Shown piece by piece: positions 1-64,000 of a DNA stretch of 64,000 nucleotides. The DNA comes from Trueperaceae bacterium (GTDB taxonomy: Bacteria > Deinococcota > Deinococci > Deinococcales > Trueperaceae). The notes under the pieces were generated by a model. That model saw only the letters and a list, made by a program, of their open reading frames with translations, had not been told where the DNA came from and ran no database searches. The stretch is taken from positions 124,001 through 188,000 of the forward strand of contig JAMLIB010000002.1 of the NCBI GenBank assembly GCA_023954415.1, in the 5' to 3' direction. How positions within the stretch are numbered: position 1 is the stretch's first letter; each line of letters begins with the position of its first letter. The position numbers were made by a program, and so were the translations under genes.

Positions 1-655
1 GGTCGTGTTGGAAGGACAGCGCTACCTGGTTCCAGCCGGCCGTCAGGTCGAGCTCGACCGTGAGCGGGGTGCTATCGAAGCTGCACGTTGCCGCGCCGGA
101 CGTCACGCTCACGTCATCGGTGGCGAAGAGCCAGGTTACGATGGTGTAGTCGCTGATGTCGCCGGGGCCCTCGAAGTCCACGGGGGCCGTGGTGGCGATG
201 CTGAAGCCAGAGCCCATGATCGACAGGAAGGCCACCCCGGGCAGGTTGATGAAGCCGGCCGTGTAGAGGTAGCTCACCCGCGCGGTGATCGAGTCAGCGG
301 TCAACGGACACTCGATCAAGTCCTCCATCTCGGCGAGGTCGGCGGCAGGAGCCAGCACAGACGCCGGGATGTCCTCGGCAGCTGGCAGGGGCAGCTCGAA
401 CGTGCCGTCGGCGGCGATCGCCGCCGGCTCGGAGGCGAACAGCCCGGGGATCACCTCCGTCATCGTCGCGGAGGTGAGCGCGCTGGGGTCGAGCATCACC
501 ATGCTGGCGCCGAGGACCTTGAAGTCGGGGGTCGGGTAGTTGACCGTACCTGCCACCGACGGCACGGGTGGCGGCTCCTCGGTCCTTGGCGCCTGAGTGC
601 ACGCTGCCAGGGCGACTACTACCCCCAACATGAGGACGGGAAGTGAACGCTTCAC
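1..655 (-). CDS. Putative lipoprotein, 3' end outside window
   Basis: Starts at a GTG at 655 preceded by a strong Shine-Dalgarno (GAGGAGG, 8-9 nt upstream) and runs off the window after 218 codons. The N-terminus is a lipoprotein signal: KR, a hydrophobic stretch, then a lipobox VALAAC with the Cys near residue 19, so the protein should be lipid-anchored and face the envelope or outside. The rest is rich in Ala, Pro, Thr and small residues and looks like a beta-rich secreted domain; I recognise no family. It is divergent from fur across a 211-nt gap in which I found no convincing promoter. Confidence 0.72.
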   Translation of the reverse strand, partial: MKRSLPVLMLGVVVALAACTQAPRTEEPPPVPSVAGTVNYPTPDFKVLGASMVMLDPSALTSATMTEVIPGLFASEPAAIAADGTFELPLPAAEDIPASVLAPAADLAEMEDLIECPLTADSITARVSYLYTAGFINLPGVAFLSIMGSGFSIATTAPVDFEGPGDISDYTIVTWLFATDDVSVTSGAATCSFDSTPLTVELDLTAGWNQVALSFQHD

Positions 656-853
656 GGGTAGACCTCCTCTCGACCGCCCGGGGTTCCGGCGGCCGGTGAA
701 CAGGTGACGGTTGCATACCTGGCTCGGCGAGATAGTGAACGGCTCCACACGACGGCCACCGCCTAAGCGGCAGGAATGACGAAGTGATGGTGCGGAGAAG
801 CGCGTCCAGCACGACCGCCGCAACCGGCGCCCCCGATGCGAACGGGACAATGG

Positions 854-859
854 TAACGT
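854..859 (+). promoter_or_regulatory. Possible -10 box for leaderless fur transcript
   Basis: TAACGT fits the TANNNT -10 pattern and ends 7 nt before the fur ATG, which itself has no Shine-Dalgarno. This arrangement is typical of leaderless mRNAs in Deinococcus. No good -35 is visible, so this is tentative. Confidence 0.35.
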
Positions 860-866
860 TTCACGA

Positions 867-1295
867 ATGGCCGAGAAGGCGAAGAACGACCTGGTCGCCC
901 TCGCGAAGGCGCGGGGCGTGCGGCTCACGGGGCCGCGGCGGATCATCCTGGAGGTGCTCGGGGCCTCGGACGACCACCCCGACGCGCTGGAGCTCCACCG
1001 TCTCGTCGCCGCCGCCGACCCCGGCATCTCGCTCGCGACCGTCTACCGCACCGTCGGCCTCCTAGAAGAGAAGGGCGTGCTGGAGAAACACACGTTCACC
1101 GACGGGCGCGCCAGGTACGAGGCGACCCTCGGCGGGCACCACCATCACATGATCGACGTGGAGACTGGCGCGGTCATCGAGTTCGCCTCGGAGGAGTTCG
1201 AGCGGCTGCACGAGGAGATCGCGCGGCTGCACGGCTACGAGGTCGTCGACCACAAGCTCGAGCTGCACGTCAGGCGCCTGAGGAAGCGCACCTAG
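867..1295 (+). CDS. Fur-family metal-responsive regulator
   Basis: 142 aa, the normal Fur/Zur/Mur length. Residues 10-85 form the winged helix; the recognition helix region is S55-LATVYRTVGLLEEKG. The metal-binding hinge H91-HHHMID followed by ETG-AVIEF matches the Fur pattern, but the usual CxxC structural zinc motif is replaced by D97-VET and the protein has no cysteine at all, as in alphaproteobacterial Fur/Mur proteins. It acts as a dimeric DNA-binding repressor. It is convergent with the aztDCB zinc operon (14 nt between stops), which makes zinc or manganese control of that operon likely. It could be Zur, Mur or Fur; sequence alone does not decide. Confidence 0.88.
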   Translation: MAEKAKNDLVALAKARGVRLTGPRRIILEVLGASDDHPDALELHRLVAAADPGISLATVYRTVGLLEEKGVLEKHTFTDGRARYEATLGGHHHHMIDVETGAVIEFASEEFERLHEEIARLHGYEVVDHKLELHVRRLRKRT

Positions 1296-1309
1296 GCCGG
1301 CCCGGCGCC

Positions 1310-2179
1310 CTACGTACGCCCGGCCACGGCCCGCCCCACCGCCACCACCCCGAACACCCCGGCCTGCATGAGGATGAGCATGCTGCTGGTAGGGGCGTCG
1401 AACAGGAACGCCCCGAGCAGGCCGGCCCCCGTCGTGGCCACACCGATCGCGACGGCCTTGACGGTCATGCCGAGCAACGTGAGCGAACCGAGGCGCGCGG
1501 TGGCCGCCGGGATGACGAGGTACGCGGTCATGAGCACCACCCCGACGACGACGGAGCTCGCCGCCACGACGGCGGCCGTGGTGCCGACTAGCAGGTACTC
1601 GAGCCTGGCCGTGTTCACGCCGTCGGAGCGCGCCAGCTCCTCGTCGAACGTCGCGTAGGCGAGCTTCCCCCACGCCCGCGCCAGGACGGCGCCGGCCAGG
1701 GCCGTGATGGCGGCGATGGCGATGAGGTCCACCCGCCCTACCGCTAGGATGCTCCCGAACAGGACGTCCATGATGTCGAAGCCCAGTGGCGTGTCGACCG
1801 GGATGCGCGTGAAGAAGAAGAGCCCGACGGCCACGGCCACTGCCAGGAAGACGCCGATCGTGGTGTCGCTCGATAGTTGCGTGCGCCGCTTGACGTACGT
1901 GATGAGCAGGCCGGTCGCCAAGGCGGCCGGCAGGGCGATCAGGAGCGGGTGCCTGAGGAACTCGCTCCTGGCGCCGTACTGACCCGCCGCCACGAGCACG
2001 AAAGCGCCCACCCCCGTGCCGCCGAACGCCGCGTGCGCGAGCCCGTCGCCGAGGTAGGCCAGGCGCCTCTGCACCACGAACGTCCCGAGCAGGCCGCTCG
2101 CCACGGCGATCAGCGAGCCTGCGAGCAGCGCGCGCTGCATGAAGGTGAAGGCGAAGGCGTCGCGCAGTTCCCCTAGCAT
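1310..2179 (-). CDS. aztB: Zinc ABC transporter permease, ABC-3 family
   Basis: 289 aa, very hydrophobic throughout, consistent with 8-9 membrane helices of the ABC-3 (ZnuB/MntB/AztB) permease family. It forms the inner-membrane channel for zinc delivered by the binding protein encoded just upstream. Its ATG shares one nucleotide with the aztC stop (TGATG), so translation is coupled. The family signature around residues 30-60 (QRRLAYLGDGLAHAAFGG) is clear. Last gene of the aztD-aztC-aztB operon; no ATPase gene follows, since the next gene, fur, is on the other strand. The azt name rests on the AztD partner; ZnuB is an equivalent description. Confidence 0.88.
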   Translation of the reverse strand: MLGELRDAFAFTFMQRALLAGSLIAVASGLLGTFVVQRRLAYLGDGLAHAAFGGTGVGAFVLVAAGQYGARSEFLRHPLLIALPAALATGLLITYVKRRTQLSSDTTIGVFLAVAVAVGLFFFTRIPVDTPLGFDIMDVLFGSILAVGRVDLIAIAAITALAGAVLARAWGKLAYATFDEELARSDGVNTARLEYLLVGTTAAVVAASSVVVGVVLMTAYLVIPAATARLGSLTLLGMTVKAVAIGVATTGAGLLGAFLFDAPTSSMLILMQAGVFGVVAVGRAVAGRT

Positions 2180-3153
2180 CAGTCCTCGCCGAAGGCCTCG
2201 AGCAGCACGCCGGCGTTCCAGAGGAGCAAGTCCGCGTAGCCCTGCCTGCCCGCCACGCCGCCGAGGGGGTCGAGTTCGAACAGGTCCACGCCGGCCTCGT
2301 CCGCCAGGACCTCGGCCGGACGCCTGTTGAGCTGCGACTCGCTGAAGATGACGGTGGCGCCGCTGTTGCGGATGAGCCCGAGCGCCTCCTTGAGGTAGGC
2401 GGGGCTAGGCTCGCGGCCGGGGTAGGGCTCGATCTCCACGACCAGGTCGAGACCGTACCGGGAGGCGAAGTAGGGCCACGCGTCGTGGAACGGCACGAAC
2501 GGCGAGCCCGCGATGGGCGCGAGCAGGGCCGAGAGTTCGGCGTCCAGTTCCAGGAGGCGTTCTTGCGCCTCGGCGGCGCGCGCGCGGAAGCGCTCCGCGC
2601 TTGCCGGCGCGGCGGCCGCCAACGCCTCGCCGAGCGCGGGCATGGCCGCCGCCATCACCGTCGGGGTCAGCCACAGGTGGGGGTTCATGCTGATCACCGC
2701 GCCGTCGTCAGCGACGGCGACCGACTCGGGGAACTCCTCCGTTACGAGCTTGCGCACCTCGGGCAGCTCGGTCAGCTCGAGCGCGGCCGCCCGACCACCG
2801 CTCGCGTCGAGGAGCTTCCCCGCCCAGAGGTCGAGGCCGCCGTTCATGACCAGCAGGTCGGCCTGCGCGATCCGCTTGAGGTCACCGGGGCTCGGGTCGT
2901 ACGTATGGGGCGAAACGCCGGGGGGCAGGAGCCGCGTCACCTCGGCCTCGTCGCCCGCGACCTCCCGCACCAGGGCGTAGAGCGGGTGGAGCGTCACGAC
3001 GACCTTGGGCACCTCGGCGCGCGCCGCCCCGAACAGGCCGGCGACCAGCAGCAGCCAAGCGACCCTGGCCCGAACCGACTGGGCGGACCGGCCCGCGCCC
3101 CAGGGCAGCTTCGGGCGGCGTGCGAACTCGCCTAGGGCGAGTGGCGTTCTCAA
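2179..3153 (-). CDS. aztC: Zinc ABC transporter substrate-binding protein
   Basis: Cluster A-I metal-binding protein of the ZnuA/AztC type, 324 aa from a TTG start. TTG at 3153 overlaps the aztD stop (TTGA), which supports that start although it gives a long basic n-region before the hydrophobic segment (residues 31-46, cleavage after ARA). The expected ligands are present as three His and one Asp: H56, H159 (NPHLW), H223 (HDAWPYF) and D295. The His-rich loop of many ZnuA proteins is absent, as in AztC, where the chaperone AztD supplies the His-rich region instead. It binds zinc in the periplasm and passes it to the AztB permease. Confidence 0.88.
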   Translation of the reverse strand: MRTPLALGEFARRPKLPWGAGRSAQSVRARVAWLLLVAGLFGAARAEVPKVVVTLHPLYALVREVAGDEAEVTRLLPPGVSPHTYDPSPGDLKRIAQADLLVMNGGLDLWAGKLLDASGGRAAALELTELPEVRKLVTEEFPESVAVADDGAVISMNPHLWLTPTVMAAAMPALGEALAAAAPASAERFRARAAEAQERLLELDAELSALLAPIAGSPFVPFHDAWPYFASRYGLDLVVEIEPYPGREPSPAYLKEALGLIRNSGATVIFSESQLNRRPAEVLADEAGVDLFELDPLGGVAGRQGYADLLLWNAGVLLEAFGED

Positions 3154-4478
3154 TGCAGCACCGCCCCGGGAAGCTGGAGGAGCGCGATGCCGTCCGGCCT
3201 GAAGTCGAGCGCGAGCCGGTCGGTGACGGTCATCGTGTGGAGGTCGACGACCACGACGGCACGAGCCGTCGGGTCGGTCACGAAGGCCAGGTCGCCTGCC
3301 GCGGTGATGGCCGGTCTGACGGCGCCGGGCAGGAGTTCGTCCACCACGGCGACGGAGCCGAGTTCACGGCCTGTGGCCAGGTCGAAGCTGCGTAGGCGGC
3401 CGTCGCTGCCCAGGCGCGCGAAGCGCTCACCGTCCTCGAAGAGCGCGCCACCGAGCTGCGTGCCTTCGGTCCGGTAGGTCGCGAAGGTGAGGGCGACCGG
3501 GTCTACCACCGCGAAGCCGGTGCCGAAGTTACCGACCACGTACTGCTCGGCGCCGGCGGCCTCGAAGTGGCTCACGCGGTCCTGCGACCCGGCGGGGTTG
3601 GGCAACAGGCTGGCGGTGAACACGCCGCCCGGGAGCTGGCGCACGACCATGACACCGTTGGCGCAAGCGAACACGGCCCTGCCACCGAGGCGCGCTTGGC
3701 CGTGAACGGCGTCACACCCCGGGAACGTCGCCCGGAGCACGCTGTTCTCGTCGCGCACCTCCAGGGAGTTGGCGGAGTAGAGCCCGAGGGCCATGTAACC
3801 GTCCAGCGGCACGAGCGAGCCGTGGTCTGGCGCCGAGGCCGTGATGGTCTCGTAGTCGATGGACGCCCCGAGGAGGCGTGAGTCGAACCAGGCCGCGGTG
3901 CCGTCGGCGTCGTTGAACACCGCGATGTCGTTCCCCATGCTGACGAAGTGGATGGGCTGGCGACCCGTGTTGATGGTGGCGAGCACGTAGGGGTTGCCGA
4001 GGAGGAGGTCCATGTGGTTCCCGTGATCGACGGCCGAGAGGCCGGAGTACACGAAGGTCACGCGGTTCGCGTCCGTATGGACGAGCGCTCCGTAGCGGGT
4101 GTCGGCCAGCTGCTGCACGCTGCTGGCGCCTGGGACGCTGAAAGTCCCGAGCACCGTCCCGTCCTGCGCGCTGACGACGTAGGCCTGCGACCCACCTGCC
4201 TGGCCGAGGAGCAGGCGTATGCCCGCTACGCCCGCAGCGTCGTGATCGTGGTCATCATGATCGGCGTCCTCATGGCCATGATCGTGGTCGTGATCCGCGT
4301 CCTCGTGTCCGTGTTCGTCGTCGTGATCCGCGTGGTCGTGCCCGTCCGCATCGTGCTCGTGCGCGGGCGCGCCCTGCGCCTGCCCTTGAGCGGACACCGC
4401 GCCCGTCGCGAACCACAGGCATGCCAACAACGCCATCAGAAGTCTCGAGAGCGCGCTAACCCGGTTCTGCGTGTGCAT
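3150..4478 (-). CDS. aztD: Zinc metallochaperone AztD-like beta-propeller
   Basis: 442 aa from ATG 4478, chosen because AAGGAGGGA lies just upstream and the signal peptide begins there (cleavage near A30); an in-frame extension to 4658 lacks such support. Mature N-terminus (residues about 40-80) is a run of His, Asp and Glu (repeated DHD/HED units), a zinc-capturing tail. The remainder is a propeller-like series of short beta repeats ending in a YVTN-type segment. This matches AztD, which in Paracoccus donates zinc to the binding protein AztC. First gene of the operon, 3-nt overlap with aztC. The His/Asp tract is encoded by an imperfect GTC/ATG-rich repeat, so its length may vary between strains. 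Confidence 0.85.
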   Translation of the reverse strand: MHTQNRVSALSRLLMALLACLWFATGAVSAQGQAQGAPAHEHDADGHDHADHDDEHGHEDADHDHDHGHEDADHDDHDHDAAGVAGIRLLLGQAGGSQAYVVSAQDGTVLGTFSVPGASSVQQLADTRYGALVHTDANRVTFVYSGLSAVDHGNHMDLLLGNPYVLATINTGRQPIHFVSMGNDIAVFNDADGTAAWFDSRLLGASIDYETITASAPDHGSLVPLDGYMALGLYSANSLEVRDENSVLRATFPGCDAVHGQARLGGRAVFACANGVMVVRQLPGGVFTASLLPNPAGSQDRVSHFEAAGAEQYVVGNFGTGFAVVDPVALTFATYRTEGTQLGGALFEDGERFARLGSDGRLRSFDLATGRELGSVAVVDELLPGAVRPAITAAGDLAFVTDPTARAVVVVDLHTMTVTDRLALDFRPDGIALLQLPGAVLH

Positions 4479-4507
4479 CGCTTTCTCCCTCCTTGGCTTA
4501 AGATGCA

Positions 4508-4526
4508 GTTGCGACTCATTCGCAAC
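4508..4526. promoter_or_regulatory. Palindromic operator upstream of aztD (Fur/Zur box candidate)
   Basis: Perfect 7-bp inverted repeat GTTGCGA-N5-TCGCAAC, 19 bp overall, the size of a Fur-family box. It lies between the predicted promoter and the aztD start, where a bound repressor would block transcription. The convergent Fur-family protein is the obvious candidate binder (inference). Confidence 0.65.
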
Positions 4527-4539
4527 ACCAAGGATTCGG

Positions 4540-4568
4540 AGTATATGTGTCCGACCACCGACATGCAA
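4540..4568 (-). promoter_or_regulatory. Sigma-70-type promoter of aztDCB
   Basis: Reading the minus strand: TTGCAT (4568-4563), 17-nt spacer, TATACT (4545-4540). Good hexamers at ideal spacing, about 60 nt before the aztD ATG, with the palindrome just downstream. Confidence 0.6.
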
Positions 4569-4681
4569 TACCGACTCGCGGGACCGACCAGCGGAGCCGA
4601 CTCGGAACCCACCCGGGAAGTCCGTCGCTGAGGCTACCGACGCCGACCGGGATGCCATCCGCTCAAGGCGCGGACCGGCGC

Positions 4682-4700
4682 AGGCGCCCTTTGGGCGCCT
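4682..4700. other. Perfect GC hairpin between aztD and DMT gene
   Basis: AGGCGCCC-TTT-GGGCGCCT, 8-bp stem with a 3-nt loop and no U-tract. It lies in the divergent 310-nt region between aztD and the DMT gene. Role unknown; possibly a transcript 5' structure of the DMT gene. Confidence 0.4.
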
Positions 4701-4788
4701 CGGCCGGCGCTACGACCCGCGCTCGGCCGCTTAGTGTCTGGATCGTGCGCGACCGTCACCCCCGCCTTGCGTGCGCGCCCCACCCCGT

Positions 4789-5742
4789 ATGAACCCCGCC
4801 GACCCGACGCTACGCGGCATCCTGCTACGCGTCGTATCCACCGCCTTCTTCGCCTGCATGGCGGTGTTCGTGAAGCTCGCGAGTCACGAGGCGCCGGTCG
4901 GTCAGGTCGTCTTCTTCCGCTCCGCCTTCGCCGTCATACCCCTAATGATCTTCCTCTTGGCGCGCGGCGAGTTCCCCCGGGGCCTAGCCACCAAGCGCCC
5001 GCTCGGCCACCTCGCCCGTTCGGCCCTCGGCACCGGCGGGATGTTCTTGTCCTTCGCGGCGATCGCCCGACTGCCGCTCGCCGACTCGACGCTCGTCGGC
5101 TACGTGGCGCCGCTCCTGACCGCGCTCCTCGGCGGCCTCCTCCTCAAGGAGGTCCTCACTCGCTCCAAGCTGACGGGGATCTTCCTGGGGATGTGCGGCG
5201 TCCTCGTGCTCACGCTGCCGCAACTGGTGGGGACGACGATCGACACGCCGCGCCTCGTCGGCTACGGCCTCGGCCTACTCTCCGCGGTCCTCTCGGCCGG
5301 CGCGATGATCCAGGTGCGGCGGCTGGGCACCACGGAGTCGCCCGGCGCCATCGCCCTCTACTTCGTGCTCGTCTCGGCCGCCGCCTCGCTCTTCACGCTC
5401 CCGACGGGCTGGGTCTCACCGAGCGCAGGCACCCTCGCCATGCTCGTGCTCGCCGGCCTGGTCGGCGGCCTGGCGCACATAGCCATGACGCTCTCGTACC
5501 GCTACGCCGAGGCCTCGACCCTCGCCCCGTTCGAGTACCTCTCGCTCATCTGGGCCGGCGTCCTGGACCTCACCGTCTTCCACGTCGGGCTGAGCCCATG
5601 GTTCATCTTGGCGGTGCCGCTACTCCTGACGGGCGCCGCCGTCTCCACCGGCACGCTCGGCGAGCTGGTGCAGAAGCGCGCTAGGCGCGGGCGGGGCCGT
5701 CGACCGCCGGACGAGCGCCCCTTACGCAAACGAGCGGCGTAG
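4789..5742 (+). CDS. DMT/EamA-family membrane transporter
   Basis: 317 aa from ATG 4789 (a GTG at 4771 would add six residues; neither has a clear Shine-Dalgarno). Two repeated EamA domains give about ten membrane helices, with FFRSAFAVIPL and ALLGGLLLKE in repeat 1 and PFEYLSLIWAGVLDL in repeat 2. The Arg/Lys-rich C-terminus (from about residue 300) is cytoplasmic. Family members export amino acids, nucleosides or other small metabolites; the substrate cannot be read here. Divergent from aztD and convergent with the TPR gene, so it is probably its own unit. Confidence 0.85.
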   Translation: MNPADPTLRGILLRVVSTAFFACMAVFVKLASHEAPVGQVVFFRSAFAVIPLMIFLLARGEFPRGLATKRPLGHLARSALGTGGMFLSFAAIARLPLADSTLVGYVAPLLTALLGGLLLKEVLTRSKLTGIFLGMCGVLVLTLPQLVGTTIDTPRLVGYGLGLLSAVLSAGAMIQVRRLGTTESPGAIALYFVLVSAAASLFTLPTGWVSPSAGTLAMLVLAGLVGGLAHIAMTLSYRYAEASTLAPFEYLSLIWAGVLDLTVFHVGLSPWFILAVPLLLTGAAVSTGTLGELVQKRARRGRGRRPPDERPLRKRAA

Positions 5743-5767
5743 GGCCAAGGACCTAACGCGACCGCCG

Positions 5768-7504
5768 TCAGCCGCAGCAGGAGCCCTCGCCCGCCGACCG
5801 CTCCTCCAGCCTGCAGAAGCACGACGAGCCTATCCGTACGTCCGCCCGCGCGAGCGCCACCGCCAGCCGCTGCCTGAACGGCTCCGCCTCCGCCTGCCTC
5901 CCGAGGCGCTCGTAACACTCGACCAGGCCGTGCAACGCCCACACGTTGTCGGGGTGCTGCAACGCGCGCGGCACGCTGCCGCTCAGGCCGAGGTCCTCCC
6001 GGTACGCCTCCAAGGCCTCCGCCGCGCGACCGCGTTCGAGGAGCAGCGCGCCTAGCGCGTGGCGTACGGGCTGCATCCAGGCCCAAGGCTCGTCGTAAGG
6101 CAAGGTGTCGGAGAGGGCGATGGCTTCCCGCAGCGCCTCGAACGCCGCGGCGTACTCGCGGGCTCGGTACAGGATCTCACCTTCGAGCATCTTGGCGGCT
6201 ACCGCCAGGATGTCGAGGCACGTGTTATTGAACACGGTCCGGCTGGCGGGCACCCGCGCCACGGCGGCCTCGAACGCGCGCTGCTCCTCGCGCGCGCCCG
6301 GCACGTCGCCGAGGGCCGCGAGGGCCACCCCGCGCGCGTAGCGCGTCATGGCGGTCGTCACGCAGTAGAGGTCCGGGTCGGCCGGCAGCGGCAGGGCCAG
6401 AACGTCGTGCCAGCGCCCGAAGCGGATGAGCGCGTGCACGCGCATGCTCAGGAAGCCCTCGAGCCAGTCCGCCATGGGCGGCAGCTCCACGCGCAGCAGG
6501 CTCTCAGGCAACGCCTCCTCCAACTGCCTGGCGCCCTCGAGCGCCGGTCCGAGCTGGCCGAGGAAGAGCGCGGAGTAGATCTTGAAGTGGATGTTGTGGC
6601 AGCGGTAGAGCGTGTAGAAGTCCCCGCCGCCTCCGCGCGCGAAGAGGCGGTCGTCCGCCGCCATCCCCAGCTCGTTCGCCACGAGCGAGTCGTGATAGTT
6701 GCCGCACAGGACGTCGATGTGCGAGGGCATGTGGCGCAGGTGACCCGAGTCGGGCACGAGATCGCGCAACGCGTCGGCCGCTCGCAGCGCCGCCTCGGGA
6801 CGCGGCGACATCTCCATCGTGTGGATGTACAGGTGCAGCAGCCCGGGATGCCCTTGCCCGCCGCCGGCGTCGCGCTCGGCCAGCGCCTTCTCGAGGACGG
6901 TCTGCGCCTCGAGGGTATCGGCCCCGGTCGCTGGCTCACCGGTCGCCAATTCCCATAGCTTCCACGGCGTCCGGTTGATGAGCGCCTCCGCGAACAGGGC
7001 CGCGACGTCCGGGTCGTGCGGGTGGGCCGCATGGACCGCGCGCATCGCATCCGCGTAGTCGTCGTTCCACGCCTGGAAGGGCGGCGCGTCGGACGCCACC
7101 TCGGAAGCGGGGTAGCGGCGCACGAGGGCCTCCGCGAGCGCCGCCTCGACGGGCCATGCGTCCGCCCCCGCGGCCCGCACGGCCTCGACGGCCGCGCGCG
7201 CGGCACCGTGGGCCAAGGCGAGGGCCTCGCGCCGCTCCTCCTCGAGGAACGCTTCCCAGGGCTTGTTGTAGTTGCAGCCGGCCGCGTACGCGACGCCCCA
7301 CCATGCCATCGCGCAGCCGGGGTCGGCGCTCGCCGCGCGCTGGAAGCAACGGATGGCCTCCTCGTGGTGGTAGCCGTAGCACCAGGCCAGGCCGCGGTCG
7401 AACCAGAGCTGCGCTTCCGGGGAGGCCGTACGCACTCGCCGCGAGTACGGGCCCAGGTCGTGATGGCCGCCGCCGGCCGCGCCGAGATCAGCCGCTCGCT
7501 CCAC
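5768..7504 (-). CDS. TPR-repeat protein with conserved His motifs
   Basis: 578 aa, GTG start with AGGAGG 5 nt upstream. Residues 30-90 and 380-560 contain tetratricopeptide-type helical pairs (for example A-x-W-YGYHHEEAIRCFQRA). Between them are invariant-looking His motifs LHLYIHTMEMSP and HLRHMPSHIDV that recur in a bacterial TPR family of unknown function, more than a scaffold would need, and suggest metal binding (inference). The C-terminus ends in a Cys cluster (CFC...CC). No signal peptide, so cytoplasmic. Lies 113 nt downstream of the IclR gene on the same strand and may be read through from that operon. Confidence 0.78.
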   Translation of the reverse strand: MERAADLGAAGGGHHDLGPYSRRVRTASPEAQLWFDRGLAWCYGYHHEEAIRCFQRAASADPGCAMAWWGVAYAAGCNYNKPWEAFLEEERREALALAHGAARAAVEAVRAAGADAWPVEAALAEALVRRYPASEVASDAPPFQAWNDDYADAMRAVHAAHPHDPDVAALFAEALINRTPWKLWELATGEPATGADTLEAQTVLEKALAERDAGGGQGHPGLLHLYIHTMEMSPRPEAALRAADALRDLVPDSGHLRHMPSHIDVLCGNYHDSLVANELGMAADDRLFARGGGGDFYTLYRCHNIHFKIYSALFLGQLGPALEGARQLEEALPESLLRVELPPMADWLEGFLSMRVHALIRFGRWHDVLALPLPADPDLYCVTTAMTRYARGVALAALGDVPGAREEQRAFEAAVARVPASRTVFNNTCLDILAVAAKMLEGEILYRAREYAAAFEALREAIALSDTLPYDEPWAWMQPVRHALGALLLERGRAAEALEAYREDLGLSGSVPRALQHPDNVWALHGLVECYERLGRQAEAEPFRQRLAVALARADVRIGSSCFCRLEERSAGEGSCCG

Positions 7505-7617
7505 TTTCGCCTCCTGAACGACGGCCGCGCGGACGCGGTCCGCTGCGGTCCGACCTAGAGTTTCTGCTCGAGCATGTTACCGGGTGCGGGAGCCGGAGGC
7601 CGCACGAGGGCTGGGCG

Positions 7618-8400
7618 TCACTGCCCGCCGACGTACCCCAGCGCCGCGGAGATCTCGCCGGCCGCCGCCTTGACCGCCGCGACGGCCCGCCCCTGGGCCT
7701 CCTCGGTGAGCCTGCTGTCGGGCCCCACGACGCAGATCGCGCCGAGCACGTGACCGTCCGTGCCGAAGACGGGCGCCGCGATGGAGAACGCGTCGTTCGC
7801 GAAGTCCCCGACGGCGACGTGGTAACCGCGCTCCTTGATGGTGCGGGCGAGCTCACGGATCCTGGTCGGGTCGCGCTCCATGAGCGGGGTCTTGGGCTGC
7901 AACTCGCGGCTGAGGATCTGCTCCTGCAGCTCGCCGGGCAGGTACGCGAACATGCATAGCCCCGTTCCGCCGTAGTACATGGGGAACTTCGTGCCTATGG
8001 GCGTCGAGACCCTAACCGGCTGCGGCGACTCCTTCATGGCCACGATCACGCGCTCGAGGCCGGCTCGGAGCACCAGGTGCACGGTCTCGGACGTGGCTTC
8101 CACCAAGCGCTCTATGACCGGTTGGGCGACCTCGTTGACCGGCAGGCTGCGTTGCGCCTGGTAGCCGAGGTACATGGCGCGCGACCCGAGCGAGTAGCGC
8201 CGGTGATGGTCCCGGTACACCATGCCCTCGCCCTCGAGGGTGGCGAGCATCCGGTAGATCAGCGAGTTGCTCATCGCCAGCGACGACGAGAGTTGCGAGA
8301 GCGTCTGGCGGGGCGTCTCGGCCAACCCACCTAGGATCTTGAAGGCTGCGCTCACCGCGCGCACCTGGTACTTGGTCGAGGCCCCGGGTCTGTCCGTCAC
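7618..8400 (-). CDS. IclR-family transcriptional regulator
   Basis: 260 aa, GTG start. N-terminal winged helix (residues about 12-75; LSQLSSSLAMSNSLIYRMLATLEGEG minus its ends marks the helix-turn-helix) and C-terminal IclR effector-binding domain (residues 85-260; GTGLCMFAYLP and AAPVFGTDGHVLGAICV are typical). It is the last gene behind amidohydrolase, transporter, S9 peptidase and amidase genes, 43 nt after the amidase, so it most likely controls that operon in response to a small breakdown product. A repeated GTAC-containing site at 16380-16410 upstream of the first gene is the likely operator. Confidence 0.9.
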   Translation of the reverse strand: MTDRPGASTKYQVRAVSAAFKILGGLAETPRQTLSQLSSSLAMSNSLIYRMLATLEGEGMVYRDHHRRYSLGSRAMYLGYQAQRSLPVNEVAQPVIERLVEATSETVHLVLRAGLERVIVAMKESPQPVRVSTPIGTKFPMYYGGTGLCMFAYLPGELQEQILSRELQPKTPLMERDPTRIRELARTIKERGYHVAVGDFANDAFSIAAPVFGTDGHVLGAICVVGPDSRLTEEAQGRAVAAVKAAAGEISAALGYVGGQ

Positions 8401-8443
8401 ATCGTCCCCCTGGCGCCGTGGGGCGCGTCCGCCCGGGTCGTCG

Positions 8444-9592
8444 TCACGCCTCGACCCCCGTACGCCTGCGCATCGAGGCTAGCAGTCTCGAGAAGGCCAG
8501 CAACTCCGCAGGCCGGTCCGCCATGAGCATGACGCTGCACCCTACCTCCGGCGTCGGCACCGAAATAGAACTCTCTGAAAGCAGGTTAGCAAACTTCGTC
8601 AGGCTCCCTAGGGCCGCCGGAGCGCCGAGCTTCGGCGGCGGCACGGGGAGCGTCGGCAGCAGGAGCGGCGCGTCCTCGCGTTGCCTGAACGCCACCAGGG
8701 GGGCGAGCACGCGGCTCCTCAGCTCGTCGACCCGGGCATCGCTCCAACCCAGGTAGGGGGCGAGGCGCCCCCGCACCGCGGGCGACACGTCCTCGACCTC
8801 GCGGAGGAAGTCGGCGAGGCTCATGGCTATCTCGGCCAGGACGAGGACCCCTTCTCTTCGCTGTACCCGCTCGCTCTCCATGAGAGCGGCGCTGTCGCAC
8901 GCCTCGACCGCGACACCTTCCGCCCGCAACCGGCCGACGACGCGTCCGAACCGCCTCGCGACCCCGCGGCTGCAGTGGGCGGCGACGAGGTCTTCCGGCA
9001 CCACGACGCGTGGCGGATGGCTCGCCTCGGTCAGGTCGATGAGTCGCTCCACGGCCCGGCGCAGGGAAGCGTGGTCGGGCGCGAGCACGCCGAGCTGGTC
9101 GCACGTCGGCGAAAGCACGACCGCGTCGCGTAACCATGCGCCCAACGCGCCGAGCGAGAGGCCGAGCACGCCGCAACAGGCCGCCGGGATCCTGGCGCTG
9201 CCCGCGCTGTCCGTGGCGAGGGAGAACGAGACCGAGCCGCTCGCCACCGCCGCGGCGCAACCGCTCGAGGAGCCGCCCGGCACGCGACCGGGCCACCGGG
9301 GGTTGACGGGCACCGGGTAGAACCGGCTCTCGCCGAGGCTAGAGAAGGCCAGCTCGCTCTGGATGGTCTTCCCGAGGAGCACCGCCCCCGCCGCCTGGAA
9401 GTGGCTCACGACGGCGCTCGTCGGCCGGCTCCCGCGCAAGGCGGCGAACCGCGGGTGACCGCAGGTGGCGGGGTGGCCGGCCACGTCGAACATCTCCTTG
9501 CAGGCGAAGGTCCAGCCTTCCCCGGCGGAGGGCGCGCGAGCTGCCCGGAGGTCGACGCTGAACGGCGCCGTCACCGTCGGTACGCCGCTCAC
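8444..9592 (-). CDS. Amidase-signature family hydrolase, short form
   Basis: 382 aa from GTG 9592, whose GTGA overlaps the S9 peptidase stop. All three residues of the amidase Ser-cisSer-Lys triad are visible: K32 (CKEMFD), S108 in GGSSSG and nucleophile S132 in TDSAGSARIP, with the expected 24-residue spacing between the serines. It should hydrolyse a carboxamide to acid plus ammonia; substrate unknown. It is about 70-100 residues shorter than usual amidases, the C-terminal part being reduced. In the context of peptide import and peptidases it may deamidate or cleave peptide-like amides. Confidence 0.87.
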   Translation of the reverse strand: MSGVPTVTAPFSVDLRAARAPSAGEGWTFACKEMFDVAGHPATCGHPRFAALRGSRPTSAVVSHFQAAGAVLLGKTIQSELAFSSLGESRFYPVPVNPRWPGRVPGGSSSGCAAAVASGSVSFSLATDSAGSARIPAACCGVLGLSLGALGAWLRDAVVLSPTCDQLGVLAPDHASLRRAVERLIDLTEASHPPRVVVPEDLVAAHCSRGVARRFGRVVGRLRAEGVAVEACDSAALMESERVQRREGVLVLAEIAMSLADFLREVEDVSPAVRGRLAPYLGWSDARVDELRSRVLAPLVAFRQREDAPLLLPTLPVPPPKLGAPAALGSLTKFANLLSESSISVPTPEVGCSVMLMADRPAELLAFSRLLASMRRRTGVEA

Positions 9593-11658
9593 TCCCCCGT
9601 CGACCCCTGGCGCCCAAGGTTGTCGAGCAGGAAGCCGAGGATCCGTGGCACCGCCTTGCGCCATGCGTCCGCCGTGCCGAACACGTGCTTCTCGCCAGGG
9701 AACGTCACGGTCTCCACGCTCTTGCCTAGCCTCGCCGCGTCGGCCTCCAGGAGCAGCTGTTGGGGGTAGTCGACGGATTCGTCCAACGTGCCGTGCAAGC
9801 TGAGCAGCGGGGCCTCGAGCTGCCCGGCCAGCTCGCGAGCGGAGGCGCGGGCGCGCTCCCGGGTCCCGAACGCGCTCCCCATGCGCCCGTCGAAGTAGAT
9901 GGGTTGGCCCGTCTGCAACTCGTTCCAGTACCTGGCGCGCTGGTCGAAGTCCCAGATGCCGGCGAGGCTCACCCCGGCCGCGAACGTCTTCGGATGCCGC
10001 ACGAGCGCCTGCAGGGTCAGGGTGCCACCCCAACTTAGCCCCCAGATGCCGATCCGAGCCGGATCCACGTACGGCAGCGCCGCCAGGTAGCTCGCTGCCG
10101 CGGCGCAATCCAGGGTGTCGGCGACACCGCACGCCATGTGGTTCGCCTGCTCGTGCTCCAACCCGAACCCCATGCTGCCCCGGTACTCGACGGACATCAC
10201 GACGAACCCCAGCTCGACGAGGCCAAGGTTGATCTCGTGCAGGAGCGTGTACGCGTAGCTGGCGGGGTAGCCGCGCGTGAGCTGCCTGAACACGCCGCCG
10301 TGCGCGTAGACGAGCGCCGGGCGTCTCTGCCCCGCTCCGATGCCGCCAGGCAGGTAGAGGTCGGCAGGGACGGCGCGGTCGGGCGTGCAGACAGTGATGG
10401 GCAGCGGCAACGGCACCTCACGGCCGCGGGGTTTGATCGCGGCCTCCGCCGGGTCGCGGGGCGCGGACCGGCCGCCAGGCGACCGCGCGGAAGCGTCGCC
10501 CCGACCGCGCAGGGCGTCGGCGACGCCGATGGTCGAACCGTCGGGAAGCAGTAGCCGCAGCGCCGCCCCAGCACCGGCATCCGACTCCACGAACACCAAC
10601 GCTTCGTCGCCCAACCACGCCTTGGCGCCGGTGGCGCCCAGCGCTTCGGAACGCCGCGCCAGGACGCCGGCGGCGACGTCGAACGTGTAGAGGTGCCGCT
10701 CGCGCAGGCCGGCGGCGCTGCTGTTGAACGCGAGGAACCTGGCACTGGGCGAGAAGGCGGGCTCGTCGTGCACGTCGGTGAGGTCTTCGTGCCGCCCCGG
10801 GTTCACGACCCGCTCGCGGCCCGTAAGGAGGTCGAGCACGCAGACGAGGGGCCAACCTTCGACGTAGCGCACGTAACAGATGGTGTCGCCGGCAGCGACG
10901 GCGGGCGGCAGGGGGGCGAACCCCTTGCCGCTCGTCTCGGACACCAGCTCGGTCATCGCTCCGCTCGCGAGGTCGAGAACAGCGACTTGGCGCCGCTGCG
11001 AGTCGCGCGACATGCGGGTGACCACCAGCCGCCCGGCGCCCGCGAACGACGGCGCTAGCATGCACCACCCCCGCTCGTGCCACCGCCGGAGCTCGACCCC
11101 GTCGCGCGCGAGCGCCAGCAGGGACGAGGAGCTCCCGTCGCCCTCCGCCACCCGCACGGCGACTGTCCCCCCGTCAGGAGCAGCCGCGACGTCGCCGAGC
11201 AGGCGAGCGCCCAACCCGACCTCCAACGCTTGGGAGCCGTCGGGGGCGTGGCGCCAGAGCGTATCGGGCCCGGCCAACCAGAGGTCGGGGCCTACGGCGG
11301 CGGAGACCCTGCGCCCGGGCCACCGACCCAGGCGCTCCGGCTCGTCGTTCTCCCAGGACCAGCGTTCCAGCCCTGCCTGCGCGTTGCGCACGAACCCGCC
11401 GGCGTGCCAGCGCGCCTGCACCACCCCGGGCAGGTCGTGCGCCACGGTCCCGTCGCGCTCGATCAGCCTGGTGACGTCGCCCGCAGGGGAGCGGACGAAC
11501 GCGGCGAAGCCGCTGCCGTCGGCGGCGGCGAGCAGCGCCACCGGGTACGCCGTGCCGACGACGCGCTCGGTAACGGCGGCGATCGTCGCAGCAGCGGAAC
11601 GGGAGGCCGTGAAACCCGAGGTGGCCGCCGGCAGGCGCTGCGTGTCCGACACTCCCAC
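9589..11658 (-). CDS. S9 (prolyl oligopeptidase) family serine peptidase
   Basis: 689 aa; GTG start at 11658, one nucleotide from the stop of the permease gene. N-terminal about 400 residues form a propeller of WD-like beta repeats; the C-terminal alpha/beta hydrolase has the catalytic triad S542 (GLSWGG), D626 (GTLDES) and H658 (EKHVFG), with spacing like prolyl oligopeptidase and acylaminoacyl peptidase. No signal peptide, so it would cut short peptides in the cytoplasm after their import by the transporter encoded upstream in the same operon. Confidence 0.9.
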   Translation of the reverse strand: MGVSDTQRLPAATSGFTASRSAAATIAAVTERVVGTAYPVALLAAADGSGFAAFVRSPAGDVTRLIERDGTVAHDLPGVVQARWHAGGFVRNAQAGLERWSWENDEPERLGRWPGRRVSAAVGPDLWLAGPDTLWRHAPDGSQALEVGLGARLLGDVAAAPDGGTVAVRVAEGDGSSSSLLALARDGVELRRWHERGWCMLAPSFAGAGRLVVTRMSRDSQRRQVAVLDLASGAMTELVSETSGKGFAPLPPAVAAGDTICYVRYVEGWPLVCVLDLLTGRERVVNPGRHEDLTDVHDEPAFSPSARFLAFNSSAAGLRERHLYTFDVAAGVLARRSEALGATGAKAWLGDEALVFVESDAGAGAALRLLLPDGSTIGVADALRGRGDASARSPGGRSAPRDPAEAAIKPRGREVPLPLPITVCTPDRAVPADLYLPGGIGAGQRRPALVYAHGGVFRQLTRGYPASYAYTLLHEINLGLVELGFVVMSVEYRGSMGFGLEHEQANHMACGVADTLDCAAAASYLAALPYVDPARIGIWGLSWGGTLTLQALVRHPKTFAAGVSLAGIWDFDQRARYWNELQTGQPIYFDGRMGSAFGTRERARASARELAGQLEAPLLSLHGTLDESVDYPQQLLLEADAARLGKSVETVTFPGEKHVFGTADAWRKAVPRILGFLLDNLGRQGSTGE

Positions 11659-11659
11659 C

Positions 11660-12598
11660 TCAGCCCCTCTTCCCTGCCGAGCGCACGTCGTAGACGTCGC
11701 CGAGCGCGTCCCCCACGAGGTTCATCGCGAGCACCAGGCACGTGATGGTGAGGCCGGGGAACACCGACATCCACCAGGCCTGCCGCAGGTAGGCCCGCGC
11801 CTCGCTGAGCATGGTGCCGAGCTCGGGGGTGGGCGGCTGGGCGCCGAGGCCCAGGTAGCCGAGCCCGGCGGCGGCGAGGACGGCCGAGCCGACGTTCACG
11901 GTCGTGATGACCAGGAGCGGCGGCACGACGCCGGGCAGCAGGTGACGCAGGAGGATGCGCCAGTCGCCGGCGCCCAGGGCACGAGCGGCCTGCACGTAGT
12001 CGCGCTGGGCGAGGGCGCGCGTCGTGGACCGCACGGTGAGGGCGTAGATGGGCACCGTCGAGGCCGCGATGGCGTACACCGTGTTCATGGTCCCCGGGCC
12101 GAGGACGGCCACGATGGCGATGGCCAGGAGTATGGACGGGAACGCCAGGTCGATCTCGAGCAACCTGACGATCAGCGCGTCGAGACGCCCTCCCGCGTAC
12201 CCCGCCACGAGCCCGAGCGGCACGCCGATCACGAGGGCGAGGCCGACCGACGCCGCGCCGATCAGCAGCGACGTCCGCAGGCCGTGAAGCACGCGCGCGA
12301 AGACGCTGCGCCCCAGGTCGTCGGTGCCGAACCAGAACTCGGCGTCGGGGCCGACTTGCAGTGCGCGGTAGTGGATGGCGGTCGGGTCGTGGCGCTGGAT
12401 GCTCGGTGCGAGGACCGCGGCCGCGAGCAGTACGAGCAACAGGACGACGCCGAGGAGCGCTCCGGGTCGGCGGAAGCGCCGCAGGAGCGCGCGCCTGACG
12501 CGCCGCCCGTGGGAATCGCCTCGGGCGGCCTCCGAGCGGCCCTCGGGCGCGGCGCCTGCCACTCCCCTTCCCTTCGTGGTTCCCGTCGAGCGGGCCAT
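11660..12598 (-). CDS. Dipeptide/oligopeptide ABC permease, DppC type
   Basis: 312 aa from ATG 12598, one-nucleotide overlap with the DppB-type gene. Cytoplasmic basic N-terminus (about 45 residues), a membrane helix, then the BPD_transp_1 core with the EAA loop (ALGAGDWRILLRHLLPG, near residue 205) that docks the ATPase, and FGTDDLGRS typical of DppC/OppC. Pairs with the adjacent DppB-type subunit to form the inner-membrane channel. The operon contains no ATPase gene. Confidence 0.9.
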   Translation of the reverse strand: MARSTGTTKGRGVAGAAPEGRSEAARGDSHGRRVRRALLRRFRRPGALLGVVLLLVLLAAAVLAPSIQRHDPTAIHYRALQVGPDAEFWFGTDDLGRSVFARVLHGLRTSLLIGAASVGLALVIGVPLGLVAGYAGGRLDALIVRLLEIDLAFPSILLAIAIVAVLGPGTMNTVYAIAASTVPIYALTVRSTTRALAQRDYVQAARALGAGDWRILLRHLLPGVVPPLLVITTVNVGSAVLAAAGLGYLGLGAQPPTPELGTMLSEARAYLRQAWWMSVFPGLTITCLVLAMNLVGDALGDVYDVRSAGKRG

Positions 12599-13518
12599 CA
12601 GCTCTTGGAGATCCTCGGGTCGAGGAGCGAGTACGCCATCTCGGCGGCGAAGTTGACGAGAACGAACACCACGGCCGACACGAGGACCACGCCCTGGATG
12701 ACGGGAAAGTCGCGGGCGAGGATGGCCTCGACCGCCAGCCTGCCCAACCCCGGCCGCGCGAAGACGCTCTCGACCACGATGGCTCCGCCGAGCAACGCGC
12801 CGAACTGGAGGCTGACCACCGTCACCACCGGGATGAGCGCGGCCTTGAGCGCGTGCTTGTAGACGACGAGCCTGCCCGGCACGCCCTTCGCCCTGGCCGT
12901 GCGCACGAACTCCTCGCTCATCGTGGCGAGCATCGTCGTACGGGTCATCCGGGCTACGACCGCCGAGGTCGGCAGGGCCAGGGCCACGGCGGGCAGGACC
13001 AGGCTCCGCCACCCGGCGTCGCCGACCACCGGTACCCACTTGAGGACCAGACCGAAGAGCGTGATGAGCAGGAGCCCCGACCAGAACGTCGGCAACGAGA
13101 GGCCGACGAGCGGGAACACGGATACGAGGAACTCGACGACCCTGCTCTTGCTGACGGCGGCCAGGACGCCGACGGCCAGACCGGAGAGCGTGGACAGGAA
13201 GATAGCCCCGATGGTCAGGTAGATAGTGGAAGGGAAGCGTTCCTTGATCGCCTGGATGACGGGCTGGCCCGTCCTGATACTGGTGCCGAGATCGCCCTGC
13301 ACCGCGCGGGCCACGTACCGCACGTACTGCTCGGGCAACGGTCTGTCCAGGCCGAGGTCGCGGCGCACGCGCGCGATGTCGGAGGCAGTCGCCTGGTCCC
13401 CCAGCAGCGCGAACGCCGGATCGCCCGGCACCGCGTGGATCATCAGGAACGTGGCGAGCGAGACCCCCACCAGCACGACGACGAGGGCCAGGAGCTTACC
13501 GGATAGCCGAGACGCCAT
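12598..13518 (-). CDS. Dipeptide/oligopeptide ABC permease, DppB type
   Basis: 306 aa, ATG start. Typical DppB layout: first helix followed by HAVPGDPAFALLGD, a periplasmic segment with LGLDRPLPEQYVRY, and the EAA loop near residue 205 (RAKGVPGRLVVYKHALKAA). Six predicted membrane helices. Separated from the binding-protein gene by 78 nt holding a strong hairpin and directly coupled to the DppC-type gene. Confidence 0.92.
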   Translation of the reverse strand: MASRLSGKLLALVVVLVGVSLATFLMIHAVPGDPAFALLGDQATASDIARVRRDLGLDRPLPEQYVRYVARAVQGDLGTSIRTGQPVIQAIKERFPSTIYLTIGAIFLSTLSGLAVGVLAAVSKSRVVEFLVSVFPLVGLSLPTFWSGLLLITLFGLVLKWVPVVGDAGWRSLVLPAVALALPTSAVVARMTRTTMLATMSEEFVRTARAKGVPGRLVVYKHALKAALIPVVTVVSLQFGALLGGAIVVESVFARPGLGRLAVEAILARDFPVIQGVVLVSAVVFVLVNFAAEMAYSLLDPRISKS

Positions 13519-13553
13519 TCAGGTTCCGATCTTGCCGGCGCTGCGCCGCCGGG

Positions 13554-13586
13554 GGCGGTGGGACGCCGGATCCGCGTCCCACCGCC
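13554..13586 (-). other. Intercistronic hairpin after binding-protein gene
   Basis: Perfect 13-bp GC-rich inverted repeat (GGCGGTGGGACGC and its complement) with a 7-nt loop, 10 nt after the binding-protein stop and before the permease gene. No U-tract, so more likely an mRNA-stabilising element or partial attenuator than a simple terminator, raising binding-protein output over permease. Confidence 0.65.
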
Positions 13587-13596
13587 GCGTGACTCG

Positions 13597-15168
13597 TTAC
13601 TTCACGTAGGCGTCGAGGAGGGCGACGAAGCCTTCCTTGCTCAGCTGCGCACCCTCGACGCGCGGCTGCAACGCGATGTAGTTGTCGTTGATCCATAGAG
13701 GGAGCCAGAGGCCCAGGTCGAGGACCATCCGCTGGAGCTCGGCGTAGGTCTCGGCGCGCAGGGCGTCGTCCGACGTGCCGCGCGTGAGCGCGAGGCGCGA
13801 GTCGATCTCGGGGTCGGCGTAATGCGCCCAGTTGTAGCCGGTGCCGATGTTGGCGGAGTTCAGGTAGGAGTTGAGGATGTCCGCCGACGTGTAGGTGTAG
13901 CCGAGGAAGATGGCCTGGTGCGCGCCCTCGCGGCCCTGGGCGAGCAGCGTCGTGTGCTCGACCAGCTCGACGTCCACGGTGATGCCCAGCTCCTTCAGCA
14001 TGGCCTGCACGACCTGCGCGGACTGGGGCCAGCCGTAGGTGCTCGACGTGATGATGGAGAAGGCGAGGGGTTGGCCGTCCTTGACGAGCTTGCCGCCCTG
14101 CTGGGTGTAACCGGCCTCTGCGAGGATCTCGAGGCCACGCGCCGGGTCGTAAGGCGCCGCGTAGTCGCAGATGCCGTCCCAATAGCCCAGGATGCTGGGC
14201 GGAAGCGGCCCGCAGGCGGGCTGGCCGAGACCGCGCAAGGACACGGCGACGAGCGCGTCCTTGTCGATGAGGTACGCCATGGCCCGGCGGACGAGCGGAT
14301 CGTCGAACGGCGCCTTGTTGACGTTGTAGGCCATGTAGAGGCCCAGGCCCTTACGCATGAAGCTGAGCATCGTGTAGCCGCCGGCGTCGCTGAGCTGCTC
14401 GACATCGCTCGGCGCGACGGTCAGGAGGTCGACGTTCCCGGCGAGGAACGCGGCCGTAGCCGTGGCCTGGTCGGGGATCACCTGGAAGACGATCGTGTCC
14501 AGGTAGGCGGCGCCGTCGTGAGCGTACTCGGGACCCCAAGCGTAGTCGGGGTTGCGCTCGAGGGTGATCTGGCTGCCGCTCGCCCACGGCCCGACCTTCC
14601 AGGGACCGGTGAGCACGGGTCGGCGGTTGAAGTCGGCACCGAGCTCCGCCGCCGCTTGCGCGTCGATGACGGCGAGCGCCTGCTGGGTGAGGTTCTCGAT
14701 CAGCAAGTAGTACGGCCTGGCGAGGTGGAACTCCAGCGTGTACTCGCCCACCGCGACGACGTCGTCGACGGGTGCCAGGAGCCCCGCCGCCACCGCGCTC
14801 TGGGTGGCCGGGTCCTTGGCGCGCAGGAACGACGCCCGCACGGCCTCGGCGTTCACGGGCCTGCCGTTATGGAACGTGACGCCCTCGCGCAGGGTGAAGG
14901 TCCAGACCGTGTCGTCGGCCGACGGCGCCCAGGAAGTGGCAAGGCCGGGGATGTAGTTGCCGTCCAGGTCCTTGTTGACGAGGGTGTCGCCGATGTAGCG
15001 CATGACCTGGTTGACGACGGCCGTGGCGCTCTTCTGCGGGTCGAGCGAGTCCGGCTCCGCGTTGATGGCGATGACGACCGAGCCTCCGGCCGTCTGCGCC
15101 AGGCCGACGCCGGTGAGGGCGATGGCCAAGCAGGCTAGCAACGAGCCAACTACCGTTCTGAGCTTCAT
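13597..15168 (-). CDS. Family 5 (peptide-type) ABC solute-binding protein
   Basis: 523 aa from ATG 15168, chosen because AGGAGGAAGA sits just upstream; a second ATG at 15183 is too close to the preceding stop to be used well. Signal peptide of about 24 residues ending GLAQ, no lipobox, so a free periplasmic protein. SBP_bac_5 features: NAEPDSLDPQKSA at the mature N-terminus, VWTFTLREGVTFHNGRPV, and AYLIDKDALV. Binds peptides, opine-like compounds or other small solutes for the permeases that follow. Two nucleotides separate its Shine-Dalgarno region from the amidohydrolase stop. Confidence 0.92.
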   Translation of the reverse strand: MKLRTVVGSLLACLAIALTGVGLAQTAGGSVVIAINAEPDSLDPQKSATAVVNQVMRYIGDTLVNKDLDGNYIPGLATSWAPSADDTVWTFTLREGVTFHNGRPVNAEAVRASFLRAKDPATQSAVAAGLLAPVDDVVAVGEYTLEFHLARPYYLLIENLTQQALAVIDAQAAAELGADFNRRPVLTGPWKVGPWASGSQITLERNPDYAWGPEYAHDGAAYLDTIVFQVIPDQATATAAFLAGNVDLLTVAPSDVEQLSDAGGYTMLSFMRKGLGLYMAYNVNKAPFDDPLVRRAMAYLIDKDALVAVSLRGLGQPACGPLPPSILGYWDGICDYAAPYDPARGLEILAEAGYTQQGGKLVKDGQPLAFSIITSSTYGWPQSAQVVQAMLKELGITVDVELVEHTTLLAQGREGAHQAIFLGYTYTSADILNSYLNSANIGTGYNWAHYADPEIDSRLALTRGTSDDALRAETYAELQRMVLDLGLWLPLWINDNYIALQPRVEGAQLSKEGFVALLDAYVK

Positions 15169-15179
15169 CTTCTTCCTCC

Positions 15180-16370
15180 TCATGCTGGGTTGGACGCCGA
15201 GGGCGGCGCCGAGTTCTGGTCTCGGTGAACGACTACCCCGCCCTTCACGACGAGGGTGGGGGTGCTGAGCGTGGTCAGATCGGCGGTCGGGTCGGCGGCC
15301 AGTACGAGCAGGTCGGCCCAGGCGCCCGGCTCGAGGCGACCGATCTCGTCCGTCTGCAGGATCTCCGCGTTCGTCCGCGTGGCGGCCGTGAGGACGGCCT
15401 CGGCGGGAACGCCGAGGCGCTCGATGAAGAGGAGCTCCTGCCAGAGCTGCCCTTGCGGCATGTAGGTGCCCGCGTCGGTGCCGGCCCCCCACTTGACGCC
15501 GGCGGCCACCGCTGCGAGGAAGGCCTCCGCCTTCTTCTCGAGCACCCGCGCGGCGAGGTCGCGTTGGAAGCCGCCTAGGGTCTCGGAGCGGGCGATCACG
15601 TCGTAGACGATGAACGTCGGGACGATGTAGGCCCCGCGCTCCACCGCCAGCTCTACCCCGCGTTCGTCGATGAAGCTCGCGTGCTCGATGGTGCGGACCC
15701 CCGCCTCGAGGCAGAGCCGGATGGCCGTCGCGGGGTGCGCGTGGGCGGCCACGTAGGTGCCCGTCGAGGCGGCCTCTGAGACCAGCGCCCGCAGCTCTCC
15801 GGGCTCGAACTGCGGGGCCTCCGGGTCCTCGCCTTCGTCGGCGACGCCGCCGCTCGCCATGATCTTGATGAAATCGGCGCCCGCGGCGCGCTGCTCGCGC
15901 ACGGCCAGCCGCGCTTCCTCCTCGCCGGTCGCCTCCCGCCCCCAGTAGCTGACGTGACCGCCGGGGGCACAGACGAAGGAGCCGCTGGTGTCGACCCTCG
16001 GACCCTCGACCATGCCGGCGCGGATGGCCTCCTTCAGCTCGACCGCGATCCGACCCGGGCCGCCGACGTCGCGCACGCTCGTCACACCGGAGCGCAGCTG
16101 GACACGCGCGTTCCTGACGCCCTTGAGGACCCGCGCGCTCAGCGGCTCGGCTCGCGCCGCATCCTGACTGAGAACGAGATGGGTGTGAGCGTCGACGAGG
16201 CCAGGGATCACGAAGGCCCCGCCCAGGTCGACCTCGTTCACGTCCGTCCCAGCGCGGCCCGGGGCCGTGGAAGCGTTGATGGCGGCGATGCGCCCGTCAA
16301 CGACCTCGATGTCAGCCCTTTGGAACCGTCCCTCTCGGAAGAGGCGTCCGTTCCTGAACGTAGCCTGCAT
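15180..16370 (-). CDS. Metal-dependent amidohydrolase (prolidase/imidazolonepropionase-like)
   Basis: 396 aa from ATG 16370 with AAAGGA 7-8 nt upstream. Complete amidohydrolase-1 metal site: H62-T-H64, bridging carboxylated K169 (FIKIMASGG), H210 and H212 region, H230 (EHASF) and D299 (GTDAG). Binuclear-centre members of this group cleave Xaa-Pro or N-acyl/carboxamide bonds of small molecules. No signal peptide. First gene of the operon with transporter, S9 peptidase, amidase and IclR, suggesting action on an imported dipeptide-like or cyclic amide. Exact substrate not deducible. Confidence 0.88.
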   Translation of the reverse strand: MQATFRNGRLFREGRFQRADIEVVDGRIAAINASTAPGRAGTDVNEVDLGGAFVIPGLVDAHTHLVLSQDAARAEPLSARVLKGVRNARVQLRSGVTSVRDVGGPGRIAVELKEAIRAGMVEGPRVDTSGSFVCAPGGHVSYWGREATGEEEARLAVREQRAAGADFIKIMASGGVADEGEDPEAPQFEPGELRALVSEAASTGTYVAAHAHPATAIRLCLEAGVRTIEHASFIDERGVELAVERGAYIVPTFIVYDVIARSETLGGFQRDLAARVLEKKAEAFLAAVAAGVKWGAGTDAGTYMPQGQLWQELLFIERLGVPAEAVLTAATRTNAEILQTDEIGRLEPGAWADLLVLAADPTADLTTLSTPTLVVKGGVVVHRDQNSAPPSASNPA

Positions 16371-16379
16371 CGCGAAATC

Positions 16380-16410
16380 CTTTCGTACAGTAAAAACTCT
16401 TTTCGTACTG
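16380..16410. promoter_or_regulatory. Operator candidate: TTTCGTAC direct repeats
   Basis: TTTCGTAC occurs at 16381-16388 and 16401-16408, exactly 20 bp apart (two helical turns, same face), and the stretch CAGTA...AAAA...TTTT...TACTG between them is also a near-perfect inverted repeat. It sits between the minus-strand -10 and the amidohydrolase ATG. IclR proteins often bind such tandem AT-rich sites; the IclR encoded at the end of the operon is the likely ligand-responsive binder. Confidence 0.55.
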
Positions 16411-16415
16411 AGGGA

Positions 16416-16444
16416 ATGGTAGCACCCCGGCGACCGGCAAGCAA
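16416..16444 (-). promoter_or_regulatory. Promoter of amidohydrolase-peptide transporter operon
   Basis: Minus strand: TTGCTT (16444-16439), 17-nt spacer, TACCAT (16421-16416). The repeat operator begins a few bases downstream of the -10. Confidence 0.5.
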
Positions 16445-16459
16445 GGCGTGCGGCGTTCG

Positions 16460-16474
16460 GTAAATCGTTATACT
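16460..16474 (+). promoter_or_regulatory. LacI-type box overlapping -10 of the dehydrogenase operon
   Basis: GTAAATCGTTATAC (16460-16473) is a 14-bp quasi-palindrome with a central CG, matching 11 of 14 positions of the box at 21944-21957. It overlaps the -10 TATACT (16469-16474). The LacI protein at 20758-21804 is the likely common regulator. Confidence 0.5.
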
Positions 16475-16483
16475 CAACTGAGT
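16472..16483. promoter_or_regulatory. Inverted repeat ACTCA-AC-TGAGT after -10
   Basis: Perfect 5-bp arms around a 2-bp centre, directly downstream of the TATACT -10 and 20 nt before the dehydrogenase start. Possible second operator or transcript-start structure. Confidence 0.35.
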
Positions 16484-16503
16484 CCACCCCAAGGGAGACG
16501 CTC

Positions 16504-17520
16504 ATGCGCGCACTATCCCTACGACAGCCAGGCCGGTTGGTGGCAGTGGAGCTCCCGGAGCCACGGCCGCCGGCGCCGAACGAGGCGCTGGTGAGGGTGC
16601 TGAGCGTCGGCGTGTGCGGCACCGACCTCCACGCCTTCCTCGGCGATCAGCCGATGATCGAGTACCCCGTCGTGCCTGGTCACGAGCTGGCCGTCGAGGT
16701 CCTCGAGCTCGGCTCGCCCGCGCCCGGGCTCGCCGTCGGCGATCGCTGCACCGTGATCCCGTACCTCGACTGCGGTCGGTGCGGCGCATGCAAGCGCGGC
16801 AAGGGCAACTGCTGCGAACGGCTCACCGTGCTCGGCGTCCACGTCGACGGGGGCCTGAGGGAGCGCTTCACCCTGCCGTCACGGCTGCTGCTGCCGGCCA
16901 ACGATCTCGACGACGACCGTCTCGCGCTCACCGAGATGCTGGCCATCGGGGCGCACGCCGCGGCGCGTGCCCGCCTCGAGCCCACCGACACGGTAGCCGT
17001 GATCGGCGTGGGCCCCATCGGCCTCGGCGTGCTGGCGGCCGCGGCCCGCCGCTGCGCCGGCCTCGTCGGCGTCGATCGCAGCCCCGACCGCCTGGCCTTC
17101 ATGGAGGGAACGCGCCTCGCGACGCCGGTGGCAGGGGGCGAGCGACTGGCGGAGCGCCTACGCGACGCCTTGGGAGGGGAGCTACCGACGGTCGTCTTCG
17201 ACGCTACCGGCAACGTCGCCTCCATGCAGGCCGCTCCCGACCTGGTCGCCCCCGGAGGGCGGGTGGTGCTCGTCGGGCACACCCGGCACCAGCTCACGTT
17301 CGAGAACCCCACCGTCCACCGCAAGGAGTTGAGCATCCTCGCGAGCCGCAACGCCACGCGCCGCGACTTCGAGGAGGTGCTGAGCGCCCTGCGCTCGGAG
17401 GCCACGGACCCGCGCACATGGATCACGGACCGCACGGACCTGCAGGGCGCCGTGCGCGAGTTCCCCGGTTGGGCGAGCGGGTCGACCGCGCTCGTCAAGG
17501 CGCTGGTGCGGCTGTCGTGA
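16504..17520 (+). CDS. Zinc-dependent MDR alcohol/polyol dehydrogenase
   Basis: 338 aa, ATG with AAGGGAG upstream. Catalytic zinc ligands C38 (GVCGTD) and H60-E61 (PGHE); structural zinc site C90, C93, C96, C104; Rossmann motif GVGPIG at 168-173. Oxidises a secondary alcohol of a sugar acid or polyol with NAD(P). Its stop overlaps the GTG of the aldo-keto reductase gene, and the next gene is a fuconolactonase-like hydrolase, so it likely oxidises an L-fuconate/L-rhamnonate/L-galactonate-type acid. Sorbitol- or threonine-dehydrogenase-like activity cannot be excluded. Confidence 0.88.
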   Translation: MRALSLRQPGRLVAVELPEPRPPAPNEALVRVLSVGVCGTDLHAFLGDQPMIEYPVVPGHELAVEVLELGSPAPGLAVGDRCTVIPYLDCGRCGACKRGKGNCCERLTVLGVHVDGGLRERFTLPSRLLLPANDLDDDRLALTEMLAIGAHAAARARLEPTDTVAVIGVGPIGLGVLAAAARRCAGLVGVDRSPDRLAFMEGTRLATPVAGGERLAERLRDALGGELPTVVFDATGNVASMQAAPDLVAPGGRVVLVGHTRHQLTFENPTVHRKELSILASRNATRRDFEEVLSALRSEATDPRTWITDRTDLQGAVREFPGWASGSTALVKALVRLS

Positions 17521-18455
17521 AGGTCGTCGCCCTCGGTCGCACCGGGCTGAACGTGAGCGTCGTCGGCCTCGGCGCCTCCGCCATCGGCGGGGTGTACGGG
17601 CCGGTCGCGGAGGCGGACGCCATCGCCACGGTAGCCGCCGCCCTCGAGGCGGGCATGACGCTGTTCGACACGGCGCCGGCCTACGGCGCCACGCGCTCCG
17701 AGGCCCTGCTGGGGCGCGCGCTCCGCGGCGTCCCTAGAGGGAGCTACGTCCTCTCGACCAAGGCGGGCAAGACGACCTCGAAGAGCGGCGTCGACAGCTT
17801 CGACTTCTCGGAGTCCGGCGTCAGGCGTTCCGTGTCCGAGAGCCTCGAGCGCCTCGGGACCGATCGCCTCGACATCGTGCACCTGCACGACTTCGACTAC
17901 CAGGGCGGGCGTCACATGGACCAGGCCATCGCCGAGGGGTTCCCCGCGTTGAACGCCCTCAAGGCCGAGGGGATCGTCGGCGCGATCGGTGCCGGCATCT
18001 ACTTCATGGAGCAGTGGAAGCGCACCCTGCTCGAGGTCCGGCTGGACGCGGCGCTGCTCCACAACCACCACACCCTGTGCGACGTGCGGGCGCACGAGCT
18101 CCTTCCCCTGCTCGGGTCCCGCGGGATCGGCGTCATCAACGCCGCCCCGTTCGCCAGCGGCCTCCTCTGCGGCAGCGAGCCGGCGGCGTGGCACCCGGCG
18201 CCGCCCGAGGCGCGCGCCCTGTTCGCGCAAGCCGCCGCCCTCACGGCGAGCCTGGGCGTGCCCATCGCGCGCCTGGCGCTGCAGTTCGCCGCCTCGGAGT
18301 CTCGCCTACCCGTCACCCTCTTCAGCTGCGCCGACCCGGGCACCCTGAGGCGCAACCTAGGGTGGCTCGGCAGCCCTCCCGACCTCGACCTGGTAGCCAA
18401 GGTCCAGCGCCTGCTCGAGCCCGTCATGAACCGGCGATGGGCGTACGGGGCATGA
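17517..18455 (+). CDS. Aldo-keto reductase, L-fucose/D-threo-aldose dehydrogenase-like
   Basis: 312 aa from GTG 17517 (GTGA overlap with the preceding gene). Aldo-keto reductase tetrad D51, Y56, K82, H124. Features of the D-threo-aldose 1-dehydrogenase group: NVSVVGLGASAIGG at the N-terminus, LFDTAPAYGATRSE, and LHDFDY. These enzymes oxidise L-fucose or L-galactose at C1 to the lactone, the substrate of the lactonase encoded next. Cytoplasmic. Confidence 0.85.
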   Translation: MKVVALGRTGLNVSVVGLGASAIGGVYGPVAEADAIATVAAALEAGMTLFDTAPAYGATRSEALLGRALRGVPRGSYVLSTKAGKTTSKSGVDSFDFSESGVRRSVSESLERLGTDRLDIVHLHDFDYQGGRHMDQAIAEGFPALNALKAEGIVGAIGAGIYFMEQWKRTLLEVRLDAALLHNHHTLCDVRAHELLPLLGSRGIGVINAAPFASGLLCGSEPAAWHPAPPEARALFAQAAALTASLGVPIARLALQFAASESRLPVTLFSCADPGTLRRNLGWLGSPPDLDLVAKVQRLLEPVMNRRWAYGA

Positions 18456-19327
18456 GCGTCGCTCCCTGCGACGCCCCGGAAGGACAGGCCCCTCCCGAGA
18501 CGATCGACGCCCACCAGCACTTCTGGCGCTACCATCCCGCCGAGTACCCCTGGATGTCGGAAGAGCAGGCCGCCCTCAAGCGCGATCACCTGCCCACCGA
18601 TCTCGCCCCGCTCATGCGGGCGGCCGGCGTCACCGGCACGGTCGCCGTGCAGGCCAGACGCATGCTGCGCGAGACCGAATGGCTCCTCGAGCTGGCGGTC
18701 GCCGAGCCAACGGTGCTCGGGGTGGTCGGCTGGTTCGACTTCTCCTCGCCGAGGCTCGAGCACGACCTGGAGCGACTCGCGCCCGAGCCGCGCCTGGTGG
18801 GGGCCCGGGAGCTCATCCACGACATGCCGGACCTCGACTACGCCGTCTCGCCCGGGCACGTGAGGGGCGTCAAGGCGGTCCAGCGCGCCGGCCTGGCCTA
18901 CGACCTCCTGCTGCGGCCGGAGCACCTGCGCCCGGCCACGGCCCTCGTCGACCTCCTGCCCGACCAGCGCTTCGTGATCGACCATCTGGCGAAGCCGCGC
19001 GTCGCCGACGGCGCGTTCGAGCCGTGGGCGAGCGACCTCCGGGCCATCGCGGCGCGCGACAACGTCTACTGCAAGCTCTCGGGGCTCGTCACGGAAGCGG
19101 ACTGGGTCGACTGGCGAGCCGACGACCTGCTCCCCTACCTGGAGGTGGCGCTGGAGGCGTTCGGGGCCGAGCGCGTGATGCTCGGCTCGGACTGGCCGGT
19201 CTGCACGTGCGCGGCGGACTACTCGACCACCATCGACCTGGCGAGGCGGTCGCTGGCCGGCCTGAGCGCCGCGGAACGAGCCGCCGTGCTGGCGGGCACC
19301 GCCCGCCGGTTCTACCGCCTCGTATGA
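18452..19327 (+). CDS. Amidohydrolase-2 family lactonase (L-fuconolactonase-like)
   Basis: 291 aa from ATG 18452 (ATGA overlap). The metal-dependent TIM-barrel hydrolase opens with IDAHQHFWRY, characteristic of L-fuconolactonase and L-rhamnonolactonase, and ends with MLGSDWPVC carrying the conserved Asp, followed by the family's VLAGTARRFY C-terminus. It would hydrolyse the sugar lactone made by the aldo-keto reductase. Third gene of a tightly coupled trio; a dedicated dehydratase is not adjacent, though an enolase-superfamily gene sits 7 kb downstream under a similar operator. Confidence 0.85.
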   Translation: MSVAPCDAPEGQAPPETIDAHQHFWRYHPAEYPWMSEEQAALKRDHLPTDLAPLMRAAGVTGTVAVQARRMLRETEWLLELAVAEPTVLGVVGWFDFSSPRLEHDLERLAPEPRLVGARELIHDMPDLDYAVSPGHVRGVKAVQRAGLAYDLLLRPEHLRPATALVDLLPDQRFVIDHLAKPRVADGAFEPWASDLRAIAARDNVYCKLSGLVTEADWVDWRADDLLPYLEVALEAFGAERVMLGSDWPVCTCAADYSTTIDLARRSLAGLSAAERAAVLAGTARRFYRLV

Positions 19328-19373
19328 GCCTACGCGCCTCGCGCACCAGACCGGGCCGGTCGGAAGGAGCAGC

Positions 19374-20729
19374 ATGATCACGCTTCAGGAACATAGGGAG
19401 AGACGCTCGCGGTTGATGGCTGCCTTGCGAACGCGCCACGCGGCGCCGGTCGCGCTGCTCCAGGGCGCGCCGCAGCCTTCTGCCCACGCTCGCTTCCGCC
19501 AGTACAACGACCTCTACTACCTCTGCCCCGTAGAGTCTCCACACGCCTACCTGGCCATCGACGGACGCGACGGCGACACCGCGCACCTGTTCCTGCCCTA
19601 CCAGCCGGGGCACCGCCTCAAGAGCGAGGGCGTCATCGTTAGCGCCTCCGACCCGGCGCACGCCGAGCGCGTGACGGGCGTCGACCAGGTGCACGGCCTG
19701 GACGAGCTGGCGGCGTTCCTCGAGCGGGTGCGGTCGCTGCACACGCCGCTGCGCCAGGGTGAGGGCGCGCTGCAGTCGTGGGACACCCTGCAGCGCGCCG
19801 GCCAGGAGCGCGTCTCCGACCCGTGGGACGGGCGCCTGGACAGGAACCGCCACTTCGTGAAGCTCCTGCGCGAACGGCTGCCCGCGGCCGAGCTATGCGA
19901 TCTGGCGCCCGTGCTCGACGCGCTCAGGCTCGTGAAGTCGCCCGCCGAGGTGGAGCTGCTCCGCCGGGCCGGGCGCCTCAGCGCCCACGGCCTGTTGGCG
20001 GCGCTGCGCGCGACCAGGCCGGGGGCCGCCGAGTACCAGCTGGAAGCTGCGTCGCGCTTCGTCTACCTCGACCACGGCGCCCTCGACGTGTCCTATCGCG
20101 CCATCGCCGCCAGCGGGGACAACGCGTGGTACGGCCACTACAACGCCAACGACGCCGTGCTGCGAGACGGCGACCTCGTGCTGTTCGACTGCGGTCCCGA
20201 TTACCGCTACTACGCGTCCGACATCACGCGCATGTGGCCCGTGAACGGGGCCTACACCGCCACCCAGCGCCAGCTCTACGGCTACATGGTGCGCTACCAC
20301 CTGACGCTGCTCGAGCTGCTGGCCCCCGGCGTCACGGCCGAGCGGGTCCACGCAGAGGCCGCCGAGAGGATGCGCGCCCACGTGGACTCGACGGCCTGGG
20401 AGAAGCCGATCTACGAGCAGGCGGCCCGGCGCGCGCTGGCGTTCCCCTACCACCTGTCCCACCCCGTCGGGATGGCGGTCCACGACGTCGGCCACTACCG
20501 GGGCGAGGAGCTGCGGCCCGGCATGGTGATCAGCGTCGACCCGCAACTGATCGTCCCGGAGGAGCGCAAGTACCTACGGGTCGAGGACACGGTGGTGATC
20601 ACCGAGACGGGCACAGAGAACCTCACGAGCGACGCGCCCTACGAGCTGGACGAGATGGAGTCCTTGATGCGCGCGGCCGGTCCCGGGCCGTTCGAAGGCT
20701 ACGCGCGCCTCTGGGAGCAGACGGCCTGA
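19374..20729 (+). CDS. M24B peptidase (Xaa-Pro aminopeptidase-like)
   Basis: 451 aa, ATG start with GGAAGGAG upstream. N-terminal creatinase-like domain (1-180) and pita-bread catalytic domain. Metal ligands by position: D272, D283, H363, then D389 (ISVDPQ) where a Glu (EPG) is standard, and E404 (RVEDT). The conservative Glu-to-Asp change probably keeps metal binding but may shift activity. Expected to remove N-terminal residues before proline in the cytoplasm. Lies 46 nt after the lactonase gene in the same direction, an odd partner for sugar oxidation, and convergent with the LacI gene. Confidence 0.85.
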   Translation: MITLQEHRERRSRLMAALRTRHAAPVALLQGAPQPSAHARFRQYNDLYYLCPVESPHAYLAIDGRDGDTAHLFLPYQPGHRLKSEGVIVSASDPAHAERVTGVDQVHGLDELAAFLERVRSLHTPLRQGEGALQSWDTLQRAGQERVSDPWDGRLDRNRHFVKLLRERLPAAELCDLAPVLDALRLVKSPAEVELLRRAGRLSAHGLLAALRATRPGAAEYQLEAASRFVYLDHGALDVSYRAIAASGDNAWYGHYNANDAVLRDGDLVLFDCGPDYRYYASDITRMWPVNGAYTATQRQLYGYMVRYHLTLLELLAPGVTAERVHAEAAERMRAHVDSTAWEKPIYEQAARRALAFPYHLSHPVGMAVHDVGHYRGEELRPGMVISVDPQLIVPEERKYLRVEDTVVITETGTENLTSDAPYELDEMESLMRAAGPGPFEGYARLWEQTA

Positions 20730-20757
20730 GCGGGGGCCGCCCACCGACCCACGCGCG

Positions 20758-21804
20758 CTACGGCCTCACAGACCGGCAGCTCTCCCTGACGACGAACTCC
20801 GTCGTGACGATGCTCTCGGTAGGCGCGGCCGCCGGACCCGACGGATCGTTGAGCATGGCGAGCATGGTGTGCAGGGCCAGCCGGGCCATCTCGACCCTTG
20901 GCGTGCGCACCGTCGTGATGCCCGGCCGCATGAACGAGGTCCAGGCCGGGTCGTCGAACGCGACGACCGAGACGCTGCCCGGCACGTCCACGCCGCGGTC
21001 CTTGAGGCATTGCAGCGCGGCGCCGGTCATCAGCTCGTTGCAGACGAGGAGCGCCGTGGGCGGGTTCGCCAGCGCCATGAGCGCCTCGACCGACCGGTAG
21101 GCGGGCTCGTACCTGTACTCGCCGAGGCCGACCAGCGCGTCGTCCGGCTTCAGCCCGGCCGCCGCGAGGGCGTCCCGGTAGCCCGCCAACCGCCGCCGAC
21201 CCGAGCTCAACGCCTGGTTGCCGGCGACGATCCCTATGCGGCGGTGCCCCAAGGCGAGCAGGTACTCCGTGGCGCGCTGGGCCGCGGGCCGGTCGTCGAT
21301 GTTGATCCGCGGCGCCTTGAGCTCGGGGTTGGCGCACTCGACGAGGACCATGCGCACGCCGTCCTCGATGAGCTTGGCCACGAACCCCTCGTTCTCCGGC
21401 GCGGGCGAGAGGATGATGCCGTCCACGTTCCGTTCCTGGAGGGCCTTGAGGTAACGGCGCTCGACCGCGGGGTCGTCGGCCGTGGTGCCGAGCAGCACTT
21501 GGTAGCCGCGCTCCTGCGCCGCGGCCTCGATGCCGCGGATGAAGGTCGTCCAGTGGTAGCTGACGATATTCGACACCACCACTCCGACGGCCTTGGTGCG
21601 GCCGACGCGCAGCGAGCGGGCCAACGCGTTCGGGCGGTAGTCCAGCTGCTCGGCGGCCGCCATGACGGCGCTCTGGGTCTTGGCGCTGAACGAGCCGTAG
21701 TTCGAGAGGACGCGGCTGGCCATGCCGACGGAGACGCCGGCCTCCTCGGCTACCTCGCGCAAGGTCACGCGCTTGGTCGTGCGAGTAGAACGTCTCACCG
21801 CCAT
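20758..21804 (-). CDS. LacI-family transcriptional regulator
   Basis: 348 aa from ATG 21804 with GAGGTG upstream; an in-frame GTG at 21849 would add 15 residues. N-terminal helix-turn-helix TLREVAEEAGVSVGMASRVL with the hinge ALARSLR, then a periplasmic-binding-protein-like effector domain (GVVVSNIVSYHW onward; FDDPAW near the C-terminus). Divergent from the peptide/sulfatase operon. A 14-bp CG-centred box overlaps that operon's -10 and a closely similar one overlaps the -10 of the dehydrogenase operon on its other flank, so it likely represses both. Confidence 0.92.
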   Translation of the reverse strand: MAVRRSTRTTKRVTLREVAEEAGVSVGMASRVLSNYGSFSAKTQSAVMAAAEQLDYRPNALARSLRVGRTKAVGVVVSNIVSYHWTTFIRGIEAAAQERGYQVLLGTTADDPAVERRYLKALQERNVDGIILSPAPENEGFVAKLIEDGVRMVLVECANPELKAPRINIDDRPAAQRATEYLLALGHRRIGIVAGNQALSSGRRRLAGYRDALAAAGLKPDDALVGLGEYRYEPAYRSVEALMALANPPTALLVCNELMTGAALQCLKDRGVDVPGSVSVVAFDDPAWTSFMRPGITTVRTPRVEMARLALHTMLAMLNDPSGPAAAPTESIVTTEFVVRESCRSVRP

Positions 21805-21923
21805 CCGGCGCACCTCGAGCCGGCTTGCGCGCTTACGCCAGATCGCCACCCCTGACCGTTCACCGGCGTGGACCCGTCGCTCATGCTGCAGCCCCCTTTC
21901 ATCACTCCCGGGAGTCTAAATGA

Positions 21924-21952
21924 TTGACAGATGCCGACCCTAGGTATAACGT
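21924..21952 (+). promoter_or_regulatory. Promoter of peptide transporter/M42/MLE/sulfatase operon
   Basis: TTGACA (21924-21929), 17-nt spacer, TAACGT (21947-21952). The -35 is a perfect consensus. The -10 is embedded in the LacI-type operator. Confidence 0.65.
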
Positions 21953-21957
21953 TACAC
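21944..21957. promoter_or_regulatory. LacI-type operator
   Basis: GTATAACGTTACAC with a perfect 8-bp core palindrome TAACGTTA and central CG, the hallmark of LacI-family boxes. It overlaps the -10 of the divergent operon, the position of a repressor site. Confidence 0.65.
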
Positions 21958-21987
21958 TCAAAGCCGAAGCCACAACGGAGGTGCAAC

Positions 21988-23556
21988 ATGTCGCGAGTCC
22001 GGAACGCCGTAAGGGTGCTGCTCGCAGCGCTCACCCTCCTCACCGGCCTGGTGAGCGCCCAGACCTTGAACGTCACGCTCGACCAGAACACCGCCGTCAT
22101 CGACCCGACGGCCAACTGGTTGTACGATCTCACGTCCAACCAGTTCGTGCCGCTCGTCGAGTACGACTTCGACACCGGCCGCAGCGTGCCGGCCGGCGCC
22201 GAGTCCTGGACGGTTTCGGACGACGGCCTCACCTACACCTTCCACATCCGCGAGGGCTGGAACTGGTCTGACGGGAACCCAGTGACGGCCCAAGACTACG
22301 TGAACGGCTTCAGGCGCATCGCCGACCCCGCCACGGCCGCTCCGATGGCCTACCGCATCTACATCGTCAAGGGCGCCCGCGAGATCAACCAGGGCGAGGT
22401 CGCCGACCTCACGACCCTCGGTGTGACGGCCGTCGACGATCACACCCTCACCGTCGAGGTCACCGCGCCGGCTTCCTGGTTCCTCTCGTCCCTGGCGACC
22501 ATCGGGCACGCCGTGCCGCAGTGGACGATCGACGCTTTCGGCGCTTCCTGGACTCAGCCCGAGAACGTCGTGGTGAACGGCCCCTACAAGCTCACGCGCC
22601 TCGACCAGGAAGACATCGCCGTCCTGGAAGCCAACCCCAGCTACTACGCCGCTGACGAGGTCCAGATCAAGACGGTCAACCTCTACCGCGTCGCCCAGGA
22701 GTCCACGGCCCTCGCCCTCTACGAGAGCGGTGACCTCGACACCGTCGCGGTCCCAGCCAACGACCTCGACCGGATAAAGGCGGACCCCGTCCTTAGCCAA
22801 CAGTTCCATAGCGGCCCGTCCACGACGCTCTACCGCTACGACTTCAACGCCATCAGGGCACCGTTCGACAACCGCCTCGTCCGCCAGGCGTTCGCAGCAG
22901 CCACCGACAAGCAGTCCATCGTGGACTTCATCACCAAGGGCGGCGAGATCGTCGCGCCGACCCTCACACCTCCAGGTTCCGTCGGGCACGTCCCCGCATC
23001 CGCCGGCGTCGGCATCCCGTACGACCCCGAGCACGCCAAGGAACTCCTGGCCGAAGCCGGCTACCCGAACGGCCAAGGGCTGCCCACCATCACCCTCGCC
23101 TTCAACGCCTCCGAGACGAACAGCCGCATCGCGCAGGCCGTGCAGCAGATGTGGCAGAACACGCTGGGTGCCAAGGTCGAACTGCAGTCGGTCGAAGGGG
23201 CCACGTACTCGCAGGTCGCTAACGACGGCGCCTACAACGTCTGGCGCATGGGCTGGGGCATGGACTACCCCGATGCCAACAACATCCACGCCGAACTCTT
23301 CACTTCGGACGTCGGCTCCAAGGCGCTGCTCAGGAACGCCGAGTACGACCGCGTGGTCGCCGAGGCGGCCGTCGAACAGGACGTGGGCAAGCGCACCGAG
23401 CTCTACACCCAGGCCGAGCGTATCCTCGTGCAGGAAGAAGCCGGCACGCTCCCCATCTACTGGGGCGCCGTCAACCTGCTGATCCGCCCGGGCCTCCACC
23501 GTGACATGGTCGCGCCCGGCTACAACCGCGCGTTCTGGAAGTGGACGCTCGACTGA
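21988..23556 (+). CDS. Family 5 (oligopeptide-type) ABC solute-binding protein
   Basis: 522 aa from ATG 21988, preceded by GGAGGTG. Signal peptide of about 24 residues ending LVSAQ, no lipobox. OppA-like SBP_bac_5 fold: SDDGLTYTFHIREGWNWSDG minus its ends is the family signature, plus YDFNAIRAPFDNRLVRQAFA region and MGWGMDYPDANN near the C-terminus, which is the peptide-clamping region of OppA/MppA-type proteins. Periplasmic receptor for the DppB/DppC-type permeases encoded next. Confidence 0.92.
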   Translation: MSRVRNAVRVLLAALTLLTGLVSAQTLNVTLDQNTAVIDPTANWLYDLTSNQFVPLVEYDFDTGRSVPAGAESWTVSDDGLTYTFHIREGWNWSDGNPVTAQDYVNGFRRIADPATAAPMAYRIYIVKGAREINQGEVADLTTLGVTAVDDHTLTVEVTAPASWFLSSLATIGHAVPQWTIDAFGASWTQPENVVVNGPYKLTRLDQEDIAVLEANPSYYAADEVQIKTVNLYRVAQESTALALYESGDLDTVAVPANDLDRIKADPVLSQQFHSGPSTTLYRYDFNAIRAPFDNRLVRQAFAAATDKQSIVDFITKGGEIVAPTLTPPGSVGHVPASAGVGIPYDPEHAKELLAEAGYPNGQGLPTITLAFNASETNSRIAQAVQQMWQNTLGAKVELQSVEGATYSQVANDGAYNVWRMGWGMDYPDANNIHAELFTSDVGSKALLRNAEYDRVVAEAAVEQDVGKRTELYTQAERILVQEEAGTLPIYWGAVNLLIRPGLHRDMVAPGYNRAFWKWTLD

Positions 23557-23568
23557 AGTAGACCTAAG

Positions 23569-23605
23569 GTCGGGGGGCAACCGGGTACACTCGGTTGCCC
23601 CCGAC
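23569..23605 (+). other. Intercistronic hairpin after binding-protein gene
   Basis: 14-bp GC-rich inverted repeat (left arm 23569-23583 with one bulged G, right arm 23592-23605) closing an 8-nt loop, starting 12 nt after the stop. No U-tract. Same position as hairpins behind the other binding-protein genes. Confidence 0.65.
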
Positions 23606-23684
23606 AGCCGCGCGCGGGCCATGCCCACGCGACACCACTACGGCGCGGTCCATCAGGCCGCCACCTTTCAAGGGACCGACCGCA

Positions 23685-24614
23685 ATGGCAGTACTCGTAG
23701 TCAGACGCGTCCTCGCCTTGGTGCCGGTACTGCTCGTCATCTCGGTCGTCACGTTCCTGCTGATGCACTCGGTGCCGGGCAGTCCGTTCGCCACGGAGGA
23801 CAAGCCGCTGCCACCGCAGGTGAAGGCCAACCTCGAGGCGTTCTACGGTCTCGACAAGCCGCTCGTCACGCAGTACCTGGACTACATGGGCCGCGCCGTA
23901 CGCGGCGACCTCGGCCCCTCATATCTTCAGCGCAACCGCACGGTCAACGAGATAATCCGCCAGCACCTCCCGCCGTCCGCCGTCCTCGGAGTGCTGGCCC
24001 TCGGCGTCGCCCTCGTGGTCGGCGTCCCTATCGGGGTGCTCTCGGCCGTGAGGCAGAACACCCTCGTCGACTACCTCGGGATGTTCGTCGCCATAGCCGG
24101 CGTGTCGGTTCCCGCGATGACCCTGGGGCCGCTCCTCATCTGGGGCTTCGCGCTCGAGCTCGGTTGGTTGCCGGTGGCGCGCTGGGGCACCTGGCAACAG
24201 GCCGTCCTGCCCGCCTTGACGCTCGGCCTCGGTAGCGCCGCCGTCCTCGCGCGCCTGACGCGCGCCAGCATGTTGCAGACGATCCACCAGGACTTCATCC
24301 GCACCGCCCGTTCGAAGGGCCTGACCGAGGAGCGGGTCGTCACGAAGCATGCGCTGCGCAACGCGCTCATACCGGTCATCACGGTGATCGGGCCGCTCTT
24401 CGCCTCGCTCGTCACGGGTTCCATGGTGGTGGAGCAGATCTTCGCGATCCCAGGGCTCGGCCGCTACTTCGTCGATTCGGTCGCGTCCCGCGACTACCCG
24501 GTCATCATGGGCACCACGCTTCTCTACGCCCTGGTGCTCGTCGTCTCGAACCTGGTGGTTGACCTCTCCTACTACCTCATCGACCCCCGCATGCGCCTGG
24601 AGGACGCCGGCTGA
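23685..24614 (+). CDS. Dipeptide/oligopeptide ABC permease, DppB type
   Basis: 309 aa from ATG 23685, the first methionine directly before the first membrane helix (an in-frame upstream region runs through the hairpin leader). HSVPGSPFA, GLDKPLVTQYLDYM and the EAA loop RSKGLTEERVVTKHALRNA mark the OppB/DppB group. Six predicted helices. Its stop overlaps the next ATG by one nucleotide. Confidence 0.9.
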   Translation: MAVLVVRRVLALVPVLLVISVVTFLLMHSVPGSPFATEDKPLPPQVKANLEAFYGLDKPLVTQYLDYMGRAVRGDLGPSYLQRNRTVNEIIRQHLPPSAVLGVLALGVALVVGVPIGVLSAVRQNTLVDYLGMFVAIAGVSVPAMTLGPLLIWGFALELGWLPVARWGTWQQAVLPALTLGLGSAAVLARLTRASMLQTIHQDFIRTARSKGLTEERVVTKHALRNALIPVITVIGPLFASLVTGSMVVEQIFAIPGLGRYFVDSVASRDYPVIMGTTLLYALVLVVSNLVVDLSYYLIDPRMRLEDAG

Positions 24615-25558
24615 TGGTGGGCGTCACCCAGACGGAGTCGCGCAAGCGCAGCGACGCGCCCGCGGCTCGAGCACTGCGAAGCCTGCGCAGGAACGTGCCC
24701 GCCATGCTCAGCATCGGGGTGCTCGTCATCCTCGTGTTCGTGGCGGTCTTCGCTCCTCAGGTCGCGCCACACGACTACGCAGCCGGGGACCTGTCGGCCA
24801 ACTTCGCCAGACCCGGGGCGCGGTTCCCACTCGGAGCGGACTTCCTCGGGCGCGACATGCTCTCGCGCCTGATCTACGGCACGCGCATCTCGCTCGCCGT
24901 CGCTTTCCTCGGCGCGTTCTTCGCGTTCACCGTTGGGCTCGTGTACGGCGTCATAGCGGGTTACTTCGGCGGCCGGCTCGACGACGTGTTGATGCGGATC
25001 GTCGACGTGCTCTACGCGTTCCCCGGGCTGCTCTTCATCATCCTCCTGATGGTGGCCTTCAAGACCGGCTTCGGCGGAGGGATCGCCAGCAACCCTGTCA
25101 TGTCCGCCATCAGCCGCTTCGACGCGAGCCTGGGCGGCATGTTCCTCATCATCGTGGGCATCAGCCTCACGTCCTGGGTCGGCATGGCGCGCCTCACCCG
25201 CGGCATGGCCCTGGCACTGCGGCACTCGGAGTTCATCACCGCCGCGAAAGCGCTGGGAGCGTCCAACCGCCGCATCATCTTCAAGCACCTGGTGCCGGCC
25301 ATCGCCGGACCGCTCATCGTGCAGGTGACGCTCTCCATCCCAGCCTTCATCGGCACGGAGGCGTTCCTCAGCTTCATCGGCATCGGGGTAACGCCCCCCA
25401 CGCCCTCCTGGGGAACGATGATCGCAGAGGGGTTCTCCTCCATGCGTAGCCACCCACACCTGGCGATCTACCCCGGGCTCGCCCTCGCGATCGTCATGTT
25501 GGCCTTCAACTTCTTAGGCGACGGGCTGCGCGACGCCCTGGACCCCCACTCACGCTGA
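24614..25558 (+). CDS. Dipeptide/oligopeptide ABC permease, DppC type
   Basis: 314 aa. Cytoplasmic N-terminal 30 residues, first helix, LGADFLGRDMLSRLIYGTRIS signature (start and end shortened here: GADFLGRDMLSRL), EAA loop KALGASNRRIIFKHLVP near residue 215, ending LGDGLRDALDP as usual. The insertion GFGGGIASNPVMSAISRFDAS in the third periplasmic segment is longer than in E. coli DppC. No ATPase gene in this operon. Confidence 0.92.
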   Translation: MVGVTQTESRKRSDAPAARALRSLRRNVPAMLSIGVLVILVFVAVFAPQVAPHDYAAGDLSANFARPGARFPLGADFLGRDMLSRLIYGTRISLAVAFLGAFFAFTVGLVYGVIAGYFGGRLDDVLMRIVDVLYAFPGLLFIILLMVAFKTGFGGGIASNPVMSAISRFDASLGGMFLIIVGISLTSWVGMARLTRGMALALRHSEFITAAKALGASNRRIIFKHLVPAIAGPLIVQVTLSIPAFIGTEAFLSFIGIGVTPPTPSWGTMIAEGFSSMRSHPHLAIYPGLALAIVMLAFNFLGDGLRDALDPHSR

Positions 25559-25565
25559 GTTCGTA

Positions 25566-25589
25566 TCGCGCCGGCCCTTACGGGCGCGA
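25566..25589 (+). other. Hairpin between permease and M42 genes
   Basis: TCGCGCC...GGCGCGA, 7-bp stem with a 10-nt loop, no U-tract. May modulate read-through into the catabolic genes. Confidence 0.4.
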
Positions 25590-25616
25590 GGAAGGCGAGA
25601 ACGGAATGATCGAGCG

Positions 25617-26693
25617 ATGACACGGCCTACCGACCTCGGGTTGCTGGAGCGACTCGTGAACACGCCCGGGGTATCCGGCTTCGAACACGCAGCGCAGGAG
25701 ATCGTCTACGCGGAGCTGGAGGCGCACGCCGACGAGATCTGGCGCGACCGCATGGGCAACGTGATAGCCCTGAAGCGAGCCGTAGCAAGTGGAGGCGTAC
25801 CGCCTCGCCGCCTCATGTACGCGGCGCACGTCGACGAGATCGGCATGCTCGTCAGGCACGTCGACGCGGACGGCTTCATCCGCTTCCAGGCCGTCGGCGG
25901 CCTCGACCCACGGACCCTGATCAGCGAGCGGGTCGTGGTGCACGGGACCAAGAACGGCAGGCACGAGCTCAAGGGCGTCATAGCCCCCCAAGCCGGCTGG
26001 CTCGGAACCGCGCAGGACCGGGAGCGCGTCTTCCCCATGAAGGAGCTGTACATCGATCTCGGTCGCGCGGCCGCCGACGTTCACGAGCGGGTCCACATGG
26101 GCGACGTGATCACCCTCGCGGCGGAGTTCGACCTCCTCAACGATGACGTGGTCGTAGGGCGCAACTTCGACGACCGCATCGGCGTGTACTGCCTCATCGA
26201 GGCGTTCAAGCGGATCGAGGCGCCCCCCATCGACGTCTACGCGGTCAGCACGGTCCAGGAGGAGGTCGGCGTGCGCGGCGTGCCCACGGCGGCGCACGCC
26301 GTCCAGCCGGACATCGCCCTCGCCATCGATGGCAGCTTGCCGTCCGACACGCCGTACGCGGCACCGGACGAGCGCCAATGCGCCCTCGGCGAAGGAACGG
26401 GCATCTACCTCGTCGACAACCGCACGATCGGCAACCCCGGCCTGATCGCGGGCCTCCTGGCCACCTGCGAGCGTCACGGGATAGCTTGCCAACGCAACCT
26501 CGGCGGGGCGACCGACGCCTCCGAGATCCAACGTCGGAACCTCGGCGCCTGGGCGACCACCATCGGCGCGCCCACCCGCTACATGCACTCCACGGTGCAG
26601 CTCTGCCACCTCGACGACGTCGAGGCGACGGTGCGACTGCTCGCCCACTTCCCTTCCCACGCCGCCGGCATCCTGCCAGCCGATTGGAGGTAG
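25617..26693 (+). CDS. M42-family aminopeptidase
   Basis: 358 aa, ATG start. Binuclear zinc/cobalt peptidase site: H71-V-D73, D185 in GRNFDDRIG, catalytic E215 and ligand E216 in VQEEVGVRG, D238 region, and final H in YMHSTVQ. TET-type aminopeptidases of this family degrade short peptides in the cytoplasm; some members act as deblocking or glutamyl aminopeptidases or endoglucanase-named CelM. Directly downstream of the peptide-type transporter, so it probably processes the imported peptide. Confidence 0.92.
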   Translation: MTRPTDLGLLERLVNTPGVSGFEHAAQEIVYAELEAHADEIWRDRMGNVIALKRAVASGGVPPRRLMYAAHVDEIGMLVRHVDADGFIRFQAVGGLDPRTLISERVVVHGTKNGRHELKGVIAPQAGWLGTAQDRERVFPMKELYIDLGRAAADVHERVHMGDVITLAAEFDLLNDDVVVGRNFDDRIGVYCLIEAFKRIEAPPIDVYAVSTVQEEVGVRGVPTAAHAVQPDIALAIDGSLPSDTPYAAPDERQCALGEGTGIYLVDNRTIGNPGLIAGLLATCERHGIACQRNLGGATDASEIQRRNLGAWATTIGAPTRYMHSTVQLCHLDDVEATVRLLAHFPSHAAGILPADWR

Positions 26694-26696
26694 TCC

Positions 26697-27851
26697 GTGA
26701 AGATCACGGGCATCGACCTGTTCCCCATCCGCATGCAACCTGTGAAGACGGGCTACCGCGCCGAGGACGAGCTGTCGGCCATCGCGCGGGTGGACACGAT
26801 CCTGATACGCGTCAACACGGACACGGACCTGTACGGCCTAGGCGAGGCGGCGACCATCCGGTCGTACTTCAACCAGACGAGCGGGACGCTGCTCGAGTGG
26901 CTGAAGGACTCGGCGGCCGTGCTCGTAGGTGCGGACCCCCTCAACTTCCACGACGTCCATCGCCGCATCCACCCGGTGAGCGGCGAGAAGCCGCCCGGCA
27001 CCCAACCCGCCCGCGCCGCGATCGACATGGCCCTCCACGACCTGGCCGGGCGGGCCTACGGGGTGCCCGTCTACGAGCTGCTCGGCGGCGCCTACCGGAC
27101 CGAGTTCGAGATGCTCACCAACCTGTACGACGAGACGGCCGAGGAGAAGGTCGCGTCGGCCCTCGAGTTCGTCGCCAAGGGCTTCAAGGGACTGAAGATC
27201 AAGGTGGGCGACAGCTTCATCATGGGCGGTTACAGCATGGACAACGTGCGGCACGAGCTCGGCATGCTGCAGGCCGTCCTGGAGGCGGTGCCGCCCGACA
27301 TCTACATCGACGCCGACTCGAACCAGTCGTGGCAGACGGCCAAGTTCGCGGTGCGCGCGGTCGAGTGGCTGACCCATGACCGGTTCTACCCGAACCTGTC
27401 GCTAGAGCAGCCCCTGCATCATCTGGACTTCGCCGGCCACGGTTACGTGAGGAACGCCCTGCCGGTGCCGCTGATCCTCGACGAGACCATCACCTCGCCG
27501 GAAGCGATGTTGCAGGCCGTCAAGCACGACGCCTGCGACCGCATCGTCCTGAAGATGAACCGCGTGGGAGGGTACCTGAACGCCAGGCGCATAGCGGCGA
27601 TCTGCGAAGCCGAAGGGGTCGGCATAAGCCTGGACACCATGCCGTTCACCAAGCTCGGCGACACCGCGCACTGCCACCTGGCCGCCTCCCTTCGCGACCC
27701 CTACCCCATCGACGCGGAAGGGCACCTCTGGTTCCGCGACACCCCGATACTGGGCGGCCTCGAGGTCGACGGCGGCACGGCCAGGATCGGGGACGCCCCG
27801 GGCCTCGGGGTCGAGCTCGACTTCGACAAGCTGGAGGAGATGGCCGTCTGA
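26697..27851 (+). CDS. Enolase-superfamily enzyme, MLE subgroup
   Basis: 384 aa, GTG start 3 nt after the M42 stop with TTGGAGG upstream. Muconate-lactonising-enzyme subgroup residues: K167-I-K169, metal ligands D205, E237, D262, and second catalytic K286 (VLKMNR). Lysines on both sides fit 1,1-proton-transfer epimerases, cycloisomerases and o-succinylbenzoate synthase rather than the Lys/His mandelate racemase or sugar-acid dehydratase groups. Beside a peptide transporter and aminopeptidase, a dipeptide epimerase is the simplest guess, but the adjacent sulfatase leaves other acids open. Confidence 0.85.
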   Translation: MKITGIDLFPIRMQPVKTGYRAEDELSAIARVDTILIRVNTDTDLYGLGEAATIRSYFNQTSGTLLEWLKDSAAVLVGADPLNFHDVHRRIHPVSGEKPPGTQPARAAIDMALHDLAGRAYGVPVYELLGGAYRTEFEMLTNLYDETAEEKVASALEFVAKGFKGLKIKVGDSFIMGGYSMDNVRHELGMLQAVLEAVPPDIYIDADSNQSWQTAKFAVRAVEWLTHDRFYPNLSLEQPLHHLDFAGHGYVRNALPVPLILDETITSPEAMLQAVKHDACDRIVLKMNRVGGYLNARRIAAICEAEGVGISLDTMPFTKLGDTAHCHLAASLRDPYPIDAEGHLWFRDTPILGGLEVDGGTARIGDAPGLGVELDFDKLEEMAV

Positions 27852-29230
27852 GACCGCCGAACGTACTCTGGATCGTCGCCGACCAGCTGCGCTACCAGGC
27901 ACTCGGCTCCAGCGGCGACCCGAACGCCATGACCCCGTCCCTCGACCGGCTGGCGGCGGAAGGCGTGCGCTGCACGCAAGCCGTCAGCCAGTACCCGGTG
28001 TGCATGCCGTTCAGGGCGGCGCTGATGACGGGGCAACCGGCGAACCTCAACGGCGTGGAGCGCCACGGCGACTTCCTTGACCCGTCGGCGCGCACGGTGG
28101 CGCACGCGTTCGGCGACGCCGGCTACCGGACCTCGTACGTGGGGAAGTGGCACCTCGCGCCCGAGTCGGGGGCCGCCATGGTGAGCCCCGAGGGTTGGGC
28201 CGGACAAGACTTCTGGGTCCACCCCCGCCTGCGCGGCGGCTTCCACGACTGGTTCGGCTTCAACATCTCGAACAACTACTACGAGACGTACATCTGCTCG
28301 GGCGAGAAGGTCGAGCCCGTCCGGCTGCCCGGCTACCAGACGGACGCCCTCACGGACATCAGCATCGACTACCTGAGCCGCGTGGCGGCCGGCGACGTAC
28401 GGACACCCTGGTTCCACGTGATCAGCTACGAGAGCCCCCACCCGGGCGCCGGCGGGCCCGGCGGCTCGGCCGGCTACCCGGTGCCGGACGGCTACCGGGG
28501 GCTCTACGACCCCACGAGCCTGACGTTGCGCCCCAACGTCCCGCCGGAGTCCGCCGGCAGGGCGCGCGAGCAGCTGGCCGGCTACTACCGCCTGATCGCC
28601 AACCTCGACGACAACGTCGGCCGGCTGTTGGCCCACCTCGAGGCCACGGGCCTCGGAGAGGACACCCTCGTCGTGTTCCTGTCCGACCACGGGGAGATGG
28701 GCGGCAGCCACGGCCTACGCAACAAGCAGGTCCCGTACGAGGAGTCGCTGCGCGTCCCGCTGACGTTCCGGCACCCCGGCCTGCCGGTCGGTGCGGAGTA
28801 CCGCGACCCCATCTGCGGCCTCGACGTCGCGCCTACCTGCCTGGGCCTGTGCGGTCTGCCCGGTCTGGACGGGGTCAAGGGCATCGACCACTCCGGCGCC
28901 CTGCGGCGGTCGTCCGCCGCGGCGCCAGGTCGCCCACTGCGCGATGCCGTCCTCGTGCAGTGGAACGACACCCGTTACCGGTTCGGCGACCACCCTTACC
29001 GGGCGTTGCGCTCGCCGCGGTACACGTTCGTCCTCGGCCGCGACGACGCCTTCTGCCTCCTGTTCGACCGGGAGGCGGACCCTTACGAGCTGAGGAACCT
29101 CTACTGGGACGCGGCGCACCCGGAGCTCAAGGCGCGCCTGAGCGTCGAGCTGCTCGCGTTGCTGGCGGAGGCCGGTGAGGAGCCGCCTGACTACGTCGTC
29201 GGGCGGTTGCGGTCACAGGGAGAGCGTTGA
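27848..29230 (+). CDS. Sulfatase (alkaline phosphatase superfamily)
   Basis: 460 aa if started at CTG 27848. The conserved sulfatase opening RPPNVLWIVADQLR begins right there, no ATG, GTG or TTG is available before the metal-ligand D12, GGAGGAG lies 8 nt upstream, and CTGA would overlap the MLE stop just as ATGA/GTGA/TTGA do elsewhere in the window. A start at ATG 27929 would remove the metal-binding N-terminus. The formylglycine motif reads C52-M-P-F-R56: Cys, Pro and Arg are kept but the usual Ser is Phe. SDHGEMGGSHG supplies further metal ligands. Cytoplasmic (no signal peptide); hydrolyses a sulfate ester or possibly another ester. Confidence 0.85.
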   Translation: MRPPNVLWIVADQLRYQALGSSGDPNAMTPSLDRLAAEGVRCTQAVSQYPVCMPFRAALMTGQPANLNGVERHGDFLDPSARTVAHAFGDAGYRTSYVGKWHLAPESGAAMVSPEGWAGQDFWVHPRLRGGFHDWFGFNISNNYYETYICSGEKVEPVRLPGYQTDALTDISIDYLSRVAAGDVRTPWFHVISYESPHPGAGGPGGSAGYPVPDGYRGLYDPTSLTLRPNVPPESAGRAREQLAGYYRLIANLDDNVGRLLAHLEATGLGEDTLVVFLSDHGEMGGSHGLRNKQVPYEESLRVPLTFRHPGLPVGAEYRDPICGLDVAPTCLGLCGLPGLDGVKGIDHSGALRRSSAAAPGRPLRDAVLVQWNDTRYRFGDHPYRALRSPRYTFVLGRDDAFCLLFDREADPYELRNLYWDAAHPELKARLSVELLALLAEAGEEPPDYVVGRLRSQGER

Positions 29231-29261
29231 CGAGGCGTCTTCGATGTTAGATGCTTGATGC

Positions 29262-29498
29262 ATGATGCAGCACCGCACGACGTTGGCCATCGACGAGGAC
29301 GTCCTGGCTTATGCCAGGCAGCTCTCGGAAGCGAGCGGCAAGCCGCTCGGCACCGTCATCTCAGACCTGGTCCGCACGGCCATGACGAAGCCCGAAGCAA
29401 CGTCCATACGTAACGACATCCGACTCCTACCTACCGGCAAGGCGGCTGGGCGCGCGACCCTGGCGGATGTAAACCGCCTGCGGGACGAGTCGCCGTGA
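29262..29498 (+). CDS. VapB-like antitoxin
   Basis: 78 aa. N-terminal TTLAIDEDVLAYARQLSEAS resembles a ribbon-helix-helix or related antitoxin DNA-binding unit, followed by a charged tail that would wrap the toxin. Its stop overlaps the toxin GTG (GTGA). It should neutralise the PIN toxin and repress the pair. The start could be ATG 29262 or 29265; no clear Shine-Dalgarno. Confidence 0.75.
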   Translation: MMQHRTTLAIDEDVLAYARQLSEASGKPLGTVISDLVRTAMTKPEATSIRNDIRLLPTGKAAGRATLADVNRLRDESP

Positions 29499-29938
29499 AG
29501 CCCAGCCTGCCGGACGTCAACGTCCTCATCGCCCTGCTCGACCCGCTCCACGTGCATCACGACCGGGCGCACGCGTGGTTCGCGGAAGCTCGCCGCGCGG
29601 CGTGGCTGTCTTCGCCGACCACCCAGAACGGCGTACTACGGATCGTGTCGCACCCGAAGTACCCGAACCACCAACCGCTCCAGACCGTGCTGGAGAGCCT
29701 GCGGAGCTTACTGTCTGTCGGTCGGCATCGCTTCGTCGCGGACGATCAGAGCGTCCTTGGCTCGGCAGGCCGAGGGCAGCTGGTGACCCCAGAGCGCCTG
29801 GCGACCTCGGCACAGGTCACCGACACGTACCTGCTCGCGCTCGCAGCCGCCAACGAGGCCAAGCTCGCCACCTTCGACAGGCGCATGTTCACGGGGGCGG
29901 TTCGCGGCGGGGATGAGGCCAGGTACCTGATCCCTTGA
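29495..29938 (+). CDS. VapC-like PIN-domain ribonuclease toxin
   Basis: 147 aa, GTG start overlapping the antitoxin stop. PIN-domain acidic residues: D7 (LPDVNVLIALLD), the acidic/Asp motif TDTYLLALA near residue 109, and TFDRR near residue 128. PIN toxins are Mg-dependent endoribonucleases that cleave tRNA or rRNA and stop growth. The pair stands between two catabolic clusters, slightly less GC-rich than its neighbours, and is probably a mobile stability or defence cassette. Confidence 0.82.
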   Translation: MKPSLPDVNVLIALLDPLHVHHDRAHAWFAEARRAAWLSSPTTQNGVLRIVSHPKYPNHQPLQTVLESLRSLLSVGRHRFVADDQSVLGSAGRGQLVTPERLATSAQVTDTYLLALAAANEAKLATFDRRMFTGAVRGGDEARYLIP

Positions 29939-29996
29939 GCGGAACGCCCATCCGATGCCGAAGTCACCCGCTAGAGGGCGAGCAGAGGCTTAGGCG

Positions 29997-31199
29997 CTAT
30001 CCGCTGACCACCAGTTCGGCCAGCCCCCGCGGGTAGAGCGACAACCGCTCGCACCCCTCCTCCGTCACGAGGACCGTGTCGGAGTGCCGGAACCCGGCCA
30101 GCCCGGGCACGTAGATGCCGGGCTCGACCGAGAGGATCATGCCGGCCCGTACCGGCGTATGGTCGTCCAGGTCGAGGAAGGGGTGCTCATGCCCCTCCAT
30201 GCCGAAGCTGTGCCCCGTGTGGTGGCGCAGGTACTCCCCCATGCCGAGCTCGTCTCTGATGAAGCCGGACACGTCGCGCTCGACGTCGGCGCAGGTCCGT
30301 CCGGGCCGTATCGCGGCGAAGGCGACGTCCTGGGCGGCGAGCATCGCCTCGAAGTACCGCCTGCAGGCCTCCGAAGGCTCGCCGAAGAACATCGTCCGCT
30401 CGAGCTCCGACTCGTAGCCGCCCACGACCCCGAACGCGCCCGTGACGATCACGTCTCCGCGCTGCAGGCCCTCGCCCCCGTGAAGCCCGTGCGGGTTGGC
30501 GGTGTTGCTCCCCCGGATGAACATCGCGTTCGCCGGCCGGCCCTCGCGCGCTTTCGGGACGTACCGGTCCCCCAAGTGCCTGAGCATCTCGGCCGTGGTC
30601 GCGAGGCTCGCCGCTTGGGAGACGGCCAGCTCGCTCGCGCCCTCGACCATGAGGTCCTGCATGGCGCGGTGCGCCCGGTCGCCCCAGACGCAAGCCTCGC
30701 GGACCAACGCGACCTCGGCCGGGCTCTTGACGATGCGCAGGTCGTCTACGAGCTCCAGGCGGGTCGCCACCGCGTGGCCGAGGACCTGGCTCAAGGACGG
30801 GCCGCGGTACCCCCACCTGTGCTCGTAACCGTCGAGGTCGGCCGCGAGGCGCGCGTTCGCCACTCCGACATCGACCAGCAAGTCGAGGAGGTGCAGCATC
30901 GGATGCTTGCCAGAACCCCCGCCCGGGTACTCCGGGTAGGTGCGCACGTGCTCGAGCTGCTTCGCCTGCTGGCGAACGTGGTCCACCTCGAGGCTCGGGA
31001 TCAGGATGTGCGGATCGCCGTCGACCGGCACCACGAGGACGACGGGCCGTTCCGTGGCCGCGAAGTGGAAGCCCGTGAGGTAGCTGATGCGGACCGGCCC
31101 GAACACGCACAGCGCCGAGAAGCCGGCGGCCTCGAGCCCGTGCTTGAGCGTGGCGACGCGCTCCTCGTGCTCGCGCGTGGAGATCTCGAGACGTTCCAC
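29997..31199 (-). CDS. M24-fold protein with altered metal site
   Basis: 400 aa, GTG start 4 nt after the dehydrogenase stop. Two-domain creatinase/prolidase architecture (N-terminal domain to about residue 165). Aligning to canonical M24 peptidases, the first Asp ligand is Gly (VTGAFG), the second is Glu (SELERT), the His is kept (HTGHSFG), the first Glu is kept (VEPGIY) and the last Glu is Ser (FRHSDT). Three of five ligands are therefore changed, so it may be a metal-free hydrolase like creatinase or an enzyme with another metal site. Last gene of an IclR/hydroxyacid dehydrogenase operon. Confidence 0.85.
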   Translation of the reverse strand: MERLEISTREHEERVATLKHGLEAAGFSALCVFGPVRISYLTGFHFAATERPVVLVVPVDGDPHILIPSLEVDHVRQQAKQLEHVRTYPEYPGGGSGKHPMLHLLDLLVDVGVANARLAADLDGYEHRWGYRGPSLSQVLGHAVATRLELVDDLRIVKSPAEVALVREACVWGDRAHRAMQDLMVEGASELAVSQAASLATTAEMLRHLGDRYVPKAREGRPANAMFIRGSNTANPHGLHGGEGLQRGDVIVTGAFGVVGGYESELERTMFFGEPSEACRRYFEAMLAAQDVAFAAIRPGRTCADVERDVSGFIRDELGMGEYLRHHTGHSFGMEGHEHPFLDLDDHTPVRAGMILSVEPGIYVPGLAGFRHSDTVLVTEEGCERLSLYPRGLAELVVSG

Positions 31200-31203
31200 G
31201 GCG

Positions 31204-32232
31204 TCAGTACATCCTCTCCGTGTCGAGCCGGTTCAGGAGCGGCTCGCCGGCCAGGTACCTTCGCAGGTTGTCGCAGAAGAGTTCGACCAGCCGCTCGTTC
31301 TCGCGCTCCCCCGTGCTGGCGGAGTGCGGGTAGATGGTGACGTTCGGATGCGACCAGAGCGGGCTGTCGGCCGGCAACGGCTCGACCGCGGCCACGTCGA
31401 GGGCGGCGTGTGCCAGCCGCCCGGAATCCAGGGCCGCCAGCAGCGCCGGCTCCCGTACGAGGGCGCCGCGGGCGATGTTGATGAGGACGGCCCCGGGCTT
31501 CATGGCCGCGAAGGCCGCCTCGTCCACCAGGCCCTCCGTCTGGGGCGTATGGGGCGTGATCAAGCACACGTAGTCGGCCTGCGCGAGAAGGTCGTGCAGC
31601 CGATCGGCGCCGTAGAGCGCGTCGAGCCCGAGCGCCGCGGCGTCCTGACCTTCGACATCGCGCTTGCTGGCGATCACGCGCATGTCGAAAGCCCGCGCCA
31701 ACCGGGCCACCTCCCTGCCTATGCGGCCCAAGCCGACGACCGCGAGCGTCTTGCCCGCGGCCTCGGCGGTCGTGAAGCGCCGCCACAGCCGTTGCGCCTG
31801 CTGCTCGCGCGCCAAGTCGGCGCACTTCACGTGTTCGAGGACGACCATCATCACGAACTCCGCGAGCGGCTTCGCGTGGACGCCGCTGGCGGTCGTGAAG
31901 ACTATGCCCGTCTCGTCGAGGCGCTGGCGCTTGACGAGTTGGCCTATGCCGGCGCTGGAGGCCTGCAGCCACAGCGCCCGCGGCGCCTTGCGCGCCCAGC
32001 CGGCCATGTCGGTGTAGTCGAAATCGAACAGGACCTCGGCTCCCGCGAGGAGCGAGTCCCAAGCGGCTTGATCGGCCGGCGTGCGCGTGAGGGGCGCGCC
32101 GACGTGGTCTGCCACGTACCGCGGCCGCGGCAACAGGTCGGGCCGGTAGTGGACGTTGATCCGCGGGTCGACGGCGCGCACGCGCTCGACCAACTCCGGC
32201 TCGAGGTAGGAACAGATCAGCACTTCGGTCAT
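31204..32232 (-). CDS. D-2-hydroxyacid dehydrogenase
   Basis: 342 aa, ATG with AGGAGA upstream. NAD-binding GLGRIG near residue 168, catalytic Arg in NIARGALV, Glu in VEPLP and His in YPHSAST, the full triad of the family. It reduces a 2-oxoacid to the D-2-hydroxyacid or the reverse with NAD(P)H. In an operon with a peptidase-like and a creatinase-fold protein, it probably handles the 2-oxo or 2-hydroxy acid released from an imported compound; the substrate is not identifiable. Confidence 0.9.
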   Translation of the reverse strand: MTEVLICSYLEPELVERVRAVDPRINVHYRPDLLPRPRYVADHVGAPLTRTPADQAAWDSLLAGAEVLFDFDYTDMAGWARKAPRALWLQASSAGIGQLVKRQRLDETGIVFTTASGVHAKPLAEFVMMVVLEHVKCADLAREQQAQRLWRRFTTAEAAGKTLAVVGLGRIGREVARLARAFDMRVIASKRDVEGQDAAALGLDALYGADRLHDLLAQADYVCLITPHTPQTEGLVDEAAFAAMKPGAVLINIARGALVREPALLAALDSGRLAHAALDVAAVEPLPADSPLWSHPNVTIYPHSASTGERENERLVELFCDNLRRYLAGEPLLNRLDTERMY

Positions 32233-32281
32233 CTGGCTCTCCTGGACGCTCGGAAGCCGTGCCTCGCCCTAGGGCCGCGGC

Positions 32282-33082
32282 TCACGGCTCACGCATCTTG
32301 TAGGCGAACTCGTCGGCGATCACACGAACCAACCTCGCCAACTCCCGGATACGTTCGTCCGTCATCCGCACGGACGGCCCCGAGATGCTGATGGCGGCGC
32401 TCACCGCCCCGGAGCTGCCACGCAGTCCGACCGCGATGCAGCGCGCGCCCTCCTCGTACTCCTCGTCGTCGAGCGCGTAACCCTGGCGGTTCACTTCCTC
32501 GAGGTGCCTGACCAGCGCCGCGCGAACGCCTATGGTGCTACGCGTGTACGACTCCAGGCCCGAGAAGCTCACGACCTCCTCGAACAGCTCCGGGCCGAAA
32601 TCGGCCAAGAAGACCTTGCCGGACGCCGTGCAGTGCAGCGGCGCCAGGGTCCCGACGGGCGTCGACACCCGCATGATGAGGGGCGACTCGACATGGTTGA
32701 GGTAGATGATCGACGTCCCGTACAGAGCCGCCAGGCTGGCAGACTCCTTGGTCTCGTCCACGAGCCGCTCCAAGTACGGCTGGGCGTGCTGGCTGAACTC
32801 GTGCTTCAGGAGCATGGCTCTGTTCAGGTCGGCTATGCCCCGCCCGACGCCGTACCGCTTGGACGTCTGATGCTGGGTGACGTAGCCGAGCGACATCAGG
32901 CTCTGCACGAGCCTATGCACCGTGCTCGCAGGCAGCTCGGCCGCGGTCGCCAGGTCCGTGATGGAGAAGGGGCCGCGCGAGCGCGCCAGTATCTCGATCA
33001 ACCTGAGGGCGCGCTCCACGGCGCGCACTGAGCCGGAGCGGTCGTGGGATCGATCGGAAACTACCACCCGCGCATCTTCCAT
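32282..33082 (-). CDS. IclR-family transcriptional regulator
   Basis: 266 aa, ATG 3 nt after the stop of the DUF885-like gene. Winged helix at residues 18-80 (TDLATAAELPASTVHRLVQSL) and effector domain with HCTASGKVFLADF. It lies within the minus-strand operon opposite the third peptide-type transporter, so it likely governs the divergent promoter region at 34286-34449 and senses the imported substrate or a product. Confidence 0.92.
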   Translation of the reverse strand: MEDARVVVSDRSHDRSGSVRAVERALRLIEILARSRGPFSITDLATAAELPASTVHRLVQSLMSLGYVTQHQTSKRYGVGRGIADLNRAMLLKHEFSQHAQPYLERLVDETKESASLAALYGTSIIYLNHVESPLIMRVSTPVGTLAPLHCTASGKVFLADFGPELFEEVVSFSGLESYTRSTIGVRAALVRHLEEVNRQGYALDDEEYEEGARCIAVGLRGSSGAVSAAISISGPSVRMTDERIRELARLVRVIADEFAYKMREP

Positions 33083-33085
33083 GAC

Positions 33086-34285
33086 TCAAACGAACTGCTT
33101 CACGCTCTGAACGGTGTTGAGGCTACCATAGAGGTACTCGACGAAGGCGCCGAGGCGGTCGGCCGGGACCCGTTCGCGGACTTCCCGGACGGCCTCGTCA
33201 CCGAACCAGTATGAGGCTATGAACGCCCCCCTGTAGGGGTGCGCCGCCATGCGCAAGCGCCCGTCGAGCCAAGCGGGTTGCGGGAAGGCCGTCTCCTGCA
33301 AGTACTCGCGCACGCGCACGGGCTCCCACCGCTCGCCCATCAGGTACCAGGCGGCGTTGGTCGCCGCCGCCGAACGCAAGGCTCTCAGGCGCATGTAGAT
33401 GGCGTCGTCGAGGGAGTCGACCCAATCGATGAGGAAGATGCCCTGGTCGCCGATGCCCTCCTGGACGGCGCCCGTCGAGAGGTTGGCCGCGCATAGCAGG
33501 GCGTCGGCCGGGCTGATCCCCTCGACCACGCGAGCGTGAGTGAACAGCATGTGAGTGGAGTGGCCGGGGAACACCTCATGCGCCACGAGGTGCTTGAGGG
33601 CCGAGCGCGTGAAGCTCAGGTCGACGTTGAGGTCCATGAGGCCGTCCCCGAAGCGGCACCTCGCCGTGTACGGCACGTCGGTCACGGGGTTCAGCGCCAT
33701 GTGGTAGTCGCCCGTCGGGAAGACGCGCGCGTCCGTCCGCTCCTGCGCCTCGGACATCAGCTCCTCGAACAGGGTGGCGACCTCCGCGCCGTCGACGGAA
33801 CGCTCCGCCTCCCAGCGCTTCGAGCGCTCGGCCAGGCTGCCGTGCAAGTAGCCGGACGAGGCGAGCATGGCGTCCAACTCGCTCACGAGCTCGCTCATCC
33901 GCTCGGGCGCGACCGGAGCCGCCGGTACGCCGACGAGGCGCTCGAGCTTCTCGGCGAAGGACAGCTCCTGCCCGCTGAACAGCTGAACCGCGGCCCTGAG
34001 CGAAGCGACGAAGCTGAGGAGGAGCATGCGCCGCGGACCATCCTCATACGCCTCGGCCGCGGCCTGTAAGGCGTCGATGCGCTCATGGGCCTCTTCCCAC
34101 CCCGCGATATCCGCGGCCTGCACCAGGCCCTTCCCGAGGTAGAGGGGCACGAGGCCTTCGGTATCCAGCGCTCCGGTCCCGGACGCCATCCCCCGCTCGA
34201 GGCGATCGATACCCATCGTCACCGACGCGAGTTCCTGTCCGACCTCACGGTCCTTGGCGGTCAGCCCGTCTCCCAGCTCGTGCAT
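33086..34285 (-). CDS. DUF885-like zinc metallopeptidase candidate
   Basis: 399 aa from ATG 34285, preceded by AAGGAG; the reading frame extends further upstream without support. Mostly helical. The motif HEVFPGHSTH near residue 250 matches the HExxPGH pattern of DUF885 proteins, a gluzincin-like fold related to carboxypeptidases, with a later acidic helix expected to give the third zinc ligand. Shorter than typical DUF885 proteins (about 550 aa). No signal peptide. First gene of the operon, divergent from the third transporter, whose own operon encodes another DUF885 protein. Confidence 0.75.
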   Translation of the reverse strand: MHELGDGLTAKDREVGQELASVTMGIDRLERGMASGTGALDTEGLVPLYLGKGLVQAADIAGWEEAHERIDALQAAAEAYEDGPRRMLLLSFVASLRAAVQLFSGQELSFAEKLERLVGVPAAPVAPERMSELVSELDAMLASSGYLHGSLAERSKRWEAERSVDGAEVATLFEELMSEAQERTDARVFPTGDYHMALNPVTDVPYTARCRFGDGLMDLNVDLSFTRSALKHLVAHEVFPGHSTHMLFTHARVVEGISPADALLCAANLSTGAVQEGIGDQGIFLIDWVDSLDDAIYMRLRALRSAAATNAAWYLMGERWEPVRVREYLQETAFPQPAWLDGRLRMAAHPYRGAFIASYWFGDEAVREVRERVPADRLGAFVEYLYGSLNTVQSVKQFV

Positions 34286-34349
34286 CTTTCGTCTCCTTCC
34301 CTCGGCTCCCACTGATTCTACTCTGCGGAATACCATATGCCACGCAGCG

Positions 34350-34378
34350 TTGACAATGCCCCCGCCGCTCTGTAAGCT
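34350..34378 (+). promoter_or_regulatory. Promoter of third peptide-type transporter operon
   Basis: TTGACA (34350-34355), 17-nt spacer, TAAGCT (34373-34378), 71 nt before the binding-protein ATG. The inverted half-sites ATGCCAC (34337-34343) and GTGGCAT (34413-34419) flank it, 76 bp centre to centre, and could be IclR contacts (weak). Confidence 0.6.
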
Positions 34379-34449
34379 CTCGACATCACACCGTGCTGCC
34401 CAAATCGCCTAAGTGGCATGGGTGACTAGAATTTCGAGGAGGCCGATCG

Positions 34450-36057
34450 ATGCATAGACTAAGGCGCTTCGTTTCCTGGACCGTCTGGTCCCTATGTCTA
34501 GCAATTCCGCTTGTCGGAATGGCACTAGCTCAAGAACGCGGCGGCACGCTTACGGTCGCACTCAACTACGACCTCGACACGCTCGACCCGTACGCGAGCG
34601 GCTTCCTCACGGACGTCCAGGCCACGTTCCTGGCGGGCCTCGTGGCCCCGGACCACGACGCCCAGTACGTTCCCGTCCTGGCGCAAGAGGTGCCCACGCT
34701 CGAGAACGGCGGCATCGTCCTGAGCGAGGACGGCACCAAGATGACGGTGACCTACCACCTCCGCCCCGGTCTCAAGTGGGCGGACGGCGAGCCGGTCACC
34801 TCGGCGGACGTGGTGTTCACCTGGGAGGCCGTGAAGGACCCGAACTACCTGGGCCCCGAGAAGGACGGCACCGCCGAGATCGAGCGCATCGAGACGCCGG
34901 ACGAGCTGACCGCCGTCGTCTACTACGACGGCGTGTACTCCGGCTTCAAGGCGTCGCTCTTCACTTACGGCGTGCTCCCGAAGCATGCCCTCGAGGGCAA
35001 GGACCTGAACAAGGACCCTTACTGGGACGCCCCGTTCGGCGCCGGGCCGTTCATGGTGACCGAGTTCAGCCGTGGCCAGCACGTCATAGTCGAGCGCAAC
35101 CCCTACTACTTCGAGACCGACGCCAACGGCGTTCAGCTCCCCTACCTGGATCGCATCATCTTCAAGATCATCCCGGACTCGAACACCCAGACGACGCAAC
35201 TCCGCTCCGGCGAGGTCGGCTTCGCCTACAACGTGCCCTACACCTCGTTGGCGACGCTGAGGAACACCCCTGACCTGGAGATCGTGAGCGCCAAGACGTT
35301 GGCCTTCCGTCACCTCACGTTCAACCTCAGGAACGAGCAGCTGGCCGACCTCGCCGTGCGCCAGGCGTTCGCGCACGCCGTCGACCGCACCGCGCTCAAC
35401 CGCGCGCTTGGCGACTACATGATCCCCATCGACACGTTCGTGGTGTCCACCTTCTGGTACACGAGCGACGACGTGCCCACCTACGGCTACGACCCCGAGC
35501 TCGCACGCCAGCTCCTCCTGGACGCGGGTTACACCCCCGGCCGGGACGGGATCATGGAGAAGGACGGCAAGCGCCTCTCGTTCGACTTCATGACGCAAGC
35601 CGGTCGGGCCGAGTACGAGACCGCGCAGCAGGTCCTGATCGCTCAGATGAAGGCCATCGGCATCGAGCTGAAGCCGGACAACAAGGCCGGCGCGGCGCTC
35701 TCCGAGGCGCGGCGCAGCGGCGGCTTCGACGTCTGGTACTCCGGTTGGATCACCCCCGCCGACCCCATCGACTCCTACGTCTCCTTCTACGCCACCGATG
35801 GCTTCAACAACGGCGGCGCCTACAGCAACCCCGACGCCGACGCCGCCCTCCACGCGGCGGCCGGCTCCCTCGACCCGGACGAGACCGCCGCCTACATGCA
35901 CGAGGCGCAGCAGATCGTTCTGACCGACCTGCCCTCCATCCCCCTCTTCGAGACCCCGTCCATCGTCGTGACGACGAACAAGCTCCAAGGGTTCGTCTCC
36001 AACCCGACCAACCAGACCAACTTCCGGCAAGTCGCGCCCTGGTGGCTCGCGAAGTAA
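34450..36057 (+). CDS. Family 5 (peptide-type) ABC solute-binding protein
   Basis: 535 aa, ATG with GAGGAGG upstream. Signal peptide to about residue 28 (GMALAQ), no lipobox. SBP_bac_5 marks: ALNYDLDTLDPYASG, VTYHLRPGLKWADGEPV, AFAHAVDRTALN. The family binds peptides but also glycans, opines, nickel or glutathione. Receptor of the transporter encoded next; the accompanying catabolic genes argue for a small, modified amino acid or sugar-amino acid ligand rather than ordinary peptides (inference). Confidence 0.92.
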   Translation: MHRLRRFVSWTVWSLCLAIPLVGMALAQERGGTLTVALNYDLDTLDPYASGFLTDVQATFLAGLVAPDHDAQYVPVLAQEVPTLENGGIVLSEDGTKMTVTYHLRPGLKWADGEPVTSADVVFTWEAVKDPNYLGPEKDGTAEIERIETPDELTAVVYYDGVYSGFKASLFTYGVLPKHALEGKDLNKDPYWDAPFGAGPFMVTEFSRGQHVIVERNPYYFETDANGVQLPYLDRIIFKIIPDSNTQTTQLRSGEVGFAYNVPYTSLATLRNTPDLEIVSAKTLAFRHLTFNLRNEQLADLAVRQAFAHAVDRTALNRALGDYMIPIDTFVVSTFWYTSDDVPTYGYDPELARQLLLDAGYTPGRDGIMEKDGKRLSFDFMTQAGRAEYETAQQVLIAQMKAIGIELKPDNKAGAALSEARRSGGFDVWYSGWITPADPIDSYVSFYATDGFNNGGAYSNPDADAALHAAAGSLDPDETAAYMHEAQQIVLTDLPSIPLFETPSIVVTTNKLQGFVSNPTNQTNFRQVAPWWLAK

Positions 36058-36071
36058 GAAGAACGACCGCG

Positions 36072-36099
36072 CCGCGAGGGGCCCCAACGCCCCTCGCGG
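36072..36099 (+). other. Intercistronic hairpin after binding-protein gene
   Basis: Perfect 11-bp stem CCGCGAGGGGC / GCCCCTCGCGG with a 6-nt loop, 14 nt after the stop and 22 nt before the permease GTG. No U-tract. Confidence 0.65.
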
Positions 36100-36121
36100 T
36101 CGCCCTCGCGCAAGGACGCCC

Positions 36122-37078
36122 GTGAACCTCACCACCTTCGTCGTCAAACGGGTTCTGTCGGCGGTACCGCTGCTCCTGGGCATCTCCGTCATCTTGTTCG
36201 GCGTGTTGCACTTGGCGCCCGGCGGTCCGCTCGACGTCTACGCCGACATCCCGGGTGTGAGCCAGGCGGCGCTGGACAACATCAAGCGCGAGCTCGGCCT
36301 CGACCAGCCCCTGCCCGTCCAGTACGTGAAGTGGCTGGGAGCGGCCGTTCGGGGAGAGTGGGGTTACAGCATCCGCACCGGCCGGGCGGTGTCCAAGGAC
36401 ATCCGGGAACGGATGCCGGCCACGTTCCTGCTCGGAGGCACGGCCTTCCTGTTGGCCCTGGCCACCGCTATCCCCCTGGGCGTCCTCAGCGCCGTCAGGC
36501 AGTACAGCGCTCTCGACTACACCTTCACGTTCCTATCTTTCATCGGCTTCTCCATGCCGATCTTCTGGCTCGCGCTCATGCTGCAATCGCTGTTCGCGGT
36601 CCACCTGCAGCTGCTGCCCTCGGCCGGCATGTACACGATCGGGGACGGCGGGTTGGCGGACAGGCTCCGCCATCTCGCGCTGCCCGCCTCCATCCTGGCG
36701 GTCGCGTACATGGCGAGTTGGGGCCGCTTCACCCGCGCCTCCATGCTGGACGTGTTCGGCCTCGACTACATACGGACCGCGCGGGCGAAAGGCCTCGGAG
36801 AGCGGGCGGTCATCTACCGCCACGCGCTGAAGAACGCGCTCGTCCCCGTGATCACGATCGTCGCCCTCGACTTCGCCGGCATGATCTCCGGCGCGGTCAT
36901 CACCGAGACGATCTTCGCCTGGCCGGGCATGGGACGCTTGTTCATCGAGTCGATGAACGGCCGCGACTACCCCGTCCTCATGGCCCTCCTGATGATCGGG
37001 TCGTTCGCGCTGGTGGCCATCAACCTGATCACCGACATCGTGTACTCCATCGTCGACGCCCGGATCCGCTATGACTGA
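36122..37078 (+). CDS. Dipeptide/oligopeptide ABC permease, DppB type
   Basis: 318 aa, GTG start. LHLAPGGPLDVYAD, LGLDQPLPVQYVKWL and EAA loop RAKGLGERAVIYRHALKNA identify the family; about six membrane helices. Overlaps the DppC-type gene by 8 nt, ensuring coupled translation of the heterodimeric channel. Confidence 0.92.
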   Translation: MNLTTFVVKRVLSAVPLLLGISVILFGVLHLAPGGPLDVYADIPGVSQAALDNIKRELGLDQPLPVQYVKWLGAAVRGEWGYSIRTGRAVSKDIRERMPATFLLGGTAFLLALATAIPLGVLSAVRQYSALDYTFTFLSFIGFSMPIFWLALMLQSLFAVHLQLLPSAGMYTIGDGGLADRLRHLALPASILAVAYMASWGRFTRASMLDVFGLDYIRTARAKGLGERAVIYRHALKNALVPVITIVALDFAGMISGAVITETIFAWPGMGRLFIESMNGRDYPVLMALLMIGSFALVAINLITDIVYSIVDARIRYD

Positions 37079-37940
37079 CCCCGTAGCCGCGCGGGCTCCC
37101 CGCACCTTCCTGGGCGAGGCGCTGAAGCGCTTCCGCAGGCACAAGCTGGCCGTCGCCAGCCTCGGGCTGCTGGTCGTCCTCTCCCTGGCCGCGGTGTTCG
37201 CTCCGTACCTGACGCCTTACACCTTCGACGGTCAGGACGTCGCCCTGCTCGGCATGCCGACCCCACCCAGCCTTGCCCACCCGATGGGAACGGACCATCT
37301 CGGCCGCGACAACGCGACACGCGTGCTCTACGGCGCTCGCGTCTCGCTCCTCGTCGGTCTCCTGAGCGCCCTGATCGCGACGCTCGTCGGCACGGTCGTC
37401 GGCGCGCTCGCCGGCTTCTACGGGGGCGCCACGGACAACGTCCTCATGCGCGCCACCGACGTGGTCCTGTCCATCCCCCTGCTGCCCCTCGTGATCGTCT
37501 TGTCGGGCTTCCTAAGACCCAACCTCTACCTGTTGGTCCTGATCATCGGCGTGCTCGGCTGGATGGGGACCGCGCGACTCGTTCGGAGTCAGTTCCTGTC
37601 GCTGCGCGGACGCGATTTCGTCGAGGCGTCGCGCGCGCTCGGCGGTTCCGGGATCAGGATCATGTTCCTGCACATGCTCCCGAACGCCCTGGGGCCGATC
37701 CTGGTCAGCACGACCCTCTCGGTCGGTGGCGCCATCCTGCTGGAATCGGCGCTCTCCTTCTTCGGCTTCGGCGTGCAGCCTCCGACACCGACCTGGGGCA
37801 ACCTCCTCAACTCGTCGCGGGACTGGCTTGACATCGCCCCCTGGATAGCCACGTTCCCCGGCCTGTTCATCCTCATGACCGTGCTCGCGGTCAACTTCCT
37901 GGGCGACGGGCTGCGGGACGCCTTCGACCCGCGCCTGTGA
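37071..37940 (+). CDS. Dipeptide/oligopeptide ABC permease, DppC type
   Basis: 289 aa, ATG inside the end of the DppB-type gene. MGTDHLGRDNATRVLYGARVS region, EAA loop RALGGSGIRIMFLHMLPNA, and LGDGLRDAFDP at the C-terminus. Completes the membrane channel; ATPase subunits must come from another locus. Confidence 0.92.
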   Translation: MTDPVAARAPRTFLGEALKRFRRHKLAVASLGLLVVLSLAAVFAPYLTPYTFDGQDVALLGMPTPPSLAHPMGTDHLGRDNATRVLYGARVSLLVGLLSALIATLVGTVVGALAGFYGGATDNVLMRATDVVLSIPLLPLVIVLSGFLRPNLYLLVLIIGVLGWMGTARLVRSQFLSLRGRDFVEASRALGGSGIRIMFLHMLPNALGPILVSTTLSVGGAILLESALSFFGFGVQPPTPTWGNLLNSSRDWLDIAPWIATFPGLFILMTVLAVNFLGDGLRDAFDPRL

Positions 37941-37995
37941 GCCCTTCAGGGCGTCCCCGCCGCCCGCACGCGGCCGCGGGGCGAAAGGAGTACCG

Positions 37996-39093
37996 GTGAA
38001 GATACTGATCGTTGGTTCCGGCGCCATCGGCGGCCTGGCAGGCGCGCACATGACGCGCGCGGGCCACGACGTCACCCTCGTCGATCGGTGGCGAGAGCAT
38101 GTCGAGGCGATGAACGCGGGCGGCCTCAGGTTCGACGGCGTCCGCGGCGAGTTCGTCATCCCCGTGACGGCCATCACCCCCGACGAGCTCCCGCGGCACG
38201 TGGCCGCCAAGGGTCCTCTCGAAGCCGTGCTGATAGCCACCAAGTCCCAGCACACGGAGGGCGCCGTGAGGCTGCTCCTCCCGCTGATGAGCAGCGAGAC
38301 GTTCATCGTCTCCTACCAGAACGGCTTCAACGAGCCCATGATCGCCGAGCTGTTGAGCGAGGCGGGGATCGGCGGCGAGGAGCGCGTCATGGGGTCGATC
38401 CCGAACTACGGCGGCGCGCTCGTCGACCCGGGGCACATCGAGTTCGTGCACGAGGGGCCCATCCAACTGGGCGAGATGACGAGGCAGCGGACGCGGCGGC
38501 TGGCCGACCTGGCCGAGGCGCTGTCCTCGCTCACGGAAGTCCAGCTCTCGGACAACATCTGGGGCCAGATCTGGGCGAAGGAGGTCTACTCGCAGCAGGT
38601 CGTCTTCAGCGCTCTGGCGGACGCGCGGATCCATGAGACGCTCGGCGTCGAGAGGTACGCGCGACTGGCGGGCGCGGTGGTGCGCGAGGCGCTCGAGATC
38701 GCGGAGGCTTGCGGCATAACCGTCGAGGCGTTCGACTTCTTCGATCCGGCCAACTACAAGCCCGCTACGGCCGCGGACACCCGCCGGCTCATCGCCAACA
38801 TCGACCACGCCATCTGGCTCCTGAAGAAGGACCAGAAGCCGTCGGAGCACGTCTTCAAGAAGCAGGGCTCCGGCATCTGGTGGGACATCGTCTACCGGAA
38901 GCGCGCCTCGGAGGTGGGCGCCATGAGCGGGGCGCTCGTCGAGTACGGGAAGGGCGCCGGGGCGGACACGCGCCTCGTGGAGAAGCTCGGCGCCATGATC
39001 CTCGAGATCGAGGCCGGCGAGCGAGAACTCGGCTTTCACAACTACGACGAGCTGGAGGCCTACGTCCGCGGTATCGGCAAGGAGCTGCCATGA
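37996..39093 (+). CDS. Ketopantoate reductase/ApbA-family dehydrogenase
   Basis: 365 aa, ATG with AAAGGAG upstream. N-terminal NAD(P) site GSGAIGG at residues 7-13 and the family lysine in IWAKEVYSQQ near residue 196. About 60 residues longer than PanE (about 300), with a distinct C-terminal segment, and placed in a catabolic operon instead of pantothenate synthesis. It likely oxidises or reduces a 2-hydroxy/2-oxo acid or an N-(carboxyalkyl)amino acid. It resembles opine dehydrogenase relatives in fold only; the reaction is open. Confidence 0.82.
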   Translation: MKILIVGSGAIGGLAGAHMTRAGHDVTLVDRWREHVEAMNAGGLRFDGVRGEFVIPVTAITPDELPRHVAAKGPLEAVLIATKSQHTEGAVRLLLPLMSSETFIVSYQNGFNEPMIAELLSEAGIGGEERVMGSIPNYGGALVDPGHIEFVHEGPIQLGEMTRQRTRRLADLAEALSSLTEVQLSDNIWGQIWAKEVYSQQVVFSALADARIHETLGVERYARLAGAVVREALEIAEACGITVEAFDFFDPANYKPATAADTRRLIANIDHAIWLLKKDQKPSEHVFKKQGSGIWWDIVYRKRASEVGAMSGALVEYGKGAGADTRLVEKLGAMILEIEAGERELGFHNYDELEAYVRGIGKELP

Positions 39094-40214
39094 GCGCGAA
39101 GAGACTCGGAGTCGGCGTCCTCGGCGCCCATGCCTGGGCCGAGAAAGCCCACCTGCCCGGCTACGCCGCCTACGACAGGGCGCGGCTCGTCGCCATCTGC
39201 GACGTGGTGCCCGAGCGCGCCAACGCGCTGGCGGCGCAGTTCGGGGTCGAGCGCGTCTACACGGACCCGGCCGATCTGATCGCCGACCCGGACGTGGAGC
39301 TGGTCGACGTGTGCACGCCAACGGACACCCACCTGCCCCTCAGCCTCGCGGCGATAGCGGCGCGCAAGCACGTGCTCTCGGAGAAGCCGCTCGCCCGCGA
39401 TGCGCGCGACGCCTTCGCGGCGGCGACCGCCGCGGCGGAGGCCGGGGTGCGCACCAAGCTCGGGTTCACGTTCCGCTACTCGCCCGCCGTGAGGCAGCTG
39501 AAGCGTTGGATAGACGACGGCTCTCTCGGGGAGATCTTCCACGTGCACGGTTTCGAGCAGAACAGCCAGTTCCTCGACCCCGACTTCCCCATCCGCCAGG
39601 TCGAACCCGGCGCGGATTGGAACACCCTCCTGCCGTCGAGCATCGTCGGTTACGGCTCCCATCTCCTCGACCTCATGCGGTGGTGCGCGGGCGAGTTCGG
39701 CAGCGTCGCCGCCACGATGCGCAACTTCATCCCCGAGCGCGTCGTGCGCGGCTACGAGGGGCGGCGGCGCATCGGCATCGAGGACGGCACCGTGGCCACC
39801 GTGGAGTTCGCCACCGGCGCCCACGGCGTGCTGCAGACGTCGTACATCGCCGTGGGCAACTACCCCGGCGTCGAGTTGCGCGTGTACGGCTCTAAGGGTG
39901 CGGCCGTCGCGCGCTTGATCAGCGAGTTCGGCGTCGCGGAGACGCTCCACCTCGCCACGGCGGACGAGGTCGAGTTCCGCAAGGTCGACCTGCCCGCCGG
40001 CGCGCTGCCCCCCGGCACCACCCTCAACACCCCGTGGCCGGAGCTGTACTACCGCAACCTCGTGCGCCACTTCGTCGACGAGATCCTGGACGACACGAGC
40101 CCGGAGTGCACCTTCCTGGACGGCGCGAAGAGCCAGGAGCTCGTCAACGCCATCGTCCTGGCCAGCCAGGAACGCCGCTGGGTCGACCTGCCGCTCTACG
40201 GCGCGTCGGAGTAG
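39090..40214 (+). CDS. Gfo/Idh/MocA-family oxidoreductase
   Basis: 374 aa from ATG 39090 (ATGA overlap with the preceding gene). N-terminal Rossmann domain with GAHAWAEKAHLPGY in place of the usual GxGxxG, EKPLARD at about 97-103 carrying the family Lys-Pro, and C-terminal beta-sheet domain with GYGSHLLDLMRW (the His-Asp region). These enzymes oxidise or reduce a sugar, cyclitol or amino-sugar hydroxyl with NAD(P). One of two such enzymes in this operon. Confidence 0.88.
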   Translation: MSAKRLGVGVLGAHAWAEKAHLPGYAAYDRARLVAICDVVPERANALAAQFGVERVYTDPADLIADPDVELVDVCTPTDTHLPLSLAAIAARKHVLSEKPLARDARDAFAAATAAAEAGVRTKLGFTFRYSPAVRQLKRWIDDGSLGEIFHVHGFEQNSQFLDPDFPIRQVEPGADWNTLLPSSIVGYGSHLLDLMRWCAGEFGSVAATMRNFIPERVVRGYEGRRRIGIEDGTVATVEFATGAHGVLQTSYIAVGNYPGVELRVYGSKGAAVARLISEFGVAETLHLATADEVEFRKVDLPAGALPPGTTLNTPWPELYYRNLVRHFVDEILDDTSPECTFLDGAKSQELVNAIVLASQERRWVDLPLYGASE

Positions 40215-40216
40215 GC

Positions 40217-41830
40217 GTGGCCCTGCAAGACCTGACCCGCAGGTACCTCGACCTCCACCTGGCGCTGCGCCCGGTCGACAGCACCTTCATGGGCTACGAG
40301 GACCGGGATCACGAGCTCCCTCCCGCCACGCCCGCGGCCTTGGAGCAGGAGACGTCGGAACTCGCCTCGCTGGCGCTCGAGCTGCGGCGTCAGCCGGCGG
40401 GCGCCACGGCCGAGGACCGGATCGCGCGCGCGGCCCTACATGGAGCCGTGCAGCACGCCCTGCGCGAGAACGAGGCGCGTCCGCGGCTCGCGAACCCGGC
40501 TTGGTACACGGGCGAGGCGGCGTTCGGGCTCATAGCGTTGCTCCTCCGCACGCCGTCCGGCCACGTGGGCGACGCGCTCAGGCAGCGCGTAGAAGCACTG
40601 CCGGCGTTCCTCGCAGCCGGCGCGGCGCGGCTGGCGGGCGCGGCAGCGCCGGCCGATTGGGTGACGCGAGCGAAGCTCGAGGCGCAGGCCCTCGAGCGCC
40701 TGCTCACGCACGGCCTTCCACTCCATGCGCTCGCCGGCTCGGTGCCTCCCGATGCGGTGGCGGCGGCCTGCAAGGCCGCCGCTGCGTTCGCCTCGTCGTT
40801 GGCGCCGTCCGCCGACTCGGACCCGGCCGCACCGGCGGGCTATCTCGCCCACCTGTTCGCCGAGGTGCATCAGCTGCCCATGCCCGTGAAAGAAGCCGAG
40901 GCGCTGGCCCTCGAGGGGTTCGAGCGCGCCAGGGCCGCGTTGGAGGCCAAGGCGCGCGCGGCCGACCCGGAGGAGTCCTGGCGGGCGCAACTGGCGAGGC
41001 TCGAGGGCGATCACCCGCCCCTACCCGACGTGATCGCGACCTACTCCCGCCTGCACGAGCGGGCGATGGCGGAGGCGGAGCGCGCCGGCCTGGTGACCCC
41101 CGCGCTCGGTTACGGGCTGCGGTTCGCCTACCTGCCCGAATGGGCGCGCGGCGTGGCGCACGAGCTCTACTTCCTCTTCTACCGGTCGCCGGCGGCCATG
41201 AGCCCCGGTAGCGCCAGCCCGTACTGGGTCTTCGCCCCTGGGGCCGACCTCGACGCCTACCTGCGAGGCCAGAGCTACGCGACCATCAAGCTCACGCACG
41301 CGGTTCACCACGGCTCGATCGGACATCACACGCAGAACGCGCGCGCCAGGGAGTCCGCGGTATCGCTCGGCAGGCTGGCGGGCACCGACTGCGCGTCCGG
41401 GATCGCCCTCCTCGCGGGCGGCACCATGATCGAGGGGTGGGCATGCTACTCGCAGGACCTGCTGCTCGAGGCGGACGGCTTCTACACGCCTGCCGAGGAG
41501 TTGCTGCTCGCGCATGCGGAGCTCAGGAACACGGCCATGTGCCTCGCTGACATCCGGCTCCATACCGGGGTCTGGAGCCTCGCGCAGATGCGCGCCTTCT
41601 ACGAGGACGAGGTGGGGATCGGTTCGCAGCGCGCGTGGACCGAGACGACTAGGAACTCCATGTGGCCGAGCACGAGGTCGATGTACTGGCTCGGTACGCG
41701 AGCCATCAGGCAGTTCCGGCGTGACGTCGGAGGCGAAGCGCGGCGGTTCCACGACGCCCTGCTGGCGTTCGGCTCCGTTCCCGTCTACCCCGTCGGCGAG
41801 GAGCTGCTGCGCGCGAAGGAGAGAGCATGA
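40217..41830 (+). CDS. DUF885 protein with degenerate zinc motif
   Basis: 537 aa from GTG 40217, 2 nt after the preceding stop. Overall DUF885 layout: N-terminal YLDLHLALRPVDSTFMGYEDRDHE, WYTGEAAFGLIALL, and a C-terminal helical domain with MIEGWACYSQDLLLEADG. Where the family has HExxPGHxxQ, this protein reads V-HHGSIGHHTQ: the catalytic Glu is His and the Pro is Ile. The downstream EGWACY Glu is kept. Either a non-peptidase enzyme using the same scaffold or an altered metal site. Its GTG and the ATGA at its end tie it tightly to its neighbours. Confidence 0.82.
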   Translation: MALQDLTRRYLDLHLALRPVDSTFMGYEDRDHELPPATPAALEQETSELASLALELRRQPAGATAEDRIARAALHGAVQHALRENEARPRLANPAWYTGEAAFGLIALLLRTPSGHVGDALRQRVEALPAFLAAGAARLAGAAAPADWVTRAKLEAQALERLLTHGLPLHALAGSVPPDAVAAACKAAAAFASSLAPSADSDPAAPAGYLAHLFAEVHQLPMPVKEAEALALEGFERARAALEAKARAADPEESWRAQLARLEGDHPPLPDVIATYSRLHERAMAEAERAGLVTPALGYGLRFAYLPEWARGVAHELYFLFYRSPAAMSPGSASPYWVFAPGADLDAYLRGQSYATIKLTHAVHHGSIGHHTQNARARESAVSLGRLAGTDCASGIALLAGGTMIEGWACYSQDLLLEADGFYTPAEELLLAHAELRNTAMCLADIRLHTGVWSLAQMRAFYEDEVGIGSQRAWTETTRNSMWPSTRSMYWLGTRAIRQFRRDVGGEARRFHDALLAFGSVPVYPVGEELLRAKERA

Positions 41831-42711
41831 CCGCTTTCGGTGGCGTTCACACCATCATGCCCACGCCGTTCACTGAGGACGGCGCGCTCGACCTGGCCAG
41901 CCTCGAGACGCTGACGGAGTTCCTGATCGGCCGCGGCGTAGACGGCCTCGTGGTGCTGGGCGTGCTGGGAGAGGCCCCCAAGCTGTCGCAACGCGAACAG
42001 GACGAGGTGATAGCGACGACCGTGAAGGCCGCCGCCGGCCGGGTGCCGGTCTTCGCCGGCGCGGGAGCGGGCGGCACCGATCTCGCGGTGGAGCGCGGCA
42101 AGAACGCCGTGGCGCGCGGGGCTGGCGGGCTCCTGGTCGCGCCGCCGCCCGTGCAGAACGACGCCGTCATCTACGAGTACTACCGGCGCATGGACGCCGC
42201 CATCGACACTCCGATCATCCTTCACGACTACCCGGCGGCGACGGGCGTGAGCATGACCGTGCCGCTCGTGGCGCGGATGCACGACGAGCTGCGGAACGTG
42301 AGCGTGATCAAGCTGGAGGACACGCCCAGCGTTCCGAAGGTCTCGGCGCTGCGGGCCATGGGGTGCGAGATCGGCATCGTCGGGGGGCTCGGCGGGCTCT
42401 ACTTCCTCGAGGAGCTGGAGCGCGGAGCGAACGGCATCATGACCGGCTTCTCGTATCCCGAGGTCCTGGTCGCGGTCTACCGGGCGTTCGTCGGCGGAGA
42501 CGTCGCGGCCGCGCGCCGGACCTTCTACGCCGCCTGCCCGCTCATACGCTACGAGTTCCAACCCGGCATCGGCCTGGCTCTGCGCAAGGAGGTCTACCGC
42601 TCGCGAGGCGCGATCCGCAGCGCCCACGTGCGGCATCCCGGCGCCCAGATCGACCCGGTCGCCCAGCGCGAGCTCGCCAACGTGATCGCGCACGTCTGGC
42701 CGAACGGCTGA
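41827..42711 (+). CDS. DapA/NAL-family Schiff-base lyase or synthase
   Basis: 294 aa, ATGA overlap with the DUF885 gene. TIM barrel of the N-acetylneuraminate lyase/dihydrodipicolinate synthase family; Schiff-base Lys in VIKLEDTP near residue 160, Tyr in LHDYPA near residue 136, and GVLGE in place of the DapA GTTGE. The loss of the DapA threonines speaks for a catabolic aldolase (2-keto-3-deoxy sugar acid, 4-hydroxy-2-oxo acid or similar) rather than lysine synthesis. Confidence 0.88.
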   Translation: MTAFGGVHTIMPTPFTEDGALDLASLETLTEFLIGRGVDGLVVLGVLGEAPKLSQREQDEVIATTVKAAAGRVPVFAGAGAGGTDLAVERGKNAVARGAGGLLVAPPPVQNDAVIYEYYRRMDAAIDTPIILHDYPAATGVSMTVPLVARMHDELRNVSVIKLEDTPSVPKVSALRAMGCEIGIVGGLGGLYFLEELERGANGIMTGFSYPEVLVAVYRAFVGGDVAAARRTFYAACPLIRYEFQPGIGLALRKEVYRSRGAIRSAHVRHPGAQIDPVAQRELANVIAHVWPNG

Positions 42712-42715
42712 AGGC

Positions 42716-43708
42716 GTGGCCCGGACCGTCGTCCGCTGGGGCGTGCTGAGCACGGCCAACATCGGGGCCAAGGCCGTGGCGCCGGCCATCGCGCGCTCGG
42801 CGAACGGCCGCCTGCTGGCGGTCGCCAGTAGGAGCGCCTCCAAGGCCGAGGAGTACGCGGAGCGCCTCGGCGGCGAACGCCACTACGGGTCGTACCAGGC
42901 TTTGCTCGACGACCCCGACGTCGACGCCGTCTACATCCCCCTGCCCAACAGCCTGCACCTGGAGTGGACCCTCAAGGCCCTCGAGGCCGGCAAGCACGTG
43001 CTATGCGAGAAGCCCCTCGCCCTGTCGGCGGCGGAGTGCCTGAGCATGCACGCCGCGGCCAGGCTCTCGGGACGCCGCCTGATGGAGGCGTTCATGTACC
43101 GCTTCCACCCCCGCATCGCCGAGGCCCGGGCGCTCATCGCCGGCGGGGAGCTCGGGGCCATACGCCTGATCCGCGCCGCCTTCGGCTTCACGGTGGCCGA
43201 CCCGACCAACATCCGCCTGCGTCCGGAGCTGGGCGGCGGCTCGCTGATGGACGTGGGCTGCTACTGCGTGGACGTGGCCCGGCTCCTCCTGGCGGCGGAG
43301 CCGGACGAGGCCGAGGCGCGCGCCGTCTGGTCGGGCTCGGGGGTGGACGTTCACCTGCTCGGGCAACTCCGCTTCGCGGAGACGTACCTGCGCTTCGACT
43401 GCTCGCTCGACACCGTGCGGCAGGAGTACGTCGAGGTCGTGGGAACCGAGGGCCGCATGCGCCTGGACCAGGCGTTCCTGCCCGGCACGGCGCCGACCGC
43501 CATCGACATGATGACCAGGGCCGAGGGCGAGAAGACGATCGCCGTTCCCGGAGTGGACGAGTACCAGCTGATGGTCGAGCGCTTCGCCGAGGCGGTCCTC
43601 ACCGGCACCGAGCCGCACTACTCGGCCCTGCATGCGGCCGCGGGCATGGCCGCCATCGAGGCCCTGTACGCGTCGGCCCGCGCCGGGGGCGTGCCCACGC
43701 GGGTCTAG
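42716..43708 (+). CDS. Gfo/Idh/MocA-family dehydrogenase
   Basis: 330 aa, GTG start 4 nt after the DapA-family stop. Resembles glucose-fructose oxidoreductase/1,5-anhydrofructose or trans-dihydrodiol dehydrogenase-like members: STANIGAKAVAPAI at the N-terminus, YIPLPNSLHLEW, CEKPLAL, EAFMYRFHP and GGGSLMDVGCYCVD. Uses NAD(P). Last gene of the eight-gene operon; the sugar-type relatives suggest that the transported compound contains a sugar or polyol part. Confidence 0.88.
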   Translation: MARTVVRWGVLSTANIGAKAVAPAIARSANGRLLAVASRSASKAEEYAERLGGERHYGSYQALLDDPDVDAVYIPLPNSLHLEWTLKALEAGKHVLCEKPLALSAAECLSMHAAARLSGRRLMEAFMYRFHPRIAEARALIAGGELGAIRLIRAAFGFTVADPTNIRLRPELGGGSLMDVGCYCVDVARLLLAAEPDEAEARAVWSGSGVDVHLLGQLRFAETYLRFDCSLDTVRQEYVEVVGTEGRMRLDQAFLPGTAPTAIDMMTRAEGEKTIAVPGVDEYQLMVERFAEAVLTGTEPHYSALHAAAGMAAIEALYASARAGGVPTRV

Positions 43709-43844
43709 GCGGTCTCCCTCGGGTCCGGCACTGCCTCCGTTGATGACGGATGCGCCCAAGGCGGTCTCGGCGCCGTAAGCGTCACGTACGACTCGGCGAG
43801 GCGGCAGCCATGACCTCGTCAGCGGCGGTGCGCAGCCAACGCCG

Positions 43845-44786
43845 TCAACCCTCGAGCCAAGCTACGTCCGCGGCGGACAGACGCTGCTCCGACAACGCCT
43901 TCAGCTCGCCGTACTCGTCCCCCGACCGGCAGCCGACGATGGCGTGCGTGTCGCACGCTTGGCTGAGCACGTAGAGGAGCGCTGTTTGCGGCGCGCTCAG
44001 ACCGCGCCGGGCACCGAGCTCCGCTGCGCGCGCGCGGCGCGCGGCGTTGGCCGGCGTGTCGAACACCCTGACGGCCGCGTTCAGGCCGGTCGCCGTGGCG
44101 GCTCCCGGCCCGGGAGCGACGAAGTAGCCCATCGCCAGGCTCGACCAGGCGAGGAGGGGTAGGCCCGTGGCCGCGTAGAAGGCGCGTTCCGCGACCCCGT
44201 CGGCGCCGGAGACGCTCACGCAGCCGGGCCAGGGCGACTCGGTCGGCACGGCGAGGCTGAAGTGCGGGCTGCTGGCGCTAAGAGGCTCGTAACCCCGGGC
44301 CTCGGCGTACGCGTTGGCGGCCGCGATGCGCTCCGAGCGCCAGTTCGAGACGCCGTACGCGTTGACCAGACCGCGCGCCCGCAGGCCATGCAGTACCTCG
44401 ACGACCCCGCCTACCGGCACGCTCTCGTCGTCGCGGTGCAGGAGGTAGAGGTCGGCGAAACCGCAGCCGAGGCGCTCGAGCGAGCCGGTGATGTCCGCCT
44501 CGATGTCCGCCTCCGTGACCCGGTTGCGGCCGCCGTACGGGTGGGCGCCCTTCGTGATGATGAAGAGTTCGTCACGGCCGCCGCGCTCCGCCAACCACCC
44601 CCCGAAGAGCGCCTCGCTCCTGCCGCCGCCGTAGTTCTCGGCCAGGTCGAAGGTCCGGGCACCGGCGGCCACCACGTCGTCGAGGAGCGCGCTCGCCTGC
44701 GACTGCGCCAGCGGCGAGATCTGGGCGGTCCCCTGGATGATGCGGTCTGCTCTCTTACCGCCTGCGACCAGGCTCACGCGCAACAC
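43845..44786 (-). CDS. Aldo-keto reductase
   Basis: 313 aa from GTG 44786 (GTG 44777 also possible). Tetrad visible as Asp and Tyr in TFDLAENYGGGRSE, Lys in IITKGAHP and His in LYLLHRDD. Belongs to the group with YajO/Tas-like N-termini (GTAQISPLAQSQ). Reduces or oxidises a sugar aldehyde or lactol. Transcribed with the IolE-like gene 25 nt upstream and divergent from the mannosidase operon, under the shared operator region. Confidence 0.85.
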   Translation of the reverse strand: MLRVSLVAGGKRADRIIQGTAQISPLAQSQASALLDDVVAAGARTFDLAENYGGGRSEALFGGWLAERGGRDELFIITKGAHPYGGRNRVTEADIEADITGSLERLGCGFADLYLLHRDDESVPVGGVVEVLHGLRARGLVNAYGVSNWRSERIAAANAYAEARGYEPLSASSPHFSLAVPTESPWPGCVSVSGADGVAERAFYAATGLPLLAWSSLAMGYFVAPGPGAATATGLNAAVRVFDTPANAARRARAAELGARRGLSAPQTALLYVLSQACDTHAIVGCRSGDEYGELKALSEQRLSAADVAWLEG

Positions 44787-44811
44787 CCCGCGGGCTCGAG
44801 ATTGCAGCGCC

Positions 44812-45855
44812 TCATAGCCCCAACCCCCGCAAGAACTCGCGGTTGCGCCCCGCGCTCTCCTTGGGCGTGCCCATGCCTGGCAGCACGTCCTGCTCGACCG
44901 TCAGCCAGTCCGAGTAGCCCCTCCGCCGCAGCACGTCGAGGACGGCCGCGAAGTCGACGGTGCCCTTGCCGAGCTCCGCGAACACGCCAGCGCGCACGGC
45001 CTGACGCAGGTCCCACCCTGCGCGCCTGGCGCGCTCCGCCACGGCGCCGTCGACGTCCTTGAAGTGGACGTACCGGACGCGGTCCCAGAAGCGCTCCAGC
45101 CCGACGACCGCGCTCTGGCCGTCCTCGTCCGGCTTGGCGCTGCCGTACACGTGGTGGCCCGTGTCGAACACTAGACCCATGAGGTCGGGGTCCGTGAGGT
45201 CGAGGAGCCGCTCCACCTCGTCCGGCGTCTCGACGAAGCCGGCGCAGTGGGGGTGGAACACGGTGCCCAGACCCGTCTCGCCCGCGACGATCCTGGCGAC
45301 CTCCTCGGCGTTGGCCGCGAACACCTTCCACTCCGACCGGGACAGGCCGAGCTCCGGCGTGACGCGCCCGGCGTTGGCGGCGCGCACCGGATAGAGGCCG
45401 TCCGCGTCGGCCAGCACGAGGTAGGGCCGGCGCGGTCCGCGCTCGGCCTCCGCCAGGAGGGCGGCGAGCCGCACGAGGCGCACACGCGCGCTCGCCGCCA
45501 CGCCCCGTTCCCGCAGGGTGACACCGGCGAAGGCTCCGAGCAGCGTGAGCCCACGGCCGGCCAACTCGTCGTGGAGCGCCGCCGGGTCCGTCGGCATGTA
45601 GCCGTAGTCCCCCAGCTCCGTGCCGACGTAGCCCGTCTCGACGAGCTCGTCGAGCATGCGGGCGTAACCGGTGCCAGGGTCGCCCTGGCCGATCAGCCCC
45701 CACGAGCACGGCGCGTTGGCGACCCGGATATCCGGCCGGGCGTCCGGTCCGAGGCCCGCCTGGGCGTCCGCCCATGCCCCGGGTCGGACCCCGGACCGAC
45801 CCGGGCCCGAGCCTCGCGGCGGCGTCAGCGCTCCACTTTCACGGTCGTCTTCCAT
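44812..45855 (-). CDS. IolE-like TIM-barrel sugar isomerase/epimerase
   Basis: 347 aa from ATG 45855 with GGGAGG upstream. Xylose-isomerase-like AP-endonuclease-2 fold with the metal-binding acidic/His segments HPHCAGFVETPDE, GLVFDTGHHVYG and VHFKDVDG, ending WLTVEQDV with the last Glu. Closest in style to inosose dehydratase and sugar-phosphate epimerases. It differs in sequence from the true iolE at 60771-61715. Roughly 50 N-terminal residues (Gly/Pro-rich) precede the barrel and may be disordered or a mis-set start. Confidence 0.82.
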   Translation of the reverse strand: MEDDRESGALTPPRGSGPGRSGVRPGAWADAQAGLGPDARPDIRVANAPCSWGLIGQGDPGTGYARMLDELVETGYVGTELGDYGYMPTDPAALHDELAGRGLTLLGAFAGVTLRERGVAASARVRLVRLAALLAEAERGPRRPYLVLADADGLYPVRAANAGRVTPELGLSRSEWKVFAANAEEVARIVAGETGLGTVFHPHCAGFVETPDEVERLLDLTDPDLMGLVFDTGHHVYGSAKPDEDGQSAVVGLERFWDRVRYVHFKDVDGAVAERARRAGWDLRQAVRAGVFAELGKGTVDFAAVLDVLRRRGYSDWLTVEQDVLPGMGTPKESAGRNREFLRGLGL

Positions 45856-45949
45856 CGGCCCTCCCAACGGGCAGCAGCGGTGGGGACGAGGCGGGCGGCG
45901 CGACCTCGCGAAGCCCCGCCCGCTGTGTCCCTCCAGTGTGCGCTCGTCC

Positions 45950-45978
45950 TTGACAGGCGAGCGGTCGCTTCCTAATAT
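45950..45978 (+). promoter_or_regulatory. Consensus sigma-70 promoter upstream of lacI-mannosidase operon
   Basis: TTGACA (45950-45955), 17-nt spacer, TAATAT (45973-45978), the best promoter in the window. It points toward the LacI gene and leaves a leader of about 240 nt containing both operators. Confidence 0.7.
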
Positions 45979-45991
45979 CGAACCAGTTCGA
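45978..45991. promoter_or_regulatory. LacI-type operator O1
   Basis: TCGAAC-CA-GTTCGA, perfect 6-bp arms, starting at the last base of the -10 box. Same core (CGAACC..TTCG) as the second site. Confidence 0.65.
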
Positions 45992-46062
45992 CAAGCAGTG
46001 TGAGGCCGAAGCAACGGAGGCCAAGGGACGTGAAGTCGTCGTGCGCATGCAACCTACCTCAC

Positions 46063-46074
46063 CGAACCGGTTCG
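46063..46074. promoter_or_regulatory. LacI-type operator O2
   Basis: Perfect 12-bp palindrome CGAACCGGTTCG with central CG, 84 bp (eight helical turns) from O1 centre to centre. The remaining leader up to 46223 holds no gene I can support. Confidence 0.65.
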
Positions 46075-46223
46075 ATGAACGGCTTCGGCTCGATGTTACT
46101 GCCGCGCCGCGCCGCTGGGTGCCGCCTCGCAGGCTCGGACGAGAATGGGCTCGTGAACGAACCCCCACGAACCTACGTACGACCGACCGACGCTCACGAG
46201 CCAGAGGACCGCGAGGTCGGCGC

Positions 46224-47216
46224 GTGAGCACGATCCGCGACATCGCGCGCGAGGCCGGCGTGTCCGTGTCGACGGCCTCGCTGGCGCTCAACGGCGACGC
46301 GCGCGTGCGCCCCGACACGCGCTTGCGCGTCCTCACCGCCGCCGAGCAGCTCGACTACCACCCGAGCCGCACGGCCAAGAACCTCTCGAGCGGCCGGACC
46401 TGGTCGCTTCACCTCATGAACCCGATGCGCGACGCCGGGCTCTCCTCCACGTTCTTCACGCGCTTCGTGCGCGGCGTCCACGACGTGGTGGCCGCCCTCG
46501 ACTACACCCTGGCGTTGACCGTGCTCGACGACGAGGCCGAGGCGGACGAGATCCTGCGCAAGCTCGTCCTGGAGCGCTGGACCGACGGGGTGATCCTGAT
46601 GAACGTCTCCGAGGAGCAGTCGTTCCTTGCGACGCTCCTCCAGCACGAGTTCCCGCACGTCCTCCTCGGCCACAGCACCCTGCCAGGGGTGACGAGCGTC
46701 GACAGCGACAACCAGGCGGTGGCGGCCGACGCCACGGCGCACCTCCTGGCGCGGGGCCGGCGGCGGCTCCTGTACCTCAACGGTCCCGCCCCACACGCCT
46801 TCGTCCAGGAGCGCGCGAACGGTTTCCGGCTCGCTCACGCGCGGGCCGGGCTGCAGGCGGCCGGCTCGCAGGTCCAGTTCGGCATCACGTCGGCCGAGGG
46901 CGCGCGGGCTCGGGTGAGGCAGCTACTGGAGGGCGGCGAGGGCTTCGACGGCGTGCTTGCCAACAGCGACGAGGCGGCCATCGGCGCGCTCCGGGCCGTG
47001 CGCGACGCCGGACTGCGCGTGCCCTCTGATGTCGCCATCGTCGGCATCAACAACGACGACCTCACCGAGTACACCGACCCGCGCCTCACGAGCGTCGAGC
47101 TGAACGCGGCCGAGCTCGGGCGCGTGGCCGCCGAGCTCCTCATCCGCAGCATCGACCGCCACCCACCCGAACGCCGCCTCGTGCCGCACCACCTCGTGCA
47201 GAGAGATTCGAGCTAG
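46224..47216 (+). CDS. LacI-family transcriptional regulator
   Basis: 330 aa from GTG 46224 with GAGGTC upstream; the frame is open further upstream but the helix-turn-helix TIRDIAREAGVSVSTASLAL begins at once here, as in all LacI proteins. Hinge TAKNLSSGRTWSL, effector domain from about residue 60, and NNDDLTEYTDPRLTSVE near residue 270. Two inverted-repeat operators lie in its own leader. It probably represses itself with the following mannosidase/transporter genes and the divergent aldo-keto reductase/TIM-barrel pair, induced by a mannoside or derivative. Confidence 0.92.
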   Translation: MSTIRDIAREAGVSVSTASLALNGDARVRPDTRLRVLTAAEQLDYHPSRTAKNLSSGRTWSLHLMNPMRDAGLSSTFFTRFVRGVHDVVAALDYTLALTVLDDEAEADEILRKLVLERWTDGVILMNVSEEQSFLATLLQHEFPHVLLGHSTLPGVTSVDSDNQAVAADATAHLLARGRRRLLYLNGPAPHAFVQERANGFRLAHARAGLQAAGSQVQFGITSAEGARARVRQLLEGGEGFDGVLANSDEAAIGALRAVRDAGLRVPSDVAIVGINNDDLTEYTDPRLTSVELNAAELGRVAAELLIRSIDRHPPERRLVPHHLVQRDSS

Positions 47217-47223
47217 CGACCGC

Positions 47224-50007
47224 ATGCCTACCGCAGATCGCCCGCGCTTCACCGCCTTCGTGGTCCCGCACACGCACTGGGACCGCGAGTGGTACCAACC
47301 GTTCAAGGTCTTCCAGGCCCGGCTCGTCGACGTCATCGACGCCGCCCTCGACCTCCTGGGCGACCCCGCGTACCGCCGCTTCACGCTCGACGGCCAGGCG
47401 GCGGTCCTCGAGGACTACCTCGCCATGCGCCCCGAGCGCGAGGAAGACCTCCGCCGCTACGTGCAGGCCGGGCGCCTGCGCATCGGACCCTGGTACGTGC
47501 TGGCGGACGAGTTCCTCGTGAGCCCGGAAGCCCTGGTACGCAACCTGCTGGTCGGCGGCCGCGTGAGCCGGCGCTTCGGCGACCCGCTGCCCGTCTGCTA
47601 CACGCCCGACTCGTTCGGTCACGTCTCGCAGCTCCCGCTCATCGCCGCCGGCTTCGGCCTTCCGGCCATCGTCTTCGAGCGCGGCCTCGGCGACGAGGGC
47701 GAGCGGCTCCGCGGCGAGTTCGTATGGGTCGCGGCGGACGGCGAGACCGGGGTCTTCACGGCCCACCTCATCGGCACCTACTCCGGCGCCACCGCGCTCG
47801 GCCACGTTGACTGGGAGCTGACGGACGCGTACGACGATGAGCGCGCCATGGGACACCTCAGGGCTGCTCTCTACGGCGTGCAAGGCGACGAGGTCGCCGA
47901 CCTGCCCGAATGGTTCAGGGCCTCGCTCGAGCGCGTGGGCGGCGGGCTGACGGCGCACGCGACGGGCAGCGCCCTCATCCTCCTCAACGGCTCGGACCAC
48001 CTCTTCCCTCAGCCGAACCTGCCGCAGGTGCTCCGGAAGGCCTCGGAGGCCTTCCCGGAGATCGAGTTCGTGCAAGGCGACGTCGAGGAGTTCGTGACGG
48101 AGGCCCGGCGCACCGCAGCCGGGCTGGAGCGGTTCCAGGGCGAGTTCCGTGGCAGCCGCTACCAGCACATCCTGGCAGGCGTCCTCTCCGCCCGCCTCTA
48201 CCTGAAGCGCGAGAACCAGGCGTGCCAGACGGCGCTCGAGCAGTACGCCGAGCCGCTCGCCGCGCTCGCCTGGTGGGCCAGCGGCCGCCACCCTGACGCC
48301 CTGCTGCGCGAGGCGTGGAAGCTCCTGCTCCTCAACCACCCGCACGACTCCATCTGCGGCTGCTCCGTGGACGCGGTCCACCGCGAGATGCTGACGCGCT
48401 TCGAGAACGTCCGCCAGCTCGGCGACGACGTCTGCCGCCGCGCCTTCGCGCTCCTCGGAGGCCGCAGGCCGAGCAACATCCAAGAGGTCCACGCGACGGC
48501 GAAGGACGCGTTCACCGTCTTCGACCCGCTGCCTTTCCCCCGGCGCGCGGTCGTGCGGCACGAGCTCGACCTGCCGGCCGGCGAGGCGTCCGAGCTCACC
48601 GTCCTGGACGTGCGCGGCCGCGCCTTGAGCGCCCAGGTGACCGTCACGCCCGGGTTCGCGCCCGGCCAGAGCAGCGTGCGGGTCGATCACGTGACCATCG
48701 ACGTCCTGGCCGACCTCGAGCCGCTCGGGCTCACGAACCTCCTCCTCGCGCGCGCCGGGTCGGCGACCACGGCTACCGGCACGAACCCGACCGCCCCCGT
48801 GAGCCCCGACGCGACGCGCGCCTTCCGAGACGCCGGGGCGCCGAGCGCGACGGTGAGCGCCACGGAAGGCCCGGACGGACTCCGGCTGGAGAACGATCTC
48901 GTGAGCGTCACGATCCGCGGCGACGGCGACGTGGAGTTGCGCGACCGCCGGTCCGGCGAGCGCTACGCGCTGAAGCTGCGCCTGGAGGACCAGGCCGACG
49001 CAGGCGACGAGTACGACTTCTCGCCCGTGCCAGGCGACGGGCCCGCCTACTTCTCCGACCCGTGCCGACCCCCGCGCCTGGTCACGAGCGGCCCGGTAGT
49101 GGCGAGCGCGCGCCTCGAGTACGCGCTCGAGCTGCCGGAACGCTTGAGCGACGACAGGGCCGGACGGACGGGGAGGGTGACGTTGCCCGTCACGCTCGAC
49201 CTGACCCTCCACGCGGACGACCCCCTGCTGCGCGTGAGCGTCGGCTTCACCAACACGGCTTCCGACCACCGCCTCCGGCTGCGGCTCGCCACGGGCACGC
49301 CCAGCGAGACGGTGTGGGCCGACGGTCACTTCGACGTGTTGGAGCGGACCGTTCGGCCCGTCGGCGGCTTGGGCTGGTTCCAAACGCCGCCCCCTACCAA
49401 CCACCAGCGGCGCTTCGTCGCCGTCTCGGGCGCGGGGCGCGGCCTCGCCGTCCTCGACCGGGGCCTGCCGGAGTACGAGGCGTTCAACGGCGAGGGCGGC
49501 ACGGAGCTGGCCGTCACGCTCGTGCGCTCCGTCGGCTGGCTGTCTCGCACCGACCTGCTGAGCCGCCCGCAAGGCGCCGGGCCGCTCCTGCCGACGCCCG
49601 AAGCGCAGTGCCTAGGCGAGCACCGTTGCGAGTTGGCCGTCTACCCCTTCTCCGGGCCGTGGTGGGAGAGCGACCTCCTGCGGCGCGCGCAAGAGTTCAC
49701 CGCTCCACCCCTAACCGCCCCGGGAGCTTCCGCGGGCGCCGGCGCGGGGCTCCTGCGCGTCGAGGGTCCCTTCGACCTCTCGGCCGTCAAGCGCTCCGAG
49801 GAGCGCCAGAGCCTCATCGTCCGCGTCGCGAACCCGGCGCCCGTCGCCGCCACGGGCCGGCTGCGGCTCGGCAGGCCGGTGAGCGCGGTCTACGCGACGC
49901 GCCTGGACGAGACGCGCCTGGAGGAGCTGGGCGCGAACCAGGACATCCCCCTGCAGCTCGGGCCGCGCAGCGTGGCCAGCTTCGAGTTCGTTCCGGAAGG
50001 GGGGTGA
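47224..50007 (+). CDS. GH38 alpha-mannosidase
   Basis: 927 aa, ATG 7 nt after the LacI stop. N-terminal catalytic domain: zinc ligands H18 and D20 in PHTHWDREWY, nucleophile and ligand D129 in YTPDSFGH, and NHPHDSICGCSVDAVHREM near residues 370-390. C-terminal beta domains from about residue 480, with a Thr/Pro-rich linker (TGTNPTAPVSPD) near 520. Retaining hydrolysis of alpha-mannosides; no signal peptide, so cytoplasmic action on substrate imported by the adjacent ABC system. Could be an MngB-type mannosylglycerate hydrolase, attractive because Deinococcota relatives use mannosylglycerate as a solute, but no phosphotransferase system is present. Confidence 0.92.
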   Translation: MPTADRPRFTAFVVPHTHWDREWYQPFKVFQARLVDVIDAALDLLGDPAYRRFTLDGQAAVLEDYLAMRPEREEDLRRYVQAGRLRIGPWYVLADEFLVSPEALVRNLLVGGRVSRRFGDPLPVCYTPDSFGHVSQLPLIAAGFGLPAIVFERGLGDEGERLRGEFVWVAADGETGVFTAHLIGTYSGATALGHVDWELTDAYDDERAMGHLRAALYGVQGDEVADLPEWFRASLERVGGGLTAHATGSALILLNGSDHLFPQPNLPQVLRKASEAFPEIEFVQGDVEEFVTEARRTAAGLERFQGEFRGSRYQHILAGVLSARLYLKRENQACQTALEQYAEPLAALAWWASGRHPDALLREAWKLLLLNHPHDSICGCSVDAVHREMLTRFENVRQLGDDVCRRAFALLGGRRPSNIQEVHATAKDAFTVFDPLPFPRRAVVRHELDLPAGEASELTVLDVRGRALSAQVTVTPGFAPGQSSVRVDHVTIDVLADLEPLGLTNLLLARAGSATTATGTNPTAPVSPDATRAFRDAGAPSATVSATEGPDGLRLENDLVSVTIRGDGDVELRDRRSGERYALKLRLEDQADAGDEYDFSPVPGDGPAYFSDPCRPPRLVTSGPVVASARLEYALELPERLSDDRAGRTGRVTLPVTLDLTLHADDPLLRVSVGFTNTASDHRLRLRLATGTPSETVWADGHFDVLERTVRPVGGLGWFQTPPPTNHQRRFVAVSGAGRGLAVLDRGLPEYEAFNGEGGTELAVTLVRSVGWLSRTDLLSRPQGAGPLLPTPEAQCLGEHRCELAVYPFSGPWWESDLLRRAQEFTAPPLTAPGASAGAGAGLLRVEGPFDLSAVKRSEERQSLIVRVANPAPVAATGRLRLGRPVSAVYATRLDETRLEELGANQDIPLQLGPRSVASFEFVPEGG

Positions 50008-50088
50008 TGCCAAGCAACGCGAGTGGAGCGCCACGGTTCAGGGAAGGCAACCGCCCTTAGCAACGTTCAACCTCATCGGAGGCAACAC

Positions 50089-51441
50089 ATGAAGAAACGC
50101 ATCACCGCGCTGGTCACCCTGCTCGTCTTGGGCGCCATGCTGTCGCCGGCGTTCTCGCAGTCGCTCAGCGTCGTCTGCCGCTGCGTGGCCGGCGGCGCGA
50201 ACTCCAACCAGGTCGCCTGGCTCAAGGAGTACGTCATCCCGGAGTTCGAGAAGGCGCACGCCGGGGTGAGCGTCACGCTCAACGAGTTCGGCGGCACCGA
50301 CGACGCCCTGAAGCAGCAGTACGCCCTCGACCTCTCCGTAGGCAAGGGTAACGACGTCATGGGCTTCGACGGCTTCTGGATCCCCGAGTTCGCCAGCGGC
50401 AACCTCCTCAAGCCCCTCAACGCCGTGGCCGGCTCCGCCGTCGACGGTTGGGAAGGCTGGAACCACATCGCCCCCGGCATCCAGAGCATCCTCAGCTACG
50501 GCGGCGATATCTACGGCATCGCCAACGGCACGGACGTCCGCATGATCTTCTACCGCAAGGACATCCTCGCGCAGGCCGGCGTAGCCAACGCCGACGCCTG
50601 GCAGCCCACCTCGTGGGCCGACATCGCCGACGCCGCCGCCAAGGTCCTGGCAGCGTTCCCCGACAGCGCGCCCCTCCAGATCAACGCGGGCACGAGCATG
50701 GGCGAGGCGACGACCCTGCAGGGCTACTACATGCTCCTCCTCGGCACGGGCGAAGAGCCGTTCATGGACGGCAAGTGGGTCGTCCGCAGCCAGGGCATCC
50801 TCGACACGCTGAACTTCTACCGCGAGATCTACGTCGACCACGCGTACGGCTCGCAGCGCGTCCAGCTCGTCAACGACGGCCGCAACCAGTCGTTCGCCAA
50901 CTTCCGCGACGGCAAGACGGCCATGCTCGTCGAGGGCGACTACTTCTACCGCTCCGTCACGCCCGCCGGCTCCGAGTTCGCCGTCGAGAACCGCGACGAG
51001 GTCATGGGCTGGGCCAAGATGCCGAGCGAGACCCCCGGCTCCGGCATCCGCGGCCAGGACTTCGTGAGCGCGTCCGGCGGCACCGGTTGGGTCCTCAACC
51101 CCAACACGGCCAACCCGCAGCTCGCGTGGGAGTTCCTCGCGTTCATGAACAGCAAGGGCGCGCGCGACGTCTGGATGACGTACCAGCCCGGCATCCCGGC
51201 CCGCGACGATGTGCCCGTGCCGAACAACGCCTTCCTGACCGACACGGCCGCCGCGCTCCTGCCCCTCACCGTCTCGCGGCCGAACAACGACTACTACGCC
51301 AAGGTCTCCGAGCAGATCCAGCTCATGACCGAGAACGTGGTCTCCGGCCAGATGACGCCGCAGCAGGCGATGGACGCCTACGCCGCGGCCGTCACCGGCA
51401 TCGTCGGCGCCGACGCGACCGTCGACCTGCTGGCCCACTAA
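50089..51441 (+). CDS. Family 1 sugar ABC solute-binding protein
   Basis: 450 aa from ATG 50089 with CGGAGG upstream. Signal peptide of about 23 residues ending PAFSQ, then mature SLSVVCRCVAGGANSNQV. Typical SBP_bac_1 (MalE/UgpB-like): ADIADAAAKVLAAF, GTSMGEATTLQGYY, GGTGWVLNPNTANPQLAWEF. Two Cys near the mature N-terminus (CRC) are unusual and could bind metal or form a disulfide. Periplasmic receptor for an oligosaccharide or mannoside. Confidence 0.92.
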   Translation: MKKRITALVTLLVLGAMLSPAFSQSLSVVCRCVAGGANSNQVAWLKEYVIPEFEKAHAGVSVTLNEFGGTDDALKQQYALDLSVGKGNDVMGFDGFWIPEFASGNLLKPLNAVAGSAVDGWEGWNHIAPGIQSILSYGGDIYGIANGTDVRMIFYRKDILAQAGVANADAWQPTSWADIADAAAKVLAAFPDSAPLQINAGTSMGEATTLQGYYMLLLGTGEEPFMDGKWVVRSQGILDTLNFYREIYVDHAYGSQRVQLVNDGRNQSFANFRDGKTAMLVEGDYFYRSVTPAGSEFAVENRDEVMGWAKMPSETPGSGIRGQDFVSASGGTGWVLNPNTANPQLAWEFLAFMNSKGARDVWMTYQPGIPARDDVPVPNNAFLTDTAAALLPLTVSRPNNDYYAKVSEQIQLMTENVVSGQMTPQQAMDAYAAAVTGIVGADATVDLLAH

Positions 51442-51456
51442 GTCACGGGATCTCGT

Positions 51457-51486
51457 GGGGCGGCGCGCAAGTAAGCGCGCCGCCCC
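51457..51486 (+). other. Intercistronic hairpin after sugar-binding-protein gene
   Basis: Perfect 12-bp stem GGGGCGGCGCGC / GCGCGCCGCCCC with loop AAGTAA, 15 nt after the stop. It argues against a permease start at GTG 51455, which would place the hairpin inside the coding region. Confidence 0.7.
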
Positions 51487-51505
51487 CGAAGGCCAGGAGC
51501 GGCTC

Positions 51506-52414
51506 TTGCACCAACGGCGGACCATCCTCCCACTGCGGACCGGGCTCCTCTTCCTCGGGCCGGCGGCTCTCTTCATCGGGGCGTTCATACTGCTGCCCTT
51601 CTTCTGGATCGCCGGCGTCAGCTTCACCAACCGGTCGCTGACGGGCGCCACGGCCGCGAACCCCCAGTTCGTCGGCCTGCAGAACTATCTCAAGCTGTTC
51701 GATCTCTCCACGTTCATGAACCCGGGCCAGTTCGGCTCGTCGCTCGTGATAACCGGCCAGTTCGTGTTCTGGTCGGCCATCGTCGGGCAGGCCGTCCTCG
51801 GTCTCCTGCTCGCCTGGTTCTTCTACCGCCGTGCCGGGTGGGTGAAGGAGTCCGTCCAGACGCTCGCCATCGTCGCCTGGATCATCCCCGACGTGGTCGT
51901 GGCGTTCGCCTGGAACGCGTTCCTCGACTACGACGGCGGCACGCTGAACTGGCTGTTCGGCCTGTTCGGCCTCCACAAGGTCGACTGGCTCCTCGCCATG
52001 CCCCTCCTATCGATCGTCTTGTTCAACGCCTGGCGGGGCGCCGCCTTCTCCATGCTCCTCTTCTCGTCTGCGCTCGGCTCGATCCCGCCCAGCTACCTCG
52101 AGACGGCGGACGTCGCCGGCGCCGGACCGTGGCAGCGGCTGAAGGACATCATCCTGCCCCTGATCCGCACCCACATCGTCACGGACCTGATCCTCATCAC
52201 CCTGTGGACGTTCAACACCTTCGGGCCGTTCCTGCTCACCGGGGGCGGGCCGGCGTTCAGGACGGAGGTCGTCTCCGTGCTCACCTACCGGATGGCGTTC
52301 AAGTACTTCGACTTCGGCACGGGCAGCGCCCTCGGCATGGTCATGATGCTCATCAACCTGGGCTTCGCGCTCGTGTACCTGGGCCTCCTGCGGCGGCAAG
52401 GGGGTTCGCGATGA
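51506..52414 (+). CDS. Sugar ABC permease, MalF/UgpA type
   Basis: 302 aa from TTG 51506, chosen because AGGAG lies 6 nt upstream and the start falls beyond the hairpin; GTG 51455 would add 17 basic residues. Six membrane helices; EAA loop ETADVAGAGPWQRLKDIILP near residue 210 docks the ATPase. LTGGGPAFRTEVVSVLTYRMAF minus its ends is the usual MalF-like C-terminal signature. Overlaps the partner permease gene by 4 nt. Confidence 0.85.
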   Translation: MHQRRTILPLRTGLLFLGPAALFIGAFILLPFFWIAGVSFTNRSLTGATAANPQFVGLQNYLKLFDLSTFMNPGQFGSSLVITGQFVFWSAIVGQAVLGLLLAWFFYRRAGWVKESVQTLAIVAWIIPDVVVAFAWNAFLDYDGGTLNWLFGLFGLHKVDWLLAMPLLSIVLFNAWRGAAFSMLLFSSALGSIPPSYLETADVAGAGPWQRLKDIILPLIRTHIVTDLILITLWTFNTFGPFLLTGGGPAFRTEVVSVLTYRMAFKYFDFGTGSALGMVMMLINLGFALVYLGLLRRQGGSR

Positions 52415-53241
52415 GGGTGGTCACGCACGTGCTCGGCCGCGTCGCCTTCTACGTGGCGGCGGCCGTCTTCGCCGCGGTCTTCGCCCTGCCCCTGCTGTGG
52501 CTCGTGTTCGCGCCGTTCGGCTCCAAGGCCACGCTCTCCGTCGCGCTCCCGGACCCCTTCACGCTCTCGAACTTCGGCAAGGTCTTCGCGAACACGTTCG
52601 CGGTGCGGGCGCTGTTCCAGAACAGCATCATCCAGGCCGTCGGGACGATGATCCTCGTGACGCTCCTCGCCACCCTCGCCGCCTACGCGCTCTCGCGCGC
52701 ACCCATCCGCGGCCGCGACGTCCTGAGCTACGGCCTGGTCCTCTTCTCCTCGATCGTGACGGGCACGGCCGCCATGGTGCCCATCTTCCTGCTCATCTTC
52801 AACATGGGCTTGATCGACACGCACATGGGCGTGATCCTCGTGTTCACGGGCGGGTTGCTGCCGGCCGCCGTCTTCATCATGCGCGACTTCGTCGACTCCA
52901 TCCCGCGCTCGTATGAGGAGTCGGCGCTCGTGGCCGGAGCCAGCCCCTGGGGCATGTTCCGCGACATCGCCCTGCCCATCGTGCGCCCCGGGATGATGGT
53001 CGTCGGGGTATGGACGTTCGTCAACGTGTGGGGCGGCTTCCTCGTGCCGTTCATCCTGCTGCGCAGCCCCACCAAGATGCCGGCCGCCGTGGCCATCTAC
53101 TCCTTCTACACCGAGGGCGGCACCCCGATCATCACGCTCACCACGGCCTACGCGCTGCTCTACACGCTGCCGGTGCTGGCCCTCTACCTGTTCGTCAACT
53201 GGAAGTACGGTTTCCGCTTCTTCGGCGGGATCAAGTCGTGA
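52411..53241 (+). CDS. Sugar ABC permease, MalG/UgpE type
   Basis: 276 aa, ATGA overlap with the MalF-type gene. Six helices, EAA loop EESALVAGASPWGMFRDIAL near residue 170, and typical ending FVNWKYGFRFFGGIKS. Forms the channel with the MalF-type subunit. Confidence 0.92.
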   Translation: MRVVTHVLGRVAFYVAAAVFAAVFALPLLWLVFAPFGSKATLSVALPDPFTLSNFGKVFANTFAVRALFQNSIIQAVGTMILVTLLATLAAYALSRAPIRGRDVLSYGLVLFSSIVTGTAAMVPIFLLIFNMGLIDTHMGVILVFTGGLLPAAVFIMRDFVDSIPRSYEESALVAGASPWGMFRDIALPIVRPGMMVVGVWTFVNVWGGFLVPFILLRSPTKMPAAVAIYSFYTEGGTPIITLTTAYALLYTLPVLALYLFVNWKYGFRFFGGIKS

Positions 53242-53245
53242 GGGG

Positions 53246-54334
53246 TTGAGGACCTTGGCCAACGTCGCGTTCAGGTCGATAACCAAGCAGTTCGGCGGCT
53301 TCACCGCCGTCAACGACGTCTCCTTCGAGATCGCGGACGGCGAGTTCGTCTGCCTGCTCGGCCCATCGGGCTGCGGCAAGACGACCACGCTCAGGATGAT
53401 CGCCGGGCTCGAGCAGCCCACGAGCGGGCGCATCTTCATCGGCCAGGACGACGTCACGGAGGCCAAGCCGAAGGAGCGCGACATCGGCATGGTCTTCCAG
53501 GACTACGCCCTCTTCCCGCACATGACCATCGCGGACAACATCGCCTACCCGTTGAAGGTGCGCGGGGTCGGCCAGGCGGAGCGGCATAGGCGGGCGGCCG
53601 AGGTGGCCAAGAACCTCTCCATCGATCAGCTCCTGGACCGCAGGCCCGGCCAGATCTCGGGCGGCCAGCAGCAGCGCACCTCGGTCGCTCGTGCCGTTGT
53701 GCACAAGCCCAAGGTGTACCTGTTCGACGAGCCGCTCTCCAACCTCGACGCCAAGCTGCGCCTCGAGGCGCGCAGCTTCCTGAAGCACTTGCAGCGCGAG
53801 CTCGGCGTCACCTCGCTCTACGTCACCCACGACCAGGCCGAGGCCATGGCCATGGCCGACCGCGTCGCCGTCATGGACCGCGGCGAGATCGTCCAGTTCG
53901 GGCCGCCCCTCGAGGTCTACCGGCAGCCCGCCACGACCTTCGTCGCCAACTTCCTCGGGAGCCCGCCCATGAACCTGCTGAGCGTGCGCTACACGGGCGG
54001 CGCCTTCGCGTCCGGCACGCTCACACTCGACGCGAGCCCGTTCGCCGGGCGGCTCCGCGACGTGCGTGATGGGAGCGAGCTAACGCTCGGCATCCGCCCC
54101 GAGCACGTGCGCATGGGCGGCGAGGACGACCGGTGGCGCATCCCCGGGGAGGTCTACGCCGTCGAGCCCCTCGGTCCCGAGGCGCTCGTCACCCTCAGGG
54201 TCGCCGGCGCCCTCGTCACGGCCAGGCTGTTCGGCGACGACCCGCCCACGGCGACCGGCGCGGCCAGCTTCGCGTTCGACCCGGCGCACCTGCACGTGTT
54301 CGGGCCGGACGGCCGGCGCCTGGCCGCGCGATGA
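53246..54334 (+). CDS. Sugar ABC transporter ATP-binding protein, UgpC/MsmX type
   Basis: 362 aa from TTG 53246 (TTG 53255 is an alternative with GAGG upstream). Walker A GPSGCGKTT at 39-47, Q-loop VFQDYALFPH, signature ISGGQQQR (Ile for the usual Leu), Walker B VYLFDEPLSNLD, switch His in YVTHDQAEAM, then a C-terminal regulatory TOBE region from about residue 240. The only complete ABC ATPase gene in the window; MsmX-type ATPases often serve several sugar transporters. Confidence 0.92.
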   Translation: MRTLANVAFRSITKQFGGFTAVNDVSFEIADGEFVCLLGPSGCGKTTTLRMIAGLEQPTSGRIFIGQDDVTEAKPKERDIGMVFQDYALFPHMTIADNIAYPLKVRGVGQAERHRRAAEVAKNLSIDQLLDRRPGQISGGQQQRTSVARAVVHKPKVYLFDEPLSNLDAKLRLEARSFLKHLQRELGVTSLYVTHDQAEAMAMADRVAVMDRGEIVQFGPPLEVYRQPATTFVANFLGSPPMNLLSVRYTGGAFASGTLTLDASPFAGRLRDVRDGSELTLGIRPEHVRMGGEDDRWRIPGEVYAVEPLGPEALVTLRVAGALVTARLFGDDPPTATGAASFAFDPAHLHVFGPDGRRLAAR

Positions 54335-54393
54335 CCGCACCTCGCGTGGGCGACGACCCGACGACGGTGTTCGAGGACCCGGCGCCGCGATGA
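54331..54393 (+). CDS. Possible 20-residue coupled mini-ORF
   Basis: Starts at an ATG overlapping the ATPase stop (ATGA) and ends at a TGA overlapping the ATG of the next gene (ATGA again), encoding MTAPRVGDDPTTVFEDPAPR. Both ends use the same 4-nt coupling seen in real gene pairs here. It may simply be a re-initiation bridge carrying ribosomes to the PHP gene; no function is proposed. Confidence 0.3.
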   Translation: MTAPRVGDDPTTVFEDPAPR

Positions 54394-55904
54394 TCACCTT
54401 CGAGGGCCGGGTGGCGCCGGCCGCGCGCGCGGAGAGCGTCTACCTCTACCTCCCGTTCGACGTGCCGGAGGGCGCGGAGCGGATCGACGTGCGCTACGCG
54501 TTCGAGGCCGGGAGCATCCTCGACCTGGGCCTGTTCGACCCGGAGGCCGCGCCGTTCCCCTCCACGACCGGTTTCAGGGGTTGGAGCGGCAGCGCCAGGC
54601 GCGCGGTGTTCGTCAGCGCGAAGGAGGCGACCCCCGGGTACCTGCCTGGCGAGCTACAGGCGGGCCGCTGGCAGGTCGTGCTGGGTCTGGCGCTGGTGGC
54701 CGAGGCGGGCTGCGACTACCGGGTGGAGGTCGCGGTGTCCGTGTCCGTGGACACCGCCGCCGGCAAACCCGTCGTCGCTGGAACGCCGGCCGCCCTCCCC
54801 ACCGCGAGCACCCGCGACGTGGTCACGCTTGGCGCGAGCGCGGCGGCCGACCACCGTGCGGCGCCGCGCCCGGGCCCTGGCTGGTACCGGGGCGACCTGC
54901 AGAGCCACACCTACTACAGCGACGCCCGCGGCTCCATCGCCGACCTCGTGGCCGAGGCGCGGAGCCGGTCCCTCGACTTCCTGGCCGTCACGGACCACAA
55001 CACGTCGAGCCACCACCGCGAGCTGGCGGCTTGGAACGCGTCCGAACCGGGCCGGGGCGGACCCCTGCTGGTGCCCGGCGAGGAGGTGACGACCTACCGC
55101 GGCCACGCGAACGTCTGGGGCGTGAGCGGTTGGACCGACTTCCGGCTCGAGCGGCCCGGCGACCTGGAGCGCCTCGTGCGGCACGTGAACGCCCGCGACG
55201 GGCTCTTCTCCGTCAACCACCCGAAGGTGACGCCGGGCTGCCTCGGCTGCGACTGGGAGTACGAGGTGCCTGACGGCGCCGCCAGCCTCGAGGCGTGGCA
55301 GGGGCCGTGGCTCATGCGCAACTGGGACTCACTGGCGCGCTACGACGCGCTCCTGCGCTCCGGGCGCATGCTCACGCTCGTCGGCGGGAGCGACAGGCAT
55401 CATCCGGGCTACCCGAACGAGGACCCGCCCGCCTTGCAGGTCGGCTCCCCCACGACGTGGCTGGAGCTGGTCGAGCTGTCCGTTCCCGCCGTCCTCGGGG
55501 CCGTCCGGACCGGTCACGCGTTCGTCAGCGAGTCGCCCGCCGGCCCCCTCCTCGAGCTCGAGGTCGGCGGTGTGGGCATGGGCGGGGCCGTCGCGAAGGG
55601 CGAGGCCGTGGCGGCCAGCGCGCGCGTGAGGGGCGCGCCAGGCGACGTGCTCACCTGGGTCGGCAGCGGCGGAGTGCTAAGGGAGGTAGCGATCGAGGGC
55701 GACGACTTCACCGACGCATGGGAGTGGTCGGCCGACGGCGCGTACCTACGAGTGGAAGTGGTGGCGCGCGCCTCACTACCCGCCTTCCTCGAGGAGCTGG
55801 CGCGCTTCGAGGCCGCCGGTCGGCTGCCGCCGTACCTGAAGCGCGAGGAGGTCGTGGCGAACCCGTGGCGGCGCGCGCTCTCCAACCCGGTGTACGTGAG
55901 GTAG
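54390..55904 (+). CDS. CehA/McbA-type PHP-domain metallohydrolase
   Basis: 504 aa. N-terminal about 150 residues are a beta-rich domain; the PHP domain follows with metal motifs GDLQSHTYYSDA, AVTDHNTSSHH, PGEEVTTYRGHAN, VNHPK and GGSDRHHPG. This CehA/McbA subgroup includes carbaryl hydrolases and many uncharacterised phosphodiesterase or esterase members using a tri-metal site. No signal peptide recognised. Placed at the end of the sugar transporter operon, it may cleave an ester or phosphodiester of the imported glycoside (inference). Confidence 0.85.
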   Translation: MITFEGRVAPAARAESVYLYLPFDVPEGAERIDVRYAFEAGSILDLGLFDPEAAPFPSTTGFRGWSGSARRAVFVSAKEATPGYLPGELQAGRWQVVLGLALVAEAGCDYRVEVAVSVSVDTAAGKPVVAGTPAALPTASTRDVVTLGASAAADHRAAPRPGPGWYRGDLQSHTYYSDARGSIADLVAEARSRSLDFLAVTDHNTSSHHRELAAWNASEPGRGGPLLVPGEEVTTYRGHANVWGVSGWTDFRLERPGDLERLVRHVNARDGLFSVNHPKVTPGCLGCDWEYEVPDGAASLEAWQGPWLMRNWDSLARYDALLRSGRMLTLVGGSDRHHPGYPNEDPPALQVGSPTTWLELVELSVPAVLGAVRTGHAFVSESPAGPLLELEVGGVGMGGAVAKGEAVAASARVRGAPGDVLTWVGSGGVLREVAIEGDDFTDAWEWSADGAYLRVEVVARASLPAFLEELARFEAAGRLPPYLKREEVVANPWRRALSNPVYVR

Positions 55905-56022
55905 GGGGCGTGGCACATTCGCGGTCTAGCCAAGCCGCCACGCTCGAGGCGCCGCCAAGGGGACATCGACGGCCGCTCGAGCCCGGTCCGCTCAGTGTCG
56001 AGTCCCTATCGAGACGTCTTCT

Positions 56023-57081
56023 TCAATGAGTTGCCACAGGTTCGTGCGCCAACCACCCCTGCGCCCTCAACCGCTCTTCCGCGATCGCGATCTGGCGGGG
56101 CGTGAAACGCCGCTTGCTGGAGTTCCAGCCGTGAACCTGACGGGTCACGCTGTCGAGCTGGTCCGCACCCTCACGGCTGATCACCCAATGCACCGAGGCG
56201 AGGAGTTCGAGACCGAACTGGGACTCGAAACCTTCGACCAAGCCCGTAACGCGCTCGAAGCGGGCGCGGCTGGTCTCGTGCTGGTCTAGAAAACTCTTAG
56301 CTTCATCTGCCGCGCCCGGCACGAGTGACAGGGGCTTGTCGGGCGCATCGCCGCCGTCGGCATAGCCGGCGATGAAGTGGCCTTCTATCCGGCTCAGGAC
56401 ATGGCCGAGGTTCTCTGCATAGGGGCCGTAGTAGGCCTTGACATACCTGAGGCGCAGCGGCTCACCGGCCTCCTGCATGAAGTACATCAGCTTGTGGACC
56501 TCGAGCAACGTGACGGAGGGATCCAGCAAGCCCGCGAGGTAGCGCTGCATGAGTTCGACCAAGGCCGCCCGGCCCGGGGTCATCTTGGGCACGTCGCGCA
56601 CGTGGACCATCGTGTCGCTGGGCGGCGCACCGTTGGGTTCGTACAGGAACACGTGGACATCACCGAGGTTCGCTAGCGCTAGCTCGATGCGAGGGCGCAC
56701 CTCGTTCCAGTCGAGACCCCCGAGGCCCGCACCCAGCGGTGGAATGGCGATGGACCTGATGTCTCGCTCACGGATGACCCTGACCAGATCCACGAGGCCG
56801 GATTCTATGTCTTCGATACGGCTCTTGCCACGCCAATGACGCTTCGTAGGGAAGTTGACGATGAAGCGCGGCGGCGTGAGCTGGCCCGTTTCGAAGACGA
56901 ACATCCTTCCCGGCTGCACCGCTTCGCGCTTGCAAGCATCCTTGTAAGTCTTGAAGTTCTCGGGGAAGGCGTTCTTGAACTGCAGGGCGACGCCCCGGCC
57001 CATCACACCGACACAGTTGACGGTATTGACGAGAGCATCTGCCTCGCTCCTGAGGATGTCGCCGGAGGTAAGTTCGATCAT
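56023..57081 (-). CDS. darG: DarG antitoxin, macrodomain DNA ADP-ribosylglycohydrolase
   Basis: 352 aa, ATG 18 nt after the darT stop. Residues 1-155 are a macrodomain: GDILRSEADALVNTVNC, GVMGRGVALQFKNAFP, FIVNFPTKRHWRGKS and IPPLGAGLGGLDW, the ADP-ribose pocket of DarG. Residues 160-352 are the helical C-terminal region that binds DarT (LVELMQRYLAGLLDPSVTLLE minus its end; LMYFMQEAG; YGPYAENL). It removes ADP-ribose from thymidine in DNA and also sequesters the toxin. Somewhat lower GC than neighbours suggests transfer. Confidence 0.93.
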   Translation of the reverse strand: MIELTSGDILRSEADALVNTVNCVGVMGRGVALQFKNAFPENFKTYKDACKREAVQPGRMFVFETGQLTPPRFIVNFPTKRHWRGKSRIEDIESGLVDLVRVIRERDIRSIAIPPLGAGLGGLDWNEVRPRIELALANLGDVHVFLYEPNGAPPSDTMVHVRDVPKMTPGRAALVELMQRYLAGLLDPSVTLLEVHKLMYFMQEAGEPLRLRYVKAYYGPYAENLGHVLSRIEGHFIAGYADGGDAPDKPLSLVPGAADEAKSFLDQHETSRARFERVTGLVEGFESQFGLELLASVHWVISREGADQLDSVTRQVHGWNSSKRRFTPRQIAIAEERLRAQGWLAHEPVATH

Positions 57082-57099
57082 GGCTGTACGCTGCCCACT

Positions 57100-57747
57100 T
57101 CAGTAATACCACTCAGGTCGGACTTCGACGGTTGGCCGCGGGCCCTCCACTGGAAGAACCTTGACGACCTGCCGATAGACACTGCCGGAGTGAACGCCGA
57201 TGCGTTCGATCAGATGCCACGGTAGGTGGTGCTCCAGTAGGAACTCGGCCTGCTTACCTTCCTTGTGCGCCCGCCAATCGTGGGCCAACACAGCGGCCCA
57301 GTCGATCTCGCGCAGCTGCGCGAGATCGCTACGGTCTTCGAAGTAGCTCGAGCCTGCGTTAGAGAGCGTGAAAGCCCAACGCGCCGATCGCTCCTCGGCC
57401 CATGCCACCGCAGCGTGAAGGTCGACCTCCAAGTGCAGGATCGGACCCTGCCCTAGGTGATACGTCAGCTCCTGGTGATTACCCTTATGTAGCAGGTAGA
57501 GCATCACGGAGCGCGGGCAGAAGTAGAACGGAACACAATCGCCGACATGCAGTCCGGGGTGGCTGCTCAGTTCCGACGTCAAACGCCGCTGCTTGATGCC
57601 GTTCATGCCGATGGTGGTGCCCGCAGACCCGCGCCGGACGACCTCCGCATCGCACCATAGGCAGCCGTCTGACACGATGGAGGCCAGGCGATCCACATGG
57701 ACGATGTGGTAGACCTTCGGGCGCAGCGGCACGGGGACAGCGTTCAT
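57100..57747 (-). CDS. darT: DarT toxin, DNA thymidine ADP-ribosyltransferase
   Basis: 215 aa, ATG start. DarT signature YHIVHVDRLASIVSDGCLWC at 13-32 with NAD-binding H14, Arg at 54-55 (IKQRRL), FYFCPRSVMLYLLHKG, and catalytic Glu168 in KQAEFLLEHHLPW. It transfers ADP-ribose from NAD to thymine bases of single-stranded DNA in a sequence-specific way, stalling replication; DarTG is a toxin-antitoxin pair with anti-phage activity. darT precedes darG as in known systems. Confidence 0.94.
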   Translation of the reverse strand: MNAVPVPLRPKVYHIVHVDRLASIVSDGCLWCDAEVVRRGSAGTTIGMNGIKQRRLTSELSSHPGLHVGDCVPFYFCPRSVMLYLLHKGNHQELTYHLGQGPILHLEVDLHAAVAWAEERSARWAFTLSNAGSSYFEDRSDLAQLREIDWAAVLAHDWRAHKEGKQAEFLLEHHLPWHLIERIGVHSGSVYRQVVKVLPVEGPRPTVEVRPEWYY

Positions 57748-57795
57748 GACGCTACGGCACCTTCAAGGCCCTGGGCGATCTTGGCGCATAGGCCC

Positions 57796-58815
57796 TCAAA
57801 ACCCCCCACGCCCCGCCACGAACGCGAGCGCCTCGTCCTCGAAGGCCATGAAGTTCGCGCACCCGTGGCGCGTGACGACGATGGCGCCGCACGCGTTGCC
57901 CATGCGCGCGCTCTCGTACCAGTCCCACCCCTTGAGGCGGCCGTAGATGAAGCCGCTGGCGAACGCGTCGCCGGCGCCGAGCACGTTGTGCACCTCGACC
58001 GGGAAGCCGGGCACGTCCGTCACGGTGCCGTCGCGCAGGAAGACGCTCGCGCCCTGCGCGCCGCGCTTCACGACGAGCGCCTGGGGGCCCGACGGCGCGG
58101 CGAGGAGCGCGCGCACGTTGGCCTCCACGTCGCCCTCGATGGTGGGCGCGGAGACCTGCTGGTGCGTGATGCGGACCTGCGCGGAGTCGCTCAGCATGGC
58201 CGCGTTGATCTCCTCCTCCGTGCCAAGCGCGACGTCGACGCTCTGCAGCAGCGCCCGCGCGCAGACGCCGAAGGCGCGGGGGTCGTGCCACTGGTCGGCG
58301 CGGAAGTCGAGGTCGAAGAACACGGTCGCGCCGGACGCCTTGGCGCGCTCGACGGCGAAGAGCGTGGCGCTGCGGCTCGGCTCGCGGCTCAGGCCGGTGC
58401 CCGAGACCTCGAGCGCGCGAGTGCGCGTCAGCGGAGCGGCCAGCACGTCGTCGATGGTGAGCTGCATGTCGGCCGCGTTGTCGCGGTAGAAGACGAGGGG
58501 GAAGCGGTCGGGCGGCTCGATGCCCAGGAGCACGGCGCTGGAGCGCGCTCCGGGCTTGCGGGGCAGGAAGCCGACGTCGACGCCCTCGCGCCTCAGGAAC
58601 GCGAGGATGAAGTCGCCGACCTTGTCCTCGCCGACGGCCGTGAGGAGCCCGGTGCGTAGGCCCAGCCGGTTCGCGCCCACCGCGATGTTGGTCGGGCTGC
58701 CGCCCACGTAGGCTGCGAAGCTCGAGATCTCCTCGAACGGCGCGCCGATGTCGTTGGCGTAGAGGTCGATGGAGGAGCGCCCCATCGTGATGAGGTCGTA
58801 CTCCTTGGCGCTCAC
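57796..58815 (-). CDS. iolC: 5-dehydro-2-deoxygluconokinase
   Basis: 339 aa from GTG 58815, GTGA overlap with iolB. PfkB/ribokinase fold: DLITMGRSSIDLYANDIG, YVGGSPTNIAVGANRLG and the catalytic NVLGAGDAFASGF. Phosphorylates 5-dehydro-2-deoxy-D-gluconate, the fifth step of inositol breakdown. Last gene of the iolDEGBC operon; the aldolase gene iolJ and the semialdehyde dehydrogenase iolA are not in the window. Confidence 0.93.
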   Translation of the reverse strand: MSAKEYDLITMGRSSIDLYANDIGAPFEEISSFAAYVGGSPTNIAVGANRLGLRTGLLTAVGEDKVGDFILAFLRREGVDVGFLPRKPGARSSAVLLGIEPPDRFPLVFYRDNAADMQLTIDDVLAAPLTRTRALEVSGTGLSREPSRSATLFAVERAKASGATVFFDLDFRADQWHDPRAFGVCARALLQSVDVALGTEEEINAAMLSDSAQVRITHQQVSAPTIEGDVEANVRALLAAPSGPQALVVKRGAQGASVFLRDGTVTDVPGFPVEVHNVLGAGDAFASGFIYGRLKGWDWYESARMGNACGAIVVTRHGCANFMAFEDEALAFVAGRGGF

Positions 58816-59702
58816 GCCTCGCCCCCCTCGGACCGGTCGGCCGGCGCCTCGCCGGGCCGGGGCACGCCGCCCAGCGGCAGCCGCAGGCGCCCGGGAGCGC
58901 CCTCCCAGCTGCCCCGCACCCACGCGAGCCGCGGCTCGTCGCGCGCGACCCACGACGGCGTGTCGCCGGCCAGGAAGTTCAGGTAGTAGCAGTCGTAGCC
59001 GGGCGCCGTGACGACGGGGTGGTACCCCCGGCGCACGATGACCGTGTCGCCGTCCTCGGCCCTCACGACCTCGTCGAGCGAGCGGTCGTCGGTGTAGAGG
59101 CGTTGGAGGGCCCAACCGCCCTGCGGCTGGAAGCGGTAGTGGTAGACCTCCTCGAGGTCGACCTCCTCGGGCGGCGCCTGCACGTCGTGCTTGTGGGGCG
59201 GGTAGGAGCTCCAGTTGCCCGAGGGGGTGTAGACCTCGACGCAGAGGAGCTTCTCCGCGCCGCCCGGGTCGATGACGTGGCTGATCTGGCGCGTGACGTT
59301 GTGCCCGCCGCGGATCTCGACCGCGACGTCGTCCGGCGCGATGAAGCGGGGCGGCAACCGCCCTTCAGCCGGCGCGGTGGCTAAGGCGATCTCGACGTCG
59401 GTGGCGGCGAGGACGCGCCACGCGTGGCCGGGCGGCAGGTAGAGGGCGTGCGGCAGACCGGCGAACACCCCGGCACGCCCCCGGAAAGCGCGCGCCTCGC
59501 CCGCCGCCTCGAGGGTCCCGTCGCCGGACAGCACGACGAGGCAGAGCTCGACGCCGTCGGTGCGGCCGGCGAGCGTCTCCCCCGCCGCGGCGCGGCGCGT
59601 CTCGAACCCGAGGTAGTTCCACCCGGCGCGCGCCGGGGTGAGTACCACGCCCGTCGCGCCCGTCGGCTCGTAAGGGACCTTGTGCTCCATGTTCGCGCTC
59701 AC
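58812..59702 (-). CDS. iolB: 5-deoxy-glucuronate isomerase
   Basis: 296 aa from GTG 59702, GTGA overlap with iolG; ATG 59690 would be four codons shorter. Double cupin: GNWSSYPPHKHD with metal His, DLEEVYHYRFQPQGGWALQR region, YHPVVTAPGYDCYYLNFLAG near the C-terminus. Converts 5-deoxy-D-glucuronate to 5-dehydro-2-deoxy-D-gluconate. Confidence 0.94.
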   Translation of the reverse strand: MSANMEHKVPYEPTGATGVVLTPARAGWNYLGFETRRAAAGETLAGRTDGVELCLVVLSGDGTLEAAGEARAFRGRAGVFAGLPHALYLPPGHAWRVLAATDVEIALATAPAEGRLPPRFIAPDDVAVEIRGGHNVTRQISHVIDPGGAEKLLCVEVYTPSGNWSSYPPHKHDVQAPPEEVDLEEVYHYRFQPQGGWALQRLYTDDRSLDEVVRAEDGDTVIVRRGYHPVVTAPGYDCYYLNFLAGDTPSWVARDEPRLAWVRGSWEGAPGRLRLPLGGVPRPGEAPADRSEGGEA

Positions 59703-60727
59703 TCCCGGCTCTCGGCCACGTAGACGGGCTCCCCGCGCCCGAGGCTCTCCCTGGCCGCCACCGCCACCCGCAAGGACTCGATGGCGTCCTCCGGCCCGGG
59801 CGTAGGCCGCTCGCCGGCCAGCAACGCGCTCACGAACGCCTGCACCTCCACGAGGTAGGCGTCGCGGAAGCGCTCGAGGAAGTAGTACACGTAGTCGCCC
59901 CGGATGCCGCCCTCGCCATAGCGCCACACGTTGGTGGCGCGCTCGGCCTCGGACACGACCTTGCCGCGCTCGCAGTGGACCTCGACACGCAGGTCGTAGC
60001 CGTAGACGGTGCGGCGCGTGTTCTGCAGCACGCCGATGGCGCCTGAGGCGAACTCGAGGGTGAGGATGCTCGTGTCGACGTCGCCGTGCTTCTCGAGGTA
60101 GGGCGCGACGAGCACGCGCCCGAGGGCGGTGACGCGCGTCACCTCGCCGGCCACGAAGCGCGCCATGTCGATGTCGTGGATCACCGAGTCGACGTAGATG
60201 CCGCCCGAGGTGACCACGTACCCCTCTGGCGGCGGCGTGGGGTCGGAGGACTGGCTGCGGAACATCTCGACGCCCCCGAGTTCGCCGGCGTGGACGGCGC
60301 GCGCCACCTCCGCGTAGCCGGGGTCGTAGCGCCGGTTGAAGCCGATCTGGAACGGCACGCCGGCGTCCGCCACGACGGCCAGCGCCGCGGCCGTGCTGGC
60401 CAGGTCCTGGGCGACGGGCTTCTCGCAGAAGATCGCCTTGCCGGCGCGCGCGGCGGCCATCAAGTGCTCCGCGTGCAGGGTCGTCGGGGAGGCGATCACG
60501 ACGGCCTGGACGGCCGGGTCGGCGAGGGCCGCGGCCAGGTCCGTCCCAGACTCCGCCCCGCCGTAGGCCGCGCGTGCCGCCGCCGCCCCGTCGGCGTCGA
60601 CGACCCGCACGAGGCGGGCGCCGTCGACGGCGCCCGCGAGGTGACGAGCGTGCAGCTTGCCCATCCTGCCCGCTCCGATGACCAGGAAGCCGATGCCGGC
60701 TTCCGCACCTGCCTTACCGAGGCTCAT
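59699..60727 (-). CDS. iolG: myo-Inositol 2-dehydrogenase-like oxidoreductase
   Basis: 342 aa, ATG start. Gfo/Idh/MocA family: Rossmann GAGRMGKLHARHL near residues 18-30, catalytic Lys in CEKPVAQD, and DSVIHDIDMARF with the active-site Asp/His typical of IolG. Oxidises myo-inositol to scyllo-inosose with NAD. Sits between iolE and iolB in the operon. Confidence 0.92.
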   Translation of the reverse strand: MSLGKAGAEAGIGFLVIGAGRMGKLHARHLAGAVDGARLVRVVDADGAAAARAAYGGAESGTDLAAALADPAVQAVVIASPTTLHAEHLMAAARAGKAIFCEKPVAQDLASTAAALAVVADAGVPFQIGFNRRYDPGYAEVARAVHAGELGGVEMFRSQSSDPTPPPEGYVVTSGGIYVDSVIHDIDMARFVAGEVTRVTALGRVLVAPYLEKHGDVDTSILTLEFASGAIGVLQNTRRTVYGYDLRVEVHCERGKVVSEAERATNVWRYGEGGIRGDYVYYFLERFRDAYLVEVQAFVSALLAGERPTPGPEDAIESLRVAVAARESLGRGEPVYVAESRE

Positions 60728-60770
60728 CGTCGGCTCCTTGGCGCGCCCGTCCTAGAGGCGAGCGGCGCGC

Positions 60771-61715
60771 TCACAACCCGTACCTCTCGCGCAGGAACGC
60801 CCTGGCCGCCCCCGACACCACATAGGGGTCGTGCGCCGCGGGGTCCTGCTCGGCTTCCACGATGTACCAGCCCGCGTAGCCGGCGCCCTCGAGCGCGCCG
60901 ATGACGGGGTCGAAGGCGAGCGCCCCCGCGCCCGGCGTGCAGAAGACGTTGGCCTTGACGGCCTCGACGAAGGAGAGGCCCTCGCGCTTCACGCGCGCGA
61001 GGACGTCGGCGCGCACGTCCTTCAGGTGCACGTAGCCGACGCGCGCCGCGAAACGGCGCGCCGTCGCGCCCGGGTCGCCGCCGCCGTACGCGATGTGGCC
61101 GGTGTCGAGGCAGTAGCCGACGAGCGCCGGGTCCGTCGAGGCGAACAGGCGCTCGATCTCCGCGGGTTTCTCGATGGCGGTGCCGCCGTGCGGGTGCACG
61201 CATAGCGCCACGCCGTGTTCGCGCGCGTACGCGCCGACCTCGTTCAGGGCGGAGCAGACCCGGCCCCACTGCTCGTCCGAGAGCGGCTCGACGGCGCCCA
61301 GTCGGCCCCGCCTGTCCCAGTGCAGCGAGCCGCCGCCCTCGGCGAGGTTGGCGAAGCCCGCGCCGGCGGCCCGGCAGAAGTCCACGTGCGCGCGCGCCGC
61401 CGCCAGCTCGTCCTCCAGGAACTCGGCGTGCGCGAAGTTCGTCCAGCGGTAGGCGCCGGCCAGCACGAGCCCGTGCTCGGCGAGGGCCGCGCGCAACGCG
61501 GCCGGCTCCTGCGGGTAGACGTAGCTCATCTCGGAGGCCGCGTAACCGAGCTCCGACATCTCGCTCATGACGCGCGCGGCCGTGTACTCCGGGCCCCAGC
61601 CGCGGATGTCGTCGTTGACCCACCCGATGGGCCCGATCCCGACCCGGCCCCGCGACCACGGGCCGCCTTGGCCGCCGGGCGGGGTGCCCGCGGCGCCTCT
61701 ACTCGTCTCGCTCAT
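60771..61715 (-). CDS. iolE: Inosose dehydratase
   Basis: 314 aa from ATG 61715 (ATGA overlap with iolD). TIM barrel: IGPIGWVNDDIRGWG is the IolE opening; metal-site residues in CVHPHGGTAIEKP, YCLDTGHIAYGG, GYVHLKDV and YIVEAEQDP. Dehydrates scyllo-inosose to the trihydroxycyclohexanedione used by IolD. The first 25 residues are Gly/Pro-rich and probably flexible. Confidence 0.94.
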   Translation of the reverse strand: MSETSRGAAGTPPGGQGGPWSRGRVGIGPIGWVNDDIRGWGPEYTAARVMSEMSELGYAASEMSYVYPQEPAALRAALAEHGLVLAGAYRWTNFAHAEFLEDELAAARAHVDFCRAAGAGFANLAEGGGSLHWDRRGRLGAVEPLSDEQWGRVCSALNEVGAYAREHGVALCVHPHGGTAIEKPAEIERLFASTDPALVGYCLDTGHIAYGGGDPGATARRFAARVGYVHLKDVRADVLARVKREGLSFVEAVKANVFCTPGAGALAFDPVIGALEGAGYAGWYIVEAEQDPAAHDPYVVSGAARAFLRERYGL

Positions 61716-63661
61716 ACCGTCCTCTGCTTCGCCCTGCCGCGGTCGTACTCCCAGCGCGCGGCGCGCACGTTCTCCTGCTCGGTGGCCTCGGCGATTGGTA
61801 CGTCCCACCAGCCCTCGAAGCCGGGTACGCGCTTCTCAGGGTGCGCGGGCACGACGATCACGGTGACGCGCTCGGCGGAGCGCGCCGCTGCCAGCGCCGC
61901 GACCAGCGCCTCCCTGGTCGGCGCGAACACGGCGTCGGCGCCGAGCGCCGCCGCGTGCGCCGTGTAGTCGACGCTCTGGTACGGCCCGTCCAGGGCACCG
62001 CCGAGCGCGGCGCGGCCGCGCAGCTCGTTGAGGAACGAGGGCGTGCCGGAGGCGCGCTGCAGGCCGTGGATCGACTGGAAGCCGTGGTTGTCGACGAGCA
62101 CGATAGTGAAGCGCAGCCCTTCGGCGAGCGCCGTCACGATCTCGCTGTTCATCATCAGGTAGGAGCCGTCGCCGATCATGACCACGACCTCGCGCTCCGG
62201 CTCGGCCAGCTTGACGCCGATGCCGGCGGGGATCTCGTAGCCCATGCACGAGTAGCCGTACTCGAGGTGGTAGGCCTTCGGGTCTTCTGGCCGCCACAGC
62301 TTCAGGAGGTCGCCGGGCATGCTGCCGGCGGCGCAGACGACGGTGGCGTGACCGCCTACGGCGTCGTTGACGATGCCGATGACCTCGGCCTGCGCCAGCC
62401 GCCCTGCGTCCACGCCGTCAGGACCCACCCCACCCGGATCCACCCCACCCGGATCCACCCCGCCGCGCGTCGCGGCCAGGCCCTCGCCGGAGCGCAGTGC
62501 GTCGACGATGCCGTCCCACTCGGCCTTGACCGTCCTGACCCGCTCGCGCCACGGTTGCGGCGCGCCGCTCCAGCCGGCGTCGGCCAGCTCGGCGCCGAGG
62601 CGCTCGAGGGCACGCTTGGCGTCGGCAACGACCGGGAGGCTCCTCAACTTGCCGGCGTCGGCCGCGACGACGTTGATGCTCACGAACTCCACCCCAGGGT
62701 CCTGGAAGGCCGTCTTCGAGGCCGTGACGAAGTCGCCGAGGCGCGTGCCCACGGCAATCACGAGGTCGGCGTCCGCGGCCAGGCGGTTGGCGGCCAGGCC
62801 GCCGGCGGCGCCCATCGCCCCGGCGTTGGACGGGTGGTCCCACGCCAGCGCGCCCTTGCCGGCCTGGGACTCCACCACGGGCACCCCGTGGCGCCGCGCG
62901 AACGCCGCGAGCTCCGCGCTCGCGCCGGAGTAGATGACGCCGCCGCCGCACACGACGAGCGGCCGCCGCGCACGCGCCAGCCGGCGCGCCACCTCCGCGA
63001 CGAGCTCCGGCTCCGGCTCGGGGCGCCGCACGCGCCATGCGCGCTCGGCGAAGAGCTCCGCGGGCCAGTCGTACGCCTCCGTCTGCACGTCCTCGGGGAG
63101 GGCGATCACGACCGCGCCCGTCTCGGCGGGGTCGGTCAGCACGCGCATGGCCTCGGGCAGGACCGAGAGGAGCTGCTCGGGGCGCGTGACGCGGGTGAAG
63201 AAGCGCGAGACGGGCCGGAAGGCGTCGTTCACGCTCACGTCGTGCTCGAGCGGGTGCTCGAGCTGCTGCAGCACGGGGTCGGGGATGCGGTTGGCGAAGT
63301 AGTCGGACGGGAAGAGGAGCACCGGCAGGCGGTTGATGGTGGCGCCCGCCGCGCCCGTGAGCATGTTGGTCGACCCGGGGCCGATGGAGGCCGTGCAGGC
63401 GAGCGCCTGCAACCTGTCGGCGTGCTTGGCGAAGGCGGCGGCCGTATGCACCATGGCCTGCTCGTTCTGCGGCCTGTAGGCGCGCAGGCCGACCTCCGGC
63501 CCGAGCTCCTGCAGCGCCTGGCCGAGGCCGGTCACGTTGCCGTGGCCGAGGATGGCGAACATGCCGGGCACGAGCCGCCTCGCCACCCCGTCGCGCTCGG
63601 ACGACTGCGCGGCGAGGTACTTGACGATCGCCTGGCCTACGGTCAGCCGCAGCGTGCTCAC
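61712..63661 (-). CDS. iolD: Trihydroxycyclohexane-1,2-dione hydrolase
   Basis: 649 aa, GTG start overlapping the stop of the ABC ATPase gene (GTGA). ThDP-dependent enzyme of the acetolactate synthase type: catalytic Glu67 in RPQNEQAM, HVSVNDAFRP-type segment EHDVSVNDAFRPVSRFF, ThDP/Mg site GDGSYLMMNSEI, and SYSCMGYEIPAGIG-like YGYSCMGYEIPAG. Hydrolyses the cyclic dione, opening the inositol ring. A tandem GGVDP insertion occurs near residue 400 in the linker between the central and C-terminal domains. Confidence 0.94.
   Translation of the reverse strand: MSTLRLTVGQAIVKYLAAQSSERDGVARRLVPGMFAILGHGNVTGLGQALQELGPEVGLRAYRPQNEQAMVHTAAAFAKHADRLQALACTASIGPGSTNMLTGAAGATINRLPVLLFPSDYFANRIPDPVLQQLEHPLEHDVSVNDAFRPVSRFFTRVTRPEQLLSVLPEAMRVLTDPAETGAVVIALPEDVQTEAYDWPAELFAERAWRVRRPEPEPELVAEVARRLARARRPLVVCGGGVIYSGASAELAAFARRHGVPVVESQAGKGALAWDHPSNAGAMGAAGGLAANRLAADADLVIAVGTRLGDFVTASKTAFQDPGVEFVSINVVAADAGKLRSLPVVADAKRALERLGAELADAGWSGAPQPWRERVRTVKAEWDGIVDALRSGEGLAATRGGVDPGGVDPGGVGPDGVDAGRLAQAEVIGIVNDAVGGHATVVCAAGSMPGDLLKLWRPEDPKAYHLEYGYSCMGYEIPAGIGVKLAEPEREVVVMIGDGSYLMMNSEIVTALAEGLRFTIVLVDNHGFQSIHGLQRASGTPSFLNELRGRAALGGALDGPYQSVDYTAHAAALGADAVFAPTREALVAALAAARSAERVTVIVVPAHPEKRVPGFEGWWDVPIAEATEQENVRAARWEYDRGRAKQRTV
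62425..62469. repeat. 15-bp in-frame tandem repeat within iolD
   Basis: CCACCCCACCCGGAT at 62425-62439 is repeated exactly at 62440-62454 and partly at 62455-62469; on the coding strand each unit adds five residues (GGVDP). Probably slippage in a flexible linker. Confidence 0.8.
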
Positions 63662-64000
63662 GAGGCCGTCTCTCCCCCTTCCGGCAGGAGGTAGACGCCG
63701 GCCGTGTGGAAGGTGACCTCGACCGCGTCGCCGCGCATGAAGCGGCTGCGCCCCTCGCCCGACACGCTCGAGGCGAGCTCACCGAGCGGCGTGGCGAGCA
63801 GCAGCTCGCTGGTGATGCCCAGGTAGCTGACGCTCTTGACGGTGGCGGGCAGGAACCCCGCCTCCGCGTCGCCAAGCGTGCCGGGGCCCCCGGCGGTGGC
63901 GAGCCGCACGGCCTCCGGCCTGACCATGACGGTCGCCTTACCCTCGGGGAACGCCTGCGCGTACGGGAAGCGGTACGGGCCGACGCGTACGGACGACCCG
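63658..64000 (-). CDS. ABC transporter ATP-binding protein, C-terminal part
   Basis: Only the last 114 codons are in the window; the 5' part lies beyond position 64000. The visible part is the TOBE regulatory region of PotA/FbpC/UgpC-type ATPases: VMVRPEAVRLA, SVSYLGITSELLLATPLGELASS shortened here to YLGITSELLLATPLGE, and RGDAVEVTFHTAGVYLLPEG. It is translationally coupled to iolD, so the transporter may import inositol or a related compound, though PotA-type systems usually carry polyamines, iron or phosphonates. Confidence 0.82.
   Translation of the reverse strand, partial: GSSVRVGPYRFPYAQAFPEGKATVMVRPEAVRLATAGGPGTLGDAEAGFLPATVKSVSYLGITSELLLATPLGELASSVSGEGRSRFMRGDAVEVTFHTAGVYLLPEGGETAS

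Follow-up and report, generated by a model that had tools for sequence, protein, structure and literature searches.

Among the closest known systems is a peptide ABC transporter cassette, carried on plasmids of Deinococcus, Sagittula, Sulfitobacter and Alloyangia, that contains GntR, creatininase, a ketopantoate-reductase-family protein (KPR), SDR or RraA, M32 carboxypeptidase and dipeptidase, and for which no characterisation was found. The locus described here lies in the window, the whole stretch of 64,000 nucleotides that was analysed (Trueperaceae bacterium, contig JAMLIB010000002.1). The system it represents and this cassette both combine a long-subfamily KPR with an Opp-type transporter, with SDR or RraA and with a metallopeptidase whose fold falls in the M2/M3/M32-like class. 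The window locus differs in having two DUF885-fold proteins for the M32 enzyme, a creatinase-like M24 protein for creatininase and IclR for GntR, whereas the cassette lacks the Gfo/Idh/MocA oxidoreductase Gfo1 and its KPR is just ~35% identical; of the seven annotated plasmid loci inspected, five have such a KPR relative alongside peptide ABC transporters, creatininase, dipeptidase and M32 carboxypeptidase. The glutathione import system of Staphylococcus aureus comprises an ABC transporter with Ggt (PMC10355420), an association of transporter and gamma-glutamyl transpeptidase (GGT) also present in several alphaproteobacterial loci considered here; the abstract of that work mentions no KPR, Gfo or DUF885 genes (PMC10355420), and the window cluster has no GGT.

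The unit consists of at least 12 genes, namely an eight-gene arm on the plus strand and a divergent arm at 29997-34288 (Table 1). All eight plus-strand genes claimed in the sequence-only reading were recovered at their coordinates and, by Pfam matches, in the families assigned to them, but the boundary it drew around them was too narrow, since it overlooked the divergent arm, which encodes a second DUF885-like protein, an IclR regulator, a 2-hydroxyacid dehydrogenase (HADH) and the M24 protein. The tight gene junctions it described are found from KPR onward (KPR-Gfo1, 4-nt overlap; Gfo1-D885, 2-nt gap; D885-DapA, 4-nt overlap; DapA-Gfo2, 4-nt gap), and also P1-P2 overlap by 8 nt, but two upstream junctions are looser, with gaps of 64 nt between SBP and P1 and 55 nt between P2 and KPR. 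A terminator scan of the unit gave a count not above that of shuffled sequence.

Table 1. Features of the unit, with positions in the window
Feature	Position	Strand	Basis or remark
M24 'pita-bread' family protein, creatinase-like	29997..31199	-	PF00557 E 1.4e-41
D-2-hydroxyacid dehydrogenase (HADH)	31204..32232	-	PF02826 E 6e-54
IclR-family regulator	32282..33082	-	PF01614/PF09339
DUFx, short protein of DUF885 fold, motifs HEVFPGH and EGIGDQ	33086..34288	-	fold match; no Pfam match
Operator-like inverted repeat O1, ATTCTACTCTGCGGAAT	34315..34331	.	one of two genome sites; conserved
Probable plus-arm promoter, TTGACA-N17-TAAGCT	34350..34378	+	by eye from intergenic sequences
Peptide-type substrate-binding protein (SBP), SBP_bac_5	34450..36057	+	PF00496 E 5.4e-81
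Operator-like inverted repeat O2, ATTCCGCTTGTCGGAAT	34504..34520	.	within SBP signal-peptide codons
ABC permease P1, BPD_transp_1	36122..37078	+	PF00528 E 7.5e-41
ABC permease P2, BPD_transp_1	37071..37940	+	PF00528 E 4.5e-32
KPR, long ketopantoate-reductase-family oxidoreductase (ApbA/ApbA_C), core gene	37996..39093	+	PF02558 E 1e-31
Gfo1, Gfo/Idh/MocA oxidoreductase, core gene	39090..40214	+	PF01408 E 1.7e-24
D885, full-length DUF885 protein, core gene	40217..41830	+	PF05960 E 1.4e-38
DapA-family (DHDPS) aldolase or lyase, GVLGEAPKL subfamily, lineage-specific addition	41827..42711	+	PF00701 E 1.9e-37
Gfo2, second Gfo/Idh/MocA oxidoreductase, lineage-specific addition	42716..43708	+	PF01408 E 3e-25

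Across two phyla, the Deinococcota and the Alphaproteobacteria, 44 loci carry the core of the unit, KPR-Gfo1-DUF885 with the peptide ABC transporter; Gfo1 is kept with KPR in 43 of the 44 and a HADH/GhrA-like gene occurs in 25; core loci are often plasmid-borne. Other Deinococcota loci also have the M24 gene next to IclR or HADH. Orthologues of D885 and DUFx occur in exactly the same six of 101 related genomes, although DUFx is not always needed, since three loci (L026, L044 and L048) have none near KPR. The recurrence of the neighbourhood and the co-occurrence of D885 and DUFx are more than chance, and the genes of the unit coevolve, the seven shared proteins having pairwise distances that correlate at r 0.74-0.96. 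The joint conservation of five enzyme genes, by which the sequence-only reading proposed to be judged, applies to KPR, Gfo1 and DUF885 but fails for DapA and Gfo2. Its central idea of a single import-and-degrade unit outside any described pathway is supported by the recurrent core neighbourhood and by fruitless literature searches, which returned no described pathway for this gene set, nothing on KPR together with DUF885 and nothing relevant combining the cluster with creatininase, GGT, M32 or opine.

KPR itself is well conserved (mean identity of 82% in a seven-sequence alignment) and retains K195 and E306, the catalytic Lys and Glu of the PanE fold family, which align with the matching parts of PDB chain 8wl3. 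It scores 131.5 bits against the 2-dehydropantoate 2-reductase (PanE) model TIGR00745, below the cut-off of 141.35. KPR is the sole strong ApbA match in the genome, as would be expected of a PanE of pantothenate synthesis placed here by accident, but this explanation is scarcely credible: four genomes of the same genus hold weak and partial ApbA matches only (best 30 bits), so that they would need no PanE of the KPR type, and KPR was accompanied by the cluster in every locus fetched. Judging from their families, KPR and HADH would convert 2-hydroxy acids into 2-oxo acids and back.

DapA and Gfo2 lie outside the core. The window and one genome of the same genus are the only places where they come after DUF885, and DapA orthologues are present in 33 of the 101 related genomes, most of which have no core; the nearest NCBIfam model of Gfo2 is XylDh_Gfo6 (xylose dehydrogenase), and the nearest characterised structure to the DapA protein is L-2-keto-3-deoxyarabonate dehydratase. 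These observations would suit an arrangement of two adjacent modules, in which the transporter, DUFx, KPR, Gfo1, D885, HADH and M24 share a single task while an unrelated module for sugar acids, DapA-Gfo2, has been added to the transcript, a serious if unlikely alternative. It is opposed by the tight spacing, with DapA overlapping D885, and by the arrangement in Deinococcus, where RraA (aldolase-family), an SDR and M29 stand at the place of DapA-Gfo2. In other Trueperaceae DapA lies elsewhere, several times paired with the same SDR as in Deinococcus; the RraA-linked SDRs of Deinococcus and the DapA-linked SDRs of Trueperaceae are 56-65% identical, and the window genome retains an SDR of this type elsewhere (57% identical). 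The presence of RraA and a related SDR at the place of DapA suggests that the aldolase is part of the same chemistry, and we propose that a 4-hydroxy-2-oxo acid would be cleaved by an exchangeable end module (DapA here, RraA in Deinococcus) acting with a dehydrogenase, either SDR or Gfo2. The absence of the DapA threonines reported earlier is confirmed, GVLGEAPKL standing in place of GTTGE, and is a subfamily trait, since 3dz1, the nearest structure, has the like motif GILGEAPKL. The Schiff-base Lys and the conserved Tyr are present, with HDYPAATGV and VIKLED aligned with LQDYPLTLSV and MLKHED of 3dz1. The protein is not a 4-hydroxy-tetrahydrodipicolinate synthase by the equivalog model, at 117.4 bits against a cut-off of 206.15 and with the Thr-Thr pair absent.

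D885 and DUFx share the fold of DUF885 (PF05960; 3iuk, 3o0y and 3u24), a family for which the only descriptions found give the function as unknown; no function for DUF885 was found in the literature by title, no title or abstract named DUF885, and a broad search on PF05960 or metallopeptidase was uninformative. D885 resembles the family over its whole length (134.2 bits against PF05960, gathering score 32.4), and its structural model (pLDDT 93.0) matches 3u24, 3o0y and 3iuk at Z 29.4-31.4. DUFx is alike over most of its length but is ~130 residues shorter and falls below Pfam detection. Its assignment needed the fold, because against solved structures the single sequence had no match and the profile had only a weak one (3u24 at E 0.024), whereas the AlphaFold2 model (pLDDT 89.3) matches 3o0y, 3iuk and 3u24 at Z 23.8-26.8; plasmid-derived rows were left out of the structure-model input. 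The earlier claim that D885 has no catalytic Glu holds: HHGSIGHH aligns with HEGVPGHH of 3iuk, and a His replaces the Glu that HExxPGH contributes in gluzincin-type metallopeptidases. D885 also carries an EGWACY motif. Since 27 of 27 orthologues share the HE-to-HH change by which D885 differs from the family, and the zinc-ligand positions on either side of it are retained, this change looks like the mark of a specialised protein rather than of decay. DUFx has the gluzincin motif as HEVFPGH in the window protein and most orthologues, but hydrolysis is not guaranteed, as six orthologues from Rhodobacteraceae have HN for HE. Both proteins, DUFx with an intact HExxPGH and D885 with its Glu-to-His change, would process the compound in the cytoplasm. 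It can tentatively be hypothesised, although we consider it rather unlikely, that they are working partners in a chemistry other than peptide hydrolysis, in which the zinc site of D885 with its fixed His performs a new C-N/C-O cleavage or an isomerisation.

The M24 protein has the fold of creatinase (1chm) and ectoine hydrolase DoeA and, like them, is without several metal ligands of prolidase. Where two-metal members of M24 have the ligands D, D, H, E, E, it has G, E, H, E, S; three of the five thus differ in the alignment with prolidase 1pv9 (Gly for Asp, Glu for Asp and Ser for Glu), and these replacements are invariant in nine aligned Deinococcota sequences. It scores nearer prolidases (136 bits) than creatinase (81 bits) and far under the cut-off of the DoeA model (74.5 bits against 613); as a member of this family it would cut a further C-N bond. 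Gfo1 retains the Lys of EKP and the His but has Gly in place of the DxGxH Asp (VGYGSH), and this Gly187 is invariant in 19 aligned orthologues. Its nearest named relatives are levoglucosan, scyllo-inositol and C-glycoside (DgpA) dehydrogenases. It falls in the same wider Gfo/Idh/MocA group as levoglucosan dehydrogenase (6a3f; NCBIfam NF052479) but scores 145.9 bits against this equivalog, whose cut-off is 650. Gfo1 may oxidise a cyclitol- or sugar-like hydroxyl.

We regard it as marginally probable that the locus is a dedicated uptake and catabolism unit for one specific peptide-like compound, in the sense of a pseudopeptide or an amino-acid conjugate; how the steps are ordered and what chemistry they follow is far less certain than this overall role. 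A peptide-like substrate is favoured because the accessory partners in other loci are aminopeptidases (M29, M17), GGT, RidA and aminotransferase, and the resemblance of the SBP to AppA was counted, with the peptidase-type accessory genes, in the same direction. The earlier guess at the substrate, a sugar or polyol linked to an amino acid or oxo acid, drew on DapA and Gfo2, and its sugar half has weak support. The nearest named relatives of Gfo1 still leave room for a moiety resembling a sugar or cyclitol. An opine-, Amadori- or glycosylated-amino-acid-like compound, with its sugar part degraded by Gfo1, Gfo2 and DapA and its amino-acid part by the rest, would agree with these relatives and with the likeness of Gfo2 and DapA to sugar-acid enzymes; it appears clearly improbable, as Gfo2 and DapA are outside the core, Gfo1 has lost the usual Asp, and NCBIfam models of opine or Amadori enzymes (opine dehydrogenase or oxidase, deglycase) were not among the matches of the scanned proteins. 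Mycosporine-like amino acids, considered as a substrate for the recurrence of lichen, cyanobacterial-mat and marine sources, were dropped as no catabolic paper was found.

The transporter has the SBP_bac_5 protein and the two BPD_transp_1 permeases of a family 5 peptide/opine/nickel ABC transporter; the cluster encodes no ATPase. Genome-wide, the two best ATPase pairs are parts of other complete Opp-type systems, so no ATPase is specific to the cluster, and the SBP and permeases would import the compound by sharing the ATPases of another such system. The nearest structure to the SBP is the peptide-binding protein AppA (1xoc); proteins of its family also carry haem, sugars, metals and metallophores. 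Dipeptide-type alpha-amino recognition by the SBP, judged by eye, was given no weight. The SBP also scores with NikA, MppA (murein-peptide-binding) and the CntA model (staphylopine-binding), which, together with a TonB receptor in the Lichenicola locus and one Sphingomonas locus, could point to uptake and recycling of a metallophore or of peptidoglycan fragments, not nutrient growth. This is very improbable, the conserved neighbours including neither siderophore genes nor genes of cell-wall biosynthesis or recycling, and the regulators being IclR or LysR, with nothing Fur-like or MerR-like among the conserved genes.

The unit is probably under the control of its own IclR protein, through the putative operators O1 and O2. 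The inverted repeat ATTCYRN5YRGAAT, recognised in these same loci before the genome-wide test, has two copies in the 3.2-Mb genome, both in the control region of the unit (four strand hits, corresponding to two sites; the reversed control gave none), and sites of this type are at the same place in 11 of 11 Deinococcota loci checked. The IclR gene is conserved across the Deinococcota loci, while LysR takes its place in Alphaproteobacteria. TTGACA-N17-TAnnnT is found at the equivalent place in the intergenic sequences of five loci (L015, L016, L017, L018 and L055), and O1 overlaps the -10 of a minus-strand promoter-like site (34343-34315). The DUFx start was set at 34288, behind a Shine-Dalgarno sequence; its longest ORF begins at 34336. 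Binding of an inducer would release IclR from the two putative operators, between which the probable plus-arm promoter lies and which also overlap its divergent counterpart.

What was a loosely annotated gene list thus becomes a defined, conserved and probably self-regulated pathway unit common to Deinococcota and Alphaproteobacteria. The alternation of DapA and RraA with a common SDR is a clean natural experiment, usable for deducing an intermediate. DUF885, of which three structures have been solved, also gains from the cluster a metabolic context for functional tests; if DUFx and D885 are working partners in a chemistry other than peptide hydrolysis, the cluster would define a catabolic pathway that is new and provide a branch of DUF885 with its first function.

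All eight genes named in the sequence-only reading are present with the families assigned to them: a peptide-type binding protein (SBP), two permeases (P1, P2), a long ketopantoate-reductase-family protein (KPR), two Gfo/Idh/MocA oxidoreductases (Gfo1, Gfo2), a full-length DUF885 protein (D885) and a DapA-family protein. The tight spacing claimed for them holds from KPR onwards (-4, +2, -4 and +4 nt) but not at SBP-P1 and P2-KPR, which are separated by 64 and 55 nt. The unit is larger than these eight genes and includes the divergent DUFx, a short DUF885-fold protein, together with an IclR regulator, a D-2-hydroxyacid dehydrogenase (HADH) and a creatinase-like M24 protein. DUFx and a hydroxyacid dehydrogenase have orthologues beside KPR, Gfo1, D885 and the transport genes as far afield as Alphaproteobacteria, which show the order DUFx-KPR-Gfo1-D885. 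Contig C2, which contains the window, belongs to a 3.2 Mb genome (96% complete); among named records with the same cluster, the nearest is a Trueperaceae MAG (L015). As the cluster's own transporter is devoid of ATPase genes, it is likely to share ATPases with other systems. Elsewhere in the genome, the two best ATPase pairs are part of complete Opp-type systems. A separate carbohydrate locus adjoins the cluster.

Coordinates of the cluster, its control region and associated loci (window positions unless a contig or locus is named)
Feature	Position	Strand	Remark
DUFx	33086-34288	minus	upstream of the plus arm
IclR, HADH, M24		minus	upstream, with DUFx
O1, inverted repeat	34315-34331		overlaps -10 element of a minus-strand promoter-like site
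Promoter TTGACA-N17-TAAGCT	34350-34378		between O1 and O2; position kept in five related loci
O2, inverted repeat	34504-34520
Eight genes, SBP to Gfo2	34450-43708	plus
Carbohydrate locus	43845-50007
Aldo-keto reductase, xylose-isomerase-like TIM barrel	within 43845-50007	minus
LacI-type regulator, then large alpha-mannosidase-looking ORF	within 43845-50007	plus	named by eye from translation
Best ATPase pairs	C1:449413-451406; C12:2371-4510
KPR match in three pieces; M24 annotated as two genes	L008:9807-10847; 2276-3498		Deinococcus sp. KNUC1210
DapA-SDR with SBP, permeases, AstE/AspA-like protein, hydantoinase A and B	L098:1-10008		another Trueperaceae genome

Conserved KPR peptide patterns were run against 84,980 species genomes and recovered 37 loci from Deinococcota and Alphaproteobacteria; seven plasmid loci bring the total to 44. 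Among these, several of which end at contig edges, Gfo1 was found in 43, DUFx in 40, SBP in 38 and D885 in at least 36, followed by a LysR regulator (30), HADH (25), a VOC protein (15), GGT (10), IclR (9) and M24 (8). The broken KPR and M24 of KNUC1210 are frameshifts or sequencing errors. D885 orthologues occur in 6 of 101 relatives, and DUFx orthologues (at least 58% identity) in the same six. Pairwise distances of seven shared proteins are correlated (r 0.78-0.95 over all loci, 0.74-0.96 within Alphaproteobacteria), in part through the shared descent of their hosts. KPR-Gfo1-D885 is the minimal core: DUFx is missing from the fetched DNA of three loci (L026, L044, L048).

The placement of DapA and Gfo2 after D885 is confined to the window and one same-genus genome; Deinococcus has RraA, an SDR and an M29 aminopeptidase at that position. 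Members of the DapA subfamily are common across the family (33 of 101 relatives), and a DapA-SDR pair, in one case next to genes for a peptide ABC transporter and hydantoinase/oxoprolinase, was found in three of six relatives inspected. We hypothesise that one aldolase may have replaced another within the same pathway, because the SDR of the Deinococcus cluster recurs beside DapA in these relatives (56-65% identity) and persists outside the cluster in the window genome (57%).

Profile searches gave no Pfam match for DUFx. Its predicted structure (pLDDT 89.3) aligns with three DUF885 structures over 345-363 residues (Z 23.8-26.8, rmsd 3.5-4.2), and that of D885 (pLDDT 93.0) over 496-508 (Z 29.4-31.4, rmsd 2.9-3.8); M3, M32 and ACE metallopeptidases and MATCAP come next (Z about 9.8-14.7). 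In the alignment, D885 carries an invariant HHGSIGHH instead of the expected HEGVPGHH; both flanking His residues and the Glu of EGWACY are retained. In DUFx the motif is HE here and in the majority of orthologues, and HN in six Rhodobacteraceae that fall in one branch of the concatenated tree (L031, L035, L037, L043, L046, L050); in five of them the transporter within the fetched DNA is diverged as well (SBP about 29% identical) and comes with its own ATPases. Gfo1 has Gly for the Asp of DxGxH in 19/19 aligned orthologues, three of the five M24 metal ligands (D, D, E) are G, E and S, and KPR retains its Lys and Glu. These patterns suggest specialised proteins, not degenerate ones.

The inverted repeat was first spotted by eye in intergenic sequences of 11 Deinococcota loci, so that its genome-wide uniqueness and fixed position are the real test. 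The pattern ATTCYRN5YRGAAT occurs at exactly two places in the genome, O1 and O2 (each listed on both strands), and the reversed control pattern at none. With 0-2 mismatches allowed, every one of the 11 loci has one or two sites ahead of SBP and another one or two within its opening codons; with at most one mismatch, 578 kb of alphaproteobacterial loci gave five matches. We infer that IclR would bind O1 and O2.

The proposal of an eight-gene pathway without a known counterpart stands in part: no described pathway for the cluster was found in the literature, and DapA and Gfo2 fall outside the minimal core. A sister cassette, apparently likewise undescribed, combines a peptide ABC transporter, GntR, creatininase, a long KPR, SDR or RraA, M32 carboxypeptidase, and dipeptidase or isoaspartyl peptidase (L057, L058, L074, L076-L078). 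The system is a variant on the familiar arrangement of a transporter with catabolic enzymes. The gene content favours a peptide-like compound, which would carry an unusual hydroxy or oxo acid part, because the accessory genes varying with the core are of peptidase type (M29 and M17 aminopeptidases, GGT, with RidA and a class I aminotransferase), the closest match to SBP is the peptide-binding AppA, and, of seven plasmid loci inspected, five place a KPR relative (about 35% identity) beside another peptide ABC transporter, creatininase, M32 carboxypeptidase and dipeptidase, a set lacking in the other two. Through Gfo1, a sugar- or cyclitol-like part of the substrate is possible.
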